DNA from: Spirochaetota bacterium
GTDB taxonomy: Bacteria; Spirochaetota; UBA4802; JAFGJZ01
NCBI GenBank assembly: GCA_027858855.1
Contig: JAQIBV010000050.1
Location: 1 to 64,000 of the forward strand
Length of the DNA stretch: 64,000 nt
Direction of reading: 5' to 3'
How positions within the stretch are numbered: position 1 is the stretch's first letter; the number at the start of each line of letters is the position of its first letter. The notes beneath the pieces are model-generated. The model made no database searches. It was not told where the DNA came from and saw only the letters and a list, made by a program, of their open reading frames with translations. A program made the translations under genes and the position numbers. Below are positions 1 through 64,000 of this stretch, in pieces.

Positions 1-628
1 ATCGATATTTTCTTTATAATATTGTTCTGTGCAATAACTATTTAAAGTCCCCCCTTGGGGGATTTAGGGGGCTTAAGGCTCGACATTTGCAAGATAATAA
101 TTGTGGGTAGAAGTCAGCTGGCGGGGGGTGACAAACATAAAATTTTTGTACACCGGCTTCAGTTGAAACCCTTGTTTCAAATCAAAACTACTTCTGCTGA
201 AGAATATCGATTTTAAATCTCAGTGGCCTCAGGTGATAAATATCATTTTTGAACCATAACTGCGTCGGGTAAAGAATATCTATTTTGAATCACAATTACG
301 TCAGGTGATAAATATTTGTTTAAATCACACATGTTTCAAGAAATAAAAATTTTTACTTTAATCGGGTCTTAAATATAATTGGAGACAAGCATTATAATTT
401 CAAATCATGATTAGCATTTTAAATTCTAATCATGCCGGTTTTAAGCACTCCGAAATTTTACTATTTTTAATTAAAGAGCTCATTTTTTAGCTTGAGTCAG
501 GCAGCAGAAGCGTTAAGAGTGGTATAGTTTCTACAGGAAATAATTGTAACTCCTTTGTTCAGGCATAATACTGCCCCATTTCTTGTAGATATATCCGTTA
601 AATTGACAAGGGGATTGGTAATACAAAT
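1..628. other. Non-coding leader region of the window
   Basis: No convincing gene is visible. Positions 48-77 hold a G/C-run repeat (CCCCCTTGGGGG then TTTAGGGGGC) of a kind often scattered between bacterial genes. Positions 174-352 hold degenerate 36-bp tandem units, listed separately. A perfect 9-bp inverted repeat (CATGATTAG at 406-414 and CTAATCATG at 426-434, 11-nt loop) lies upstream of the methyltransferase gene at 629. It has no U-tract and its role is unknown. Confidence 0.6.
174..352. repeat. Degenerate 36-bp tandem repeat, about five units
   Basis: Units begin near 174, 209, 245, 281 and 317, each 35-36 bp long and ending in AATATC/T or a decayed form of it. The core of each is close to TTTTGAATCACAACTGCGTC followed by AGGTGATAAATAT. 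Substitutions are spread along the whole unit, so there is no constant-repeat/variable-spacer pattern and it is not a CRISPR array. The period is a multiple of three. On the minus strand one frame gives a recurring 12-residue peptide interrupted by stops. Confidence 0.6.
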
Positions 629-1807
629 ATGTCTCAATTAACACTGATAGCAACATGCGCATTCGGTCTTGAAGCCATAACGGTGCGCGAGCTTAAAAAC
701 ATGGGGTTCACCAATTTGGTTACCGAAAATGGCAGAATTGCCTTTGCCGGCAATTACACCGATATCGCCCGTTGCAACATCTCTCTACGAACCGCCGACC
801 GTATTCTGCTGAAAATAGCCGACTTTTATGCAGCTGATTTCGAGGAGCTGTATCAGGCAACCAGGGCAATAGCCTGGGAAGATATAATTCCACAAAATGG
901 CAAGATGCACATTATCGGAAAATCTGTAAAATCATCACTGCACAGTGTGCCAGCCTGTCAATCGACCGTAAAAAAAGCTATCGTTGAGGCCATGCAGAGA
1001 AAGTATAAACTGGAAAAATTTCCGGAAAACGGGCCTGTTTATAAAATTGAAATTGCACTCCTTAAAAATCGTGCTACACTTTCGATCGACACCAGCGGCA
1101 GCGGCCTGCACAAGCGTGGGTATCGAACCGCTGCGGGCGATGCTCCTTTGCGGGAAACACTGGCTGCAGCCATGGTGCTCTTAAGTCGATGGGATATCAC
1201 TCGTCCACTTGCCGATCCGCTATGTGGCTCTGGAACAATCGCTATTGAGGCTGCACTTATAGGTAAAAACATCGCCCCGGGTTTATATCGCAACTTTGCT
1301 TCTGAAGATTGGCCTCAAATTCCACCAACAGTATGGAAGAGCATACGTGATGAGGCTCAAAAAGCAATTATTCCCACTGGCGACATTTCGATATTTGCCT
1401 CGGATCATAATCGCAAGGTTCTGCGTATTGCCATGGAAAATGCGGAACGGGCTCGTGTTGCCGACTGTATAACCTTTCAGGGAAAACCCTTACAAGAATT
1501 CAGCACAAAAAAAAGGCTGGGTGTAATCATTACAAACCCTCCTTATGGTGAGCGGCTGCTTGAAAAAGAGGAGGCAGAGTTGCTCTATTCAGAAATGGGT
1601 GAAGTTTTTTCTAAACTGGATAACTGGTCTCTTTTTATTCTGACTTCTCATGAGAAATTCTGTGAAAAGTTTAAAAGACGCGCCGATAAAAACCGCAAAC
1701 TTTATAACGGAATGATAAGATGCTATCTGTACAGTTTTTTTTCGAAAGAGAACCCGTTGCACAAAAAGAAAGATGAAGTGTCAATCGAGACTCTACCGGA
1801 TAAATAA
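629..1807 (+). CDS. THUMP-domain 23S rRNA (guanine-N2) methyltransferase, RlmL/YpsC type
   Basis: A 392-residue protein expected to methylate the N2 of a guanine in 23S rRNA using S-adenosylmethionine in the cytoplasm. The N-terminal part (about residues 1-155) matches the ferredoxin-like/THUMP RNA-binding region of the RlmL family. The C-terminal part is a class I methyltransferase with the SAM-binding loop DPLCGSGT at 196-203 and the catalytic amino-methyltransferase motif NPPYGERL at 303-310. It is the length of the stand-alone Bacillus YpsC form and lacks the second (RlmK) half found in E. coli. An AAGGGG stretch lies upstream of the ATG. The family is clear; the exact target guanine cannot be read from sequence. 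Confidence 0.88.
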   Translation: MSQLTLIATCAFGLEAITVRELKNMGFTNLVTENGRIAFAGNYTDIARCNISLRTADRILLKIADFYAADFEELYQATRAIAWEDIIPQNGKMHIIGKSVKSSLHSVPACQSTVKKAIVEAMQRKYKLEKFPENGPVYKIEIALLKNRATLSIDTSGSGLHKRGYRTAAGDAPLRETLAAAMVLLSRWDITRPLADPLCGSGTIAIEAALIGKNIAPGLYRNFASEDWPQIPPTVWKSIRDEAQKAIIPTGDISIFASDHNRKVLRIAMENAERARVADCITFQGKPLQEFSTKKRLGVIITNPPYGERLLEKEEAELLYSEMGEVFSKLDNWSLFILTSHEKFCEKFKRRADKNRKLYNGMIRCYLYSFFSKENPLHKKKDEVSIETLPDK

Positions 1808-1864
1808 AATAGAATCAAATTATGGTACACAAAATATTTTAAAATAGAGTAAAGGAGAAATACT

Positions 1865-2881
1865 ATGCAAAAAGAACTCTTCGGAAGATATAATGACAGG
1901 GAAGTGAATCTTTACACACTTACCGATGGTAAAATGTCTGCACGAATTACAAACTTCGGAGCTTCACTTGTCTCTTTAACCGTCCCAGACAAGACGGGCG
2001 CTCTTCGCGATGTTGTACTTGGATACGATACACTTGACGGCTACATTAACAATAGTTGCTATGTCGGTGTCACAGTCGGACGCTATGCAAACCGAATAGG
2101 AGGAGCAGCATTTTCTATTGACGGAATAATCTTTCCGCTCAGTGCAAACGAGGGTGGCAACACACTTCACGGAGGCTCTGCCGGTTTTGACAGACTCCTC
2201 TGGAATGTAGATAATATTTCTGAAAACAGCATCACGCTCTCACTTACAAGCTCGGATGGAGACCAAGGTTTCCCAGGGGCCGTCAAGGTTTTACACACTA
2301 TAACAGTTACTGATGGAGAGCTTCAACTGGAATATCAGGCAACTACCGACAAAAAGACCCATGTAAATCTGACTAATCACAGCTATTTTAACCTTAACGG
2401 TGAAGGTAGCGGCACAATTAACAACCACACCGTAACTATCCCGACCGCCTTTATAACCGAAGTTGACAATGAGAGCATCCCGACCGGAGCAATAACCGAA
2501 ATGAAGGGCTCCTTTTTTGATCTTCGAAATGGCTCAAAAATTAGTGATAAGCTTAAAGAAAACTCCGGAATGTTTTATGACATCAATTATGTATTAAACA
2601 ATGAAGGAGCATTCGCACTGGCCGCAACCGTAACATCAGAGGAAAGCGGTATTACAATAGAGGCAAAGACCGATGCTCCCGGTATTCAGTTTTACGGAGG
2701 TCAGTTCATTGACTCTGTTGCGGGGAAAAATGGACACACATATAATCAAAATGATGGATTCTGTTTAGAGGCACAGTTATATCCGGATACTCCTAACAAG
2801 GGCGACTTCCCTTCGTCTCTGCTTCTACCAGGGCAGACCTACACGCAAAAAACAGTATATCGTTTCAGCTGTCGGGGTTAA
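1865..2881 (+). CDS. galM: Aldose 1-epimerase (galactose mutarotase)
   Basis: A 338-residue cytoplasmic enzyme interconverting the alpha and beta anomers of galactose or glucose, normally feeding the Leloir pathway. Family signatures are visible: LHGG near residue 101, the catalytic-histidine motif NHSYFNL (His172), and a C-terminal FCLEAQ motif carrying the catalytic glutamate near residue 302. A strong AAAGGAGA ribosome-binding site precedes the ATG. No other galactose-catabolic gene is adjacent, although a UDP-galactopyranose mutase lies about 46 kb away. Its last 17 bp overlap the convergent gene on the opposite strand. Confidence 0.93.
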   Translation: MQKELFGRYNDREVNLYTLTDGKMSARITNFGASLVSLTVPDKTGALRDVVLGYDTLDGYINNSCYVGVTVGRYANRIGGAAFSIDGIIFPLSANEGGNTLHGGSAGFDRLLWNVDNISENSITLSLTSSDGDQGFPGAVKVLHTITVTDGELQLEYQATTDKKTHVNLTNHSYFNLNGEGSGTINNHTVTIPTAFITEVDNESIPTGAITEMKGSFFDLRNGSKISDKLKENSGMFYDINYVLNNEGAFALAATVTSEESGITIEAKTDAPGIQFYGGQFIDSVAGKNGHTYNQNDGFCLEAQLYPDTPNKGDFPSSLLLPGQTYTQKTVYRFSCRG

Positions 2882-3509
2882 GTCTTATCAAACCAACGGG
2901 GAGTTCGTATTCACTCCCCTCTCTTTTTCCGTTGTTACGAAAGCCCATCTTTTTAAGATAGACCCTGTGTATTGAAGAAGATACTCTGAATATGAAGTGG
3001 GTAAAACCATACTGCTGAAGATGTCTGCTCCAGGTGTAATAGAGGTACCAGGCCAGTTTCAAATCACGATAACCAACAACTACATAGTCAAGCCGTACAA
3101 GCAGACGCATCCCTACAGGGCGAAGAATAAGAACCCCGGTAACGGTACTGTTGCGGATCAAAAAATAGAGCAGATCTTTTTTTCCAATTGTGAAATTAAA
3201 TTCGGGAAAGGTAGCGACAATATCTTTTCTGTAATAGTCTAAAAAATAGTTAAGATAGCTAGAATTCTGTTCGGATTGCACAATTTTCAGGTTAACACTG
3301 GTTCTGTACAACTGTACCAGGTAATAGATGTTTGTTGCAGCAATAAAAATATTAACCAGAAGAACAGGAAGCGATCCAATACAGAATCCATACAGAGACA
3401 TCAGAAGCGAGCCTGCCAGATTAAGCCACCGAAGCCTGGTTCGAGAGCTCATCATTAATGATAGCGCAATAAAAAACGAGGCGATATAGCCTACCCACTC
3501 TATTATCAT
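2865..3509 (-). CDS. YgjV-like membrane domain with C-terminal acetyltransferase-like domain
   Basis: A 214-residue protein. Residues 1-72 contain about three hydrophobic segments with the pattern of the YgjV inner-membrane family (an SSRTRLRWLNLAGSL loop and a short cytoplasmic turn). The remainder is soluble and ends in a segment (YLYYTWSRHLQQYGFTHFIF, then IHRVYLKKMGFRN) that looks like the end of a GNAT N-acyltransferase fold, where a residue pair before KMGF commonly closes the acetyl-CoA site. No substrate can be assigned. The ATG follows a GGGAGAG ribosome-binding site. The domain pairing is by eye; the membrane half is firmer than the acetyltransferase half. Confidence 0.55.
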   Translation of the reverse strand: MIIEWVGYIASFFIALSLMMSSRTRLRWLNLAGSLLMSLYGFCIGSLPVLLVNIFIAATNIYYLVQLYRTSVNLKIVQSEQNSSYLNYFLDYYRKDIVATFPEFNFTIGKKDLLYFLIRNSTVTGVLILRPVGMRLLVRLDYVVVGYRDLKLAWYLYYTWSRHLQQYGFTHFIFRVSSSIHRVYLKKMGFRNNGKREGSEYELPVGLIRLNPDS

Positions 3510-3551
3510 CGACTCTCCCGGATTAGATATACACTAACAACAGCAGTTCTT

Positions 3552-4010
3552 TCATCTTCTATTATTAAACGAGAGAACCGAAAAGAGAATAAACAGCAAC
3601 GGAACAACAAAGTTAAGAAAAAGCCCCGGAGTCACCAAGTAGTCCGGTGCGTGAGTTATTGAACCTGAAAGAACAATAATTAGCATGTGAATGATATAGA
3701 GCAGATTTAGAGTCACACGCGCTATGAGTATAATAAGATAGGGGAAAAATATTGTCGCAAACATTACAAAAACAAGGCCGATCATATTAATAGAAAGAGG
3801 ATTGCTGACAACATACCAGAAATCGAGGATGTAAAAACGAGCGACTGGTAAAAGTACAGCGAAGAAAGCAGCCACGAAATTAATCAATATCAGCCTCTCC
3901 CATATAACCAGATCCATAAACCAGTTAAACAGAAACGAAAAAAACCTTATCACAATTTCTGCAATATATGAAACGATGTCCAGAACTGTATTTTTAATAA
4001 GCTGAATCAT
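3552..4010 (-). CDS. Small multi-pass membrane protein of unknown function
   Basis: A 152-residue, very hydrophobic protein with about four predicted transmembrane segments and few charged residues. I do not recognise a family. The ATG has a good AGGAGAGG ribosome-binding site 2-3 nt away from the spacer start, which supports it as a real gene. It lies between the YgjV-like gene and the HAD phosphatase on the same strand, with gaps of 41 and 87 bp, so it may be co-transcribed with them. Confidence 0.6.
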   Translation of the reverse strand: MIQLIKNTVLDIVSYIAEIVIRFFSFLFNWFMDLVIWERLILINFVAAFFAVLLPVARFYILDFWYVVSNPLSINMIGLVFVMFATIFFPYLIILIARVTLNLLYIIHMLIIVLSGSITHAPDYLVTPGLFLNFVVPLLFILFSVLSFNNRR

Positions 4011-4097
4011 TAGCCTCTCCTAAGTATCTTCTATACATGCATACGAGCACTTTCATGGTAACACTAAAATTGTTAAAAAAAGTCTCCAGCTATCTGG

Positions 4098-4892
4098 TCA
4101 TAAATCCGGTTTTTGGGGAATCCCGATTTTCAGAAAACTTTGAACAGCAGATGTGAAACCGGCTGGGCCGGATTCATCGACAGAGACAAACCGGGGTTCA
4201 GACAGAATCGAACCGTCATATTTTCGCACAAGAAACGGATAGTCAACAACTTCAAGCATGGGTAGATCATTTACAGAGTCACCCACCCCCATAGTCAAAT
4301 TGTCGTTTTGTGCATTACTGAAACATTTTTCTATAAGCAGTTTTATCGCATTCCCCTTAGAGCAGCTCTTCGGTAACAGATGATAAAATCGACCACCACG
4401 TGTCACCTGGATATCATAAGGTTCCGTGACAGCATTTACCCTATCAAGCGAAAGATCATGAATATCTGTGTGAAACGGAAGAGTCCCCCGTCTATGAAGA
4501 GAATAGGCGGCCCGTTTTTCTGAAAGTCCGGTTAACCGAGAAAGCTGGGCGGCACTCATCTGATCAAAAAAAGTAACCTTACCATAACTGCCGTTTTGCA
4601 GAATACTTTTAACCTGTATTAGCGAATGATCATCAAACGAAACGAGTAGCTCATAACTGTATCCGGTTTCAGGGTTGCAAAAACCAAGGCCGGCACCGTT
4701 TTCAAAAATAAAGGGAGAGCCATTTTGAAGTTCAAGCTGGAGATCACGAATCTCTTCAAAGGTTTTACTCGAAACAAAAATAAGAGGAATACCATTGTCA
4801 CGCAACAGCCGAAAACCGGGAAGTGAAAACTGATAAGAGTAGCTTTCATGGTCGAGAAAAGTTCCATCAAGATCACTAAAACAGAGTCTCAT
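4098..4892 (-). CDS. HAD-family phosphatase, mannosyl-3-phosphoglycerate phosphatase type
   Basis: A 264-residue cytoplasmic HAD (type IIB cap) phosphatase. Motif I is DLDGTFLD at residues 7-14 (nucleophile Asp), motif II is the Ser/Thr of VSSKT near residue 41, and motif IV is GDSVNDLPML near residue 204, preceded by a lysine of the KGNAIKLL segment. This arrangement is typical of mannosyl-3-phosphoglycerate phosphatase/YedP proteins, which dephosphorylate a precursor of the compatible solute mannosylglycerate. No mannosyl-3-phosphoglycerate synthase is nearby, so the substrate is uncertain. Its ATG follows the stop codon of the upstream outer-membrane gene directly, which suggests coupled translation. 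Confidence 0.78.
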   Translation of the reverse strand: MRLCFSDLDGTFLDHESYSYQFSLPGFRLLRDNGIPLIFVSSKTFEEIRDLQLELQNGSPFIFENGAGLGFCNPETGYSYELLVSFDDHSLIQVKSILQNGSYGKVTFFDQMSAAQLSRLTGLSEKRAAYSLHRRGTLPFHTDIHDLSLDRVNAVTEPYDIQVTRGGRFYHLLPKSCSKGNAIKLLIEKCFSNAQNDNLTMGVGDSVNDLPMLEVVDYPFLVRKYDGSILSEPRFVSVDESGPAGFTSAVQSFLKIGIPQKPDL

Positions 4893-7409
4893 CTACTGCT
4901 CCGGTACAATTATCAGAGTATTTCTATTAGACCTGACTCGTTTAGCCATTGCCTCACTTCCCCGACGCTTCAACTCTTCATTAATATAATTAACAGCCAG
5001 TTCTGAATCAATTCCACTACTGACGTTAAGAGTAACTGAAGCTATGGTTATCCTTCTGCGCTTAAGATCGTTCAGAAGCAGAAACAAGTGACTCTTCGAA
5101 ACTTCAGAAAGATCACCTTGTGATGTCAGTGTTAAGGGTACTGTATAGTTAATTTGATCTTTACCTCGATCGGAAACGGCAATAGAGGGGCCACTTCCCG
5201 TAACGGTAGCACTGTTTCCGGCAGAATCAGTAAAGACACATCTCCAGGTGAGAACTGACAACGGCTGGAAAGTGGTTTCGTCGAAAGAGAGAGGGATCTC
5301 TACCATTTCAGGGACTGCTTCGTGACGCCGGTAAACCGCAATTTTTTTTGCTCCGTCAAAGAGCTCTATCATGTATGATGCTACAGAATTTCGGTCACTA
5401 CCAGAAAAAATCAATCGTACAACTGCAGCCGGATCGGGCTTAATAGTTTCATTATCATTTTGCACTTTAATCAACGGAGCTGTTGTATCGACATTAAAGT
5501 ACTTAACAGGCGACTCAGGATTATCACCGGTAGAATAGTAAACCTTAATGAAATAGGCATAACGTCCTTCGGGCAGATCTTTTGGTATGTCATAGAGCAA
5601 TAACTCTCCATTGGTGTGGTTTGTAATATGCTCTAAGTTTTCTCCTTCCTCATTCTGTATAAATATCTCATATCGGTTTACGAGCTCTTTTCTGGGTATA
5701 TATAATATGAATTCAGCTTTGCTATCATTCGCTGAATAAAACTCCTTGTCAGAAACAACATCTACACGCATAATTTTTGAAACAACAAGAATTGAGTCAA
5801 TTTCCTGAACCGTTCTGTTGCCTGCCTGATCGACTCCTTCAAGCCGATACAAATAGACTCCCTCTTCAACAGGTTGTCCTGAACCTGTATTGCCATCCCA
5901 TTCAAGACGCGTAGGAAGCCCTTTGGCCTTCCAGTCATATCTTCTGACTATTGTATTATCAGATTTTTTAATTAACACACCACTCCACTCATCATCTATA
6001 CTAACCTCAGCCTCGATGCGTTGTTCAATAAAAAATTTGTCTGTTTCGTGTATGAATATTTTTTCAGGTGCATGTATAGAAAAAGCCGGTGGCAGAGTAT
6101 CAAGGATAAAGGTGTCGGTACGCTTCGTTATTACGCGACCCGCGTCTGTTTGTACCGACAATTCGGCATAATAAAGACCATCATCGCAGATAGCACCACT
6201 ATTGTCTCTTCCGTCCCACTCATACTGATCAGGCAGACGGAAAGCTGTTTCAGTTGCAAGAACACGCTCTATAAAAGAACCCTGCCCCGTTGTGCGGTAA
6301 TCAATGCTGCGAATAGGGGCGCCACTGCGATCGATGATAGAAAGTTCCCAGCTTTTGATATTACTGTATTGAGCAAATTCAATTACCTGAGTATCTTTAA
6401 TAGAATCACCGTTTGGCGAAAAATGATAATCTTTTAAACGTAATCTTAAATCATCACTGTCATCCAGTTTGGAACTAAATGAAAATGAAGCACCAATATA
6501 TTGGTTAAAATCATACTTTTCTTTATGAGCAACAGCATAATCAATTCGCCCAGTTAAGTCACTTCGTGAAACAGCATAACCGACACCAAGTGTAAAATCT
6601 CCATATGAATAGGCATCGGGGTAAATGATACCAGCCCGTAGAAAATAGTTATCATACAGCTGTGATTCAAGACCGAACTTGAACGGCAACTGGAAATAGT
6701 CGACTGTCATTGAAACTTCCTGATAAAAGCGGATCGAAGCCGGGTTTGAACGAAAGAAAAGGAAGCTGGAACCTAATGTAGCGTTCGACAGCGATGTATA
6801 GTCGGTTTTACCGGCACCGGAAAGTGAACCTGGAGCCCACATTAAGCCGGTCTGAATATCATAAATACCAAAATTACGGGTAAAAGTATAGCTATATGGA
6901 AGCTGTTTCTGAAGCCCGGCAGTAAGACCAAAATGTGAAGCATTAGATAGATACCCGAGATAATAGTACGCAAGACCAACTCCAAAATAGTAGCCGTTGC
7001 CTATATAATTTGCGATGTTTAAACGAAGAATATGGGTGTCAATATGATCGGTATCATAAACATCGAGCATGGAGTACTCAAATGCAGTCTTAAAATACTG
7101 ATTAGGCACAACACCAATGAATGAGGGGTAGGAAAAACCGCCAAAATAGCCGGAAAAGTTGACAGAATAGGTTGTAGAAACCTCGTCTCCAACGGAAGCC
7201 GGATTATAGATTATTCCGTTTATATACTTATCTGTTACACCGGTAAAGGCACGCCCTGCATGAACCGGTGAATTGCCTGTTATTATAAGCATCTTCTGGT
7301 CATTTTCTTCAAATGAGTAGAGAGATGTTACAGCGCAAAGGCTGATTAATAAAACACAGATTAGTTTCAGGATCAATTGAAAATGATAACGGAAAGATAA
7401 AAATTTCAT
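4893..7409 (-). CDS. Outer-membrane beta-barrel protein (UPF0164-like) with FlgD/Ig-like repeats
   Basis: About 838 residues if started at the ATG at 7409, which gives a clean signal peptide (basic start, then a long hydrophobic stretch ending near TSLYSF). An in-frame GTG at 7454 and ATG at 7436 lie further upstream but put extra polar residues before the signal. The N-terminal ~300 residues look like the UPF0164/PorV-type barrel of spirochaetes, rich in aromatic beta strands. They are followed by repeated FlgD-like beta-sandwich units, seen as YEWDGRDNSG and LEWDGNTGSG turns. The last ~70 residues look like the end of an OmpA-type domain. Probable role: surface or periplasmic structural protein. 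Confidence 0.68.
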   Translation of the reverse strand: MKFLSFRYHFQLILKLICVLLISLCAVTSLYSFEENDQKMLIITGNSPVHAGRAFTGVTDKYINGIIYNPASVGDEVSTTYSVNFSGYFGGFSYPSFIGVVPNQYFKTAFEYSMLDVYDTDHIDTHILRLNIANYIGNGYYFGVGLAYYYLGYLSNASHFGLTAGLQKQLPYSYTFTRNFGIYDIQTGLMWAPGSLSGAGKTDYTSLSNATLGSSFLFFRSNPASIRFYQEVSMTVDYFQLPFKFGLESQLYDNYFLRAGIIYPDAYSYGDFTLGVGYAVSRSDLTGRIDYAVAHKEKYDFNQYIGASFSFSSKLDDSDDLRLRLKDYHFSPNGDSIKDTQVIEFAQYSNIKSWELSIIDRSGAPIRSIDYRTTGQGSFIERVLATETAFRLPDQYEWDGRDNSGAICDDGLYYAELSVQTDAGRVITKRTDTFILDTLPPAFSIHAPEKIFIHETDKFFIEQRIEAEVSIDDEWSGVLIKKSDNTIVRRYDWKAKGLPTRLEWDGNTGSGQPVEEGVYLYRLEGVDQAGNRTVQEIDSILVVSKIMRVDVVSDKEFYSANDSKAEFILYIPRKELVNRYEIFIQNEEGENLEHITNHTNGELLLYDIPKDLPEGRYAYFIKVYYSTGDNPESPVKYFNVDTTAPLIKVQNDNETIKPDPAAVVRLIFSGSDRNSVASYMIELFDGAKKIAVYRRHEAVPEMVEIPLSFDETTFQPLSVLTWRCVFTDSAGNSATVTGSGPSIAVSDRGKDQINYTVPLTLTSQGDLSEVSKSHLFLLLNDLKRRRITIASVTLNVSSGIDSELAVNYINEELKRRGSEAMAKRVRSNRNTLIIVPEQ

Positions 7410-7660
7410 AGTGGCTCTTCTGTTTTCAGTGCTCATATTGTAATCATTAACCACAAGTAGAGCAATTTTATCAATAATAAAAAATTCCCTTCTGTTTAAA
7501 CCCGAAAACCATCATATAAAGATGGCTGAAGATTATAAAACTAAATTCTAAAACAATGTTTTAGATAAACCCTATAAATTGATAAGATGGATTGCTATTG
7601 ACATATCTAAACGCCAAATCAATATAACAATACAATCGTAGCAATCGGAGTTTGAACAAA

Positions 7661-8125
7661 ATGAATATTACAGAGGCTACCGTAGAGGCTATCAAAACTG
7701 TGGCTGATTTAGAGAGCCGAAACTACGACACACCCTACCCCGAAGAAGATCTGAAACTAGAACTTCAGCGTAACGACTCACTGTTTTTATGCAGCTATAA
7801 TGACTCTGGAATACTAACCGGCTATCTGATTGCACGGTATATTCTGGGTGAATGCGAAATTCACCGAATAACTGTTGCTGCAGATTTTCGTCGCACAGGT
7901 ATAGCAGAGGCGCTTCTGAACAACCTGGAAAAAATATGTATTGACCATACAGCATACTCAATTTTTCTTGAAGTTAACGAGAAGAACGTACCTGCTTGCA
8001 ATTTTTACCACAAAAAGGGTTTTTTTGAACTATCGCGACGAAAAAAATATTACGGAAGCGCTGATGCGCTGATACTGAGGAAGAGGATTGCCCATGTTAA
8101 CGATACGGAAGAGCGAATTTGTTAA
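7661..8125 (+). CDS. rimI: Ribosomal-protein S18 alanine N-acetyltransferase-like GNAT
   Basis: A GNAT acetyltransferase of about 154 residues. The acetyl-CoA-binding loop V-A-x-x-x-R-R-T-G is seen as VAADFRRTGIAEALL, followed by the RimI-typical LEVNEKNVPACNFYHKKGF, in which an N-x-x-A-x-x-F-Y segment closes the active site. RimI acetylates the N-terminal alanine of ribosomal protein S18. I chose the ATG at 7661 because GGAG at 7647-7650 is correctly spaced for it and too close for the in-frame TTG at 7652. It overlaps engB by 32 bp, so the two are probably one transcript. Confidence 0.8.
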   Translation: MNITEATVEAIKTVADLESRNYDTPYPEEDLKLELQRNDSLFLCSYNDSGILTGYLIARYILGECEIHRITVAADFRRTGIAEALLNNLEKICIDHTAYSIFLEVNEKNVPACNFYHKKGFFELSRRKKYYGSADALILRKRIAHVNDTEERIC

Positions 8126-8675
8126 ATCGGTTGTTGGAACAAACTACCCGGCAGACGAAAAAGCTGAATTTGCCTTTTTAGGCCGCTCTAACAGTGGCAA
8201 GTCATCACTTATCAATATGTTGGTTAACAGAAAAAAACTGGTAAAAACCGGTCAGACTCCCGGCATGACCAAGATGCTGAACTACTTTCTTATTAACGAC
8301 AGTTTTCATATTGTGGATATGCCGGGATACGGATTCGCCAAGGTTCCTATCAGCGTAAAAAAAGATTTTCAGAAACTGCTGACATCCTACATTACCGAAC
8401 GGAAAGAATTCATTCGCATACTCTTTCTTCTTATGGATATCCGGAGAATGCCCGGAGAGGATGAGTTTTTCTTTCTTAATCTGTTGGCGGCAAACAATAT
8501 CCCTACCGCCTTAACACTTACAAAGGCCGACAAGCTATCTAAGGCACAGCAGCAAAAGCAGATTGCACAGATAATAAAAACGGCGGACATAGATGAAAAA
8601 AATATTTTCACTACATCGACCCTGAAAAAAAGCGGCAAAGAGAGTATCCTTGCCGCAATAGAAGATGCTCTTTAA
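8094..8675 (+). CDS. engB: Ribosome-biogenesis GTPase EngB/YsxC
   Basis: A 193-residue GTPase of the TrmE-Era-EngA-YihA class, needed for assembly of the large ribosomal subunit in many bacteria. The Walker A loop GRSNSGKSS is near residues 30-38, the G2 region is PGMTKMLNYF, the G3 motif is DMPGYGFAK, and the base-specificity motif is TKADKLSK. The ATG at 8094 is preferred over an in-frame TTG at 8088 because AGGAAGAGG lies just upstream. Its start lies inside the 3' end of rimI, and its stop lies inside the palindrome at 8664-8682. Confidence 0.93.
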   Translation: MLTIRKSEFVKSVVGTNYPADEKAEFAFLGRSNSGKSSLINMLVNRKKLVKTGQTPGMTKMLNYFLINDSFHIVDMPGYGFAKVPISVKKDFQKLLTSYITERKEFIRILFLLMDIRRMPGEDEFFFLNLLAANNIPTALTLTKADKLSKAQQQKQIAQIIKTADIDEKNIFTTSTLKKSGKESILAAIEDAL

Positions 8676-8682
8676 GAGCATC
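8664..8682. terminator. Palindromic hairpin at the engB/dnaJ convergence
   Basis: GATGCTCTT and AAGAGCATC form a perfect 9-bp palindrome around a single T. It overlaps the engB stop codon and is followed on the plus strand by ACTTTATTT. It sits four bases from the dnaJ stop on the other strand, so it could end both transcripts. The loop is extremely short, so its strength is uncertain. Confidence 0.5.
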
Positions 8683-8685
8683 ACT

Positions 8686-9804
8686 TTATTTATAGAAAGG
8701 ACGTGCTTGATCGAAAGTCTCTCCGTTAAGCTTAGCAAACTCTTTCAGAAGTTCCTTCTGACGTGCCGACAGCTTTTTCGGAATATCGATATTAACACGA
8801 ACATGCTGGTCACCCTTGCCGTATGAACCAAGATAGGGTAATCCCTGTCCTTTAAGACGGAAGATCTGCCCGCTCTGCGTTCCGGAAGGAACCTTTAACT
8901 TAATTTTTTTACCGTAAATGGTATCTACCAGGATCTCTCCACCTAAACATGCAAGCGGAATTGATATACTGACATCAAGAAGAAGATCATTGCCATGACG
9001 CTCAAACAGTTCATGTTTGCGCACATGCAACAGCACATAAAGATCGCCACGAGTACCGCCACCGCTACTCTGCTCACCTTCGCCGGTAATCTTAAGACGT
9101 GATCCTGATTCAACTCCCGGTGGAACTTTGACGGTAATCTTACGCTTCTGAACCTTTAGACCGCTTCCATTACATGTTTTACATGGATTACCGATAATCT
9201 TACCTTCACCCCGGCACTTGTAACAGGTCTGAGTTACAGAGAAAAAGCCCTGTGTCTGACGAACCTGGCCGGTACCATTACAGACCGGGCAAGTTGTAGT
9301 TTTGGAACCTGGTGCTGAACCGGAACCTGAACAGGTTGCGCAATGTTCGTGTCGCGGAATCTCTATCTGAACCTCATGACCGATAGCAGCCTCTTCAAGA
9401 GTAAGGCTCAGATCATATTGAATATCGGCTCCTCTGCGTGCCCGCTGGGATGAACCAGGACGACCACCGAAACCACCGCCGCCGCCAAAGAATCCTTCAA
9501 AAATGTCTCCAAGATCAAAATCACCGAAGATATCAGAAAAATCAGCGGAGGCACCGCGTCCGAATCCTTCAAAACCACCAACACCTTCGTGACCGAATTT
9601 ATCATACTGAGATCGCTTCTTCGAATCCCGAAGAACTTCATAGGCCTCGGTAGCCTCTTTGAACTTGTCTTCGGCTTCTTGATTTCCCTTATTTCGGTCG
9701 GGGTGGTATTTAAGCGCAAGTTGTCGGTACGCCTTTTTTATCTCATCTTCATTGGCGCTTTTTGACACACCCAATACTTCATAATAGTCTCGTTTTGAAG
9801 CCAA
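8686..9804 (-). CDS. dnaJ: Chaperone protein DnaJ (Hsp40)
   Basis: A 372-residue class A J-protein. The J domain (1-70) has the HPD signature that stimulates the DnaK ATPase. A Gly/Phe-rich linker (about 75-115) follows, then four CxxCxGxG zinc-binding repeats ([32 protein letters not shown]; about 145-210) and the substrate-binding C-terminal domains. The start appears to be a TTG at 9804-9802 with GAGAGGG upstream, an unusual start codon for this gene. It is separated from dnaK by about 300 bp, so it may have its own promoter. Confidence 0.97.
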
Positions 9805-10101
9805 ATTTCCCTCTCTTTATTACTTACATACTTAACCATTATTAAAGAGACAATATAACGGTATAAAACAGGGATGTACCGGAGATACATATCTCCAGTA
9901 CATCTTTATCTAATAGGAACCTCTAATAATTAACTTTTTTGAACTTTCGAAAAATCCCTATAAAATAGAAATTAAACGGTGATACCCATCCCAAAAAAGT
10001 AATTTTTCGAAATTCCCAACCATAATAATATCAGACTAATTCCCGAAAACCTTTTTCTTTAAAAAAAGATAACTCAGCAGAATTAAAGATCCGATATCGT
10101 T
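9805..10101. other. dnaK-dnaJ intergenic region with a 32-bp palindrome
   Basis: No gene is seen. Positions 9873-9904 form a near-perfect inverted repeat, GATGTACCGGAGATA facing TATCTCCAGTACATC with one mismatch and a 2-nt loop. On the minus strand it is followed by CCCTGTTTTATAC, a weak T-tract. It could be a dnaK terminator or attenuator that sets the ratio of DnaJ to DnaK. The rest is A/T-rich. Confidence 0.45.
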
Positions 10102-12039
10102 TTACTTCTTCTCATCATCGTCAACAACTTCATAATCCGCATCATACACGTTGCCCTGTGATCCCTGCTGCTCGGCTCCCTGTGACTTATCGGAATCTTC
10201 TGGTTGCGCCTGCGAAGCATCGGCACCTGGTTGTGCACCGGCCTGCTGGTAAATACGCTGAGCAAACTGGTGAGAACTCTGCTCTACAGCTGTTTTAGCA
10301 GCTTTGATTGCTTCAATATCGGTACCAGCCATAGCGCTTTTCAGCTTCTCAAGCTCGGACTCGATCTTCATCTTCTCGCCCTCTTCTATCTTATCGGCAT
10401 TGTCTTTAACCAATTTTTCAAGAGAGTAAACCAGAGTATCAGACTCGTTTCTAACTTCTATCAGTTCACGTGCCTTCTTGTCATCAGAAGCGTGAGATTC
10501 GGCATCTTGAACCATTTTATTGATATCGTCTTCTGACAATCCACCTGAAGACTCAATTCTAATTTTTTGCTCTTTTCCAGTACCAAGGTCTTTAGCAGAT
10601 ACATGTACGATACCATTAGCATCAATATCGAAAGTAACCTCAACCTGCGGCACTCCGCGTGGAGCCGGCGGAATATCTGTAAGCTCAAAGCGTCCCAGTG
10701 TTCTGTTTTGAGATGCAAGCTCACGCTCACCCTGAAGAACATGCACCGTTACAGCCGGTTGGTTATCGGCAGCTGTAGAGAATACCTGGCTTTTCTTGCT
10801 TGGAATGGTTGTGTTTCGCTCTATAAGCTTAGTCATCACACCACCAAGTGTCTCAATACCAAGTGACAGAGGCGTTACATCAAGCAGAAGAACATCGTTT
10901 ACATCACCCGAAAGAACTCCCCCCTGGATAGCAGCACCGATTGCAACAACCTCGTCCGGATTAACGCCACGGTGAGGATCACGTCCGAAAAGCTCCTTAA
11001 CAAGTTCCTGAACAGCAGGAATACGTGTTGAACCACCAACAAGAATTACCTCATCAATATCAGCAGCGGTTACACCAGCATCACGAATAGCCTGCTCGCA
11101 AGGCTCTTTAGTCGCCATAACCAGGTTTTCAGTCATTTGATTAAATTTTGAACGAGTCAATGTCATCACAAGGTGCTTCGGACCAGATGCATCCGCAGTA
11201 AGAAACGGAATATTGATTTCAGTTTCCATCTTAGTCGAAAGCTCTATCTTGGCCTTCTCAGCACCCTCTTTCAAACGCTGAAGCGCCATCTTATCTTTCG
11301 ATACATCAATTCCACTTTGACGCTTAAACTCTTCTATCAGCCACTCCATCACAGCGATGTCAAAATCATCACCACCAAGGTGAGTGTTACCATTTGTAGA
11401 TTTTACTTCGAATACACCATCACCAAGTTCAAGAACAGAAACATCAAATGTTCCACCACCAAGGTCATACACGGCTACCTTTTGGTTCTTGTTGGTCTTT
11501 TCAAGGCCATAAGCAAGCGATGCAGCTGTAGGCTCATTAATAATACGCTCTACTTCAAGACCGGCAATTTTTCCAGCATCCTTTGTTGCCTGACGCTGTG
11601 CGTCATTGAAATAGGCAGGTACTGTAATAACAGCCTTTGTAACTGTTTCTCCTAGAAAATCTTCTGCAGTTTGTTTCATCTTCTGAAGAATACGTGCAGA
11701 AATTTCCTGAGGTGAAAACTCACCTGCAACAGTCTTAATTTTTATTCCACCTGTGGAATCATCGCTAAGGTCATAAGGCACATAGCGTTTCTCTTCGGTT
11801 ATTTCACCAAATTTACGCCCCATGAAACGTTTCGCAGAACGAATCGTATTTTCTGGATTAGTAATAATCTGGTTTTTTGCAACCTGACCAACATGGCGGT
11901 CGCCCTTTTCAGTATACGCAACTATTGAAGGAGTTGTTCTCTGCCCCTCAGAGTTTTGTATTACTACGGGTTCGCCCCCCTGCATAACAGCAACACACGA
12001 ATTTGTTGTTCCTAAGTCAATTCCAATTATTTTACTCAT
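10102..12039 (-). CDS. dnaK: Chaperone protein DnaK (Hsp70)
   Basis: A 645-residue Hsp70. The nucleotide-binding domain begins GIDLGTTNS and carries the phosphate-2 and adenosine motifs [12 protein letters not shown] and VGGSTRIP. The interdomain linker is [15 protein letters not shown]. The substrate-binding domain and helical lid end in the acidic [10 protein letters not shown] tail. It refolds and protects proteins with DnaJ and GrpE. The ATG follows GGAGTAAAGATT. A separate promoter (extended -10 TGGTATAAT, minus strand, about 12078-12086) lies 40 bp upstream, so dnaK may be transcribed both from hrcA and on its own. Confidence 0.98.
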
Positions 12040-12077
12040 AATCTTTACTCCTTCTGTTAAATAACTAATTTATAATT

Positions 12078-12086
12078 ATTATACCA
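12078..12086 (-). promoter_or_regulatory. Probable extended -10 promoter of dnaK
   Basis: On the minus strand the sequence TGGTATAAT is a perfect TATAAT preceded by the TG of an extended -10 element, about 40 bp before the dnaK ATG. No good -35 match is seen; a T-rich stretch stands 18 bp upstream. No CIRCE copy is present here. Confidence 0.45.
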
Positions 12087-12242
12087 GGCTGCATAAACAA
12101 TAAAAAACACTAACGCAACCTGACATCACTTACTACTGGCAACTCTGACAAAGACGCTTCTTAAAGTCTCATAGAAAACAGCCAGATCCAGACTTTTCGG
12201 TTTGAAACCAGAACTGTTAATAAAACTTAGCGCAGTTGTCAT

Positions 12243-12878
12243 CTACCCTTCATTGGCTTCACCATCATTTGCTCCAGGAGCAGCCGGTTTAGTAACCTGA
12301 ACTTTTGAACTACGCAAAACAAACTCATCAAACTTAAATCCTTTCTGATAAACCTTTGTTACAGTATCCTCATCAATACCCTCGCCGGCAGAAATTTCTA
12401 TTGCCTCGTGAATATTAGGATCAAAAGGTTTACCTACAGCCTCAATTTCGTCGATGTTGTACTTCAGAAGCATGGTTTCTATGCTTTTTGATATCATCAT
12501 GACACCATCAACATAGGACTTATGTGCTTCTTCAAGCTGTTCACCGGAGGTAACTTCAAGAGCATGCTCGCTTGCACGGATCAGATTATCATTAATTTCA
12601 ATAACATCCAGCGCTATGTCGCGAATAAGCATGCGTTTATTTGTCTCTTCCTGTTTGACACATCGCTTTTTATAGTTTTCGAAATCAGCCTGTCGGCGCA
12701 TCATCAGATCTTTAAGCGCAGCTATCTCTTCATCCCTTTTAGCGATTATATCTTCCACTTCTTCAGAAGTGGATTCAGAATTCTCTTCGGAACATTGCTC
12801 CTCTACAGAAGCTTCTTCCTGTTTTTCTGCTTCAGCAACCAGTTTTTCTTCAGCTGTCTTATCGTTTACTTCAGCCAT
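12243..12878 (-). CDS. grpE: Nucleotide-exchange factor GrpE
   Basis: A 211-residue GrpE that releases ADP from DnaK. The N-terminal ~55 residues are acidic and probably disordered or coiled. A long coiled-coil helix follows (AALKDLMMRRQADFENYKKR), then the family signature ending in the beta domain (KPFDPNIHEAIE, VYQKGFKFDEFVLRSSKVQV). The start lies 15 bp after the hrcA stop with a GGGGTAGT ribosome-binding region, consistent with an hrcA-grpE-dnaK transcript. A 203-bp gap separates it from dnaK. Confidence 0.96.
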   Translation of the reverse strand: MAEVNDKTAEEKLVAEAEKQEEASVEEQCSEENSESTSEEVEDIIAKRDEEIAALKDLMMRRQADFENYKKRCVKQEETNKRMLIRDIALDVIEINDNLIRASEHALEVTSGEQLEEAHKSYVDGVMMISKSIETMLLKYNIDEIEAVGKPFDPNIHEAIEISAGEGIDEDTVTKVYQKGFKFDEFVLRSSKVQVTKPAAPGANDGEANEG

Positions 12879-12893
12879 ACTGTACTACCCCTT

Positions 12894-13946
12894 TCATTTG
12901 GACATTTTTGTTAAAAGTTCCGAGACCACCTTTCCGGTGTAATCTACCAAAGGAACTACGGTCTTGTAATTCATACGTGTTGGTCCGATTATTCCAACAA
13001 CTCCAACATGGTTATTACCGATCTTATAGGCAGTTGTAACAAGACTGCATCCATTAATGCTGCCTTCGTCTATCTCTTCACCAATCAAGGTCGAAACACC
13101 ATCACTACGCATATTCCGTTTTAGAATGAAAATCAAATTTTTTCTGTCTTCAATCAAATGTAAAAACGGTAACAAAAGCGCTTCATCAATCATTTCAGGA
13201 ATCTTGAGTATATTCTCAATTCCTTCAATATATAGATCCTGACTCTCATCTTCGACAAGTGCCAACTCTACAATATCTATAGCAAGCTGCATCTCGTTGT
13301 TCGGGTTCAGCTTTGCTCGCAACTCATTGAGTACAGAATCTTTAATCGCAAAGATTGAGTAACCATTCAACTCTGACGTTAAATACTTGGAAAAGCGATG
13401 AAGCTCATCCTGATTCAAAACTTGTGAAACAGATACCCTCTTATTAAGTACGATGCCGGTACGGGTAACCAGAATAAAGAGCATGTTACCCTGCCCTAAA
13501 GGAACCAGCTCAACATGCTTTACTACTGTAAAGTCAGGCTTCGGAGTCAAAATAATTCCGGCATACTTGGATATATCCGAAAGCATACGTGTTACCGAAG
13601 CAAACATCTTGTTAAGCTCTATCTCACGGGTCAATACATCCGATTTTATACCTGAGAAATCTGCCTGCTTTAACTCATACGAACCGAGCAACCTGTCGAC
13701 ATAGTAGCGATATCCCTTATCAGTTGGGACACGACCAGCAGATGTATGAGGTTGAGCCAGATAATTCAGAGCCTCGAGGTCGAACATAATGTTTCGCATT
13801 GTTGCCGGTGATATATTAAATGAGTATTTTTGGACAAAAGATCGCGAACCTACAGGCTTACCGGTGGCGATATATTCGAAAACCAGTGCGCCAAGGACAG
13901 CCGACTCCCGCTCAGTCAAATTTCTCTGTTGTTGATCCTGTTCCAT
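12894..13946 (-). CDS. hrcA: Heat-inducible transcription repressor HrcA
   Basis: A 350-residue HrcA repressor. The N-terminal winged-helix region shows the family sequence LTERESAVLGALVFEYIATG and a recognition segment SPATMRNIMFDLEALNYL. The C-terminal dimerisation part includes GSINGCSLVTTAYKIG and VGIIGPTRMNYKTVVPLV. HrcA binds the CIRCE operator and needs GroEL for activity in studied species. A perfect CIRCE lies 13 bp upstream of its own ATG, so the gene is autoregulated and controls the downstream chaperone genes. Confidence 0.96.
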   Translation of the reverse strand: MEQDQQQRNLTERESAVLGALVFEYIATGKPVGSRSFVQKYSFNISPATMRNIMFDLEALNYLAQPHTSAGRVPTDKGYRYYVDRLLGSYELKQADFSGIKSDVLTREIELNKMFASVTRMLSDISKYAGIILTPKPDFTVVKHVELVPLGQGNMLFILVTRTGIVLNKRVSVSQVLNQDELHRFSKYLTSELNGYSIFAIKDSVLNELRAKLNPNNEMQLAIDIVELALVEDESQDLYIEGIENILKIPEMIDEALLLPFLHLIEDRKNLIFILKRNMRSDGVSTLIGEEIDEGSINGCSLVTTAYKIGNNHVGVVGIIGPTRMNYKTVVPLVDYTGKVVSELLTKMSK

Positions 13947-13958
13947 AACCCCACTCGA

Positions 13959-13985
13959 TTAGCACTCAGATATATAGAGTGCTAA
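13959..13985. promoter_or_regulatory. CIRCE operator (HrcA-binding site)
   Basis: TTAGCACTC, nine bases, GAGTGCTAA: a perfect match to the CIRCE consensus, placed between the -10 element and the hrcA ATG where bound HrcA would block transcription. Confidence 0.97.
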
Positions 13986-13986
13986 T

Positions 13987-14015
13987 AAAATAGGAATTTA
14001 GGCCCTATTCGTCAA
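13987..14015 (-). promoter_or_regulatory. hrcA operon promoter
   Basis: On the minus strand, -35 TTGACG (14015-14010), a 17-bp spacer, and -10 TATTTT (13992-13987) sit directly upstream of the CIRCE element. This looks like a housekeeping sigma-70 promoter repressed by HrcA. Confidence 0.7.
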
Positions 14016-14219
14016 GTGAATTAATGAAATTTTTAGTTTTTTTGAGGATATTTACGCATATATGGCTTATTCTGTTAAGGATAACCGGCATATGCTTACG
14101 ACTATTCGAATGAAACAAGACATATGAGACAATTTAAACTTAATCATTTGTAACAAAGCCATGGATTTCTTTTCATTGATTTATCAATATATTTTAATAT
14201 ACTGCAATGGAGTAAAATT

Positions 14220-14624
14220 ATGAAAATTTCTTCTTTATTATTGCTTATAATCAGTATCTTTTCCTGTAAAGGATATGCAAATTCATCAAATGAATCAGTC
14301 GTTCACCTTGGAGCACTGGATGCAGCAGATCTAATAGATAAGAACGAAAACAATAAGTCTTTTATAATTTTGGATATTCGTACTCCTGGCGAGTATCAAT
14401 CCGGACACATTGAAGGAGCAGTTAATATTAATTTCAGCAGCAGTCAATTTGCAGAGAATTTAGAGGTTCTCGACAAAGATAAGAGCTATTTAATTTACTG
14501 TCGAAGTGGTAATCGTAGCTATAGCTCCCTGTCAGTCTTTAAACGCCTTGAGTTTAAAGAGGTTTTCCACCTGAAACACGGCATCATTGACTGGACAAGG
14601 AACGGTTTGCCACTTGTGGAGTAG
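14220..14624 (+). CDS. Rhodanese-domain lipoprotein
   Basis: A 134-residue protein. The N-terminus is a short hydrophobic signal ending in SIFSC, compatible with a lipobox, so the mature protein may be a membrane-anchored periplasmic lipoprotein. Residues 30-134 form a single rhodanese domain with the DIRTPGEYQSGHIEGAVNI signature and an active-site loop YCRSGNRS whose cysteine would carry the persulfide. Rhodaneses move sulfane sulfur. The next gene, a CoA-disulfide-reductase relative, is a known functional partner of rhodaneses. The ATG has a GGAG site 7 nt upstream. Confidence 0.85.
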   Translation: MKISSLLLLIISIFSCKGYANSSNESVVHLGALDAADLIDKNENNKSFIILDIRTPGEYQSGHIEGAVNINFSSSQFAENLEVLDKDKSYLIYCRSGNRSYSSLSVFKRLEFKEVFHLKHGIIDWTRNGLPLVE

Positions 14625-14821
14625 AGAAAGGACTAAAGAGACCGTCTCGGTCGCTCAAACAGTACTTCACTGGAAATTGTAATTAATTACTGTGTGAAAG
14701 TTGTTTTTGCTGTAGACTTATCTTAAACTTCATCTAGGCAGAATTATTTCTTGGGGGAAAAATTCTATTCTTTATACGCTATGTATAAAATGAATTTCTT
14801 ATTAAGATTAAAACGCAGGCT

Positions 14822-16171
14822 ATGAATAAAAGAAAACTGGTTATTATTGGTGGAGATGCAGCAGGCATGACTGCTGCATCAAAGATCAGGCGTTTGCAGC
14901 CTGATCGTGAGATTGTTGTATTTGAGCGAGGAAGTTACACCTCTTACTCGGCTTGTGGTATGCCCTATTTCATAGGCGGACAGGTCGAATTGGCGGAAAA
15001 GCTTATTGTCCGTAAACCTGAAGTTTTCAGGCAAAAACAGAATATTGACGTGCGAATTCGCCATGAAGTAATTGAAATTGACCTGAAGAATAAGTCTGTT
15101 AATGTCAAAAATCTTGATGAAAAGAGAGATTTCCGGGAAACATGGGATGACCTGCTTATCGCGACAGGAGCCGTTCCCCTTTTACCCAAAATGAAAAACA
15201 GTTAGGCCGCTGGAATTTTTGCTCTTTCAACACTTCAAAGCGGGATAGATATATTCGACTTCATAAAAACGAAAAAACCGACTAATGCAGTAGTCGTAGG
15301 TGGCGGTTACATCGGTATTGAGATGGCTGAAGCTTTTCTTGATCGCTCAATTAATGTCACCATGATTGATATGACTCCACAATTAATGGCTACCCTTGAT
15401 AAGGATATGGCCGACATTATTTTAGAGTTTATGACGAAGCAGCAGGTAAAAGTTTGTCTGAACGAGAAACTGATTGAATTTGAAAAAAATGACGATGGTA
15501 GCGTTAAATCGTTAATAACAGATAAACAGACTATTCCCGCCGACATTGTCATTCTTGGAATTGGAGTAAAACCCAACTCTGAGCTGGCAGCCCGAGCCGG
15601 CATAAAATTGGGTGCAAAAGAAGCTATTCAGGTAAACAATCGCCTTGAAACGTCTGTACCCAATATTTGGGCAGCTGCTGATTGTGCTGAATCCTTTCAC
15701 CTGATTACAAAAAAACAGGTTCACAATGCCTTGGGAACTGTTGCAAACAAACATGGCCTGGTTGCAGGAATCAATATCAGTGGCGGTATGGCTGAGTTTA
15801 CAGGTGTTTTGGGAACTGTCATTACAAAATTCAGAGAGCTGGAAATATCGCGCACAGGCCTATCTGAAAAAGAGGCTAAAGAGTTGGGGTTTGATTACGA
15901 AGCCCAGACAATCATTTCAGCTTCCCAGGCAGGCTACTATCCAGGCTCAGAAAAAATAAGCGTGAAACTTGTAGTTAACAAACAAAGCCAACAAATTCTT
16001 GGTGGGCAGATTATCGGATTTAACGGTTCAGCCAAACGAATCGACATTATTGTTACAGCAGTTACAGCCGGGTTAACAGTACAGCAATTAATAGATCTTG
16101 ATCTGGCATACGCCCCACCATTTTCAACCACCTGGGATCCAGTGCAAATTGCTGCACGACAATTTGTTTAA
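14822..16171 (+). pseudogene. CoA-disulfide reductase/NADH-dependent persulfide reductase, interrupted by in-frame TAG
   Basis: A FAD-dependent pyridine-nucleotide disulfide oxidoreductase of about 449 codons. It has the N-terminal FAD loop VIIGGDAAGMTAAS, the redox-active cysteine in YSACGMPYFIGG (as in CoA-disulfide reductases), the NAD loop VVVGGGYIGIEMAEA, and the late motif NIWAAADCAES. A TAG stop at 15203-15205 interrupts it after LPKMKNS, in the linker before the NAD domain. Homology resumes in the same frame immediately (AAGIFALSTLQSG), so this is a point nonsense mutation, not a frameshift. Unless the stop is read through, the gene is inactive. Its neighbour is a rhodanese, matching sulfane-sulfur metabolism. 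Confidence 0.85.
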
Positions 16172-16200
16172 AAATGGCCAAACAAAAGCCATTGATTAAT

Positions 16201-16419
16201 AAAAAGCGACGCGGGTAACGCTTTGTTATGTGGGATCGAAACCGCAAAAATATTTTTGGAATAATAATGAGGTTTTTTGCGCTGTCGCGCAAAACCGCAA
16301 AAATATTTCCGCTCAGAGAACAGCGAAAATATTTTTGGAATAGTAATGAAGTTTTTCGAGCTAGCGCTCGAAACCGCCATAATTTTTCGCTCAGAAGACA
16401 GCGAAGAATTATGGCTAAC
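16201..16419. repeat. Cluster of hairpin-forming repeats (REP-like)
   Basis: Five consecutive inverted repeats lie between two convergent genes: about 16203-16223, 16271-16296, 16297-16338, 16351-16374 and 16377-16414. A segment around AAATATTTTTGGAATA is repeated with a 79-bp period (16248 and 16327), followed each time by a palindrome of similar shape but different sequence. Loops of the form CGCTCAGA-n-ACAGCG recur at 16310 and 16388. Short overlapping ORFs here encode only the repeat. It probably also acts as a bidirectional terminator. Confidence 0.6.
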
Positions 16420-16420
16420 T

Positions 16421-16756
16421 CTATCTTAAATTTGTTAGTTCTCGGTAGGATTTTATGGCTTCGTCTCGGATGGCCTTGGTGAATGAAATCGCGATTTCTG
16501 CTTTTTGCTGGGCGATCATTACCTGGTGAATGTCTACCGATTCAGGTTCATAAATCATTCTTTGGTAAAGCTCATCAGACTGCACTTGAAGATTATTAAC
16601 TTTACCAATTGTTTCGACCAGCATATCCTTGAACGATCCTGTTGCATCATCATTTAATTTCTCTTTTTTAGTATCGTCGAAATGAAGAGAATCAGAAATC
16701 TTTAGAGAAACGGAATTCCCCTGTCCCAGTTTCATAAAATCAGATGATATATTCAT
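16421..16756 (-). CDS. fliE: Flagellar hook-basal body protein FliE
   Basis: A 111-residue FliE, the adaptor between the MS ring and the proximal rod in the periplasm. The conserved helical C-terminus is visible (QVMIAQQKAEIAISFTKAIR, then DEAIKSYRELTNLR), as is the mid-region FKDMLVETIGKVNNLQ. The ATG is overlapped by the TGA of a 56-codon ORF upstream (ATGA), and AGGAG stands upstream. fliF does not follow, so the operon seems to end at this gene. Confidence 0.92.
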   Translation of the reverse strand: MNISSDFMKLGQGNSVSLKISDSLHFDDTKKEKLNDDATGSFKDMLVETIGKVNNLQVQSDELYQRMIYEPESVDIHQVMIAQQKAEIAISFTKAIRDEAIKSYRELTNLR

Positions 16757-16923
16757 ACTATACTCCTGTAATTTGAAGTGGCATCTGTAAAAAATCCACC
16801 CGAAAATTCCGGTTGTGCAAAACTTTCATTTATTGATTCACTGCGATTATTTTTTATGCTCTTTTTTTGTGAAAGATCATGGGTTATGTTTATTTCAGTT
16901 AATCCTTTTTTACCACTTCTCAT
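16753..16923 (-). CDS. 56-residue ORF between flgC and fliE
   Basis: Reading the minus strand from the ATG at 16923 gives a 56-residue polar, basic peptide beginning MRSGKKGLTEINITH and ending DATSNYRSIV, with stop TGA at 16755-16753. An AAGGAG ribosome-binding site overlaps the flgC stop codon 7-8 nt before the ATG. The stop overlaps the fliE start as ATGA. This spacing on both sides is what one expects of a translated gene in a flagellar operon. There is no signal peptide or known domain. It could be a small rod-assembly or regulatory protein, or a leader ORF coupling flgC and fliE translation. Confidence 0.6.
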   Translation of the reverse strand: MRSGKKGLTEINITHDLSQKKSIKNNRSESINESFAQPEFSGGFFTDATSNYRSIV

Positions 16924-16934
16924 ACTGACTCTCC

Positions 16935-17396
16935 TTAAACTTTTGCAATGTCGAGCGCACGGCCGAACATTGTCTTGGCATTAGTAACCATTTGTACATT
17001 AGCCTCATACGAACGCGAAGCCGATATAAGATCTGTCATTTCTGTAACGATATTCACATTAGGCATTTCAACATAGCCCTTCTTTGGACCAATCTTAATT
17101 GCATCGGGATGTTCGGGGTCGTACACAAGCTTAAGAGGAGAATTGTCCTCTTCAATTTTAATAACCCGTACACCTTTACCGTCACCATGCTCTATTCGTC
17201 CCGGTACTAATGGTGACTTGTAGTTAGGACGAATATTTACAGGAGCAAATATAGCACGTTTACGTCGATATGGTCCGCTGTCATCGGGCGTCCTGGTTGT
17301 GCCAGCATTGGCAATATTACTGGATATCAGATCCATTCGCAACCGTTGAGCTGTAAGCCCTGTAGAAGATATATTAAAGCTGTCAAACATTCCCAT
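16935..17396 (-). CDS. flgC: Flagellar basal-body rod protein FlgC
   Basis: A 153-residue proximal rod protein exported by the flagellar type III system. The N-terminal rod signature is MFDSFNISSTGLTAQRLRMD followed by LISSNIANAGT. The C-terminus carries VNIVTEMTDLISASRSYEAN and ends in the usual helical ALDIAKV. GAGG lies upstream of the ATG. It starts 20 bp after flgB and belongs to a flgB-flgC-ORF-fliE unit. Confidence 0.95.
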   Translation of the reverse strand: MGMFDSFNISSTGLTAQRLRMDLISSNIANAGTTRTPDDSGPYRRKRAIFAPVNIRPNYKSPLVPGRIEHGDGKGVRVIKIEEDNSPLKLVYDPEHPDAIKIGPKKGYVEMPNVNIVTEMTDLISASRSYEANVQMVTNAKTMFGRALDIAKV

Positions 17397-17416
17397 GATA
17401 ATACCTCAATTCAATA

Positions 17417-17848
17417 TTATGCCGGACGCATAACTGACTTCAGCAACTTAAAATTTTGAGTCAGAGCTGTAACCGATGCATTATAACGCATCAGATTCTT
17501 AGCCGCATCAACCATCTCTTTTTCGATGTCCACATTATTTCCGTCGTTTCTCATGGATGTGGAGTAATCCAGGTTTACCCGCGAACCAACGCTACGAACA
17601 TCCTGATAGGTGTTAAACGGGATATGCTTCTCGTCAGTCATGATTCCCGGGAACTCATTTCTGGCACGAAATTTATTGTTTTTGATTGTGCGTCTCAATT
17701 GACTTTCAAAGTTAACCTCACTGCGTTTAAAATGAGGAACATCTACATTAGAGATATTGTTAGAGATCACCTTTCGACGTAAAGATTCAACATTAAGAGA
17801 TTCTTCAAGAAGGTGATTTGTAAGCATCATTTTACTTGATTCAAACAT
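17417..17848 (-). CDS. flgB: Flagellar basal-body rod protein FlgB
   Basis: A 143-residue proximal rod protein. The family signature NNISNVDVPHFKRSEVNFES is clear, and the C-terminus has the MVDAAKNLMRYNASVTAL segment. I use the ATG at 17848 because GGAGG lies 8 nt upstream of it; an in-frame TTG at 17866 would place that ribosome-binding site inside the gene. It is the first gene of the flagellar unit. The upstream region contains TAATGAGACATAA twice. Confidence 0.93.
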   Translation of the reverse strand: MFESSKMMLTNHLLEESLNVESLRRKVISNNISNVDVPHFKRSEVNFESQLRRTIKNNKFRARNEFPGIMTDEKHIPFNTYQDVRSVGSRVNLDYSTSMRNDGNNVDIEKEMVDAAKNLMRYNASVTALTQNFKLLKSVMRPA

Positions 17849-17866
17849 CCAAGTATCCTCCGGCAA

Positions 17867-18458
17867 TTTATAGGAACACCCTGCATACGCAGGATAAAAA
17901 CTCCTCTGTTAATAGTGTCGGTAATCCCGAAAAATGCATAAGTATTTTTTAATGAGACATAAGAAAAAGTGAGATTTTCAGGAGATCGAGGTTAAGACCA
18001 CAAGGCCTGAAATACACCTGAAGCTTGAAAGATTAATTGCAGAAGTAATCCATTGTCTACACCAGACCGTTTGCAAATCCCTAAACAATTGCACTGATAT
18101 CCAATTTTCAAAGAGCTTCTAATGAGACATAATACGGTATGGCGCTAAAGATTGCAAGAAGAAAACCGCTGTTTTTTTTACCGTTTCCGACATTATTTAT
18201 TCTATTAAACAAAATCCAGGAGTCATTATTTAAGGGAGGCAAAAAAAATGAGTTTATCCATAAGAAATTCCAGAATTTATTCCAACAAGTTACATTTACC
18301 AAATTTTGAAAATACAAACAACCGAGTAAATACAGTTCCTTTCAGCTAAAATGTTATCTATACAGACCGCTTTTGCCAACAGATAGTTTTTTTAATTTTT
18401 TTTTACACTTCTGCCATCAACTTACGTCTTCTTTAACAAGTTGTTACGGAGGTATTTA
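17867..18458. other. Divergent intergenic region between flgB and an orphan gene
   Basis: About 590 bp with no convincing gene. The 13-bp sequence TAATGAGACATAA occurs twice (about 17951 and 18120). A short CCTGCATACGCAGG-type palindrome lies near 17880-17893, just upstream of flgB. I could not find a convincing sigma-28 promoter. Confidence 0.45.
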
Positions 18459-18923
18459 ATGAGCAGAAATGATCCTATAATAAGAACTTCAGTCAGTGTT
18501 CAACTGAAGTGGAAACTTTTTCTGGAAGAATATGCAGAAAATCACTGCATATCTGTGTCTGAGTTAATCAACACTCTACTTGAAAAGCAACTGCTAAGAA
18601 TGAAGGAATATCCTGAAAGCAGTTACAGTGCTATGAAGTATCAGCCTCGTGGGCTGGGTTACAAACCGGTTCACCTTAATTTAAGGTTTGTTAAGTATAG
18701 CAGATTGAAGGATGTTATGTGTGTTTTTCGTTTTACTCTTTCCTATATTCTGTCCCTTGCAATGGAATCTTTTGACGAATTTATGGATTCTGACAAAAAT
18801 CTGGATTGTTATCCACATTTTTGTCATAGTACGATCATTACAGAGGTAGAAAACATCACGGTATTCGCTAATTACTGGGGAATACCCCCTGGAGAGCACA
18901 CAATAACAGTACCACCCGGTTAA
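18459..18923 (+). CDS. Orphan 154-residue protein, paralogue of 32229-32693
   Basis: A 154-residue protein that is about half identical by eye to the product at 32229-32693. The N-terminal 50 residues (IIRTSVSVQLKWKLFLEEYA, then SVSELINTLLEKQ) have the strand-helix-helix pattern of ribbon-helix-helix DNA-binding proteins. A conserved core YQPRGLGYKPVHLNLRF leads to a hydrophobic helix and a C-terminal motif NYWGIPPGEHTITVPPG. The core vaguely recalls leptospiral DUF1564 proteins. The ATG at 18459 has a strong GGAGG 6 nt upstream. No partner gene is adjacent. Possible role: transcriptional regulator; unproven. Confidence 0.6.
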   Translation: MSRNDPIIRTSVSVQLKWKLFLEEYAENHCISVSELINTLLEKQLLRMKEYPESSYSAMKYQPRGLGYKPVHLNLRFVKYSRLKDVMCVFRFTLSYILSLAMESFDEFMDSDKNLDCYPHFCHSTIITEVENITVFANYWGIPPGEHTITVPPG

Positions 18924-19018
18924 TAAAACCAATTCTAAAAAAAATTACATGATTATTCTATTCAATAATTGCCTAAATCACCACAGCTGTGCCTTGTCTG
19001 GTTTATAACATTTTATAA

Positions 19019-22000
19019 TCACTTATCAGAAATCTTCTGCGACCTATTTACATGGTGTTCAATTCTGTAAAAAATGAGATACAGTATCGGAACAAAAACA
19101 AGCGTGATAAGCGTACCGAATATCAGGCCCCAGGCCATTACAAGCATCATATCAGAAAGCATAGAATCATATCCCAAAATTCCATAAGCTGTCGGCATCA
19201 GCCCGACAACAGTAGTGACTGTAGTTAAAATAACTGCTCTAAGTCTTGTTTTAGCAATTGATGCCACCGAACGTATTGCCTCATTTATATCAGGGTGAGT
19301 TGTGTATTGATCTTCAAGTACAGAGATCATAACGATTGAATCATTAACAACAACCCCCATTAAGCCAAGACAACCAATAACCGAGAAGAAGCCATAAACA
19401 GACATTCCGTGCAGCTTCAAGGCAAAAATTATCCCAACTGCAGCAAAAGGAATTGTAATCATTATTAGAAACGGTTTAATCAGGGAATTAAAAAGAAGAG
19501 CAAGTATTATATAAATTAAAAATAGTACAGCAATAATAGCATAGAGAAACTCACTTGTCGATTCACGTGTATCCTTAACCTCTCCAGCATACACAAGCGA
19601 AGAAGTCGGGAATTGTGACAAAATATCCGGGAATACATTTTGTTCAAAATGAACTGCCGTTTCCACAGGAGTTAGTACCGATTCATCATTAATATCTGCA
19701 AAAACCTTCGTTGTTCTTACACTATCAACTCTATTAATAGAATTAGGAGTATTTCCCTTGAAGATATCAACCACATTTCCAAGAGGTATTGAATAATTAG
19801 AATTGTTCAATACCGGCAGACTCATCAGAGCGTCAACGTTTTTTCGGTCTTTATCTTCAACCGTTAACCGATACTGAACATCATCATTATCAACAGGTAC
19901 CTCGTATAGTATTGTACCATTAATAGCTGTCCGTAAAGCACTGACAATTCGGCTAATCGACACATTAAGCGAGCCGGCAATTGAACGCTTGGGTTTAAAG
20001 ACATACTCGGGATCCTGCAGCTGTTTTTCCTGATCAACATTAATATAGGCGGGATACTCTTTCATGCTGTTAAGTAGTACTTCAGTCAATTTTTTCCGGG
20101 TTTCGTCATTATTATCTTTAACCTGGATTTCAATGGCATTTCCACTTGTTGATCCAAATCGTCCTCGTGAAAACTCCAGTTTATCAAAATTTTTAAGAGC
20201 AGATATTTTCTGCTCGATCTCTTTCTGAATAACTGATGATTTTCTATCACGTTTCTCAAGCGGAACAAGTTCTATTACCAACGAAAACACATTTTCACGT
20301 GCAGCACTACTTCTGCGTGTTTGAGCAATTCTGGTTTCATAAGAGAGAACTTCTTTGCCCATGTACTCATTAATTATGGCCTCCACCTCTTCAGTTCGGC
20401 GTGCTGTCTCTCTTTTTAACGAACCGTAAGCTACTTCCCCCTCCATTCTTAATCGTGTACTCTCTTCCCTGGGGAACATTTCAAATTTCATTCCGGTATG
20501 AAAAACAAATCCGGCAAATCCCAAAAGAAGCAGAGCGACCAGGAAAACCACTTTACGATGATGGAGAAAAAACTCAAGTAAGCGCTGATACCCAATCTCA
20601 AGCTTCACAAACCACTTTTTTTCTGCGGAGCTTTTTTTATTATCGAAGAGTGAAGATGACATGTGAGCTGGTAAAATAAACACAGATTCAAAAAGCGAGG
20701 CGAAAAGCATTATGAAAATTACAGGAGGAATAAAGGCGTTTAACAGACCGAATCTGCCTCCAAAGAAAAAAAGTGGAACAAAGGCAATACATGTAGTTAC
20801 GATGCTAGCCACAATCGGTAAAAACACCTTACCTGTACCTTCAACAACTGCAAGCTTTCGTGCCATTCCCTTGGCCTCTAAGCGGTTAATATTTTCAGCA
20901 ACTACAATGGCATCATCAACGACCATTCCCAGTACAATAATTACCGCAGCAAGAGTAGTATTATTGATGGAATACCCCATCAAATTCATACCAATAAGGG
21001 TAAAGCAGAGCGAAAAAGGTAGACCAAACGCGACCCAGACTCCTGCTTTGGCATTTAAAAAAATGAACAATACTATTAGTATAAGACTAAACCCGAGTAT
21101 CCCGTTATTAGTAACCAGTGACAGCCTGTCTTTTACAGCGACAGATTCATCGTCCACTAGAACAACCTTAACTTCTGAACCGGCAAGAGAGTTTTTTTCA
21201 AATTCAAAAACTTTCTTCTTAATATCTTCAACTGCATCAATAATTCCGATTGAAGATGATTTTGTCACAGTCATGGTTATAGCTTCATAACCGTTTGTTT
21301 TGAAAATTGAATCAGCATCCTCAAATTCAGGAACAACTCTCGCAATATCCTTAAGATATACAGCATTTCCTTCAAAATTCATTCGTATTATCAGATTCTC
21401 AAGTTCTGGAACCGCTGTCAGTTCAGCATCAATTATTATTTTGTAATCTTTTTTATCAAGTTTACCGGATGAGCTTTTCTCTATTGTCATGGAGCGATCA
21501 GCTTTAACTGTTTCTTCAGCCTTTACGACTTCCTCGTCCCGGTCCCATTCCGCCTTCATGGTTCCAACAGGAGAACGCAAGCTTCCATTTTGAATTGCTG
21601 AAATAGCCTCAGAAATTGAGACCCCGTAAAGTCTTAGAGCATCCACATTAAGATAGATGTTAACTTGCGGATTAACATAATTCCTCCACCTTACTTCACT
21701 TACCGACGAAAGACTGAGGAGAATATTCTCAAGATTTTTGGCATATTTCTGAATTGTTTTTCGATCATCTTCAGAAAAAAGTCTTGCACCCTCTTTATAT
21801 ATAGAAAGATTAATTACAGAAAAACGACTTGTTTCGGGAACTCGTACTTCAGGATCGTCTTTTATATCATCCGGTAGATCAACTCGGTCTAGAGCGTCTT
21901 CAATATCCTGAACTATATCCACCATATCATCTTTAGAAGCTTTAATTGGAAGGTAAATTGCAAGAATGGAACTCCCTTGGGTAGTTGTACTATACAATTC

Positions 22001-22240
22001 CTCAATTCCGTTAATACTCCGGAGAGCCTTTTCGATAGGTACCGTCACATAACGATCCATGTCTTCCGGTGACGCACCGGGCCAGTTAACAATAACACGG
22101 GAAAACGGAAACGTTACATCCGGCATCTCTTCTTTTTTTGTATTGTTCCAAGATATAATTCCACTAACGATAATTGTTAAGGCGATTATATTAACCAGAA
22201 GATGTTTTCGGGAGAACCATTCGATTATATACTTAAACAT
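19019..22240 (-). CDS. RND-family efflux transporter, inner-membrane permease
   Basis: A 1073-residue, 12-transmembrane proton-driven exporter of the AcrB/MdtB class. TM1 begins at about residue 12, followed by a large periplasmic porter domain containing TVPIEKALRSINGIEELYST. TM4 carries the proton-relay aspartate pair (GMVVDDAIVVAENI). The second half repeats the fold and ends in VVNDSIVMISVLED and a final TM region. It is full length. No membrane-fusion protein or outer-membrane channel is adjacent, so it must borrow partners encoded elsewhere or act alone. The substrate is unknown. Confidence 0.92.
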   Translation of the reverse strand: MFKYIIEWFSRKHLLVNIIALTIIVSGIISWNNTKKEEMPDVTFPFSRVIVNWPGASPEDMDRYVTVPIEKALRSINGIEELYSTTTQGSSILAIYLPIKASKDDMVDIVQDIEDALDRVDLPDDIKDDPEVRVPETSRFSVINLSIYKEGARLFSEDDRKTIQKYAKNLENILLSLSSVSEVRWRNYVNPQVNIYLNVDALRLYGVSISEAISAIQNGSLRSPVGTMKAEWDRDEEVVKAEETVKADRSMTIEKSSSGKLDKKDYKIIIDAELTAVPELENLIIRMNFEGNAVYLKDIARVVPEFEDADSIFKTNGYEAITMTVTKSSSIGIIDAVEDIKKKVFEFEKNSLAGSEVKVVLVDDESVAVKDRLSLVTNNGILGFSLILIVLFIFLNAKAGVWVAFGLPFSLCFTLIGMNLMGYSINNTTLAAVIIVLGMVVDDAIVVAENINRLEAKGMARKLAVVEGTGKVFLPIVASIVTTCIAFVPLFFFGGRFGLLNAFIPPVIFIMLFASLFESVFILPAHMSSSLFDNKKSSAEKKWFVKLEIGYQRLLEFFLHHRKVVFLVALLLLGFAGFVFHTGMKFEMFPREESTRLRMEGEVAYGSLKRETARRTEEVEAIINEYMGKEVLSYETRIAQTRRSSAARENVFSLVIELVPLEKRDRKSSVIQKEIEQKISALKNFDKLEFSRGRFGSTSGNAIEIQVKDNNDETRKKLTEVLLNSMKEYPAYINVDQEKQLQDPEYVFKPKRSIAGSLNVSISRIVSALRTAINGTILYEVPVDNDDVQYRLTVEDKDRKNVDALMSLPVLNNSNYSIPLGNVVDIFKGNTPNSINRVDSVRTTKVFADINDESVLTPVETAVHFEQNVFPDILSQFPTSSLVYAGEVKDTRESTSEFLYAIIAVLFLIYIILALLFNSLIKPFLIMITIPFAAVGIIFALKLHGMSVYGFFSVIGCLGLMGVVVNDSIVMISVLEDQYTTHPDINEAIRSVASIAKTRLRAVILTTVTTVVGLMPTAYGILGYDSMLSDMMLVMAWGLIFGTLITLVFVPILYLIFYRIEHHVNRSQKISDK

Positions 22241-22398
22241 AATAACGCTCCGGTATGGGTATCATTCTTTGACCCCCGTATAGGAATTTCAGTTCCAATT
22301 TTAAAAAATTATTCAGAAAAATTATCAGGCTTAACTGTAATCATTAAGGATTTGTAAGCTGCCTGATTAAAACAAAGGGGATTAAAAATGATCATTAT

Positions 22399-22557
22399 TT
22401 AATTATCAGGTGATTCTTTAGAATCCTTTTCAGCTGGTTTCGAGGAAGTATAGCGCACCATCAACTGACCACAGCAGTGGGGAATCGGGTCATCTTTCTT
22501 TACATGTGACATTTTTTTACAACTTTCACATATATACATATAGATATTTTTTTCCAT
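22399..22557 (-). CDS. Desulforedoxin-like small iron/zinc-binding protein
   Basis: A 52-residue ORF beginning MEKNIYMYICESCKKMSHV and containing PHCCGQLMVRY. The four cysteines (10, 13, 28, 29) are spaced C-x2-C-x14-C-C, close to the C-x2-C-x15-C-C iron site of desulforedoxin and of the N-terminal domain of desulfoferrodoxin. The CCG-x-x-M ending of the motif also fits. The tail is acidic and polar. AAGGGGATCT precedes the ATG. It lies 55 bp after the CYTH gene on the same strand. Likely a small redox or metal-binding protein; a structural zinc ribbon is the alternative. Confidence 0.65.
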   Translation of the reverse strand: MEKNIYMYICESCKKMSHVKKDDPIPHCCGQLMVRYTSSKPAEKDSKESPDN

Positions 22558-22612
22558 AGATCCCCTTTTCCATCCACACTAATTGGAAAGAACCAGTTAA
22601 CAAGGTCAAGTT

Positions 22613-23131
22613 CTATTCATCATTCAGTATCAAACTCAGATAAGAGCGACGCTCAAAACGGCGCAATCCATAATGCTCGGCTGCTTCGAAGAGTCTCTGT
22701 TCACCCAAAGCAATGTCATTGCTGTTAATTTCAAATTCAACAAAGGTGCCTGCCCCTTCAACATTATCAAGACAGATATGCAGATCATCAATGGTGTACT
22801 CGCGACGTGTCTTCACGACCTCTCCACTCTCTACAAATCCGGTCATCTGAAGAATTGAACGAAATGTATCAAAATCCCCAACTATAGTCTCGTGTTCAAT
22901 GCGGGTCTTAGTCTGCTTGGAAACCTTCGGTCCCTTATATGTAACATAATGGATTCCGTTAACCGAGCGAATACGCAGAGCCTCATCACTATTTTTAAAA
23001 TCACGGGAGGGATGGTTAAAGTAGAGATCATGCTGATATAATTCTCCAACAAAATGAGCTTTCTCATCACGCAGCTGCTCCTCGACTAATGCAGAGTTAT
23101 TACAATATGACTTTATCTCTATCTCGTACAT
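22613..23131 (-). CDS. CYTH-domain protein (class IV adenylate cyclase-like)
   Basis: A 172-residue CYTH protein starting MYEIEIKSYC, which supplies the ExExK signature (E-I-E-I-K) that binds metal and triphosphate at the mouth of the tunnel fold. Further family positions are RIRSVNG, YVTYKGPK, TRIEHE and CLDNVEGAGTFVEFEI. Members hydrolyse inorganic triphosphate or thiamine triphosphate, or make cAMP; sequence alone does not decide. I use the ATG at 23131, which overlaps the upstream stop as TAATG, rather than a TTG at 23155. It is the tail of the shikimate operon. Confidence 0.85.
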   Translation of the reverse strand: MYEIEIKSYCNNSALVEEQLRDEKAHFVGELYQHDLYFNHPSRDFKNSDEALRIRSVNGIHYVTYKGPKVSKQTKTRIEHETIVGDFDTFRSILQMTGFVESGEVVKTRREYTIDDLHICLDNVEGAGTFVEFEINSNDIALGEQRLFEAAEHYGLRRFERRSYLSLILNDE

Positions 23132-23931
23132 TATAACCTCTTGTACTGTGGCCAAGTAAAATGGCGACCATCGTCCATTGTATCAATGGGTTTTCCATTA
23201 ACTGTAATAATGAGCGCCTTTATTTCCGGAAACTGCGTCAGTGTCATAAAGACCTGATTAACACGAGCCACACCGATATCCCCAAAAGAATTTTTCACAA
23301 ATTCTTTCGAAACATCTACAGTTGCAATACCGTTTTTTACTGAAACGGAACTAATACGCATTCCAGTAGAAAGACTTGATTCAAAACCCTTGCGGCCTTC
23401 TTCTTTTACAGGACCGTGCAACAGCATAGAAAGAGCGTCTTCGTAACGTGCTGCTTTACGCAACGGTCGTTTAACCGATCGATATGTGAGCGTCTCGGTG
23501 TTTTCATTAAAGTATAAAAGATAAATTTTCCCATGAAAGATCTCTGCGGACGCTTTAGTGTCAGTCTCATCGGTTGATTTTGTGTCTGTTTTAGGTTCAG
23601 TTTCAGAAGAAGCAACAGAGTCAGACAATTTATCTTCAGGCTTAACTTCAGGTACAACCGTTTGTACCGATGCCCTCTCTATTTTTCTTCCAGAGGGTTG
23701 TGACTTATGACGTAAAAGCTCGATTCCCATAAATATGACAACGGTCGAAAGGATCATAACCATCAGTATCAACACAACGTTACGTCTGTTAGCTGCCGGT
23801 ATTCCGGAACTGGACCTATTATCAGTCTTTGATACAGATCCGGTCTTACGTACCGATTTTTTTGCTGTCTTAGTCCTGACACTTTTCTTTGTGCTTTTTT
23901 TATTTACGGTTTTTCTTGGTTCTGAAGCCAC
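23131..23931 (-). CDS. GerMN-domain membrane-anchored protein
   Basis: About 266 residues if started at the GTG at 23931 (AGAGG 8 nt upstream). The open frame extends upstream into pheA but without a better start. The N-terminus is a Lys/Thr/Ser-rich cytoplasmic stretch, followed by one transmembrane helix (NVVLILMVMILSTVVIFMGI), an acidic Ser/Thr linker, and a C-terminal GerMN (sporulation/spore germination) domain from KIYLLYF to WPQYKRL. In non-sporulating bacteria such proteins are probably envelope-linked, with no known enzymatic role. Its stop overlaps the start of the CYTH gene. Confidence 0.75.
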   Translation of the reverse strand: MASEPRKTVNKKSTKKSVRTKTAKKSVRKTGSVSKTDNRSSSGIPAANRRNVVLILMVMILSTVVIFMGIELLRHKSQPSGRKIERASVQTVVPEVKPEDKLSDSVASSETEPKTDTKSTDETDTKASAEIFHGKIYLLYFNENTETLTYRSVKRPLRKAARYEDALSMLLHGPVKEEGRKGFESSLSTGMRISSVSVKNGIATVDVSKEFVKNSFGDIGVARVNQVFMTLTQFPEIKALIITVNGKPIDTMDDGRHFTWPQYKRL

Positions 23932-23953
23932 AATGTCTACCTCTATGCAATAA

Positions 23954-25006
23954 TCAGTCGTGAATTTCCTTATAGCAGCCCATAAAACGGAATTCACCTG
24001 TGATTTCACACATCTGATTCAGTACATTTTGCACCTTTGGATCATTTTTGTCACCCTCAAAATCAAGAAAGAAAACATATGTTCCCGGTTTATTGGGTAT
24101 TGACTCAATTCGTGTAAGATTAATACTCTCTTTAGCAAAGATCTCTAAAACATGAAACAGTGTACCGGCTTTGTGTGCAGTACTGAATAGAACCGAACAT
24201 TTTTCACCCTTCACCGAATTCTCTTCCTTGGAAATGATCAAAAAACGTGTTCGATTTGTATCAAGATCTTCGATATTTTCTTTAATAATCTCAAGGTTAT
24301 AAATATCTGCTGCCAACCGGCTTGCAATTACTGCCGACGCCTTAGGTTTTTCTTGCATCAGCATCTTGGCTGCGCCGGCCGTATTATAAAAAGATACTCC
24401 TTCAAGATTGTGACGTGAAAGAAAATTACGACATTGAGCCAGTGCCTGCTGATGAGAATAAACCAACCGAATATCCCTGTGGTCTGTTCCTGGAAGAGCC
24501 ATCAGACAGTGATGAATCTCAAGTTCTACCGCACCAACAACAAAAAGATTTGAATGAATCATTAGATCATTAGTCTGACTGACAACACCACCAAGCGTGT
24601 TTTCAATAGGTACAATTCCGTAATCATACAGACCGCTCTCTACACCACTAAAAACTTCAGAGAATGTAGCACAGGCCGTTGGAATAAGTTCTTTATTCCA
24701 TACTAACGAAGCTAGTTCCTGATAAGCACCCTGCTCTCCCTGAAAACCAATCAGTTTGTATTCCTGCTCTTGAAGACGCTTACTTTCACGTATAATGTCT
24801 TTATACAACTTCTTGCTGAATTCAGGATTGATAAGCACTCCTGAGTGCGCCTCCAGCCTTTCAAGTAATTCCTCTTCACGGCTACTATCTTCAATTGACG
24901 ACTTGAACTTCTTTGACATTACAGCCAGTTCCATTCGTTCATGCAAAAGCTTTAGTATTTGAGCATCTTTTAAATCAATTTTTTTTCTAATATCACTGAG
25001 AATCAT
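23954..25006 (-). CDS. pheA: Bifunctional chorismate mutase/prephenate dehydratase (P-protein)
   Basis: A 350-residue enzyme turning chorismate into prephenate and then phenylpyruvate. Residues 1-85 are an AroQ-type helical mutase (IRKKIDLKDAQILKLLHERM). Residues about 88-270 are the dehydratase with VPIENTLGGVVSQTNDLM and the catalytic TRFLIISKE motif. The last ~75 residues form an ACT domain with NLTRIESIPNKPGTYVFF, the phenylalanine-binding site in characterised enzymes, so feedback inhibition by Phe is expected. The ATG lies inside the 3' end of aroC (14-bp overlap). No tyrA is nearby. Confidence 0.95.
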   Translation of the reverse strand: MILSDIRKKIDLKDAQILKLLHERMELAVMSKKFKSSIEDSSREEELLERLEAHSGVLINPEFSKKLYKDIIRESKRLQEQEYKLIGFQGEQGAYQELASLVWNKELIPTACATFSEVFSGVESGLYDYGIVPIENTLGGVVSQTNDLMIHSNLFVVGAVELEIHHCLMALPGTDHRDIRLVYSHQQALAQCRNFLSRHNLEGVSFYNTAGAAKMLMQEKPKASAVIASRLAADIYNLEIIKENIEDLDTNRTRFLIISKEENSVKGEKCSVLFSTAHKAGTLFHVLEIFAKESINLTRIESIPNKPGTYVFFLDFEGDKNDPKVQNVLNQMCEITGEFRFMGCYKEIHD

Positions 25007-26000
25007 TATGTTTCCCCCGGTAATTATATATAGTATTGTACAATAACAGATCAGCAGTTACAATAGCGGCGCAAGCCTCAACAATTGCAGGAGTCCGCAG
25101 AGTTAAACATGCATCATGCCTACCTTCAATAACCAGATTATCTCTGGTCTTTTTATTAAAACTGTAGGTGTTCTGAGGTCGAGAAATACTGGGTGTTGGC
25201 TTAAAAGTCACACGAAAATCTATTATATTACCACTGGTTATACCGCCCAACGTTCCACCACTGTTGTTAGTCTCGGTTTTACCATCGGCAGATATAAAAC
25301 AATCATTGTGCTCACTTCCTCGCATTTGTGATGCTTTTACTCCACTGCCTATTTCAAAGGCTTTAACCGCAGGCAAAGAAAAAATGATACCTGCGAGCTG
25401 AGCCTCAAATTTTTTAAAGAAAGGCTCTCCGAGTCCGGCTGGAACATTTTTTCCAATGCATGAAACAAGACCGCCGACCGAGTCATGATCTGCCAAAACA
25501 TTATCTAACTCTTCTTCGATATTTTCATTACCGCCAATATGCACAATATTAGCAGTATAAACAGCAGGCAGACAAATTTTTTTCGCAATTACTCCGGCCG
25601 CAACCAGCGCCACAGTAAGACGCGCCGAGAACATTCCACCACCACGGATATCGTTAAAACCGTTATATTTCAAATCTGCAGTAAAATCGGAGTGTCCAGG
25701 GCGTGGCATATCCCGAAACATCGAATAGTCTTTGGATCTCGTATTCTCATTATTAAAAATAACGGTTACCGGAGCACCTGTTGTCACACCGTCACAGACT
25801 CCCGAAAGTATAATGGGAATGTCCGATTCAATACGCGGAGTTGTCCCTTTTCTGCCACTTTTACGACGATTAATATCTTTTTCAAAATCTTCTTCTTGTA
25901 ATGAGATTCCCGGAGGCACATTGTCGCAGGTAACACCCACAGACGACCCATGTGACTCTCCGAACAGAGATACCCTAAAAATTGATCCAAAACTATTCAT
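24993..26000 (-). CDS. aroC: Chorismate synthase
   Basis: A 335-residue FMN-dependent lyase converting EPSP to chorismate, the last step of the common aromatic pathway. Signature regions are GESHGSSVGV at the start, RPGHSDF near residue 95, RGGGMFSAR near 115, and GGTLGGITSG near 240. Its ATG overlaps the aroA stop as ATGA, and its 3' end overlaps pheA, both signs of tight translational coupling. Confidence 0.96.
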   Translation of the reverse strand: MNSFGSIFRVSLFGESHGSSVGVTCDNVPPGISLQEEDFEKDINRRKSGRKGTTPRIESDIPIILSGVCDGVTTGAPVTVIFNNENTRSKDYSMFRDMPRPGHSDFTADLKYNGFNDIRGGGMFSARLTVALVAAGVIAKKICLPAVYTANIVHIGGNENIEEELDNVLADHDSVGGLVSCIGKNVPAGLGEPFFKKFEAQLAGIIFSLPAVKAFEIGSGVKASQMRGSEHNDCFISADGKTETNNSGGTLGGITSGNIIDFRVTFKPTPSISRPQNTYSFNKKTRDNLVIEGRHDACLTLRTPAIVEACAAIVTADLLLYNTIYNYRGKHNDSQ

Positions 26001-27244
26001 TGCACCTCCACTCCAAGATTATGTAAATCTTCAAAAAATCCAGGATAGCTTTTATCAACAACCTGTGCCTCTTCAATGGTAACTCCAATTTCAGAGACCA
26101 AACCCGCAACAGCAAGAGCCATTGCAATACGATGATCGTTACATGAGTGGGCAACTCCTCCCCTAACCTTGCCACCAGTAATAACAAGATCATTGCCCTC
26201 CTTGCGAACTGGAACTCCAATTTTCACAAACTCTTCTACAAGCACATCTCCACGATTACTCTCCTTGTATGCAAGACGATGTACACCGCTTATGCGGGAT
26301 TCACCAGGACAGGCAGAGGCAAGAGCAACGAGCGGGGGGAAAAGGTCAGGACATTCAGTAGCATCACATGTGAAAGGTTTAAGAATTGAATGATCAATGG
26401 TAACGGAATTATCATGCTGCTTAATATCGACTCCACATGAACGCACTATATCAATAATTGCCATGTCCCCCTGAGATGAACTACTACTCAAATTTTTAAT
26501 TTCAGCAGTACCTGCAAGTGCTGCCGCAACAATTAAAAATGCCGCACCACTCCAATCTCCCTCAACGTAGTAATTTGAAAGATTAGACTGTGCACCTCCA
26601 GCTATATAAAAAGAGTGGTAGTCCCTATTTTCCACTTGAATACCAAAGTCTTGAAGTATTGCAATTGTCATATCAATGTAAGGGCGACTTGTCAGGTTTG
26701 AAACAATCAATTCGGATGGTTCTGTACAATGTGCAAGAGCTATAAGAAGACCGGTTAGAAGCTGGGATGACACACTACCATCAATGTTCAGTTGACCACC
26801 CTGTGCAGGGCCAGTTATACGCATTGGCAAAAATCCATTTTCAGTAGTGCACTGAACGCCAATTTGGCTTAGAGCCTCTTCAATCATATTTATAGGTCGC
26901 TTAAGCAATGACCCGCTACCGGTAAAGACAAACGAATAGTCATAAAGAGCCGCAATTGGAGCAAACATTCGCACAGTCAAACCAGCCTCGCCACAATCTA
27001 TTGTATCTCCCGGTGGATTCGATCGAGGATTTACTATAAGTGAGGATCCGATAATTTCAATATCGGAACCGAGCACCCCTGCAGCACGAATTGACGCGAA
27101 GAGATCTGCACAACCGGTAATACCGTCGATACGGCACTTTCCATGCCCCAAGGAGGCAATTGCAACTGCACGTTGCATCATGCTTTTTGATGATGGTGCT
27201 GTAACCGTACCTTCAACTGTTGATCTGGTCACAAATCTCTTCAT
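25997..27244 (-). CDS. aroA: 3-phosphoshikimate 1-carboxyvinyltransferase (EPSP synthase)
   Basis: A 415-residue EPSP synthase joining PEP to shikimate-3-phosphate. I start it at MKRFVTRS (27244), which has GGAGG upstream; the longer frame begins inside aroE-aroK. The N-terminal loop is APSSKSMMQRA. The PEP-loop region reads CGEAGLTVRMF where the classical enzyme has GNAGTAMRPL, so it belongs to a divergent branch. Later motifs YVEGDWSGAAFL and CNDHRIAMALA are present; the latter carries the conserved R and H. It overlaps aroE-aroK by 32 bp and aroC by 4 bp. Confidence 0.93.
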   Translation of the reverse strand: MKRFVTRSTVEGTVTAPSSKSMMQRAVAIASLGHGKCRIDGITGCADLFASIRAAGVLGSDIEIIGSSLIVNPRSNPPGDTIDCGEAGLTVRMFAPIAALYDYSFVFTGSGSLLKRPINMIEEALSQIGVQCTTENGFLPMRITGPAQGGQLNIDGSVSSQLLTGLLIALAHCTEPSELIVSNLTSRPYIDMTIAILQDFGIQVENRDYHSFYIAGGAQSNLSNYYVEGDWSGAAFLIVAAALAGTAEIKNLSSSSSQGDMAIIDIVRSCGVDIKQHDNSVTIDHSILKPFTCDATECPDLFPPLVALASACPGESRISGVHRLAYKESNRGDVLVEEFVKIGVPVRKEGNDLVITGGKVRGGVAHSCNDHRIAMALAVAGLVSEIGVTIEEAQVVDKSYPGFFEDLHNLGVEVQ

Positions 27245-28505
27245 ATATCCTCCGTGAACTGATGTTCGCATCCTTTTCACTATTGATTACTGTAATATCC
27301 GCACATTCGGCATATAGTTTTTTGCGTGATTCAAACAGAGCAGTAAACTTTTCCTCTCCACCTGCAGCAAGGGGCCGATCGGTATCGGCAATACGTTCAA
27401 GCGATTGTACCATATCCGCATAAATCCAGACAGATAAAGCAGATTCTTTTAAGCATTTGAGGTTCTCATCCCGAACAACAACGCCACCACCGCATGAAAT
27501 AATTTTTTTTCCCGGCATTACCGTTATGCTTTTCAAAAGGAGAGATTCCTTGTCACGAAAATAGTTCTCGCCCTTCTTTTCAAAAATGGAGGAGATTGAC
27601 ATTCCCTCCTGTTCCTCTAAAATTGTGTCCATCTCAAAATATGGAATTTGCATCAAATCACTTAGACTTTGAGCAATTGTACTTTTTCCTGATCCCATAT
27701 AACCGATAAGTGCTACTGTCTCATGAAAAGAAGAACGACTCTGAAGAATCTCCGCAGGAACAGTGTCACTACAGAAGCGTTTTCCAAAAAAATGTTCTGC
27801 TGCACGATCAGCCTGATAATAGAGCCACTCTTCACCCGGAATAAGAGTCACATCAGCTTTCAAAGCCTCGCGCCGAAAGACAGATTGCTGATAAATTGCA
27901 TCTAAGGCGACGGTTCCCGGTTTAAACCATTGCGACTGAACAATGTTTACATCCGCAAGCATGGTATTGACAACAACATCAGCACCTCTAACGGCACGCT
28001 CACACTCTTCAATCCGACAAGCAGTTCCACCGCATAATTCGGCTGCAGCAACGGCCTTTTCATAGGTACGGTTTACAACAGTAACTTTCAGGCCAAGTCT
28101 TGCAAGAGCAAAGGCTGCAGCGCGACCGGCTCCTCCTGCTCCTAGTAAAAGAGCCTGTTTGCCAGAACAATCTCCACAAATCTTTTGAAGCGAATAAGTA
28201 ACTCCATATGAATCGGTTGAGTAACCGGTCAGAACACCATTATTATTAACAATAGTATTAACTGACTGCAGACGAGCAGCCTCATTATCAACATTATCAA
28301 GATGGGCAATTACCTTCTCCTTGAAAGGAGCCGTGACATTACAACCTCTGATTCCTGATGAACGAATAAACTCGACTATCTCTTCTGCACTTTCCGCAGC
28401 AATGCGTGTATAAACACCATCAATCCCGTTTTGCTTAAAATAGTGATTAAATATAAGCGGACTTTTGGAATGCAGTACCGGATTTCCACATACAGCCAGA
28501 ATCAC
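27213..28505 (-). CDS. Shikimate dehydrogenase-shikimate kinase fusion (AroE-AroK)
   Basis: A 430-residue fused enzyme. Residues 1-255 are shikimate dehydrogenase: an NPVLHSKSPLIFN substrate motif, the catalytic lysine in NVTAPFKEKV, and an NADP loop LLGAGGAGRAA. Residues about 265-430 are shikimate kinase: Walker A IGYMGSGKST, a substrate site FEMDTILEEQEG, and GGGVVVRDENL. It therefore does two steps that flank 3-dehydroshikimate and shikimate-3-phosphate. The start is a GTG overlapping the aroD stop as GTGA. The fusion order (E then K) differs from the eukaryotic AROM polypeptide. Confidence 0.95.
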   Translation of the reverse strand: MILAVCGNPVLHSKSPLIFNHYFKQNGIDGVYTRIAAESAEEIVEFIRSSGIRGCNVTAPFKEKVIAHLDNVDNEAARLQSVNTIVNNNGVLTGYSTDSYGVTYSLQKICGDCSGKQALLLGAGGAGRAAAFALARLGLKVTVVNRTYEKAVAAAELCGGTACRIEECERAVRGADVVVNTMLADVNIVQSQWFKPGTVALDAIYQQSVFRREALKADVTLIPGEEWLYYQADRAAEHFFGKRFCSDTVPAEILQSRSSFHETVALIGYMGSGKSTIAQSLSDLMQIPYFEMDTILEEQEGMSISSIFEKKGENYFRDKESLLLKSITVMPGKKIISCGGGVVVRDENLKCLKESALSVWIYADMVQSLERIADTDRPLAAGGEEKFTALFESRKKLYAECADITVINSEKDANISSRRIYEEICDQINS

Positions 28506-29152
28506 TTCTGCTCTCCAATATTGTTGAGTATTGTCTGCATTCGGGAATAAGAAAACTGTCCCGGGGCGGTATTCTGACCATTATCGGGGGCTGTAAAGGT
28601 AAAGGGGGCACCCAGGAAAGGAGAGGTAACACGGGTTATTTTACCATGCTCTCCCATTCCAAGAACAATCAGAGTTTCATTTCTATCATATAACGATAAT
28701 AATCGTGCCGCATCTTTTGTGTCGCGTGCATGACAGGCAAGCTTTACAATATCGGCCCCTGCCTTTATTCCCTGTTCCACTATATTCATAAGTTCTGATA
28801 TGTCGGGTGTTAATTCATAGTTATGATAAGACACAATTACTGTAGCACTTGCTTTACGAGCTGCTTCTATAACCGGTGCATTAAACTCTGAGCTGTTCTC
28901 AATTTCAAGATCTACCCAGTTTGCTCCTGCATTAATCGACGCGATGAGCATCGCCTGACGATGATCTTCAGCTACTTTTCCTGGTCGAAAGGTTGCTATT
29001 TTTTTTGAGCGATTATCAGAAAAAATCTTTTCTATTTCATCTAAACTGAACGAGGCATAATCAAGTCGTATTTCTGCAATAGACGCATTTCCAATTGATT
29101 CAAAAACTGCGGGGACGGTGGTTTCACTGATACATACACAAAGCATCGACAT
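28502..29152 (-). CDS. aroD: Type I 3-dehydroquinate dehydratase
   Basis: A 216-residue class I (Schiff-base) dehydroquinase. The EIRLDY motif near residue 27, the catalytic histidine region VIVSYHNYE, the Schiff-base lysine in ADIVKLACHA, and the late MGEHGKITRV are all visible. It forms 3-dehydroshikimate for the AroE domain encoded next. The ATG at 29152 has GGAGG and overlaps the 3' end of aroB by 29 bp. Confidence 0.93.
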   Translation of the reverse strand: MSMLCVCISETTVPAVFESIGNASIAEIRLDYASFSLDEIEKIFSDNRSKKIATFRPGKVAEDHRQAMLIASINAGANWVDLEIENSSEFNAPVIEAARKASATVIVSYHNYELTPDISELMNIVEQGIKAGADIVKLACHARDTKDAARLLSLYDRNETLIVLGMGEHGKITRVTSPFLGAPFTFTAPDNGQNTAPGQFSYSRMQTILNNIGEQK

Positions 29153-30170
29153 AGCCCTCCACCTCCTGAATTGTCAATCGTTCAATACATGCCGAACCGA
29201 TGGCATCCAACAGAACAAAATGTATATCGTCTGTTTCTCGCTTCTTATCTTTCAAAAGCGCCTTTTTTATATCTTCGGATGAAACCGTAACCGATTGGGG
29301 CATTTTTAAAGCCTTTGTCATCAATTCAATTGAATGAACATCATCCTTGCTGATCATACCCCGCATACAGGAAATACGAGCGGCAAATTCCATCCCTAGG
29401 GTAATGGCTCGTCCGTGATCTATTTCTGTACTTTTTTCTAGAGCATGACCTAAAGTATGGCCGAAATTCAATAATCGTCTACGCCCCTTTTCCCGCTCAT
29501 CTTCAGTTACAACAGCTGTCTTTATCTCGACAGAACGGATTATTAAATGACGTAAAGCATCGTAATCACGTTCGTTTATTGCATTGATATTTTTCTGGAT
29601 AAAATTAAACATTTCTGCATCGGCAATCAACGCATGTTTAACCACTTCGCCCAATCCGTTTACTATTTCATGATCAGGAAGCGTTGCAAACATTTCAATA
29701 TCGCAAATAACAAAATCTGGCTGGTTAAAAGTTCCAATCATGTTCTTGTAACCCTGGTGATTAACTCCGTTTTTACCACCAACACTTGCATCAACCTGGG
29801 ATAGAAGTGTTGAAGACACAAAACCGAATCTGACCCCTCGTAGGAAAGTAGAAGCAACAAATCCAGCAGTATCGGTAACAATACCCCCACCAATACCTAC
29901 GATATAACTTGAACGATCACAGCCAAGATCAATTAATCCGCTTTGTAGGCGTGAAACGGTATCCATTGTTTTATTAGATTCACCGGGATTCATAACAAGA
30001 ACGGGACAATCAGGAAATTGATTTTTATAGTGAAAATAGACATTAGAATCAGTAATAATTATACTTTTTTCAACCGGAATGAAATTTTTCAGGTTTTCCA
30101 GACGCTCACCAATGAGCACGCGGGAACTTCTATCTGTTGTAGCATAAACGACTTCAAAAACATCAGTCAT
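29124..30170 (-). CDS. aroB: 3-dehydroquinate synthase
   Basis: A 348-residue NAD- and metal-dependent cyclase converting DAHP to 3-dehydroquinate. The NAD-binding [16 protein letters not shown] region, the substrate segment [15 protein letters not shown], and metal ligands in [12 protein letters not shown] and [12 protein letters not shown] are intact. It overlaps aroF by 8 bp and aroD by 29 bp. Confidence 0.96.
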
Positions 30171-30987
30171 TTGACAACTCCCGCATACAGACTACAGCCT
30201 TCTCTATCTTCTTCATAAGTGAGGCGAATACTTCAGGAGTATATTGCTGTTTTGCGTCTGACAGAGCCTTTTCTGGGCAATTATGTACTTCTATCAGAAG
30301 ACCATCAGCACCAGCCGCAATGGCAGCATAGCACATCGGTTCAATTAAGGAGTACTTTCCAGTACCATGCGAGGGATCGACAAATACTGGAAGATGTGTT
30401 ACCTCTTTAGCAGCAGGTACAATACTCAGATCCAGAGTATTTCTGGTATAGGTCTCAAATGTTCGTATTCCCCGCTCACAAAGAATAACATTTGGATTGC
30501 CCTCTTTCAATATATACTCAGCACAATTGACCCATTCGGCAAGAGTAGAATACATACCTCTTTTCAATATTACAGGCTTTCCGGAAAATCCAACCTCCCG
30601 TAATAGCGAAAAATTCTGCATGTTTCTTGCGCCAATCTGTAAAACATCAGCGAACTCAGAGACCCAGGAGACATCACGCGGATCAACAACCTCCGTTACA
30701 ATAGGCAAACCATATTTTTTCTTGGCTCTGCTTAGAATACGCAAACCCTCCAGCCCTAATCCCTGAAAATCGTAGGGAGAGGTGCGGGGCTTGAAGGCTC
30801 CGCCACGAAGCATATGAGCTCCTGCATCATGAACAGCACGGGCGCTTTCCATTAATTGAGTCTCGTTTTCGACAGAACAGGGCCCGCCGATTACAACAAA
30901 GTCTTCTCCAATAATATGTGAACCGATTTCAATTAAGGTACGTTTCCCCTCGGTATGGTTCAATGCAGCTAATTTTAAGTTTTTCAT
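30163..30987 (-). CDS. aroF: 3-deoxy-7-phosphoheptulonate synthase, type I-beta core
   Basis: A 274-residue DAHP synthase condensing PEP and erythrose-4-phosphate, the first step of the pathway. Signatures are [40 protein letters not shown] and [10 protein letters not shown], which supply the metal and PEP ligands. It has only the short N-terminal strand region and lacks both the ferredoxin-like/ACT extension and a fused chorismate mutase, so it may not be feedback-controlled by itself. It is the first gene of the operon, with a candidate promoter at 31062-31090. Confidence 0.95.
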
Positions 30988-31011
30988 AAACAGCCCTTAT
31001 ACCGCAATTTA

Positions 31012-31090
31012 AGCAGGTCAGCGACCTGCAACTAGCAGTTCAACTTGCCTCTGCTAAATGCTACTTTTAATCAGAGAGAATTTGAGTCAA
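31012..31090 (-). promoter_or_regulatory. Candidate aro operon promoter and leader hairpin
   Basis: On the minus strand -35 TTGACT (31090-31085), a 17-bp spacer and a weak -10 AAAGTA (31067-31062) precede aroF. Nearer the gene GCAGGTC-GCT-GACCTGC (about 31028-31012) forms a perfect 7-bp hairpin. Overlapping GC-containing repeats could pair alternatively. I see no leader peptide rich in aromatic codons, so attenuation is not supported. Confidence 0.35.
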
Positions 31091-31224
31091 CATTATTTTT
31101 TATACTTGGAAATTTCGAAAAATAACCAGGTTTTGATGGTTATAACTGGGGGAACTCGAAAGACTACGGGGATGATACAGAAAAACATCACTTGTCACAA
31201 TTTACAATTCTATAACATAAATCA

Positions 31225-32076
31225 CTACTTTTGACGAGCCCTCAGCCCCCGTACATGATCCAGGGAAAGGCCTGTTTTTTCAGAAATTGCCTCATCATCA
31301 AGAATATCAAATAATTTAGCAGCGACTTGTTCTATTCCTTGTTCTATTCCTTGTTCTATTCCTTCATCCCTTGCAACTTCCATAAAATAGGCATGGTCTC
31401 TCTGAGCCTTCAGCCGGGACTCGTAAATATCACGCAGGCGTTCATCTTCTGTAAATTTCTTAAACTCATTATGAGCTCTCTGAATTATTGGCTCATCTTT
31501 TAATAAGGTTTTCATGATAGTATTTTCTCCACCTTCATTAATAAAATATTGACTCCACATCTCAAGAGGAGTATTTCTCATATTTGCTCTCACTTTGGGA
31601 AGTTCTATAAAATGCAGAATAAGGTGATCAGTTAAAATTTTGTCCGGCTCTTCCTTTTCTTTTAGAACATAACAACTGTGAAATTTATCGATTTCGTCAA
31701 GAAGCTGAAAATTTAGTAAATTAATACAGCATACAGGTTTTAGCTTCTTATATGTTTCCGCTTCCATTATCTGGCTACTGTACAGCTTTGACCAATAGTA
31801 AAGAGAACGGTTAGCAAAAGACCGGTCTCCCCGACTTTGTATCTCAATATCCATGACTCGACCGGTTTCATCAACCGCCTTAACATCAAGGATCGACAAC
31901 TTGTCACCTCTAAAATCCTGAATATTGAATGGATTTTTAAGCTCAAGAGACCTGATCAGATCCAAATCAGAATCTGCCATAACTGCATTAATAAACGATA
32001 GGAGTATGTCTTTAGTCTCCTCCCGTCCAAGCAGATACTTAACAACGATATCAGAATATGCTCTAATCTGTTCCAT
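31225..32076 (-). CDS. Rpn/PD-(D/E)XK nuclease family transposase-like protein
   Basis: A 283-residue protein of the Rpn (recombination-promoting nuclease, formerly transposase_31/PDDEXK_2) family. The N-terminal YSDIVVKYLLGREETKDILL segment, the LDVKAVDETGRVMDIEIQSR core (Asp and the E-x-Q active-site motif) and the YYWSKLYSSQI region are typical. The C-terminal tail has three copies of GIEQ encoded by a 12-bp tandem repeat (about 31330-31366), a common slippage site in this family. I start at MEQIRAYSD (32076), which is the usual family start; a GTG five codons earlier has no ribosome-binding site. It appears intact. Confidence 0.85.
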   Translation of the reverse strand: MEQIRAYSDIVVKYLLGREETKDILLSFINAVMADSDLDLIRSLELKNPFNIQDFRGDKLSILDVKAVDETGRVMDIEIQSRGDRSFANRSLYYWSKLYSSQIMEAETYKKLKPVCCINLLNFQLLDEIDKFHSCYVLKEKEEPDKILTDHLILHFIELPKVRANMRNTPLEMWSQYFINEGGENTIMKTLLKDEPIIQRAHNEFKKFTEDERLRDIYESRLKAQRDHAYFMEVARDEGIEQGIEQGIEQVAAKLFDILDDEAISEKTGLSLDHVRGLRARQK

Positions 32077-32228
32077 ATGAAAAAAGTACACCGTTTTAAC
32101 CGATCGTCAAGCATTATTATGAGATGACAACTCCCCGACCAAAATACTTTTAATTTAAATCCAAAAAAATTAACCATTTTTCTAAAACTTACGTATTAAT
32201 AAATGAGACTAAATAATGGAGAAATTCA

Positions 32229-32693
32229 ATGGTGGGAAACGGTACAATAATTAGAACTGGAATTAGTGTGTGCATAAAGTGGAGAAAAAAAATTGAAGAA
32301 TACGCTAACAATCATAATTTAAGCAGTTCTGATGTTATGAATATCTTGCTCGAAAAACAGATCAAAAAGATGTCGCGAAAACCACAAACGAACCACAGAG
32401 CAATGAAATACCAGAAGCGAGGTCTTGGTTACGAATCTATGCATCTAAATATTTCATTTGTTCTCTACAGCCGATTGCGGGATGTTATGTTTATTTTCCG
32501 TGTTACTCTTTCGTACATGCTGTCAATGGCTATGATGTTTTTTGATGAATTCATGAAATCAGCCGAAAAGATGGATTGTTATCCCTCAACCTCACACAGT
32601 ACTACAATAACTGATGAAGAAGGGATGCTAATTTTCGTAAATTACTGGGGAATCCCACCCGTAAAACACACAATAACCGTCCCAACCGGCTGA
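32229..32693 (+). CDS. Orphan 154-residue protein, paralogue of 18459-18923
   Basis: It has the same length and layout as the product at 18459: an IIRTGISVCIKWRKKIEEYA ribbon-helix-helix-like start, a YQKRGLGYESMHLNISF core, a hydrophobic helix (VTLSYMLSMAMMFFDEFM), and a nearly invariant C-terminus NYWGIPPVKHTITVPTG. GGAG stands 8 nt before the ATG. Conservation is strongest in the C-terminal motif and the core, which are presumably functional. The neighbouring genes (Rpn nuclease, transporter) give no hint of role. Confidence 0.6.
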   Translation: MVGNGTIIRTGISVCIKWRKKIEEYANNHNLSSSDVMNILLEKQIKKMSRKPQTNHRAMKYQKRGLGYESMHLNISFVLYSRLRDVMFIFRVTLSYMLSMAMMFFDEFMKSAEKMDCYPSTSHSTTITDEEGMLIFVNYWGIPPVKHTITVPTG

Positions 32694-32762
32694 TTAGAAC
32701 AAGAAAGACAAAAACTTAAACAACAACCTGATTTTTTATAAAATAGTATAATCGAAATGTAT

Positions 32763-34970
32763 TCACACATCAATACGCTCATTTCCAGAGTCCATTATAA
32801 AGAGAGAGCTACCGGATACAGAGTTACTCATAACACGAATGTAATCGATATCCACCTGTAAAGAAATACCAAAAATATTGAGATCTGCCGCAGGAGCAGT
32901 TGCAAGAGCCTCTGTAAAAGGTTTATTGATTACAAAAAGCTCTGTATCTGTATTCAGCCGCCCAAGTTCTTTTATCTCTTTCAAGGCAGATAATGCATGT
33001 TGATGCTCGTGTGCAGAAGTAATAGATGTAAGAAGCTGTAACGAACAACGCCAGTTTTTGGTTAACTGAAGTGCTGTAAGTATCGCAAGATTTTTATTCG
33101 GAGAATCGATGCGAAGCCATATATTAACCCGCTTTTTATCTCCAAACGCGCAGTCATTTCTGCAGTTTAAAAGAATTATTCCCAACTTTTCCCGAACGGA
33201 GATAGCCAGTATCTCCATTAATCGGCGATCCTTTTTCTTATCATTACTCATTGAAAGAAAAATGCTGTTTGGCGGGAAAAACATCCCCTTCGACGCTTGA
33301 ATCACTATACTCAGTCCTTCAAGAAAACTGATAGCATCAACAACTGTTGTTGTTATAAAACCACCCTCATTTTGCATATCGGTTTTAATCTTAGCAAGAT
33401 GCCCCGATAACTTTTCATATCCGGGGAAGTGTTTAAGATACTGCTGTTTATGGTACTTTGATGATTTAAGATAACGGTTTACAACTGATGAAATAACAGA
33501 ATCGGTATGAATATCAGTCTCATTTACGGATACTAAGCGAAGAGTTCCCCCAGGATTAACAATTGCTTTAACGAAATCCTTACGCATACTCCACTGCTCA
33601 TCGTTTTGAATAGGGACGATCAAGTTAGGCTTCCATGATTTCTCATGTTGAGGAAGACGTGAGGATGTTTTTACTGCCCACTCGGCAATAGCTGTGAAAA
33701 TTCCACTACGTACGTCCCCAAAGGGAGCGTTCAACCCACGCCTAACATACCAGAAATAGAGCGCACCAATGACTACATAGGCCGAAATTGCAAACCACAT
33801 ATTAATTAGAAACATGACTACAGTACACCAGATCATACCAACAGCTGGAATAATTAGAGGAATTCTGAAGGAGGGACGGAAAGATGGAATACGTATAAGT
33901 TTTTCAATAAAAACAGTGAAGTTTATTACGGCATAGCTTATGAGGAAAAACATAGTCAGAAGTGCCGCAACAGAATCCAGGTCTCCCGCAAATAGTGTAA
34001 CAAGAACTATAATTCCGGTTAAAACAATAGCAGAACGGGGGGTACCGTTTTTGCTCTTACGGGCAAACAGGGACGACAGAGGAACCACCCGGTCACTTGC
34101 AAGAGCCTGCAATATCCGTGGAGCCCCGACCAGTGAACCCAGAGCAGAAGAGAGCGTGGCCCCCATCAAACCCAGTATAACAAGCATGGGTACACGCGAG
34201 CGTTCAATCATCACAAAAGAGTTGTTAACCAGCTCCTCTGAGGGAGCAATTCGTGCATACAGAAGTGCCAGAACAAAATAGATTACAAAACCTACAGCAA
34301 TAGCGGCTAAAACACCAAGTGGTAAATTCTTTTTGGGGTCTTTAAGTTCCCCAGACATAGCCACACCGGCTCCGATTCCTGTAACAGCCGGGAAAAATAC
34401 AGCAAATACGTACCAGAAGTCAAGGTCAGAAGCACCACGGGTAAAGAATTCAGTTTCCGTATTCAAATAATCAGGAGAAGCAATAAACGAAATTATCGAT
34501 AACAGTATCAGAGCCATAATCACAAACTGAGCCTTAATTGCGAAATTTGCCCCAACATAAGAGAGGAAAACCAAAAGAATCGATACAGTAACAAGAATTA
34601 CAGAATGATTATGTAACGGGAAAAGCAGAGCCCAAGCCTCAGAGAAACCCATGATATAAAATGAGATACTAAGCGCTTGTGATATAAACAGCGGTATGCC
34701 AATCGCACCACCAGCTTCCGCTCCTAAAGAGCGAGAAATAAAGGCATAAAAACCTCCAGCCCCGACACGTACATTTGTGGCAAGTGAGGCAAGCGAAAGT
34801 CCGGTTGTAAGAGTTACAATATGCGCAAGGATAATAATGCCAATGGCACGAGAAAGACCTACTGAACCTACAACCCACCCCAGTCGAAGGTACATAATAA
34901 CGCCCAGTATTGTCAGTATTGCAGGGGTAAAAACACCGGAAAAAGTACCGAATTTTTTAAGCTGTGACAT
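32763..34970 (-). CDS. APC-superfamily permease, SLC12/cation-chloride-cotransporter-like
   Basis: A 735-residue transporter. The first ~440 residues hold about 12 transmembrane segments with the APC-fold helix-1 break (FTPAILTILGVIMYLRLGWV), which strongly resembles the opening of SLC12 Na-K-Cl cotransporters. The last ~290 residues are a soluble domain, as in that family. Bacterial members with this layout are annotated as amino-acid permeases, and the substrate is unproven. The ATG has GAGG upstream. Confidence 0.82.
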   Translation of the reverse strand: MSQLKKFGTFSGVFTPAILTILGVIMYLRLGWVVGSVGLSRAIGIIILAHIVTLTTGLSLASLATNVRVGAGGFYAFISRSLGAEAGGAIGIPLFISQALSISFYIMGFSEAWALLFPLHNHSVILVTVSILLVFLSYVGANFAIKAQFVIMALILLSIISFIASPDYLNTETEFFTRGASDLDFWYVFAVFFPAVTGIGAGVAMSGELKDPKKNLPLGVLAAIAVGFVIYFVLALLYARIAPSEELVNNSFVMIERSRVPMLVILGLMGATLSSALGSLVGAPRILQALASDRVVPLSSLFARKSKNGTPRSAIVLTGIIVLVTLFAGDLDSVAALLTMFFLISYAVINFTVFIEKLIRIPSFRPSFRIPLIIPAVGMIWCTVVMFLINMWFAISAYVVIGALYFWYVRRGLNAPFGDVRSGIFTAIAEWAVKTSSRLPQHEKSWKPNLIVPIQNDEQWSMRKDFVKAIVNPGGTLRLVSVNETDIHTDSVISSVVNRYLKSSKYHKQQYLKHFPGYEKLSGHLAKIKTDMQNEGGFITTTVVDAISFLEGLSIVIQASKGMFFPPNSIFLSMSNDKKKDRRLMEILAISVREKLGIILLNCRNDCAFGDKKRVNIWLRIDSPNKNLAILTALQLTKNWRCSLQLLTSITSAHEHQHALSALKEIKELGRLNTDTELFVINKPFTEALATAPAADLNIFGISLQVDIDYIRVMSNSVSGSSLFIMDSGNERIDV

Positions 34971-35295
34971 TTCTATGGCCTCATTACTTTTCGATCATAT
35001 ACTATACGTCAGGTACTTATTTCTGCAATTATAAAGTCGCTTATAGCATTTTCAACTATTTATTTCACCTGTTTACTATTAATACCCTAACTATTTTCAG
35101 TTTAATTGTGGAAACACCTATTTTTTGAAACCTTTGATTACCGTATGTACCCATAGCTAAAAAGGATTTCAATTGAGTTCTTCGCGCAAATTCTCTAAAT
35201 GAGTCTCTTTTTTAGAGACTCCTGTTTAAAAGTCTCAAGTTTTAAACAGGTCTCTCCGAAGTTAAAGATAAGGACTTATTGACCGGGAGGATTGG
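34971..35295. other. Intergenic region with tandem hairpins before fliS
   Basis: No gene. Two adjacent perfect hairpins lie at 35201-35221 (GAGTCTC, 7-nt loop, GAGACTC) and 35222-35249 (CTGTTTAAAA, loop GTCTCAAG, TTTTAAACAG). The loop of the second is complementary to the GAGAC of the first, so alternative or kissing pairing is possible. They lie 46 bp before the fliS start, on its probable 5' UTR or as a terminator of upstream transcription. Confidence 0.5.
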
Positions 35296-35724
35296 ATGGC
35301 GCTTCAGAGTAATCCGTACGATCAGTACAAGAAGACGCAAGTAAACACGGCGAGCCAGGGCAAACTCATCGTAATGCTCTATGATGGAGCAATAAAATTT
35401 CTTAACATTGCCATTGAACACATGGAACCAAAAACATATGATATTGTTAACAACAATATCATTCGGGCACAGGACATTATCACTGAGCTTATCTCTTCAT
35501 TAAATATGGATACCGGTGGTGAAATAGCGAACAACCTTCTCAGCCTCTATCTTTATTTCAAAAAACGACTACTTGAAGCAAATATGCAAAAAGAGAGCGT
35601 GATTATAGAAGAGGTTGTGAAGCATCTCAGGGAGTTACGCGAGGTTTGGAACGAAGTCTCTAACAAAGAGAGCGTGAACGAATCAGCTGACGACCGGAAA
35701 GGGAGTTTTTCAATTGAGGGATGA
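35296..35724 (+). CDS. fliS: Flagellar export chaperone FliS
   Basis: A 142-residue four-helix chaperone that binds the C-terminus of flagellin and prevents premature polymerisation. The family opening YDQYKKTQVNTASQGKLIVM followed by LYDGAIKFLNIA is typical. GGGAGG precedes the ATG. It overlaps the next gene by 11 bp. fliD and flagellin genes are not in the window. Confidence 0.94.
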   Translation: MALQSNPYDQYKKTQVNTASQGKLIVMLYDGAIKFLNIAIEHMEPKTYDIVNNNIIRAQDIITELISSLNMDTGGEIANNLLSLYLYFKKRLLEANMQKESVIIEEVVKHLRELREVWNEVSNKESVNESADDRKGSFSIEG

Positions 35725-36178
35725 TATAAAAAAACTATTCAATGATCTTAACGACTGTTACACACAGAAGATTACACTGTACAAAAGTCTGTTAAGAAAC
35801 TGTAAAGAGTGCACTTTCCACGTTGGATCAGGCAATTTTGACACAATCGAGGATCTTCTCGAAGAGAGCAACGGAACAATTTCAGCAATCGATACAATTG
35901 ACTATGATATTGCCCGAATTAAATCCGCTATTTGTGTAAAATGTGGAATCGAATACTATAACTTTGACAGTTACTTCTTTTATAAGAATGATTTTGCAGA
36001 GAGTACTCATACAAAATTGCTGGTCGACTATATGAAGCCACTTCTGCGCCAGAGTATTGAGCATCGTGAAGCATTGATTAAAAAAATTCAGATAGAACAG
36101 ACTGCAGCCTCAAAATCCATAGATTCTTTGGCAAGAACACGAGCTCTGAATACACGCTTTCATATAATGCAGGGTTAA
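35714..36178 (+). CDS. Probable FlgN-like flagellar chaperone
   Basis: A 154-residue, mostly helical protein whose TTG start (35714) lies inside the end of fliS with GGGAG 9 nt upstream. No ATG fits. The length, the all-helical character, and the position directly after fliS suggest a FlgN/FliT-type export chaperone, but no diagnostic motif is visible. It has two cysteine pairs (NCKEC and CVKC), which is unusual for that family. It ends convergently with the next gene, overlapping it by 4 bp. Confidence 0.45.
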   Translation: MRDDIKKLFNDLNDCYTQKITLYKSLLRNCKECTFHVGSGNFDTIEDLLEESNGTISAIDTIDYDIARIKSAICVKCGIEYYNFDSYFFYKNDFAESTHTKLLVDYMKPLLRQSIEHREALIKKIQIEQTAASKSIDSLARTRALNTRFHIMQG

Positions 36179-37029
36179 AGCTCACCTATCGAGTGTTTTT
36201 CTAAAGCCAATTTCTTGTTTTTTAACAACAGATCCCGATCCAGTTTATATGGACCGGGATTTTCTGCTTTCACCGCTTCACAGTACTCCTTATCAGCAAA
36301 ATAACGCTTCATACGTCGCGAAACCGGATACAGCTGTTCAGAAGGTTTATACACAAAGGGCTTACCTGTAGAAAAGTCAATTATTGATTCTGTAACAGAT
36401 GCCCATGCAATATCAGATAGTGTATTATTTTTTAAATTTCGCGATATTGAACGGATAATTGCCTCTGCAACAGGATCAAGAAATTTAAAATAACTGGAAT
36501 ACATCAGCGCAAGATGAAGATGATCAGGAACATCCATAAACGCATCCTTCCTGACTTTGCGTGAACAGTGATACATCATCCGCAACAGATGATCAAGACA
36601 ACCAAGCGAGGGATGCGTTTGTCCTGGCAATTGAGGGCGATCAGGCAGAAAATTGAAAATCCGGGGATTACGAGTAGATAGCCACTCAACGGCAACCATA
36701 TCAAAATTATGAATCTGAGAATCAAAAGTACGTGTAACAAAACGCTTTTCGGTTACCCGAAGATCCACCAGTGGAACATTACGTTCACTCTCTAAAATTC
36801 GCAGGTTATGAATATCATTTTCGTCACGAAAAACTATGACTGTATAAGGGTAGAACCCCTTTCTTTTAAGATGAGAGTGCAGTCCGCATTTTTTCATCAG
36901 CAGACGGATACCACCAGTATCAAAGACATTCAAGAAAATTCCGTCATTCCGACCACGGTTTTGTTTTGAACGAGAGAAACCGTAATCAAGTTCTGAAAAA
37001 TCTTCAGATATCAGGGGTTTAATTCTCAT
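36175..37029 (-). CDS. Conserved protein of unknown function, coupled to prfB
   Basis: A 284-residue soluble protein I do not recognise. It begins only 3 bp after the prfB stop, so it is probably translated with it. The centre has a run rich in His and Cys (LPGQTHPSLGCLDHLLRMMY then HCSRK) that looks like a functional site, possibly metal-binding. There is no signal peptide or membrane segment. Confidence 0.6.
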   Translation of the reverse strand: MRIKPLISEDFSELDYGFSRSKQNRGRNDGIFLNVFDTGGIRLLMKKCGLHSHLKRKGFYPYTVIVFRDENDIHNLRILESERNVPLVDLRVTEKRFVTRTFDSQIHNFDMVAVEWLSTRNPRIFNFLPDRPQLPGQTHPSLGCLDHLLRMMYHCSRKVRKDAFMDVPDHLHLALMYSSYFKFLDPVAEAIIRSISRNLKNNTLSDIAWASVTESIIDFSTGKPFVYKPSEQLYPVSRRMKRYFADKEYCEAVKAENPGPYKLDRDLLLKNKKLALEKHSIGEL

Positions 37030-37032
37030 TCT

Positions 37033-38166
37033 TTACTCGTCTTCACATTTCTGCACATTTCTGAAACGAAGATAAGCGTAGATAAACTTTATCAGCTCAC
37101 CATCAAGCACATGCTCGACACTTCCTGTCTCCTCGCCGGTACGATGATCTTTAACCATAGTATAGGGCTGAAATACGTATGATCTGATCTGGCTGCCCCA
37201 GGCAATATCCTTTTTTTCACCGGCCTTCTCGTCAAATTTTTCGCGCATTTCGGCTTTTTGCTTTTCGTATAACTTAGACTTAAGTACCTTCATAGCAGAG
37301 GCCTTATTCTTATGCTGAGAGCGCTCATTTTGACATGAAACTACAATTCCGGATGGAACATGCGTAATGCGCACTGCCGAGTCAGTTGTATTAACATGCT
37401 GTCCTCCCGCGCCGGATGCTCTGTAAGTATCGATACGTAAATCAGATTCCACAATATCCACATCAATATCTTCCGATATTTCGGGATGCACTTCAACAGA
37501 AGCGAAAGATGTATGACGACGTTTATTTGAGTCAAACGGTGAAATACGAACCAGACGATGTACTCCCATTTCACAGTTCAGCAATCCAAAAGCATAGTCA
37601 CCTTTTATTATGATTGTTGCCTGTTTTATTCCTGCCTCATCTCCGGCCATATAATCAATCGTTTCGACATTATAGCCTGATTTTTCTGCCCAACGAATAT
37701 ACATACGCAATAACATCAGAGCCCAGTCCTGTGATTCGGTTCCACCAGCACCTGCATGAACCGTTACAAAAGCATTGTTAAAATCGTCTTCTCCGGAAAG
37801 CAGTTCAAGATTTTCAAGTATTTCAAACCGTTCCTCAAACTTGATAATCTGATCTGAAATTTCACTAACTACCTGTGAATCATCCTCTTCAATAGCAATA
37901 TTCAATAATTCATGGCTATCCTGCAAATCTGAGACAATGGAGTCCCAGGGTTCGACCTTTTTTTTCAAAGCACTAAGCTCTTTATTAATTGCAGCACTAT
38001 TCTCTTTATCATTCCAGAAACCTTCCGAATAGGTCATCTTCTCGAGCTTCTCAAGCTCTCTTTTTTTTGCTGCAATACCAATTCCATCATAGGTATCTTT
38101 TGCCTTTTTCTCAAGAAGAACGATTTTTTTCAGAAGATCAGTTGTCTCTATGCCCACCAATAACAC
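37033..38166 (-). CDS. prfB: Peptide chain release factor 2
   Basis: A 377-residue class I release factor for UGA and UAA codons. The stop-codon tripeptide is SPF (in VRISPFDSNKRRHTSF), marking RF2 and not RF1. The GGQ peptidyl-hydrolysis motif is in SGAGGQHVNTTDSAV. The start region is GTG/TTG-type (GTG at 38166, alternatives a few codons downstream). The usual programmed +1 frameshift site (CTT TGA) near codon 25 is absent, and the N-terminal helix region reads through in one frame, so autoregulation by frameshifting is not expected here. Confidence 0.93.
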   Translation of the reverse strand: MLLVGIETTDLLKKIVLLEKKAKDTYDGIGIAAKKRELEKLEKMTYSEGFWNDKENSAAINKELSALKKKVEPWDSIVSDLQDSHELLNIAIEEDDSQVVSEISDQIIKFEERFEILENLELLSGEDDFNNAFVTVHAGAGGTESQDWALMLLRMYIRWAEKSGYNVETIDYMAGDEAGIKQATIIIKGDYAFGLLNCEMGVHRLVRISPFDSNKRRHTSFASVEVHPEISEDIDVDIVESDLRIDTYRASGAGGQHVNTTDSAVRITHVPSGIVVSCQNERSQHKNKASAMKVLKSKLYEKQKAEMREKFDEKAGEKKDIAWGSQIRSYVFQPYTMVKDHRTGEETGSVEHVLDGELIKFIYAYLRFRNVQKCEDE

Positions 38167-38362
38167 CTCATGATTTTATATTAACTGCGTGAATATATTT
38201 AAAGAACTTCCAAAATCAAATTTTTAATAACTACAATCAATCAAAAATAGAGGGTGAGGAAGTTTTAGGTTTATAACTATATTAAAACTGAAACTAATAT
38301 ACACGACATTATACAACAGCATGGGTTTCAATTATTTTTTTCCCACGTGTAGCAAAACAGTT

Positions 38363-39490
38363 TTATTTTATTTGCAACCGGTTCTCATTCTTCAACATTT
38401 GGTACAGATGTGATGAAAAATCATCTTCCAAATCTTCAGGGCAAGTAAACTTTTTGTCAAAGACCACTTCCCACATATGGTTGCTCTCCATACACATGTA
38501 CAAATATGGATGATCTGTAAATTCAGTTATCGCGTTTCGTAATGTCTGGTATACCTCGACCCTCTGTTGCCACAAATAACGGTATTTCATATCCTCACCC
38601 GGAAAAAATTCTCCAGTACTCATCTGCTCATGTGGAAAGTTTTTTCGTACAGTTTCAACAAAGGGGTTCTGATAACGGAAACCTCCCATCGAAATCCAGA
38701 CAACCGATTTTTCTGGTACCTTCTCAAAGATGACTTTAACAACATTTTGATAATCAGCTTTCCAATTATCATATAAAATTACCGGATCGAAATGAAAGGC
38801 TACGTAATAACCAGCGCGTGCCGCCCGAGCAGCAGCATTGATTCGTTCGTCAAGAGTTGCTGCACCCTCCTCGTATAAATCACAGTTTCTTGAACTGTTA
38901 ACACTCCAACCAATAACTGCATTCCCCTTATTCTTAATATTTAATAGATGCTCAACATTATCAGATTTTGTTTTTAGTTCAAGCATAATAGAGGGATGCT
39001 TCGCAAAAAGATCAATAAGATGCGCTCCGATTCCAGTAAGTTCATCAATCATAAGTGAATCAGTAAACTCGCCCGTGCCAATACGGTAAATCATACCAGG
39101 AACCATCTCGTCAAAAAATGGATCAATATGTTTATAGAGTTCATCCATGTTCGAAAACAGTTGAATACCAAATGAGTTTAGATAGATCTGCAAATAGCAA
39201 TAAGCACAGTTATAAAGACAGTTGAAGCCTGTATTAATCAGCCGGTAATTACAGCAGATCATTTTAGGGGTACCCGGACACATCTGGAAAATACGCCCCA
39301 TAAACTTTTTAAAAAGCACAATCTCTTTCGATTTATACTGCATACGGAATTTATTGATAATAGTGTTAAACTGATCCTCATCTGTATAGGTAAACAGCAT
39401 TACTTCGGGAATATTCAGAAACTTTTGTACAATAGGAGTTATTTCCTGTGGATCATAGACAACAGCCTTAATGGTGTTCGCTTGAATCAT
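38363..39490 (-). CDS. Radical SAM protein of the spore photoproduct lyase family
   Basis: A 375-residue protein with the radical SAM cluster motif C-x3-C-x2-C in FNCLYNCAYCYLQIYLN near residue 93. Sequences around it (CPGTPKMICCNYRLINTGFN upstream, IGTGEFTDSLMIDELT and LELKTKSDNVEHLL downstream) are those of the SPL-like family. Members repair thymine-thymine photoproducts in spores, but relatives are widespread in non-sporulating bacteria, where their function is unknown. AAGGATATACC precedes the ATG. It is a stand-alone gene. Confidence 0.82.
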   Translation of the reverse strand: MIQANTIKAVVYDPQEITPIVQKFLNIPEVMLFTYTDEDQFNTIINKFRMQYKSKEIVLFKKFMGRIFQMCPGTPKMICCNYRLINTGFNCLYNCAYCYLQIYLNSFGIQLFSNMDELYKHIDPFFDEMVPGMIYRIGTGEFTDSLMIDELTGIGAHLIDLFAKHPSIMLELKTKSDNVEHLLNIKNKGNAVIGWSVNSSRNCDLYEEGAATLDERINAAARAARAGYYVAFHFDPVILYDNWKADYQNVVKVIFEKVPEKSVVWISMGGFRYQNPFVETVRKNFPHEQMSTGEFFPGEDMKYRYLWQQRVEVYQTLRNAITEFTDHPYLYMCMESNHMWEVVFDKKFTCPEDLEDDFSSHLYQMLKNENRLQIK

Positions 39491-39734
39491 GGTATATCCT
39501 TAGCTCTTGAATTTAAAAATCGGGAGACCGAGGCGCTATATAAAAAGCTTATTCATTAAATAAGGTAAGACAAAATCTGCATCTTTGTTTTACAAGACAA
39601 ATTTTGTAATTCCTTTTTGTCGACATACGAAAGATGCAAAAACACCATTATCTTAAAATAGTTTTTCGAACTTTAGCATCAAACTCCAACCCTCCTACCT
39701 ACTCTTAACTTCATACAGAGAATAAAAAATATTC
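39491..39734. other. Non-coding region upstream of the putative 6S RNA
   Basis: No gene is seen. GCATCTTT (about 39579) and AAAGATGC (about 39629) are complementary and enclose a T/A-rich loop. There is no further recognisable signal until the promoter at 39735. Confidence 0.4.
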
Positions 39735-39764
39735 TTGACGACTTTTTAGCATAAGGTCTATTGA
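39735..39764 (+). promoter_or_regulatory. Promoter of the putative 6S RNA
   Basis: -35 TTGACG at 39735-39740, an 18-bp spacer, and -10-like TATTGA at 39759-39764. This places the start near 39770, exactly where the closing stem of the structured RNA begins. Confidence 0.5.
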
Positions 39765-39769
39765 CAGCA

Positions 39770-39940
39770 AGCCTGCGTTGTTCGTGTTAGAATTAATGCC
39801 CTTTAACCTACTTAAGCTCAGGGATCTCAACATCTGGATTTGTAGGCAATGCCCGCAAGGGACTGCTGAATTGTCTGTGAGGGAACCCACCTGTACAACA
39901 GGTTAAGAGCGGCTTTTTTCTCACGGCAACTGCGGGTTTT
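39770..39940 (+). ncRNA. ssrS: Probable 6S RNA
   Basis: A structured region of about 170 nt. Its ends pair: CCTGCGTTGTTCGTG (39772-39786) with CACGGCAACTGCGGG (39922-39936), about 14 bp with single-base bulges, followed by TTTT. Inside, GCCCTTTAACCT (about 39799-39810) can pair with AGGTTAAGAGCGGC (about 39900-39913), and ACCTGT-ACA-ACAGGT forms a competing small hairpin on the 3' side, preceded by GGGAACCC. A closing stem, large internal bubble, 3'-side hairpin and apical arm with GCCCGCAAGGGAC is the 6S RNA plan, in which the bubble mimics an open promoter and traps sigma-70 polymerase. Confidence 0.6.
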
Positions 39941-40211
39941 AATAATTCACTTCTCAATCGCTCCTCACTCATCGGCTTATCTCTCTTTCTGCACTTTTAA
40001 GTCTAGGTATAAAGTACAAGCGGAAACCAAAACATTTAAAACAGGGTAAATAGGATCCTTAAAAACTGGGTTTTTCTTCAGAGCTCCATACTTAACGAAA
40101 GAAATTTCTGGACTCTACAGTGCTACTGTGTGAAAAAGTCTTAGGATGTGATATTAAATCAAAAAAAAATATAATTTGCGAAATAAACACTGCTTCACAG
40201 GAGAAGGCCTC

Positions 40212-42941
40212 ATGAAAAAAATTAACATTATTCTGGCAGTAACTGCAATTGTACTTCTTTATACTGTCTTGAGTATGAGTTCACTTATCACCGATTATCT
40301 CTGGTTTGATCATTATGGCCAGCTTAAAACATTCTTTACCCTGTTTATTACCCGTTTTGCTGTTAAAGGTATTTTTGCTTTGATCTTTCTAACACTTCTG
40401 GTATTGAACACATTTATTGTAATATTTTTATCCGGTGGCGGAAGAACTGCTTCAATCCCATTTTTACGGTTATTACCTCCCTCTTTGCAAAAAAAGAAAT
40501 ATATAATCGGTGCACTGATACTTGTCTTCATTTTTTTAAGCTATGTTATGGGTTCGGCTGCACAACCATTCTGGACCGATATTCTGAAATACCTGAACCA
40601 AACTCCATTTTCCAACTATCCGGCCGACCCAATATTTAATCGTGAATTATCCTTTTATCTCTTTTCGCTCCCCTTTTACAACTTTATCCATGGCTGGATA
40701 ATAGGCGCACTTGTTGTAATTTCGATTCTGAGTATTGTTTTCCATATAATGACCGGTGCATTTTCTATGCGAACAGGCAAGGTAGAAGTCAGTCCGGCTG
40801 CTCGTTCACACCTATCCATTATGGGATCACTCTTTATGCTTAGTGTTGCCGTTGGATATTATCTCTCGGCATTTGACATACTGTTTTCACAACGTGGTAA
40901 ATTTTATGGCGCTGGTTACACTGCCGTAAATTCTCAGCTGTTTGCCTACAGAATATGCATGATTCTGGCCATTATTGCTGCAGTATTACTGGCAGTCAAT
41001 GTATTCCGACGCAGCATAAAACTCGCTACGATTTCGGTTGCGGCAACCTTTATACTATTCATTATTCTTGGCTCCATTATTCCTTCAATGCAACAACGCT
41101 TTGTAGTCGAACCAAACGAGCTTGAAAAAGAACGAGAATATATTAACAATAATATTACCTTTACCCGTCTGGCTTACGGCCTGTCCGATATACAAATTGC
41201 CGAATTCCAGAATGACGGAGAGCTTTCTGTTGAAGATATTCGCGATAACAAAGATGTCATCAGTAACATTCGTCTCTGGGATTGGCGGCCATTGCAACAG
41301 ACCTACAGGCAGATTCAGGAGCTGAGACCCTACTACTCTTTCATGGATGTAGACGTTGACCGTTATGTAATTGGTGGTTCATTGAGTGCCGTAAACGTTG
41401 CTGGTCGCGAACTTCTTACAAGACAACTTTCTCCCAATTCACAAACATGGGTCAACACCCACCTTGTTTACACACACGGATACGGTGTTGTAATGAACCG
41501 TGTAGATCGCATAACTCCTGAAGGAATGCCGGAATTAATCATCAAGGATATTCCACCACAGTCGGATCATTTTGAAATAGACCAACCACAAATATATTAC
41601 GGAGAACACGACAACGACTACATTCTTACAAACACGGGAATCAATCCTGGAGAGTTTGACTACCCATCAGGCGAAAGCAATAGTTATACAACTTACGATG
41701 GACTCGGCGGCATAAAGCTGGATTCCATTTTCAAGAGGCTAATGTATGCCCTCACTTTCAGTGACATTAATATTCTGATATCTAACAATATTCTTCCGCA
41801 AACCAGAATTCATTATAATCGCAACATTAAAGAACTAGCATCAAAACTGGCTCCGTTTATAATACAAGATACCGATCCCTACATTGTAATATCTGAGGGA
41901 CAACTCTATTATATTATGGACGCCTATACTCTAACAGATCAGTTTCCATACTCTACCCCACTTAAGAACAGGCGAATAAACTATATTCGTAACTCGGTTA
42001 AAATAGTTGTGAACGCCTATGATGGAGATATTAAATATTACATTTCAGATATTAGTGATCCAATAATTCAGACCTATGCGTCTATCTTTCCCGATCTGTT
42101 TTCTGATTTTTCTGAAATGCCTGCCGGCATTAAACAGCATATCCGTTACCCAGAAACACTGTTTGATGTTCAGGCCGAAATTCTGTTGCGATACCACATG
42201 ACAGACGCCAATGTATTTTACAACAATGAAGACGCATGGGACATTCCTAACCAGATTTATGACAGCAGTGAACAAAAGATGGAGAGCTATTATATAATTA
42301 CTCGACTACCGGGTGAAGATTCAACCGAATTTGTATTAATGGTTCCCTTTACTCCAATTCAGAAAAGCAACATGGTCTCATTTATGGTTGCTCAATGTGA
42401 TAATGACAATTATGGAAAAATGACACTGTACAAACTGCCAAAGGACAAACTTAATTATGGCCCGATGCAACTTGAAGCCCGCATAAACCAGGATGCCAAT
42501 ATCTCTAAACAGCTTTCGTTGTGGAGCCAGAAAGGTTCAAGGGTTATCCGGGGAAATATGCTGGCTATTCCGATAAAAGAATCACTTTTGTTTGTGGAGC
42601 CCTTATATCTTAAGGCAGAATCAAGTGAAATGCCGGAATTAAAACGAGTAATTGTCTGCTTTCGCGATAAGATTGTTATGGAAGAAAATCTTCCAGATGC
42701 GCTCGCTAGAATTTTCGGGCTAACCGAACGAAGCACTGACGAAAAAGATGAGAGTAGCAGAGGTAAAGCATCACCTGTTTCAAAGTTGCCGGATTCTATT
42801 AAAAACTTAACCCAAGAGGCTTATAAAGTATACACAAACGCGACTGAGCAGTTAAAGTCGGGCGACTTTGAAGCATATGGAAACAGCATAACTGAACTTG
42901 GTAAGTTGCTGCAAAAATTAAATGAGTATGGCGAAAAGTAA
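40212..42941 (+). CDS. UPF0182 family membrane protein
   Basis: About 909 residues from the ATG at 40212 (AGGAGAAGGCC upstream); an in-frame start 12 codons earlier lacks a ribosome-binding site. The first ~310 residues contain about seven transmembrane helices with the family opening TDYLWFDHYGQLKTF. A large extracytoplasmic domain follows with RLAYGLSDIQIAEF and ELRPYYSFMDVDVDRYVI, typical of UPF0182. The C-terminal ~70 residues are a charged helical tail. The function of the family is unknown. It is intact and near full length for the family. Confidence 0.88.
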   Translation: MKKINIILAVTAIVLLYTVLSMSSLITDYLWFDHYGQLKTFFTLFITRFAVKGIFALIFLTLLVLNTFIVIFLSGGGRTASIPFLRLLPPSLQKKKYIIGALILVFIFLSYVMGSAAQPFWTDILKYLNQTPFSNYPADPIFNRELSFYLFSLPFYNFIHGWIIGALVVISILSIVFHIMTGAFSMRTGKVEVSPAARSHLSIMGSLFMLSVAVGYYLSAFDILFSQRGKFYGAGYTAVNSQLFAYRICMILAIIAAVLLAVNVFRRSIKLATISVAATFILFIILGSIIPSMQQRFVVEPNELEKEREYINNNITFTRLAYGLSDIQIAEFQNDGELSVEDIRDNKDVISNIRLWDWRPLQQTYRQIQELRPYYSFMDVDVDRYVIGGSLSAVNVAGRELLTRQLSPNSQTWVNTHLVYTHGYGVVMNRVDRITPEGMPELIIKDIPPQSDHFEIDQPQIYYGEHDNDYILTNTGINPGEFDYPSGESNSYTTYDGLGGIKLDSIFKRLMYALTFSDINILISNNILPQTRIHYNRNIKELASKLAPFIIQDTDPYIVISEGQLYYIMDAYTLTDQFPYSTPLKNRRINYIRNSVKIVVNAYDGDIKYYISDISDPIIQTYASIFPDLFSDFSEMPAGIKQHIRYPETLFDVQAEILLRYHMTDANVFYNNEDAWDIPNQIYDSSEQKMESYYIITRLPGEDSTEFVLMVPFTPIQKSNMVSFMVAQCDNDNYGKMTLYKLPKDKLNYGPMQLEARINQDANISKQLSLWSQKGSRVIRGNMLAIPIKESLLFVEPLYLKAESSEMPELKRVIVCFRDKIVMEENLPDALARIFGLTERSTDEKDESSRGKASPVSKLPDSIKNLTQEAYKVYTNATEQLKSGDFEAYGNSITELGKLLQKLNEYGEK

Positions 42942-43285
42942 GAATTATGAACTACAGTCAAGTAATAGAAAAAAAATGATCCTGTAAAATTCAAATGTTT
43001 TACAGGATCGCTAATCGCGAACAACTGTTTTGTGAAAAATATCACTTGACTTTTAGCTGTGTAAAGAAGGTCTAATAAAATTATTGTCCTTTATGAATTC
43101 TAATTTTTCAATGAGGATCGACACTCTTTATATCAAATGAGCGTCGAGATAAACAGGTTCCACTTAGTAATGTTTTTGAGAAACACACATATGATTCAAA
43201 ACCGGAGTTAATAGTTTCGGTTGAAAATAATTATTTAATTTAAGTGCTCCTCTGTTACCAGGAGTGAGCTGTAAAGGAGTGAAAG
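42942..43285. other. Intergenic region before pgk with a perfect hairpin
   Basis: GATCCTGTAAAA (42979-42990) and TTTTACAGGATC (42999-43010) form a perfect 12-bp stem with an 8-nt loop 37 bp after the UPF0182 stop. The A-tract is on its 5' side, so as an intrinsic terminator it would work better on the minus strand. TTGACT at 43046-43051 could be the -35 of a pgk promoter, but the -10 is poor. Confidence 0.5.
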
Positions 43286-44491
43286 ATGGCTATTAAAAAT
43301 ATTGAATCTCTCAACGTATCAGGTAAAAAAGTTCTGATGCGTGTCGATTTTAATGTTCCAATCAAAGATGGCGTTATTACAGACGACACAAGAATTCGTG
43401 CAGCTCTTCCTTCAATTAATTACGTTGTAAAGAAGGGTGGACGCGCAATACTTATTTCACACTTAGGACGTATTAAGAGTGAAGATGACAAAAAATCAAA
43501 ATCATTAAAACCAATCGCCGAGAAATTGAGCGAACATTTGGGAAAACCTGTTACCTTTGTTCCATTTACACGAGGTGCCGAAGTTGAAAAAGCGATTTCT
43601 GAACTAAAAGACGGCGAAGTAATGATGATCGAAAATACCCGCTTTGAAGATTTTGCAGATGGTCAGGAAGTTAAAAAAGAGTCAAAATGTGATGAAGAGC
43701 TGGGCAAATACTGGGCCTCTCTTGGAGATCTATTTATAAATGATGCCTTTGGAACTGCACACCGTAAGCATGCTTCCAACGTTGGTATTTCACAGCATAT
43801 CGAATCGGCTGCCGGCTTTCTTCTTGATAAAGAGATCAAATTTATCGGCGGAGTTGTTGATAATCCGCAGAAGCCTCTTGTTGCAATACTTGGTGGAGCG
43901 AAAGTCTCTGATAAAATTGGAGTCATTGAAAGCCTGATAGACAAGGCTGACAAAATAATTATTGGCGGAGGGATGATGTTTACTTTCCTGAAAGCTCTGG
44001 GTAAAAATACTGGAAAATCACTGCTTGAAGAGGACAAAGTCGAACTGGCTAAATCCCTGATTGATAAAGCAGCTGCCAAAAATGTTGAGTTGATTTTACC
44101 AATTGATACAATCGCAGCTAAAGAGTTTAAGAATGATACTGAATTTCGCACAGTATCTTGTGATAATATGGAAGACGACGAGATGGGACTGGACATCGGT
44201 GAAGAGTCGGTAAAGCTGTTTACAGAAAAGCTATCCGGCGCAAAGACAGTTGTATGGAACGGACCTATGGGTGTTTTCGAAATGGAAAACTATGCGCAGG
44301 GAACTATCGGTGTTTGTAAGGCTATCGCTGCTCTTGACGCAATCACAATAATTGGTGGTGGAGATTCAGCTGCCGCAGCCGAACAACTTGGCTTTGCAGA
44401 TAAGTTCTCGCACATCAGCACCGGCGGTGGTGCTTCACTTGAATACCTTGAGGGCAAAGTTCTTCCAGGAATCGCCGCACTAGATAAATAA
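43286..44491 (+). CDS. pgk: Phosphoglycerate kinase
   Basis: A 401-residue glycolytic kinase moving phosphate from 1,3-bisphosphoglycerate to ADP. The N-terminal substrate domain has [19 protein letters not shown] and ENTRF; the C-terminal nucleotide domain has [18 protein letters not shown] and the GGGDSAAA phosphate loop. AAAGGAGTGAAAG precedes the ATG. Its A+T-rich codon use matches its neighbours. A strong terminator follows at 44528-44557. Confidence 0.97.
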
Positions 44492-44527
44492 GCATTCAGT
44501 AAAGAATAATCTATTACGTAATACCTA

Positions 44528-44557
44528 CAAAAGGGCTGTTTACTAACAGCCCTTTTG
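44528..44557. terminator. Bidirectional terminator between pgk and chemotaxis receptor
   Basis: CAAAAGGGCTGTT and AACAGCCCTTTTG pair perfectly over 13 bp around the loop TACT. A-runs and T-runs at the stem base serve both convergent genes. Confidence 0.9.
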
Positions 44558-44601
44558 CTATTCAATAGCTACAGTTCTTCAGCGTTAAAAACGATTCTTT
44601 T

Positions 44602-46080
44602 TCAGGATATATATTTCTTCATCAGCTTTGACGATTCGATTAATTCGGCAACCAGATCCTGCGCACGCCCTGATCTGTCTATGTTTCGCCTGGCCAGGTC
44701 TGTGGTTAACTGCGATGAAGCCGAAGTCTCTTCGGCAACCTGTGAGATATGCATTACACTCTCTACAATTTTATCATTAGAAACCAGGATCTCATTTATC
44801 CTTTTTTCTACCATAATAACTGTATTGTTGACCTCGTCCATCTTCTGTGTAATGGTATTTAACACAGTTTCTGTATTTTTTACATATTCGTTGTGTTCGT
44901 TGTTAACTCTGGTAAGATTATCAACAGCATTTAACGATTTATCTGCTGTCATCTGTAGGTCGCTTACAATGTGGTTAATTTCACCGGCTGAAAGTTTACT
45001 CTCTTCTGCAAGTTTAGAAATCTCGTCTGCGACTACCGCAAAACCACGACCGGACTCTCCAGCACGCGCAGCTTCAATTGCTGCATTTAAAGAGAGCAGG
45101 TTCGTCTGCTCTGAAATCTCTGAAATCATCTTGGAAATACTCTGAATCTCGTTAGACTTATCTTTCAAAGCCTGCATCGACTCCACACTGTACCGGCTTT
45201 CACGCTCAACTATTTTTCCATTCGCAGAAAGCTGTTGAACGATCTTTTTACCATCATTAACGGTTTCTACGGTAATTGAACTGATACGACGCATATCCTC
45301 AGCAAGACGCGAAGTGTTTTCAATAGTCTGATGAATAGATGTAGTAAGCTCTGACTGAGTCTGTATGCTGTCGCTGGTGGTATCGGCACCAGCGGCAATC
45401 TCTGTTACTGCCGATCGTACCTGAGCCGCAGCTTCTGCCAACTCATTCACAATCAGGTTAACCATGCCAGAATTGACATCAATTGTTTTTGCAATTGTCA
45501 GCACATCATCAACGATCTCTTTCTGTTTTTCAGTATAGCTACTAATACTTCGCATTTTTTCTTCACTGTATTTATTCGAAAGACGTGTTGAAACAATCAA
45601 CGAAAAGCTGTATAAAAATATCGAAGCAAGTTGTATTGTGTAATCTGTAGTCACAGATTTATCGCTATGATGGCCCAAAACCACCAGCCAAATGACACGG
45701 GCAATATTTACAACAATCAAAAAACCACAGCTGAAGGTAATTAGCGAAAGATCAAAATATAGAAGATACATTGATATAATCGGAAACATATAGACATACA
45801 CAATAGTCCTGCTTGAGGTAAACAGTACCATAAAATAGAGCGCAAAATACCCCACCAATGTAATTTTATTCATAAGGGTAGAATTATTATTGCGACTGTA
45901 AACATAAGTTGCTGTAAACATTGGAGCAAGAACTATTACTACAAAAATTACAAGAAAAGTTAACGAACGACCGCCCTTGAAATACTCTACGATGTAACCA
46001 ATTACAAGGAAGATATCTAATATCCAATTAATGATAAGAACTACCCGGTTAGTGCTTCCTGTGGAATTTGTGATAGACAT
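44602..46080 (-). CDS. Methyl-accepting chemotaxis protein with six-helix membrane sensor
   Basis: A 492-residue receptor. Residues about 12-165 form six closely spaced hydrophobic segments with only short loops, so it has no periplasmic ligand domain and may sense membrane or internal conditions. No clear HAMP domain follows. The cytoplasmic signalling helices include the conserved hairpin tip ([15 protein letters not shown] followed by [19 protein letters not shown]) that binds CheA and CheW. It lies convergent to pgk and is intact. Confidence 0.92.
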
Positions 46081-46279
46081 GATGACCTCTGGATCAGATA
46101 AAATTTAGGGACGGCTTTAATTAACATAACAGAAGAAACCGAGCTGCTTCCGCTAAAAAAAAGTTCAACGTAGATAACTTAAAATTGAATTTCAAGTTAA
46201 GCAATGGATTATAATGATATATGTCATATTAATTTCAAGTCAAAAATAATGTACCCGGTTGCATTATTTCATCCACAAC

Positions 46280-46486
46280 TCCTCGGCCTCTTCCCGGGCT
46301 TTCGCCGCGCCCGTCTCCTCAAAGGAGACGGGCGCTCAAATCTTCGGTGGTTGATTAATCCACACAAAAGATCTCTTCTTTTCTTAGACGAGTAATTTGA
46401 TCTTTAATCTCTTTTTTATTTACAGCCGAAGAATATGTACAACCCTCTCCCCTATCCTCAAGGAGAGGGGCCGGGGGTGAGGTCGA
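46280..46486. repeat. Direct repeat copy 1 flanking the nucleotidyltransferase module
   Basis: About 205 bp, matching copy 2 at 47653-47860 at close to 90% by eye. It contains a perfect 12-bp hairpin (CGCCCGTCTCCT / AGGAGACGGGCG), a central stretch reading on the minus strand as a degenerate peptide ending EEIFCVD-stop, and a second hairpin near AGGAGAGGGGC. The two copies keep the same peptide frame with mostly conservative changes. Confidence 0.8.
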
Positions 46487-46552
46487 AGTTGTAGAATTAT
46501 TAAGCCAACAAACAGTATATTTGAAATTTTAGTAACATATTTAATTTTTTGA

Positions 46553-46614
46553 TTGCCTATAGAATTACTATATGTATTATAATTATAGGCAACCAAACAG
46601 AAGGACACCTTCTG
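46553..46614 (+). promoter_or_regulatory. Operator-like inverted repeat and promoter of the nucleotidyltransferase module
   Basis: TTGCCTATA (46553-46561) and TATAGGCAA (46584-46592) are perfect 9-bp inverted arms. A TATAAT -10 (46578-46583) lies against the right arm, and the left arm begins with a possible -35 (TTGCCT, 19-bp spacer). A small perfect hairpin CAGAAGG-ACA-CCTTCTG (46598-46614) follows in the leader. The arrangement suggests a repressor-controlled promoter, as in autoregulated toxin-antitoxin operons. Confidence 0.5.
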
Positions 46615-46642
46615 AAATTTAGACTTTTTTGATGGTAAATTC

Positions 46643-46954
46643 ATGAACTCCGCAATTGCAGTATTATTTGATGAACAACAACGACTCAAGCGGGTCGAAA
46701 AGATGTATGATGCAAAAATAGCTGAACTCCCCAAGGGCAGTCTGCAAAAGAAAAAACGAGCGTCTCGATACTTCTATTATCATGCAGTAAGCCTAAGTAA
46801 TGGCAAGTATCGGTGGAAATATCTCGGCAACGATTTATCGCCAGATGTTCAGGAGTTGGAATCACTTATACAGAAACGAAAACAGTTCGAGATAAAACGA
46901 CGAAAAGCAAAAAATGAGCTCAAAAAAATTAGTCAGCTGCTTGGTCGACAATGA
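46643..46954 (+). CDS. Small basic helical protein, first gene of a nucleotidyltransferase module
   Basis: A 103-residue, Lys/Arg/Glu-rich, mostly helical protein (FDEQQRLKRVEKMYDAKIAE, KKKRASRYFYYHAVSL, a WKYLGND segment, then a C-terminal coiled-coil-like tail). No family is recognised for certain. Its stop overlaps the ATG of the nucleotidyltransferase gene (ATGA), which points to a two-gene unit. By position it could be the antitoxin or partner of a nucleotidyltransferase toxin of the AbiEii/MenA type, but no antitoxin motif is seen. Confidence 0.6.
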   Translation: MNSAIAVLFDEQQRLKRVEKMYDAKIAELPKGSLQKKKRASRYFYYHAVSLSNGKYRWKYLGNDLSPDVQELESLIQKRKQFEIKRRKAKNELKKISQLLGRQ

Positions 46955-47645
46955 ACCAAAAAGATCACAATTTCTATGATGTTCTCGTCGCACTCAGTAA
47001 TAATGGACTAAATGAAAAACTAATCCTGGTAGGTGGCTGGTGTCTTGCTATATATCAGCACGAATTTAATGATGACCGCTTTCCTGTAAAACCAACACAG
47101 GATATTGATCTCTTAATACGTAATCCATTTCCAAAATTAATGTCAATATTGATCAAATTCTGACAGAACTTGGTTTTGAAAAAGAGTTTTCGCCTGATGG
47201 CCATACTCATTACTCAAACGAATCTCTGGATATAGAATTCCTCACCCCTGCTAAAGGTGCCGGTACCGACGCCCCAGTTCTTGTACGGAATTTTAATGTT
47301 ACAGCGCAAGCCTTAGGATTCATGAATATCATTCAAAGGCATGTTGAAATTTATTCCTTTTATAACATACCAATACAGGTACCACATCCATGTGTCTTCG
47401 CACTTGTAAAAATTCTTGTCAGCAACAGGCGAAAAGGTGCATTTGCGTATAAAGCCGAAAAAGATCGAGAAATGGCTTTTAGTATCTTTGAGTACCTGCA
47501 GGAAGCCAGACCGAAAATACTCAAAGATTGTAAAACAATTGAAGTTGATTTTTCATTGAAGCTCCAAAAAGAAATCCTTACCATAACTACTAAGTATTAC
47601 CTTGAACTATTGCCAGTTATACAACAGATATTTCCTAAGGTTTGA
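46951..47645 (+). pseudogene. Nucleotidyltransferase-fold protein, frameshifted
   Basis: A ~230-codon gene split by a frameshift at about 47133-47140. The first part (MNQKDHNFYDVLVALSNNGL onward) contains LVGGWCLAIYQ and TQDIDLLI, the Gly-Gly-x and Asp-x-Asp signatures of the nucleotidyltransferase fold. After LLIRNPFPK the frame moves and continues as LTELGFEKEFSPDG, DIEFLTPAKG, and LVKILVSNRRKG to the end at 47645. One inserted or deleted base restores an open frame. It was probably the catalytic partner of the upstream 103-residue protein. Confidence 0.75.
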
Positions 47646-47652
47646 ACCTACC

Positions 47653-47860
47653 TCCACGACCTCATCCCAGGTTTCCGCCGCGCCCTTCTCCTCAAAGGAG
47701 ACGGGCACTCAAATCTTCGGTGGTTGATTAATCCACACAGAAGATCTCCTCTTTTCTTAAACGAATGATTTGATCTTTAATCTCGTATTTATTTCCAGCT
47801 GAAGAATATGTACAAACATCTCCCCTCTCCTCGAGGAGAGGGGGCGGGGGTGAGGTCGAG
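47653..47860. repeat. Direct repeat copy 2 flanking the nucleotidyltransferase module
   Basis: The counterpart of 46280-46486, in the same orientation. It keeps the same succession of hairpin, EEIFCVD-stop coding remnant (minus strand) and GC-rich palindrome (CTCCCCTCTCCTCGAGGAGA region, here a better palindrome than in copy 1). It lies directly after the glf stop codon and may supply its terminator. Confidence 0.8.
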
Positions 47861-47865
47861 GGGTA

Positions 47866-48966
47866 CTACCCTGCTAACTCATTTTTTACTAGCGCAAGTG
47901 CGTTGATGAAGGTCTGTTCCATGCTGTAAAGAGTGTAGTCTGAAAGTCGTCCTCCGAAGATGACTCCCGCTTCGGCATCGGCAAGTTCACGGTATTTTAT
48001 ATATCGATTGTGGTTTTCGCTGTCTTTCACCGGATAACAGGGTTCTCCGCCCTTTTTTGTGGATGCCGGATACTCGTGAGTCACGATAGTTATCGGCTGT
48101 CGTCCTCGTTCAAAATGCTTATGCTCGATAATTCGAGTATAGGGGACCTCTTTCCCAGTATAAAAAATAACAGCAGTACCCTGATGATTGCGGGTATTCA
48201 CCAGCTCATGCTCATAATAGAGTCCGTAATAGTCAAGAGAGCCAAAACGATAATCGAAGTATTGATCAATGTTCCCGGTATAAACGACCCGGTGAGCCAT
48301 GGATGTCAATTGATCCCGGTTTTCAAAGAAATCAGTGTCAAGCTTTAGAGCAATTCCCGAAAGAAGATTATCAAAGAGCGGATTATAACCGCCAACTGGT
48401 ATTCCCTGCCAGGTGTCGGTATGATATCGGTTATCATAGGTATAGCGAAGTGGCAGGAGAGCCCCTAGCGCAGCAATAGGTGGTAGTTTTTCACAGGGAG
48501 TTCCGGTTAATTTTTCTGCAAAGTCTTTAACCAGCTTTTCGTAAATGTCCTTACCGTAAATTGAAAGCGCCTGCTCCTCAAGGTTGAGCGGTTTCTCATA
48601 ATGAACACGTTGCGATTCAAGACGAGCACGAGCCTCTTCGGGGTTAACAACCGACCAGAGTTTATTTAAGGTGTTCATATTACATGGCAGGTTGTACATC
48701 CAGCCCTGATAAAGAGCCATTGGTGAATACTGAAAGTTGTTAAATGAGACAAAGTCATTTATATAATCCCAAACCTCAATATTTGCTGTGTGAAAAACAT
48801 GGGGTCCGTATTTATGGATATTTATACCCTCTTCATCCTGGCAGTAAAGGTTGCCACCAACATGCTGACGTTTATCTACAACCAGAACAGACTTGCCTCG
48901 TTTTTTTGCCTGGTGCGCAAAAATAGAGCCAAAAAGCCCGGCGCCGACAATTAGATAATCATACAT
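47866..48966 (-). CDS. glf: UDP-galactopyranose mutase
   Basis: A 366-residue FAD-dependent enzyme making UDP-galactofuranose for surface glycans. The FAD loop is LIVGAGLFGSIFAHQA, followed by the flavoprotein signature KRQHVGGNLY and the GLF-type KYGPHVFHT. Active-site features include YTGNIDQYFDYRFG and a late EAGVIFGGRLSDY region with the conserved arginine. GGAGG lies before the ATG. It borders the surface-polymer locus, so galactofuranose is a likely component of the same glycan. Confidence 0.96.
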   Translation of the reverse strand: MYDYLIVGAGLFGSIFAHQAKKRGKSVLVVDKRQHVGGNLYCQDEEGINIHKYGPHVFHTANIEVWDYINDFVSFNNFQYSPMALYQGWMYNLPCNMNTLNKLWSVVNPEEARARLESQRVHYEKPLNLEEQALSIYGKDIYEKLVKDFAEKLTGTPCEKLPPIAALGALLPLRYTYDNRYHTDTWQGIPVGGYNPLFDNLLSGIALKLDTDFFENRDQLTSMAHRVVYTGNIDQYFDYRFGSLDYYGLYYEHELVNTRNHQGTAVIFYTGKEVPYTRIIEHKHFERGRQPITIVTHEYPASTKKGGEPCYPVKDSENHNRYIKYRELADAEAGVIFGGRLSDYTLYSMEQTFINALALVKNELAG

Positions 48967-49501
48967 AACTCCTCCAAGTAATACTAAAACAGAAATATCC
49001 GATAAATCTATTGCAAATCATGATTATCCGAAATTCTTTTTTTCAAAGAATAATGAATCGGGAAAAAATTAGTTCAAATTTATGTTTACGTCAAGTTTTA
49101 AAATAGTTTTCAAACAGATAGAAGGGAATGCCCGTCAGAAAAGTATAGCTTTAAATGCGTCATATTGCCAGAAACAAAGAGCAGTTTTTACCTTGACACA
49201 CTACACTCTGGTAGTGATATATACTAATTTTAAATAATGGTTGCCAGAGTCCACTTTTAATCAAATGAAGGAACCTCTATTAATTACCTTTTTAACTATG
49301 TTCCCGATACTCGAATATCTTTATCGCTTTCTATCCGAAAATTACTGGCTAAAAAGCGCTGTATTGAAATTATAAGGGAAAGTGCTATTAAGAGGGTTGC
49401 CCCAGAGCACAATTTTTAAACCATCGATTCTCATCTTTTAATAGAAACCAGTTTTTTATATTAGAATCTGTTAACCGTATCCAATTAATCCGGAGAGTAA
49501 A
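48967..49501. other. Divergent region between glf and the phosphonate genes
   Basis: About 535 bp with no gene. A sigma-70-type promoter with an internal inverted repeat lies at 49193-49221 (listed separately). The 280 bp between it and the decarboxylase gene are A/T-rich and show no ORF, riboswitch or terminator that I recognise. Confidence 0.5.
49193..49221 (+). promoter_or_regulatory. Candidate promoter with operator-like inverted repeat for the phosphonate operon
   Basis: -35 TTGACA at 49193-49198, a 17-bp spacer, and GATATA at 49216-49221. The spacer holds CACTAC (49199-49204) and GTAGTG (49211-49216), a perfect 6-bp inverted repeat around six bases, positioned where a bound protein would control polymerase. 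It is the only good -35 box in this region. Confidence 0.45.
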
Positions 49502-50629
49502 ATGAAAATTGAAGAACTACTAGATCTGATACATGAAAACGGGATCGACTTCTTTACCGGAGTACCCGACTCGCAGTTGAAAGCACTGTGCGATACCCTC
49601 TATTCTAAATATGGAACTACAGAAAAACATGTTGTTGCTGCAAACGAGGGCGCGGCAGTGGCACTTGCCGCCGGCCATTATCTGGCAACGGGAAAGCCTG
49701 CACTTGTGTACATGCAAAATAGTGGAATCGGAAACGCGGTTAACCCGATCTGCTCTCTTATTAATGACAAGGTATATGCCATACCTGTGCTCTTTATAAT
49801 AGGATGGCGTGGAAAACCTGGCACTCATGATGAACCACAACATATTTTTCAGGGTGAAATTACAACCAGTCTGCTCGATCTGCTTGATATCGAGACCCAT
49901 ATACTCACCGACAAAACCACAACCGAAGAACTTGCCGCCATGAACAACAGTATAAAAAAGACACTTGCTAATGGCAGAAGTGCAGCCTTTGTTGTAGAAA
50001 AAAATGCCCTGCAAACTGACGCCAAAACAGATTTTAAAAATGGCTACCCTATAAGTCGCGAAAGAGCAGTTGAAGTTATTACCCGAAACACAGACAACAG
50101 CGATGTCTTTGTTTCGACAACGGGGAAATTGTCTCGTGAACTCTATGAAATCAGAGAGGCCGCCAACGAAGGGCATGAGAAAGATTTTCTGACAGTTGGA
50201 TCCATGGGGCACAGTATTATGATTGCCTGCGGTATAGCTGCTCAGAAAAAAGAACGCAGAGTTTTTTGCCTTGATGGTGATGGAGCAGTGCTTATGCACA
50301 CGGGAAGCCTTGCAGTTTGCGGTTCACACGCCTACCCTAACCTTGTACACATTGTATTAAACAATGGGGCTCACGAATCGGTGGGGGGAATGCCGACTGC
50401 AGCCGAAGCTATTGATCTTTTATCAATTGCAGGAGGATGTGGTTACAAACAAACATATAGCGTACAAAACGAAAATGATCTTATTAACACACTTGAAAAG
50501 ATAAAAACAGTTGAAGGCCCTATCTTCATTGAAGTAAAAATCAATATCGAATCACGCGGAGACCTGAGCAGGCCAACAAGCACACCACAGCAGAACAAAC
50601 AGGCCTTTATGGAACACCTGAAGAACTGA
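49502..50629 (+). CDS. Phosphonopyruvate decarboxylase
   Basis: A 375-residue thiamine-diphosphate enzyme that pulls the unfavourable PEP mutase reaction forward by decarboxylating phosphonopyruvate to phosphonoacetaldehyde. The N-terminal pyrimidine-binding half has FTGVPDSQLKALCDTL and the conserved glutamate in AANEGAAVALAAGHYLATGK. The C-terminal half has the TPP motif GDGAVLMHTGSLAVCGSHAY, closing with LNNGAHESVGG. CCGGAGAGT lies before the ATG. It is the first gene of the cluster, with a LicC-like gene 41 bp downstream. The usual partner gene, PEP mutase, is the third gene. Confidence 0.93.
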   Translation: MKIEELLDLIHENGIDFFTGVPDSQLKALCDTLYSKYGTTEKHVVAANEGAAVALAAGHYLATGKPALVYMQNSGIGNAVNPICSLINDKVYAIPVLFIIGWRGKPGTHDEPQHIFQGEITTSLLDLLDIETHILTDKTTTEELAAMNNSIKKTLANGRSAAFVVEKNALQTDAKTDFKNGYPISRERAVEVITRNTDNSDVFVSTTGKLSRELYEIREAANEGHEKDFLTVGSMGHSIMIACGIAAQKKERRVFCLDGDGAVLMHTGSLAVCGSHAYPNLVHIVLNNGAHESVGGMPTAAEAIDLLSIAGGCGYKQTYSVQNENDLINTLEKIKTVEGPIFIEVKINIESRGDLSRPTSTPQQNKQAFMEHLKN

Positions 50630-50670
50630 TCAGGTTATAATACCAGATAATGGAGTATTAAGAAACCGTT

Positions 50671-51378
50671 ATGAAAGCTCTTATATTGAACTCAGGCGTT
50701 GGCAAACGGATGGGAAATCTGACAGCTGACCGTCCTAAATGCATGGTAGAGGTCGAGGGCGGACTATCCACCCTTGATTTTCAGCTCTGTATACTTGAAA
50801 AATGCGGTATATCGGATGTTGTGATTACAACAGGCCCATTTGAAGAGATGCTACAGAAACATGTTTCACAAACCTACCCCTTTTTAAATGTAATTTATGT
50901 AAATAATCCGGAATATAAAAAGACTAACTATATCTATTCCATTGCATTGGCAAAAGATCAACTGGACGATGACATTATCCTGATGCATGGTGACCTTCTC
51001 TTTGAGGAAAGTGTTTTTCAGGATATTTTACTCAGCAAAAGTAGTGTAATGGTTGTTGACAGCACACTGCCTTTACCGGAAAAAGATTTTAAAGCCGTGA
51101 TTGATAATAATCGAATAACCAGGGTTGGGATAGAATTCTTTAAAGATGCCTGTGCCGCGCAACCACTGTACAAGCTGCTTAAAAACGACTGGACACTATG
51201 GCTAAATAAGATTATCGAATTTTGTGATAATGGCATTCGGGATGTCTATGCTGAAAATGCCTTGAACGAAATATCCACATCTATCAATATCGAAGGATGC
51301 GACATTAAAGGTCGCCTATGCGGAGAGATCGATACAAAAGAAGATCTGATAAAAATAAAGAAGTTCCTTAAATCCTAA
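50671..51378 (+). CDS. LicC/PntC-like cytidylyltransferase
   Basis: A 235-residue nucleotidyltransferase. The NTP-binding loop is LILNSGVGKRMGNLTADRPK, close to the LAAGxGxRLxPLTxxxPK signature with AAG replaced by NSG. Later features are NNPEYKKTNYIYSIALAKDQ, the metal-binding MHGDLLFEE, and ENALNEI near the end. Relatives activate phosphocholine (LicC) or phosphonates such as 2-aminoethylphosphonate (PntC) with CTP. Standing between the decarboxylase and PEP mutase genes, it is the best candidate to make the CMP-phosphonate. Substrate unproven. Confidence 0.8.
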   Translation: MKALILNSGVGKRMGNLTADRPKCMVEVEGGLSTLDFQLCILEKCGISDVVITTGPFEEMLQKHVSQTYPFLNVIYVNNPEYKKTNYIYSIALAKDQLDDDIILMHGDLLFEESVFQDILLSKSSVMVVDSTLPLPEKDFKAVIDNNRITRVGIEFFKDACAAQPLYKLLKNDWTLWLNKIIEFCDNGIRDVYAENALNEISTSINIEGCDIKGRLCGEIDTKEDLIKIKKFLKS

Positions 51379-51392
51379 AAAGTGAGAAATTA

Positions 51393-52691
51393 ATGAAAAA
51401 AGTATACCTGAGCATGAGCTCTGACATCATCCATAACGGCCACATAAAAATAATCTCTAAAGCAGCTACTCTGGGTGAACTAACTGTTGCGGTATTAACC
51501 GACGAGGCCGTTGCAAAATATAAAAGATACCCTCTGATCCCCTTTGAAGAGCGAATAGAAATCATCGGAAACATTAAAGGTGTATCAAATGTTGTTCCGC
51601 AAAATACAATTGGCTATGAGGAAAACCTGCTAAAATATAAACCGGATATCGTTGTTCACGGAGACGACTGGAAAATAGGCTTTCAGGCTCCCATTCGTGA
51701 AAAGGTAATCGAAACATTAAAAAGTTATGGTGGTGAACTTATTGAATTCCCCTATACTAACGATAGCAACCTGATCGCTATTGAGAAAAATGCCCGCAAA
51801 ATTCTCTCTATGCCCGAAAACAGGCGTTCAAGATTGCGCACTCTGTTGAACCATAAAAAATGTCTGAGCATTATGGAGGCACATAACGGATTGACCGGGC
51901 TTATCGTAGAAGACACCAATGTCGAATCTGAAGGTGAAATTCGACAGTTTGACGGAATGTGGGTTTCCAGCTTGTGTGATTCGACTGCAAAAGGAAGACC
52001 CGACATAGAACTTGTAGATACAACATCACGAATCAGCACCATTCACGAGATTATGGAGGTGACGACCAAGCCCATAATTCTGGATGGAGATACTGGCGGC
52101 CTTGTAGAGCATTTTCAGTTTTTTGTTAAAACACTAGAGAGAATGGGAGTCTCGGCAATAATTATTGAAGACAAGGTTGGCTTAAAGAAAAATTCACTTT
52201 TTGGCAACGAGGTTGAACAGTTTCAGGCCCCTATCTGTGATTTCTCCGAAAAAATCCGTCTTGGTAAATTAGCTTTATCTACATCTGATTTTATGATAAT
52301 CGCCCGGATTGAAAGCCTGATACTTGAACAGGGCATGGAAGACGCCCTTACACGTGCCTTTGCCTATGTCGAAGCCGGGGCAGACGGGATAATGATTCAT
52401 TCAAGACAAAAAACTCCTGACGAGATCATCGAGTTTATTGGCTCGTTTCGAGCTCAAGACAAAGAGACTCCGATTGTAATTGTTCCAACAACCTTTAACA
52501 CCGTTACTGAAAACGAATGGGAAAAGATGGGAGTAAATATTATCATTTATGCCAATCAGTTAATCAGAAGTGCTTTCCCTGCCATGAAAAAAACTGCTGA
52601 GACAATCCTTACTAATAACAGATGCCAGGAAGCCGATGCAAACTGTATGCCAATAAAGGAAATATTAACACTGATACCCGACGCTAATTAG
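51393..52691 (+). CDS. PEP mutase with N-terminal cytidylyltransferase-fold domain
   Basis: A 432-residue fusion. Residues about 1-140 have the TagD/cytidylyltransferase fold: HNGH at 14-17 and HGDDWK at 89-94. Residues about 155-432 are PEP mutase, with the signature EDKVGLKKNS (259-268), DGDTGG (231-236), and IMIHSRQK. It converts PEP to phosphonopyruvate, the entry to nearly all C-P bonds. In the fused domain, the position where such proteins normally have a GISST nucleotide motif reads YTNDSNLIAI (121-130), so nucleotide transfer by this domain is doubtful. AGTGAGAAATTA precedes the ATG. Confidence 0.93.
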   Translation: MKKVYLSMSSDIIHNGHIKIISKAATLGELTVAVLTDEAVAKYKRYPLIPFEERIEIIGNIKGVSNVVPQNTIGYEENLLKYKPDIVVHGDDWKIGFQAPIREKVIETLKSYGGELIEFPYTNDSNLIAIEKNARKILSMPENRRSRLRTLLNHKKCLSIMEAHNGLTGLIVEDTNVESEGEIRQFDGMWVSSLCDSTAKGRPDIELVDTTSRISTIHEIMEVTTKPIILDGDTGGLVEHFQFFVKTLERMGVSAIIIEDKVGLKKNSLFGNEVEQFQAPICDFSEKIRLGKLALSTSDFMIIARIESLILEQGMEDALTRAFAYVEAGADGIMIHSRQKTPDEIIEFIGSFRAQDKETPIVIVPTTFNTVTENEWEKMGVNIIIYANQLIRSAFPAMKKTAETILTNNRCQEADANCMPIKEILTLIPDAN

Positions 52692-52703
52692 GAGAGCTGC
52701 AAA

Positions 52704-53807
52704 GTGAGTAAGCAACAACAGGTAATCAGAGAAAATGATGGATACAAAAAAATTGAAGAAATTTTAAGGAGTCATCACTCCTCTAAATTTCTTCTGGTAT
52801 GTTCAAGACGTGATAATCCTGTTAAAGATTATTTAATCAGCCTGAATGTTGAGCATGCTGTTTACAGTGATTATCAGCAAAACCCTCTTTACAGGAATGC
52901 TGCCGAAGGTGTTGATCTTTTTAAAACAGAGGGCTGCGACTTCATTATTGCCATTGGTGGCGGAAGTGCAATTGACGTTGCTAAATGCATAAAACTTTTC
53001 TGCAAGATGGATGAATCGATCTGCTATCTTGATCAGACTTTCACAGATACAAAAATTCCTCTTATTGTTCTGCCCACAACTGCCGGCGCCGGAAGTGAAG
53101 CCACAAAATATGCGGTAATATATAAAGATGATGTAAAACAGACGGTAACTCATGAATCAATTATACCTGATTATGTGATACTGGAGCCCTCTTTTCTTTC
53201 GACTATTCCCGAATACTATAAAAAAAGCGCAATGCTTGATGCACTGTGCCAGGCAATTGAGTCCATGTGGTCTGTAAATTCGACGAACGAAAGCATGGAG
53301 TACTCCAAAGAATCAATAGAACTTATTTTAAATGGATATAAAAATTATCTTGATGGCGATCAGGAAGCCGCAAGATCCATTATGAATGCTGCAAACTTAA
53401 GCGGCAGGGCTATAAACATTACACAGACAACCGCCGCCCATGCCATGAGCTATAAACTGACCTCGCTGTACCGGATCGCACACGGACATGCAGTTGCACT
53501 GTGTTTACCCTATGTGTGGGAATACAGCTTGAATCATCCCGAAAAGATTACCGACACAAGAGGCGTCTCGCATCTGAATTCAGTTTTCGCACAACTTAAT
53601 CACCTCTTCGGCTCTGATAGCACGCAAGACTCAATACTGCTCTTCAGAAAACTTGTGGAATCTTTAAATCTTGAAATCTTCCAAAACGATGTCTCTATCC
53701 TTGCCGCATCCGTAAACCCTGACAGACTTAAAAATAATCCGGTAAATCCGGGAGCAGACGGCATAACAAAGATGTATACAGCATTACTCAATGAAATTAT
53801 AGGGTAA
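52704..53807 (+). CDS. Iron-containing alcohol dehydrogenase, probable phosphonoacetaldehyde reductase
   Basis: A 367-residue group III alcohol dehydrogenase. NAD binding: GGGSAIDVAK (85-94). Later PTTAGAGSEATK and metal ligands in DALCQAIESMW, AAHAMSY and HGHAVALCLPYVWE. In phosphonate clusters such enzymes (PhpC/FomC-like) reduce phosphonoacetaldehyde to 2-hydroxyethylphosphonate. With no transaminase (AEP route) or phosphonatase present, hydroxyethylphosphonate is the predicted product. GTG start with AGGAG upstream; it begins 12 bp after PEP mutase. Confidence 0.88.
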   Translation: MSKQQQVIRENDGYKKIEEILRSHHSSKFLLVCSRRDNPVKDYLISLNVEHAVYSDYQQNPLYRNAAEGVDLFKTEGCDFIIAIGGGSAIDVAKCIKLFCKMDESICYLDQTFTDTKIPLIVLPTTAGAGSEATKYAVIYKDDVKQTVTHESIIPDYVILEPSFLSTIPEYYKKSAMLDALCQAIESMWSVNSTNESMEYSKESIELILNGYKNYLDGDQEAARSIMNAANLSGRAINITQTTAAHAMSYKLTSLYRIAHGHAVALCLPYVWEYSLNHPEKITDTRGVSHLNSVFAQLNHLFGSDSTQDSILLFRKLVESLNLEIFQNDVSILAASVNPDRLKNNPVNPGADGITKMYTALLNEIIG

Positions 53808-53918
53808 TAGGATAGCTACCCTAAGCAATTGCCCTCTTAAACCAGTAGATCAAGATTAAAATCAGTATTGTCGTTATTTCAAATAAACAGCACCGAGGAA
53901 CTTAATAAAGAGAACGGT

Positions 53919-54389
53919 ATGACAAATCAAAAAAAGATAATAATAACTTATGGCACCTTTGACATGTTCCATATCGGACATCTTAACCTTCTTAAACGGT
54001 TAAAGTCGATGGCCGATACTGTGATTGTTGCTGTTTCAACTGACGAGTTTAACCTGCAAAAGAACAAGAGAACGATTATTCCGTTTGAACAGCGCATCAA
54101 AATAGTTGAGTCCATCCAGTATGTCGACAAAGCCATTCCCGAAATCTCATGGGATCAGAAAACATCTGATATAGAAAAATACAATGTAGATATTTTTGCA
54201 ATAGGAAAAGACTGGGAAGGCAAGTTTGATTTTTTGTCAGACTACTGTGAAGTTGTCTATCTTACACGAACCAAAGGTATTTCATCCACAGAGATAAAAA
54301 AATCTTTAAAATCGCTGCTCTCTATTCCTCACGCAGAACTAAGAAGAGCATTCGATATTCTTGAAATTTTGAGAAAAGATCTGGAATGA
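53919..54389 (+). CDS. Glycerol-3-phosphate cytidylyltransferase-like (TagD family), copy 1
   Basis: A 156-residue enzyme of the TagD family, making CDP-glycerol from CTP and sn-glycerol-3-phosphate. GTFDMFHIGH (12-21) contains the catalytic HxGH, and RTKGISSTEI near residue 117 is the second nucleotide motif. I start at 53919 because copy 2 begins at the same place and no ribosome-binding site supports 53868. Its stop overlaps the next ATG as ATGA, so the product should be used by the TPR-LicD protein and by the three CDP-glycerol transferases opposite. CDP-ribitol or other alcohol phosphates are alternatives. Confidence 0.88.
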   Translation: MTNQKKIIITYGTFDMFHIGHLNLLKRLKSMADTVIVAVSTDEFNLQKNKRTIIPFEQRIKIVESIQYVDKAIPEISWDQKTSDIEKYNVDIFAIGKDWEGKFDFLSDYCEVVYLTRTKGISSTEIKKSLKSLLSIPHAELRRAFDILEILRKDLE

Positions 54390-55774
54390 AATTACCAATA
54401 CCTATGATTAAAACAGTTAAAACTCTAAGTCATCGATTTCCTCTCTATCATCTACTACCACAAGGTGACAGGAAAGAGATACTGAAAGACCTGTACTATA
54501 ACTACCACAACAAATATGAAAAACTTCTGTACGAATTTAAACAAAAAGGATATGAAAAGATATCTTGTAAAAATTTAAAAACAATAATTCCATTTCTTGA
54601 AAAGGCCGGACATCATGAAGAGTTGAATAATTGTCTAGATGTTGCTTTACAGTATTATCCCGAGAATTCTTTTTTTTACATGTATTTCGCACGATATTTC
54701 CATTTTCAAAACAATATTGATGAAGCACTGAAAATGGCAAAGAAGGCATTTACTTTTGACCCGGCAAACACTCAAAATATCGCATTGATGGTTACACTGA
54801 AATATAAAAGAGATAACCGCGAAGAAGCAGACAAATATGCACTGAAATTACTTGAGAAGTTCCCCCTCAATCTGAAAATCCTGTGGAGTGTTTGTAATCA
54901 ATGTGTAACCGAAAAACAGTTTAACAAAATTCATAAAATTTGGCAAGGCGCCCTGAATAAAAGAAGTAATCAAAACAAACTGTATGTAAAAACAGTTCCC
55001 GCGATTGTAACTGCAGCTGCCCGTGCCAACCTGTTTAAGGAGGGTATTCAACTATCATTTGAAGCTTCTCTAAAGATTGTCAAAAAAGAGGTTTTAATTA
55101 CAAAAAAACCTAAAAATCTTAGAAACAAATACACAATGAATGCAATACGTGATATCTGCGAAGTTTTTTATAATTGTGGAGTTCCTTTTTTCTTTGCTGC
55201 CGGCACAGCACTGGGTTTCATCAGAGAAGGCAAAGTTCTGGAACATGACGCAGACATAGATGTAGGTATCATGGAAAATGATTGGGCGCCGGATAAAATT
55301 ATGGAAGCGTTTAAAAAGCACCCTCACTTTGTGTTTGAGATGCCTCATCCTGATAGTCCCAAAATAGGACTTGTTCACTGTGGTGGAGCTGATATAGACA
55401 TATTTAAGTTTTATAGGGAAACTGATTCATTGTTCCATAACGGAGGATTCATACGTTGGAAAAACAGCATTTTTAATATTAAAAAATACTGTTTTAGTGG
55501 AACCGAGATTTATCTCCCTGACCCGGCAGATAAGTACTTAACCGAAAACTATGGAAATTGGAGACTGCCTGACCCTGAGTTTGATGCCTTTTTGTACGCA
55601 CCTAATACAGAAGTAACATGGCCTGAATATCTGGAACTTATTGTCGCACGCTCACTTTATAAATCGCTCATTTACAATAAAATGAAAAAGACCCGAAAAA
55701 TTGCTAACGATTACAAAGAGTTTTTAACACGCACTCCGACCGGACAAGAGCTACTACAACAGTTTTTAAAATAG
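54386..55774 (+). CDS. TPR-repeat LicD/fukutin-family phosphotransferase
   Basis: A 462-residue protein. The first ~230 residues are helical TPR-like repeats (NNIDEALKMAKKAFTFDPAN). The C-terminal part has the LicD nucleotidyltransferase core: FAAGTALGFIREGKVL then HDADIDVGI (the Asp-x-Asp metal site) near residue 290, and CGGADIDIFKFY, ending PDPADKYLTENYGNW. LicD proteins add phosphocholine to glycans; fukutin and FKRP add ribitol phosphate. Coupling to tagD suggests that here glycerol phosphate, or the CMP-phosphonate, is transferred. The TPR arrangement is less usual. It is intact, with no signal peptide, so it is presumably cytoplasmic. Confidence 0.85.
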   Translation: MKLPIPMIKTVKTLSHRFPLYHLLPQGDRKEILKDLYYNYHNKYEKLLYEFKQKGYEKISCKNLKTIIPFLEKAGHHEELNNCLDVALQYYPENSFFYMYFARYFHFQNNIDEALKMAKKAFTFDPANTQNIALMVTLKYKRDNREEADKYALKLLEKFPLNLKILWSVCNQCVTEKQFNKIHKIWQGALNKRSNQNKLYVKTVPAIVTAAARANLFKEGIQLSFEASLKIVKKEVLITKKPKNLRNKYTMNAIRDICEVFYNCGVPFFFAAGTALGFIREGKVLEHDADIDVGIMENDWAPDKIMEAFKKHPHFVFEMPHPDSPKIGLVHCGGADIDIFKFYRETDSLFHNGGFIRWKNSIFNIKKYCFSGTEIYLPDPADKYLTENYGNWRLPDPEFDAFLYAPNTEVTWPEYLELIVARSLYKSLIYNKMKKTRKIANDYKEFLTRTPTGQELLQQFLK

Positions 55775-55792
55775 GTACTCTTTTAAAAACTG
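55760..55792. terminator. A/T-rich hairpin between convergent licD and glycerophosphotransferase genes
   Basis: CAGTTTTTAAAA and TTTTAAAAACTG form a perfect 12-bp inverted repeat with a 9-nt loop, overlapping the licD stop. The low GC content makes it a weak but symmetrical terminator for both sides. Confidence 0.5.
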
Positions 55793-55837
55793 CATCCATA
55801 ACAAATCGTAATCAGTTCAGGTAACATCTAATTAATA

Positions 55838-57043
55838 TCAGGTTTTACCAGCACTTAATTGCTTAATTAAAGCCGCCACCCTTTTTGATGATCCGTAATC
55901 GCTAAACCTGTAAAACATCTTAAAGCTATAATGGAACATCTGATTAGTTACAGCAAATTCATTACGGCAAGCATCATTAACCGCAGTAAAGAGTTCTTCA
56001 AAATTAGCTACAAGAGGCCCGGGGAAGATATCCCTGTATTCATAAATGAGTCCACGATCCTTCATATATTCTTCATAGTCATAAGCAAACCCTATCACCG
56101 GTTTTTCTACAAGAAGATAATCAAGCCACAAAGAGGAGTAATCGGTAAGAAGGAGATCAGTTGTTCTCAATATCATCTGTACATTGTTGAATTTTTGACT
56201 GCTCAGATCAATAATTCGTTCATGGTTATAAAGACCATCCCTGTAATTAGTAAAATAGTCGTGAGTTCTTAACCCGAGCACGGCATTATTCTGTTCAAGC
56301 AGATTACACAAGCGATACAGTTCTGTAGTTGAAAAAGGATAAACACCCGAAAAAAACTTTTTTGGAGCCGGATTTCGGAATGTTGGTGCGTATAACACCA
56401 GTTTTTTACCATCAAGAAGTTCTTTTAAAGAATCATATTCCTTGCGCATTTCGGCAGGTAAATTATTAATGGGCATTTTCATCCAGTCGTTTCGGGGAAG
56501 TCCTGTGATAAAAAATCTAGAGTATGGGATATTGAAGCACGCGCTCATGGCCAGTTTATCTACTTTTGAGGAACAGATAATTCCGGTACAATTAGCCTCC
56601 TCCTTTTTAAAATTATTTTTCAAATTAGCATAACCCGAGGCAGATGTATATCTCAGCCCCTTTACCGGTATACCATGCCATAAATTAATAATAACCCTTC
56701 TTCTTTCGGTTATTCCAAATACGAAAAGATCGTTACGGGCATGCTGAATAATCAATACGCGAGTTTTAAATAAAAGTAAAAGACCCTTTATACTATTAGT
56801 TTTAATGATTTTTTTACTAATAATTTTTTCTAGATTTTGATTATTTCCGTTTACCGAAGTTATCTCGTATACAATATCGGGATCATTTTTAATATATTCC
56901 CATAACGCGCGAATATTTCCATTAAAAAGATCATCGCGACCAAGCTGAAAAACCCAAATTTTTTTGTTACGGGGATAAAGCAAATCAATAACATTAATAA
57001 TTAAATTTACGACGCGATAAATTGTACGAGTGACTATTTTCAT
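55838..57043 (-). CDS. CDP-glycerol glycerophosphotransferase-like (TagB/TagF family), third of three
   Basis: A 401-residue transferase that adds glycerol phosphate from CDP-glycerol to a sugar or polymer. NLWHGIPVKGLRYTS near residue 120 carries the catalytic His, and LLTDYSSLWLDYLL near 300 carries the late Asp/Ser motif; YDYEEYMKDRG and FPGP follow. It lacks the N-terminal glycosyltransferase domain of some TagF proteins. ATG 4 bp after the previous gene's stop. It faces copy 1 of tagD and is intact. Confidence 0.9.
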   Translation of the reverse strand: MKIVTRTIYRVVNLIINVIDLLYPRNKKIWVFQLGRDDLFNGNIRALWEYIKNDPDIVYEITSVNGNNQNLEKIISKKIIKTNSIKGLLLLFKTRVLIIQHARNDLFVFGITERRRVIINLWHGIPVKGLRYTSASGYANLKNNFKKEEANCTGIICSSKVDKLAMSACFNIPYSRFFITGLPRNDWMKMPINNLPAEMRKEYDSLKELLDGKKLVLYAPTFRNPAPKKFFSGVYPFSTTELYRLCNLLEQNNAVLGLRTHDYFTNYRDGLYNHERIIDLSSQKFNNVQMILRTTDLLLTDYSSLWLDYLLVEKPVIGFAYDYEEYMKDRGLIYEYRDIFPGPLVANFEELFTAVNDACRNEFAVTNQMFHYSFKMFYRFSDYGSSKRVAALIKQLSAGKT

Positions 57044-57047
57044 CTAA

Positions 57048-58250
57048 CTAGCTCCTCTGCAATGACACTAATTCGGTTAAAAATCGGGAAGTTGAATAAT
57101 TATCCCTGTATTTATGAAATCTGTCTGCAAATGAATTATATGATTGTCTGTAGTTTTTTGACACAGACCATTTTTTGTGACTTATGAGAAGTTTCATAAG
57201 TTCAGCTTCATTCTTTGCAAAAGGACCCGGAACAGTTTCATAATAGTCGAAATACATACCTCTGCATTGTGATAAGTAGTATTCGTAGTCGTATGAATAG
57301 AAGATGACGGGTTTACCAGTTAAAACAAAGTCAAAGAACACACTGGAATAGTCGGTAATGAGTAGATCAGTAAAGCATAATAGTTGTTGAATGTCATCAT
57401 AAAGAGAGTTTACGTCAATTATGTTTTCATACCCCGAAATTATTAATGATTTATCGTGAGGATGCTTTTTAACCAACATAATTGATTCTGTTTTTTTAAG
57501 ATAATTATCAAGTTGCACCAGAAAAGAGTCTGAAAACGGATTATTCTGATACCCACTGTCACGAAATGTTGGAGCATAAAGAAATATCTTATCTGATTTA
57601 CGGAATTTTGCAGGCAAAAGCTCTTTACTATACTTTGCGAACAGGATGTCATTTCGGGGAAACCCGGTAATTATGATGTTTTTTGTATTAAAAGCTTTAC
57701 CAATATTTTCAGCTTCTGTATTGGATGCGGCTATTATGAATCGGTATTTTTTGTATTCGAGAGTCTGAAGATATTTTTTTATAGAAGAATAGACACTTTT
57801 GAATAAAGAACTATTGAATAATTGTTCGTGATTTTTAAATTCATCCAGACCGATATATTTCAAAGCTATTCCATGCCAGGTCTGGATTATACTGAATCTG
57901 CCGAACAGTGTACCCATGTACGAAAAATCTTTCACAGAAAAATCGATTATTATGAATTCTGCCCACAGTACAGATAAAAAACCATTTAACGAAAATTTAA
58001 ATACAACAGGCAAATTATCATTTTTTAAACTTTTATAGACATCTTTATTGGCGGTTATCCAAAGGGGTTTCAGCTCCGGGAATTTTGTAGTTATAATATA
58101 TTCAAAGATATATTTGGGGTTTCCTTTGTAAACCTCTCCCCGCCCTGCACCGAAGAGAATCAGATTCTTTTTTTTGGGCACAAGCCTGGACAACACAGCA
58201 AGCAATAAATTGATAATTATATGTACAGAGTTCACTTCGAAACTGATCAT
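57048..58250 (-). CDS. CDP-glycerol glycerophosphotransferase-like (TagB/TagF family), second of three
   Basis: A 400-residue paralogue of its neighbours. The motifs are TWHGIALKYIGLDEF, ITGFPRNDILF, FLYAPTFRDSGY and LITDYSSVFFDFVL with SYDYEYYLSQCRGMYFDYYE. The first hydrophobic residues suggest a membrane-associated start. In teichoic-acid systems one such enzyme primes and another extends the chain; sequence alone does not say which role this has. A 90-bp gap separates it from the first copy. Confidence 0.9.
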   Translation of the reverse strand: MISFEVNSVHIIINLLLAVLSRLVPKKKNLILFGAGRGEVYKGNPKYIFEYIITTKFPELKPLWITANKDVYKSLKNDNLPVVFKFSLNGFLSVLWAEFIIIDFSVKDFSYMGTLFGRFSIIQTWHGIALKYIGLDEFKNHEQLFNSSLFKSVYSSIKKYLQTLEYKKYRFIIAASNTEAENIGKAFNTKNIIITGFPRNDILFAKYSKELLPAKFRKSDKIFLYAPTFRDSGYQNNPFSDSFLVQLDNYLKKTESIMLVKKHPHDKSLIISGYENIIDVNSLYDDIQQLLCFTDLLITDYSSVFFDFVLTGKPVIFYSYDYEYYLSQCRGMYFDYYETVPGPFAKNEAELMKLLISHKKWSVSKNYRQSYNSFADRFHKYRDNYSTSRFLTELVSLQRS

Positions 58251-58340
58251 CTGAACCTCAAGTATTTAAACCCCCAATCAGGGATTCTTATGTATCAAAT
58301 AAACTCATAGATTTTATTATAGAAATTGTATAAAGTTGAA

Positions 58341-59552
58341 TTAATTCTTTAGATTTTTTTCTTCGGATAGATACTCGATTAACCTTTTTGATGAATTGCC
58401 ATCTTTGTAGCGATTAAACCTGTTATTGAAATCCTGATATTTTTTTTGATAACTCTTTTTGCTGAACCATGAGTCCAGGTTTTCGATGAGACTAAAAAGT
58501 TTTTCTGGATCATCGGCAAAAGGACCGGGTAATTCTTTATAAAAATCATAGTACATGCCCCGGCAAAAATCGACGTAATCTGGATAGTCAAAACAGTAGA
58601 AGATAATTGGTCGCTGCAGAAGGGAAAAGTCGAAAAGCACGCTTGAATAATCGGTTATCAGAACATCTGTCTGAACCAGAAGTTCCATTACATCAGGAAA
58701 CAGGGATGAAACGTCAATAATTCTTTTAGAATTAACCGGAACTGAAAGAGAGCTGTCATAGGGATGTTTTTTTATGCAGAGTATGGCATCAGACTTTTCA
58801 AGAACATTTTCCAGTCTGATGGAATCCTGTATAGAAAATGGATAGTTGGAACTTATATCGCGAAACGTGGGGATATAAGATATTACATTTTTATGCTTAA
58901 TACTTACTATGTCTTTGATTTTTACGCTAATAGGAATGTTGTTATTAAAGAAAATATCATTACGGGCAAAACCGGTTTCGATTATTTTATCACAACCAAA
59001 AGCTGTTTTATAGCACTTCGTGCATTCAGGGCCGCTTGAAGTAATGATCTGATATCTGTTATACAGAAAGTGCTTTTTGAAAAGATTTCTAAGACATACC
59101 ACTATCGAAGATAAAATCGAGCTGCCACTGGTATAAGCAGCAATTCCCTTCTTTTCGTCATTCGCGTCATTTCCGATCTTTTTAAGAGGCATGCCATGAA
59201 AGGTTTGTACATACGAGAACCGCCCCAGGGCGTGAACACCCGCGTATATTATATCGCGCGGCATGATTTCAATAAAGAGATACTTAGCCCTCAATATGGT
59301 AAAAAAACCGCGTAAAGAATACTTATTTATTACAGGATCCCCTCGTTTTGCAAGATCAGCTTGTAGTTTTTTATTCCCCACTATCCAGACAGACCTGACA
59401 GACGGCAAATTATTAACACAATACAGGAACACATACTTGGTATTTCCCTTGAAATCGTGACCATCACCCGCACCAAAAACATAAAGTTTGTTATTTTTTG
59501 GTATTAGATAGGAAAAATAGAAGAGTAGAGAGTCCAGTAGTATATTTATCAT
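58341..59552 (-). CDS. CDP-glycerol glycerophosphotransferase-like (TagB/TagF family), first of three
   Basis: A 403-residue paralogue with TFHGMPLKKIGND, IETGFARNDIFF, YIPTFRDISSNYPF and LITDYSSVLFDFSL then FCRGMYYDFYKELPGPF. It starts a three-gene unit on the minus strand. Its upstream region (59553-60221) is shared with tagD copy 2 in the divergent direction. The early residues FGAGDGHDFKGNTKYVFLY are typical of the family. Confidence 0.9.
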   Translation of the reverse strand: MINILLDSLLFYFSYLIPKNNKLYVFGAGDGHDFKGNTKYVFLYCVNNLPSVRSVWIVGNKKLQADLAKRGDPVINKYSLRGFFTILRAKYLFIEIMPRDIIYAGVHALGRFSYVQTFHGMPLKKIGNDANDEKKGIAAYTSGSSILSSIVVCLRNLFKKHFLYNRYQIITSSGPECTKCYKTAFGCDKIIETGFARNDIFFNNNIPISVKIKDIVSIKHKNVISYIPTFRDISSNYPFSIQDSIRLENVLEKSDAILCIKKHPYDSSLSVPVNSKRIIDVSSLFPDVMELLVQTDVLITDYSSVLFDFSLLQRPIIFYCFDYPDYVDFCRGMYYDFYKELPGPFADDPEKLFSLIENLDSWFSKKSYQKKYQDFNNRFNRYKDGNSSKRLIEYLSEEKNLKN

Positions 59553-60221
59553 TTAAATCCCGGGTTTATCCATTATCTTAATAGAGAATTCCTTTTTTTA
59601 AGAGAAAACCGCCTTCATACTCACGATACGACTTACTAACCGAACAAAATGAGGTACGGCAACATCAAAACCTTAATTTTCTGAAAAAAAAACAATTAAA
59701 ATCGATTACATCCAATTATTACAATTCAGTGAATTAACTGAAAACAAACAAATTTAAGATAAATTTATTAAATACACAGATAAACTTCAAATGAACTTAG
59801 ATTACCAATTAATGCAAGTTATTTTTTAAGGCCTGTTAGTATATACTAATACCAACAGGCCTTGAGAAGTGCAAGAATAAATCCTTACACTTCTCAAAGC
59901 AATAACCATTTTTACTGTTTTTACTATTCCATACTATTCTTTTATAACAACTATCGCAATTGACTTGACAACTATTTACCACACAATAAGTTTCTGGAGA
60001 TATTCTTGAATATGATTAGAGCCATTATGCCTCTGTGTGAATCGTATGACTTAAAAAGTAATTTATGTTATTCAGAAAGTGAAGTATTATTACTAAAATC
60101 ATGTAATTAATTGTCTTCGAATTTACAAGGTAAACGGCAATGCCGCTCTTAAGTTTTGAACCTTTTCAAAACTCTTTAGCAATTTTCTGAAATTCCGATT
60201 ATCAAACTTTATGGATTTAAA
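59553..60221. other. Divergent region with two adjacent hairpins
   Basis: About 670 bp with no gene. Two strong adjacent hairpins occur: AAGGCCTGTT / CAACAGGCCTT (59828-59863, imperfect loop) and GAGAAGTGCAAG / CTTACACTTCTC (59864-59895). No T-tract follows in either direction, so they look more like structured transcript or insertion remnants than simple terminators. Promoters for both flanking genes presumably lie here, but none stands out. Confidence 0.45.
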
Positions 60222-60692
60222 ATGAAAACAGAGCAAAAACGAATAATCACATATGGAACTTTCGATATGTTTCATATTGGACACCTAAATCTTCTTAAAA
60301 GATTAAAATCCATGGCTGACACGGTTATTGTTGCCGTTTCGACAGATGCGTTTAATCTGGAAAAGAACAAAAAAACCATAATTCCATTTGAACAGCGGAT
60401 AAAAATTGTAAAATCAGTTAAATATGTAGATATGGTTATACCTGAAGAGAGCTGGGAACAAAAAACATCTGATATAAAAGAATATGACATAGATATCTTT
60501 GCTATAGGCCGAGACTGGGAAGGTAAATTCGATTTTTTAAAGGATTACTGCAGAGTTGTTTATCTTGAACGCACAAAAGGCATTTCATCTACTGAAATAA
60601 AAAAATCGCTTAAATCACTTCTCTCGATACCACAAGAAGACCTGCGTAAAGCATTTGATATTCTCGAAATATTACGAAAGGACCTGCAATAA
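60222..60692 (+). CDS. Glycerol-3-phosphate cytidylyltransferase-like (TagD family), copy 2
   Basis: A 156-residue protein about 80% identical by eye to copy 1. It keeps HIGH at the active site, GRDWEGKFDFLKDYC and the RTKGISSTEI motif. It is intact and should be active. Its stop codon (TAA, 60690-60692) occupies the place where copy 1 has the overlapping ATGA; here the overlap reads ATAA, which removes the start of the following licD-like gene. The duplicated cassette may supply extra CDP-glycerol or be dying. Confidence 0.88.
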   Translation: MKTEQKRIITYGTFDMFHIGHLNLLKRLKSMADTVIVAVSTDAFNLEKNKKTIIPFEQRIKIVKSVKYVDMVIPEESWEQKTSDIKEYDIDIFAIGRDWEGKFDFLKDYCRVVYLERTKGISSTEIKKSLKSLLSIPQEDLRKAFDILEILRKDLQ

Positions 60693-61409
60693 GTATTAAA
60701 AGACTATTAATAAATTTCGTAATATTTTTTGTTAACCGGATACCTCTATATCTGCTTATACCTCAAAACAGAATTCGTGATAAGTTTATGGAAAAATACC
60801 TTACCCATAAAGACAAGTACGATAAAATCTTATCACAGTACCGGCGAAAAGGATACAGGAATCTTACAAAATGTGATCTTAAACTTATTGTTCCTCATTT
60901 GATGAAGACTGGTCAGGATAACGACCTGCAGCTATGTCTCAATATTGGGCTAGATAGTCATCCTGAAGAATTATTCTTTTACATACAGCGTGTCGAATAT
61001 CTCATGTTTCTCGGTGATAACAGTTCAGCTCATGATTTGATAAAAAAAGCACAATTTCTGTATCCCGGCAATGCTCTATGCGCAGCTCTTTCAGTGGCTC
61101 TTACCTATCAGGTAGCGAATAATATTAATGAAGCCTATAAATTTACCTGATCCGGCAGATAAATACCTTACAGAAAATTATGGAGACTGGCGAAAACCGG
61201 ATCCATATTTTGACGCTTTTTTGTACGCTCCCAATACAGAGATTATATGGCAAGAATACAGAGACCTTCAAGCAGTTAGAACAATTTATAACTCATTATG
61301 TTATAAAAACAGGGCCAGAGCCAAAAAGGTTGCAATGGATAATTTGAATCTACTTACCATGACAACAGAAGGCAAAATGCTGGCACAAATTCTGGTTAAA
61401 CAAAAATAA
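60689..61409 (+). pseudogene. Decayed TPR-LicD paralogue with large internal deletion
   Basis: A remnant homologous to 54386-55774. Residues matching the N-terminal TPR part run to EAYKFT, where a stop occurs; the C-terminal segment NLPDPADKYLTENYGDW to the end follows at once, one base out of frame. About 220 codons, including the whole AAGTALG/HDADID catalytic core, are missing between them. The original start codon reads ATA instead of ATG. It cannot encode an active LicD enzyme. Confidence 0.85.
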
Positions 61410-61422
61410 GTACAATATTAAA

Positions 61423-61807
61423 ATGAAAACAAATACAATAAACCGTGACGAGATAATTATTCTGGCGATATCTGCAATTAAATCCGGTAAAATTAAAGGC
61501 TTTTTTTATTGATCATCCCGATTTTAAAGTAGCTCCGGTTGACATAACATCAGATAGAATAAGAATCAATCACAAAAATGGTGTCGCCATTGATATGTTT
61601 CCGCATTATATGGAAGAAGGCCGAAGATGGCATAACGGCACGGCTACCCGCTGGTGGAATACTGAATTTAGTTTAAAGACGATAGAGTTTTTGAAAACCG
61701 TTTTATATGTGCCAGAAAATCTTGTTATGATTAAACGCTATTGCGACTCTCTTAATCAGATAGGTGAAGGAACATGGGTGAAAAATATAAAGGATCAAAC
61801 GACATAA
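61423..61807 (+). pseudogene. Fragment of a second LicD-family gene
   Basis: A short ORF from the ATG at 61423 stops after a run of seven T (61501-61507). In the next frame it continues FFIDHPDFKVAPVDITSD, RIRINHKNGVAIDMFPHYME and WWNTEFSLKTIEFLKTV, ending at 61807. This matches the second half of the LicD catalytic domain, the region before the PDPADKYLTENYG ending. The N-terminal AAGTALG half is missing. The homopolymer frameshift and truncation mark a broken gene, distinct from the pseudogene just upstream. Confidence 0.75.
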
Positions 61808-61811
61808 CTGT

Positions 61812-62894
61812 TTATTCTTCCTTTTTTTTAAAACAATGCGATATTATGTATATTATCTTTTTAAGTTGACGCGGTATAAACAAAACTATTGAACCAACCC
61901 TGTATGTGTATGATTTTTTAATACGCTTAACAGCGTTATTAACCGGATTATCATCCGGGCGTAAAGCTGGCAAACGTTTGTAAATATTTTCGTATAAAAA
62001 ATCCACTGCAATATCATAGTCATGATTTCTTGCCAGATACAGAAACATCTCCGTAAAAGTTATCATTGCTTTTAATCGCATCTGTTTCTGAGTAGAATCA
62101 TCATCACTTATCATCTCAGATGATACTCCGCCACCATGCCTTCTGTATACGGCCGGTTCAATTATATCACCCATATATTTGCCGTGACCATGTTCACCAA
62201 GAAGCATTGTTTGAAACCTGTCGCCAAACAGAGACCGGCTCATCTCGTCTGGATATTTTTTAATTGCATTTCGAAAACACATAGTTAATAGAAGTACTCT
62301 TGCCCCAAGCATAAGCTCTCTGGATGTGAAATCACGTTTGTCCTTGTCCGGATTTTTAAAAATTTTGTAGGTATATGGGCTTGCTGCAAGACGAGATTTA
62401 TGTATTACCCCCCCCTCCTCGTTTACAACAACACAGTCGTGATATGTTACCACATAATTAGGGTTGGACTCAAAAAAACTAACCTGTTTTTGAAGCTTTG
62501 TCGGGTCGGTCCAGTAGTCATCGCCTTCACATTTGGCAATATATTTGGACTTTATTAATGGCGGTTTTATATATTTCGCGGTTTTGGGGTTCTTTTTATA
62601 CTGGTTTTCGACCTGGCAGGTTGTCTTTATTAATTGAGGATACTTTGCTTCGTATCCCTTGATAATTTTGGGAGTTCTGTCGGTTGACGCGTCGTCATGA
62701 ATCAGTATTAAAACCCTGAAAGTAGTTTTTTGTATTAAAAAACCGTTTATTGCCTCTTCGATAAACTTTTCGTGCATATAGGTTTTGCAATCGATTGTAA
62801 GCAATGGAGGCGTATCATTTGGCCAGACCTGCTCTGTTACAGGCTTTGGCTCTGGAAGAAAAGGATAATCGGCAGTATTAAGGTCTTTTTTCAT
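61812..62894 (-). CDS. Family 2 glycosyltransferase
   Basis: A 360-residue GT-A glycosyltransferase. LTIDCKTYMHEKFIEEAIN and LIHDDASTDRTPKII form the nucleotide-sugar-binding start. EGDDYW near residue 125 is the Asp-x-Asp-like metal site. A C-terminal region from about 290 is basic, with a weakly hydrophobic segment (VGSIVLFIPRQLKKIIYIIS), so it is likely membrane-associated. It probably adds a sugar during synthesis of the same surface polymer; the donor is unknown. Confidence 0.87.
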   Translation of the reverse strand: MKKDLNTADYPFLPEPKPVTEQVWPNDTPPLLTIDCKTYMHEKFIEEAINGFLIQKTTFRVLILIHDDASTDRTPKIIKGYEAKYPQLIKTTCQVENQYKKNPKTAKYIKPPLIKSKYIAKCEGDDYWTDPTKLQKQVSFFESNPNYVVTYHDCVVVNEEGGVIHKSRLAASPYTYKIFKNPDKDKRDFTSRELMLGARVLLLTMCFRNAIKKYPDEMSRSLFGDRFQTMLLGEHGHGKYMGDIIEPAVYRRHGGGVSSEMISDDDSTQKQMRLKAMITFTEMFLYLARNHDYDIAVDFLYENIYKRLPALRPDDNPVNNAVKRIKKSYTYRVGSIVLFIPRQLKKIIYIISHCFKKKEE

Positions 62895-63115
62895 CTAGTC
62901 ACCAGTAATATGTAGTTACAACATGATTTTAGAATAATTATAGATGTCAACTGTTTTGGAATGAAAGAGATGGATATTTATATTTGCTTTACAAAAAAAA
63001 CGAAAATGTTTAATATAAGCATCACAAAATTTTTGTGAATCTGTCACAATGTTGACAAACATGAGTATTCATGAAACTATAATTAAATCTCTTTAATTGA
63101 AAGGATATAAAATCT
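62895..63115. promoter_or_regulatory. Promoter region of the sialidase-like gene with palindromes
   Basis: TTGACA at 63052-63057 followed by TATAAT near 63078 (20-bp spacing, wide), with CATGA-GTAT-TCATG (63060-63073) between them. Just upstream TGTGA-ATCTG-TCACA (63034-63048) is an inverted repeat like a CRP half-site pair, but with a 5-nt instead of the usual 6-nt centre. Gene regulation by a Crp/Fnr-like protein is possible but unproven. Confidence 0.35.
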
Positions 63116-64000
63116 TTGATTTCGAAAATAAAAGACATTATCATTTATCGAAATGCTGATTTTCACTGTGCATTTCCCTCAATAATTAGAACATCGAATG
63201 GAAATTATCTATTAGCTTTTAGAAAAGCACCTAATCGTATAAAACTCGGGGAAGATAGAAATTATCATGTTGATGCTAACAGCTATCTTTACATGATAAG
63301 ATCAAAAGACGGAATTATATGGAACAATAATGATGAATTATTATATGCTAACCCGTTAGGTGGTAGCCAAGACCCTTGCCTTCTGCAACTACGAAATGGA
63401 GATATTTTCCTTTCAAGTTATTTGTGGAGTTTTAGTAAACCGGAAATTATACTTAAAATGAAAAAACCCATTACTGTAAAAAGCGATTATTTTGTACTTA
63501 TGGGGGGATATTGCCTGAAAAGTACTAATGAAGGTAAAAACTGGAGTAAACACTACCCGCCACTAAGTATATCATCCGAAACTCGCTACAATTCATTCGG
63601 GAAAAAATTACCATCTTTTAACAGAGGCTCTTTATATGAAAACAAAGCCGGTAATATCTTTTGGGTAGTCGCATCACAAGATCAGGAAGACCCACAAAAA
63701 AAATCTGCGCATCTTATTTGCTCAAAAGACTCAGGACTAACATGGGAATATATGTGCGTTGTTGCTGAAGATAAATCAGTTTCTTTTAACGAAACTTCGA
63801 TTATCGAAACACCAGCTGGTAATATTGTTGCGTTTATGCGTACAAATTATTTTGAAGGCCATGCATGTATTGCACGCTCGATCAATGGTGGCCTAAGTTT
63901 TCAGGATTGGAGGGACATGGGATTTACTGGCTATCCCTTGCATGCCCTTCAATTAAAAGATGGTAAAGTGTTACTTACCTATGGCTATCGCAATAAACCT
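63116..64000 (+). CDS. Sialidase/BNR-repeat protein, 3' end outside window
   Basis: An open frame runs from a TTG at 63116 (AAAGGA about 9 nt upstream) to the window end, 295 codons without a stop. It has several Asp-box-like turns (SKDGIIW, STNEGKNW, SKDSGLTW, SINGGLSF) of the S-x-D-x-G-x-T-W pattern that mark sialidase beta-propellers. A serine-aspartate rich start with an arginine (SIIRTSNGNYLLAFRK) fits the family's first conserved arginine region. No signal peptide is seen, so it may act in the cytoplasm or be exported otherwise. The function could also be a non-sialidase propeller. Confidence 0.65.
   Translation, partial: MISKIKDIIIYRNADFHCAFPSIIRTSNGNYLLAFRKAPNRIKLGEDRNYHVDANSYLYMIRSKDGIIWNNNDELLYANPLGGSQDPCLLQLRNGDIFLSSYLWSFSKPEIILKMKKPITVKSDYFVLMGGYCLKSTNEGKNWSKHYPPLSISSETRYNSFGKKLPSFNRGSLYENKAGNIFWVVASQDQEDPQKKSAHLICSKDSGLTWEYMCVVAEDKSVSFNETSIIETPAGNIVAFMRTNYFEGHACIARSINGGLSFQDWRDMGFTGYPLHALQLKDGKVLLTYGYRNKP

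Follow-up and report, generated by a model that had tools for sequence, protein, structure and literature searches.

Positions 39767-39942 of the window (the whole stretch of 64,000 nucleotides that was analysed) almost certainly hold a single-copy spirochaete 6S RNA gene, which would be transcribed from its own promoter. 6S RNA is a small RNA which binds and restrains RNA polymerase in other bacteria as growth slows. The gene is an ordinary, well-conserved member of this known family and leaves the general picture of 6S RNA unchanged. Its promoter elements and the parts of its RNA lie as follows.

39735..39740, plus strand: -35 element TTGACG of the 6S promoter, assigned by conservation
39757..39762, plus strand: weak candidate -10 element TCTATT after a 16-base spacer, placed by position only
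39767..39942, plus strand: 6S RNA (SsrS) gene, about 176 nt
39771..39782, plus strand: terminal (closing) stem, 5' strand
39801..39808, plus strand: 5' strand of helix P2, bordering the central bubble
39809..39820, plus strand: central bubble, 5' side, unpaired in the fold
39821..39888, plus strand: apical (internal) stem with its loop
39881..39888, plus strand: GGGAACCC element, forming the 3' side of the apical stem's base
39889..39903, plus strand: 3' central-bubble hairpin ACCUGU-ACA-ACAGGU, which competes with P2
39901..39908, plus strand: helix P2, 3' strand, whose first three bases (39901-39903) are common to the competing hairpin
39925..39937, plus strand: terminal (closing) stem, 3' strand

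Identity and copy number

Family membership was established with the Rfam covariance models. RF00013 (6S/SsrS) gave a plus-strand match at 39767-39942 whose 73.6 bits (E 1.3e-12) exceed the gathering score of 46.4, and the match covered model positions 1-187 of 187. It was the single match above any gathering score when the whole window was scanned, and the only significant 6S match of the Rfam model in the genome (63 contigs, 97% complete). The preliminary description had proposed a 6S RNA here from the letters of the DNA, with ends near 39770 and 39940. The full-length match, above the gathering threshold and on the expected strand, bears out that assignment, and the model ends at 39767 and 39942 agree with the proposed ones. 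As the one match in the genome is at this position, a 6S locus elsewhere that leaves this one unmatched is excluded.

A model built from relatives (described below) gave the same answer when run on the window's own genome. The 6S locus scored 124.5 bits, a value high by construction, while the next best candidate had an E-value of 0.56. A second copy in the genome was therefore rejected, with none significant under either model. A search for similar DNA in phages gave no match.

Distribution among relatives

Matches at E 0.001 or better were present in 48 of 59 genomes (the window's own and 58 others), always one per genome, and 46 genomes had matches above the Rfam cut-off. We aligned 45 of the 48 genes, including that of the window; a 130-nt match (L067) and two genes below the cut-off (L069 and L070) were dropped. 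The model built from this alignment was then applied to the 13 genomes that had no match exceeding the Rfam cut-off, three of which gave matches at E 0.1 or better (G058, G047, and G053). The first two had already shown weak matches with the Rfam model, and that of G053 was weak (E 0.02). Absences among the 13 genomes are not firm, because only 150 candidates per genome were scored.

Two genomes stand out as carrying divergent or missing 6S copies. G058 contains a weak match (L074; E 9.1e-5 with the Rfam model and 7.7e-8 with the relatives-built model). G007, which is 91% complete and belongs to the same order, had no match with the Rfam model, nor any among the 150 candidates scored with the relatives-built model.

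Structure and covariation

The fold computed for 39765-39945 (-57.4 kcal/mol) contains both the long terminal stem and the large bubble that had been drawn by eye. By itself this fold is just modestly better than chance (z -2.0 against dinucleotide shuffles, with 8 of 200 shuffles folding at least as well), and the covariance match and the covariation are far stronger evidence.

For the covariation analysis we took the RNAalifold consensus, removed its hairpin and added helix P2. Across the 45 aligned genes, window's included, 92.7% of cells in this rod structure were paired. Double-sided changes occurred in 24 of 38 pairs and in 220 cells, where shuffles averaged 75.5. When the partners were slid by one to three columns, pairing fell to 35-50%; the structure derives in part from the same alignment, which gives it an advantage over the slid versions, though the margin is wide. 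Covariation thus establishes the structure of the RNA. In the terminal stem (columns 5-16 with 191-203 of the alignment) 97.6% of cells were paired, and in P2 (columns 39-46 with 165-172) 86.7%. Within the apical stem, helices 3-6 carried double-sided changes in 17 of 19 pairs.

The conserved element GGGAACCC named in the preliminary description is present at 39881-39888. Its GGG pairs with 39826-39828 and its CC with 39822-39823 (columns 141-147), and the Rfam consensus at this element has CCCACCU at the 3' end.

Promoter and transcript ends

Conservation supports the -35 element. Of the 45 aligned genes, window's included, 43 have the motif TTG[AC] lying 30-35 bases ahead of the model start, while shuffled upstream stretches contained it in a mean of 4.0 genes and a maximum of 11 (500 rounds of mononucleotide shuffles). 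The position of TTGACG in the window would put the transcription start near 39767-39771. Owing to its weak -10, this promoter was absent from the hits of a simple consensus scan. Of the sigma-70-like promoter claimed earlier, then, the -35 stands as a conserved element, and the -10 is a weak candidate.

The T-run that had been taken as the 3' boundary (39914-39919) falls inside the RNA, and the RNA ends near a short T-run at 39937-39940. The run at 39914 was rejected as a terminator since it lies within the Rfam match. A terminator scan found no intrinsic terminator for the 6S gene.

Competition between P2 and the 3'-bubble hairpin

The competing hairpin ACCTGT-ACA-ACAGGT of the preliminary description is real: ACCTGTACAACAGGT is located at 39889, and the hairpin spans 39889-39903, with three bases in common with P2. 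In the alignment, 87.0% of its cells were paired. Its covariation score was 0.305, against 0.143 in shuffles; two of its pairs had double-sided changes, a number no higher than in shuffles.

Energy calculations establish a two-state fold. For the free RNA, the energy model gave P2 a probability of about 0.82 and the hairpin 0.18. The folds with P2 and with the hairpin were 0.4 kcal/mol apart, the cost falling on forcing the hairpin. With the P2 5' strand and its edge blocked, as they would be by a product RNA, the core pairs of the hairpin in the window's RNA rose above 0.99. Across the alignment, the hairpin reached 0.5 or more in 13 of 45 genes when free, in 32 of 45 when 14 bases of the P2 5' strand were blocked, and in 15 of 45 under a control block of nine bases in the 5' bubble. 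In the 13 genes that reach it when free, the unblocked RNA already prefers the hairpin, so the switch is not uniform. Despite the P2 block, the hairpin did not reach 0.5 in 13 of the 45 genes. These low values probably stem in part from a shifted alignment register, and several of these rows, in the alignment as made, do appear to pair in a shifted register (e.g. L054, L057, L058, L061, and L066).

By analogy with the family, these data can be placed in a putative cycle. The RNA folds to a rod whose central bubble is open and would mimic an open promoter. In this form it would bind the RNA polymerase holoenzyme that carries the housekeeping sigma factor, lowering its activity as growth slows. 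Once nucleotides return, the polymerase may copy the bubble into a short product RNA. Its predicted start is in the 5' bubble, near 39809-39812, from where it would extend into the P2 5' strand, a presumed part of the template. Opening of P2 would free the 3' strand, allowing the hairpin at 39889-39903 to form and the RNA to release the polymerase. That the RNA binds polymerase, that a product RNA is made and starts at this site, and that there is a role in growth phase are all expected here from other members of the family.

We tentatively raise the possibility, which we regard as rather less than even, that the 6S RNAs of this spirochaete order release polymerase through a compact two-state switch between P2 and the 6-bp 3'-bubble hairpin. 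The two-state switch is of minor interest and does not amount to a new kind of mechanism. Passages of PMC8876501 describe rearrangements of this kind for other 6S RNAs.

Neighbouring genes and alternative readings

The 6S gene is placed between two protein-coding genes.

38363-39490, minus strand: radical SAM protein resembling spore photoproduct lyase (PF20903), arranged head to head with 6S
40212-42941, plus strand: UPF0182 gene (PF03699)

The position of the RNA on the same strand as UPF0182, 270 bases upstream of its start at about 40212, and the same gene order in a sister genome are what one would expect if the RNA served that gene as a riboswitch or structured 5' leader and were not a free RNA. 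Most loci in our neighbour comparison had at most 1.5 kb of flank; within these limits, UPF0182 was near the RNA in 2 of 30 loci compared (L001 and L029), L029 being the only one among the 29 other loci. From the protein side, the closest relatives of the UPF0182 protein are in Spirochaetota MAGs (best 66% identity, JAFGRW010000106.1). We found 22 UPF0182 loci, 17 spirochaete and five Bacillota-type, and scanned the 17 for RNA families, leaving out the five non-spirochaete ones; one of these 17 loci contained the RNA. The RNA is therefore kept without UPF0182, and UPF0182 without the RNA. UPF0182 is also preceded by a separate promoter-like site (GTGATA-16-TATAAT, 40148-40175), although such sites are equally frequent in shuffles, and 6S was the only RNA family matched. 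Since, of the loci compared, only that of the sister genome shares the linkage, we rejected the leader, which is scarcely credible.

A decayed, non-functional 6S copy, with the working gene elsewhere in the genome, could account for a score of 73.6 bits that lies below those of many relatives (up to 102.2). We consider this very improbable. The 97% complete genome has no other significant match; the stem, bubble, conserved element, and -35 are all intact; and the sister genome (G001) has the same P2 sequence variants with a similar 72.7 bits.

6S membership needs no gene neighbourhood. The lyase-like gene was near 6S in 4 of the 29 other loci (L029, L008, L021, and L018), and a search for five neighbour proteins in the stretches taken from G002 and G003, two further genomes of the same family, gave no match (L071 and L073).

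Further along the window, 49502-53807 and 55838-59552 hold a gene row followed by CDP-glycerol glycerophosphotransferase-like genes. The row comprises a TPP enzyme, a nucleotidyltransferase, a fusion of PEP mutase with a cytidylyltransferase-like domain, and an iron-dependent alcohol dehydrogenase; the three CDP-glycerol glycerophosphotransferase-like genes that follow are on the opposite strand. Together these regions look like a system for phosphonate decoration of a surface polymer.

Comparison with known 6S RNAs

This work adds a well-supported 6S gene and a 45-gene alignment in a spirochaete branch known mostly from metagenomes. The gene can be annotated confidently, and the sequences offer material for asking how product-RNA release differs among phyla. 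We found no literature on 6S product RNAs (pRNA) in spirochaetes, and none that treats 6S RNA in Borrelia, Leptospira, and Treponema together.

The RNA shares with Rfam RF00013 a full-length covariance match, a rod with a central bubble, and the conserved CCCACCU in the 3' bubble, while at 176 nt its gene falls slightly short of the 187 positions of the model. Within the same phylum, Barrick et al. 2005 predicted the 6S RNA of Borrelia burgdorferi (Bb6S), and RNA-seq has shown it, according to parts of PMC6041397. The likeness to Bb6S is one of family and phylum.

For E. coli 6S RNA, passages of PMC8876501 describe a 3'-bubble hairpin which forms from the P2 3' strand upon product-RNA synthesis and P2 opening. 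The spirochaete hairpin would likewise take P2 3'-strand bases once P2 opens, but it has 6 bp where 9 bp are given for E. coli in that source, and has just three bases in common with P2. For Bacillus subtilis 6S-1, the same passages report a small 3'-bubble hairpin that is partly preformed in the free RNA, and no extended hairpin on product-RNA synthesis. The spirochaete hairpin is also small and partly present in the free RNA; here, unlike in B. subtilis, hairpin and P2 are mutually exclusive at three bases. With near-equal energies and three contested bases, the switch could conceivably be a form between the E. coli and B. subtilis modes of release, a reading that we hold only tentatively.

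Follow-up and report, generated by a model that had tools for sequence, protein, structure and literature searches.

A glycerol-3-phosphate cytidylyltransferase gene, tagD1, runs directly into the gene of a LicD-family protein, LicD1, in the window, by which we mean the whole stretch of 64,000 nucleotides that was analyzed. Which donor does LicD1 use: CDP-glycerol made by its neighbor, as the first-pass annotation proposed, or another activated compound for which the same locus carries genes? The features at the center of this question are the following:

53919..54389, plus strand: tagD1, glycerol-3-phosphate cytidylyltransferase (over the TIGR01518 cut-off; 1coz, 6e-48)
54386..54389, plus strand: ATGA overlap of the tagD stop and the licD start, read from the sequence
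54386..55774, plus strand: TPR-LicD1, with TPRs at about residues 60-232 and a LicD/FKRP-type catalytic domain at about residues 245-461

The ATGA overlap described in that annotation is present in the sequence, and we infer translational coupling from tagD1 to licD1. The tagD1 product is 156 aa long, with an ATG start in line with its relatives, and the licD1 product has 462 aa. The reading of TagD as a CDP-glycerol-forming enzyme also holds, since TagD1 and its paralog TagD2, described below, score 166.8 and 168.6 bits against the TIGR01518 equivalog cut-off of 165.4, and the closest solved relatives of TagD1 are the glycerol-3-phosphate cytidylyltransferases 1coz and 2b7l.

The two halves of LicD1 were assigned by HMM matches and an AlphaFold model (pLDDT 88.5), both of which indicate TPRs in the N-terminal half, modeled as helical hairpins at about residues 60-232. 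The protein scores 20.1 bits with Pfam LicD (PF04991), slightly below the gathering score of 22.6; in a six-frame search, it counted as above that score (31), and homologues of LicD1 exceed the gathering score. A PDB search with the LicD1 sequence alone returned mainly TPR proteins, a profile search reached FKRP, and the top 13 Foldseek matches were all FKRP. Four catalytic aspartates, D288, D290, D292, and D338, are invariant over 20 relatives and correspond by motif to D360, D362, D364, and D416 of FKRP (PMC6965139). By modeled fold and by these four residues, the C-terminal half is a LicD/FKRP NTase-fold domain. The TPR half had been called unusual; it also occurs in CpsC-type proteins and in both LicD types of Glycomycetaceae (LicDa and LicDb), and by analogy with what has been discussed for CpsC, it is probably a platform for the acceptor or for a partner protein.

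Upstream of tagD1, on the strand of LicD1 and separated by short intergenic gaps, lie four genes of an apparent phosphonate operon:

49502..50629, plus strand: phosphonopyruvate decarboxylase (Ppd; TIGR03297, 478 bits against a cut-off of 312)
50671..51378, plus strand: LicC/PntC-like nucleotidyltransferase (PF00483/PF12804; best PDB relative LicC 1jyk, 6e-11)
51393..52691, plus strand: cytidylyltransferase-PEP mutase fusion, Fom1-like (TIGR02320, 408 bits, over the cut-off)
52704..53807, plus strand: iron-containing alcohol dehydrogenase (Fe-ADH; PF00465), proposed phosphonoacetaldehyde reductase giving 2-hydroxyethylphosphonate (2-HEP)

The cytidylyltransferase domain of the fusion has its best match in 5x3d (2e-42), a PEP mutase-fused domain in the PDB. 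In Fom1, the corresponding domain forms CMP-HEP, and phosphonate loci commonly include a nucleotidyl activation step (PMC6697681). The best NCBIfam model for the Fe-ADH is TIGR03405 (phosphonate Fe-ADH), with a score below the cut-off of that model, and the role of phosphonoacetaldehyde reductase is suggested by the operon. The ORF list contains no aminotransferase gene in the operon, so CMP-2-HEP would be a likelier product than CMP-AEP, and 2-AEP was set aside as the phosphonate. The operon for CMP-2-HEP is apparently complete, with licD1 as its last gene. CDP-choline is disfavored as a donor because no choline kinase-like gene was seen among the window ORFs; the LicC-like gene at 50671-51378 keeps it formally possible.

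Beyond licD1, three genes of CDP-glycerol-type transferases are encoded on the opposite strand:

55838..57043, minus strand: Glyphos_transf 1 (PF04464, WHG motif; 199.9 bits)
57048..58250, minus strand: Glyphos_transf 2 (PF04464, WHG motif; 239.4 bits)
58341..59552, minus strand: Glyphos_transf 3 (PF04464, FHG; 245.6 bits)

The WHG motif has been tied to Gro3P polymerases (PMC11666461). Because these three transferases adjoin the pair, TagD has other possible users of CDP-glycerol than LicD1. On the other side of the cluster, a UDP-galactopyranose mutase gene (47866-48966, minus strand) suggests galactofuranose in a surface polymer. Elsewhere in the window, two dispersed ORFs, at 18441-18923 and 32229-32693 (160 and 154 aa), are clearly related and have a common C-terminal end, YWGIPP..HTITVP.

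A second tagD-LicD pair, now decayed, lies about 6 kb downstream of the first:

60222..60692, plus strand: tagD2, at the position of the only tagD of the related genome G001 (over the TIGR01518 cut-off)
60689..61409, plus strand: decayed TPR-LicD2, with ATA at the expected start, the catalytic core deleted, and the frame shifted
61484..61806, plus strand: what is left of a third LicD gene, LicDb type (46-55% to its Glycomycetaceae counterparts, E as low as 2e-26)

Its junction is of the same kind as that of the first pair, with ATAA in place of ATGA. LicD2 and the LicDb remnant (60689-61806) form the same LicDa-LicDb tandem as is found in Glycomycetaceae. While tagD1 and tagD2 are 82% identical, LicD2 and LicD1 are far more diverged, with 34% identity over LicD1 residues 13-152 and 56% over residues 374-460; thus, the two pairs in their present form are unlikely to stem from a single joint duplication.

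The history of the junction can be followed further in G001 (Spirochaetes bacterium Zod_Metabat.857, JAFGRW010000119), which belongs to the same genus. Its cluster has the order Ppd, nucleotidyltransferase, cytidylyltransferase-PEP mutase, Fe-ADH, TPR-LicD, three PF04464 genes, and tagD. The TPR-LicD is 69% identical to LicD1 and begins 54 bp after the Fe-ADH gene, with no tagD between the two. A TagD partner gene of the kind found with CpsC-type proteins is therefore present in the window, joined by ATGA, and absent beside the G001 orthologue. As this orthologue stands directly behind the phosphonate genes, these, and not tagD, are the constant neighbors of LicD1. The sole tagD of the G001 cluster runs via ATGA into a relic of a second LicD, of which only the start, matching LicD2, is left, and coupling of tagD to LicD2 apparently goes back to the genus ancestor. 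A possible relic of a tagD 3′ end upstream of the G001 LicD may be merely a Shine-Dalgarno sequence; if it is a relic, tagD and LicD1 may have been coupled for longer than is apparent. Recent insertion of tagD1 was also considered. The differences at 4-fold sites (0.71 between tagD1 and tagD2, 0.58 between tagD2 and the G001 tagD), together with the possible relic, favor an older duplication followed by loss, and the trees do not resolve the matter.

The relationships of LicD1 were examined in a tree of 48 LicD catalytic domains. LicD1 and its G001 orthologue group with LicDa of Glycomycetaceae (support 100/99), next to LicDb. The other tagD-paired LicDs, like the Bibersteinia and Neisseria proteins of the CpsC type, fall elsewhere in the tree, and the two spirochaete LicDs are set off from actinobacterial LicDa by a long branch. 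LicDa proteins carry Ala272 and Phe342 (Phe in 11 of 12), the latter four residues past the catalytic D338, in place of the Ser and His present in 24 of 24 tagD-type and CpsC-type LicDs compared. By clade and signature residues, LicD1 is thus, as judged from sequence, a LicDa. LicDb proteins from LicDa-bearing genomes also have Ser and His, so Phe342 and Ala272 mark the clade and not a proven donor choice.

The LicDa clade tracks PEP mutase. In a set of 18 other genomes, all three with LicDa have PEP mutase and none has TagD at 1e-20, and the remaining 15 LicD genomes include none with PEP mutase and 12 with TagD. Of 81 Glycomycetaceae genomes, 7 have LicDa, and each of these is among the 10 that have PEP mutase over the cut-off (Fisher P = 3e-8); TagD over the cut-off was found in none of the 81. 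At a loose threshold, most LicDa genomes have no TagD-like match other than the PEP mutase-fused domain, and an extra weak TagD-like gene appears in G818 (next to LicDb) and G827 (elsewhere). Stackebrandtia nassauensis (G850) is one of the seven LicDa genomes, and there the only TagD-like match is again the fused domain. The phosphonate of this species is reportedly 2-HEP, according to a 2014 paper on the phosphonoglycans of Glycomyces and Stackebrandtia. S. nassauensis has been described as a producer of phosphonoglycan (PMC12723261; see also a title cited in PMC8931226). In Glycomyces salinus, G818, and G858, PEP mutase genes adjoin the LicDa-LicDb pair; in most of the other Glycomycetaceae genomes, at least tens of kb separate LicDa from PEP mutase. 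In 8 of 10 loci, the gene immediately preceding LicDa encodes a LicC/PntC-type nucleotidyltransferase. The PEP mutase locus of G818 (L089) holds the weak TagD-like cytidylyltransferase beside LicDb at 10369-10785 and, at 13807-16164, a 785-aa protein that combines many TPRs with a LicD domain.

The tagD-licD pair itself is not unique to this genome. Scans of genome and viral contigs with single proteins gave no matches; an alignment-based profile scan returned 27 loci and one viral contig, and a plasmid search added three more sequences. In 11 further loci from other genera (L023, L029, L030, L031, L034, L035, L042, L045, L046, L049, and L052), tagD lies at most 15 nt upstream of LicD, with ATGA in four. 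In L023 (Octadecabacter arcticus plasmid pOA238_118, 7963-10822), a flagellin gene in a flagellar cluster is followed by a TagD-like gene (8868-9278) that overlaps a LicD gene (9275-10822) by ATGA, a candidate for glycerol-phosphate modification of flagellin. In L051, from an Oscillospiraceae MAG (8972-14476), LicD domains are fused to an apparent family 2 glycosyltransferase, and LicD-like modules are repeated in a single 1170-aa frame.

Given these results, LicD1 is probably a TPR-LicD glycan transferase for a phosphonate, 2-HEP, and its clade is linked to phosphonoglycan synthesis. The scheme proposed here builds on the operon, domains, catalytic residues, clade, and tagD-free synteny read from the sequences. 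PEP mutase would form phosphonopyruvate, Ppd would convert it to phosphonoacetaldehyde, Fe-ADH would yield 2-HEP, and the Fom1-like cytidylyltransferase domain would produce CMP-2-HEP. Using its FKRP-like metal site, LicD1 would then transfer the phosphonate from its CMP-activated form onto a hydroxyl group on the acceptor, presumably a surface glycan or teichoic-like polymer, and the TPR half may hold this polymer or a partner transferase. The main users of the CDP-glycerol made by TagD1 would be the three PF04464 transferases on the opposite strand.

The main rival is transfer of the CpsC kind, in which LicD1, fed by TagD1, is a Gro3P transferase or polymerase that makes or lengthens an oligo(glycerol phosphate) linker shared with the PF04464 enzymes, and another enzyme transfers the phosphonate. 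For the enzyme class, the glycerol-phosphate transfer proposed in the first-pass annotation is sound and already known, as Cps7C, a TPR-LicD, was shown to polymerize Gro3P with a TagD-type partner (PMC11666461), and the pair recurs within 15 nt in the 11 loci of other bacteria. The strongest evidence against the phosphonate reading is that each LicD gene of the genus has followed a tagD across a similar junction: LicD1 through ATGA, and LicD2 in both genomes, with the G001 cluster retaining one tagD and one LicD. The distance of LicDa from PEP mutase in most Glycomycetaceae, the weak TagD-like genes of G818 and G827, and the Fe-ADH score also speak against it, and phosphonate transfer might instead be the task of the PF04464 enzymes. 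For LicD1 itself, glycerol-phosphate transfer is nevertheless unlikely, although it deserves serious consideration: the protein falls outside the CpsC and other tagD-paired clades, its own clade occurs in PEP mutase genomes without TagD over the cut-off, Phe342 and Ala272 set it apart beside the catalytic Asp, and its G001 orthologue is uncoupled from tagD.

A changed or double donor specificity is improbable. It would mean that the clade was phosphonate-specific and that the spirochaete LicDs moved to CDP-glycerol, or take both donors and build a mixed polymer; both donor pathways are intact in this one locus and the spirochaete branch is long, but the LicDa signature residues are retained. 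Least credible of all, to the point of being nearly dismissed, is that tagD happened to be duplicated next to a gene already in place, creating by chance a junction with no functional meaning for either gene. The divergence of the LicDs against that of the tagDs and the absence of tagD1 from G001 would suit such an event, but the second pair and the pairs of other bacteria show the same 4-nt junction.

The steps of surface phosphonate tailoring that follow formation of the C-P bond have been called enigmatic, with nucleotidyl activation shown (PMC6697681). For the transfer step, the TPR-LicD clade described here is a specific candidate that can be tested: it follows PEP mutase across genomes, one of which belongs to a known producer of phosphonoglycan. 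We tentatively suggest that the transferases still missing from phosphonoglycan synthesis are LicD1 and its relatives in actinobacteria, acting from CMP-2-HEP onto a surface polymer, here combined with CDP-glycerol chemistry into a mixed glycerol-phosphate/phosphonate polymer. The locus also serves as a warning that LicD proteins adjoining tagD are not all assignable to glycerol phosphate.

Among known systems, Fom1 has the same cytidylyltransferase-PEP mutase fusion architecture, and CMP-HEP is proposed as the product here too; Fom1 acts in fosfomycin synthesis, whereas this fusion stands in a surface-glycan locus. The FKRP/fukutin ribitol-phosphate transferases share with LicD1 the NTase-fold catalytic domain and four-Asp metal site, but have a stem domain instead of TPRs and CDP-ribitol as the donor, and FKRP aligns with LicD1 over the catalytic domain only (TM about 0.3 of the query). 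Cps7C of Actinobacillus pleuropneumoniae has an N-terminal TPR region, belongs to the LicD family, and receives CDP-glycerol from the TagD-type Cps7B, with D247 and D293 essential (PMC11666461). Cps7C/CpsC and LicD1 are alike in their TPR-LicD order and TagD partner, and the 46-residue spacing of D247/D293 recurs in D292/D338; LicD1 differs in clade, in having Phe342/Ala272 for His/Ser, and in its phosphonate operon setting. LicDa of Glycomyces and Stackebrandtia shows 33-38% similarity to LicD1 over its full length, TPRs included. There it lies beside a LicC/PntC-type nucleotidyltransferase and LicDb with no TagD, whereas LicD1 overlaps tagD; as in the window, a Fom1-like PEP mutase, Ppd, and Fe-ADH co-occur in the LicDa genomes.
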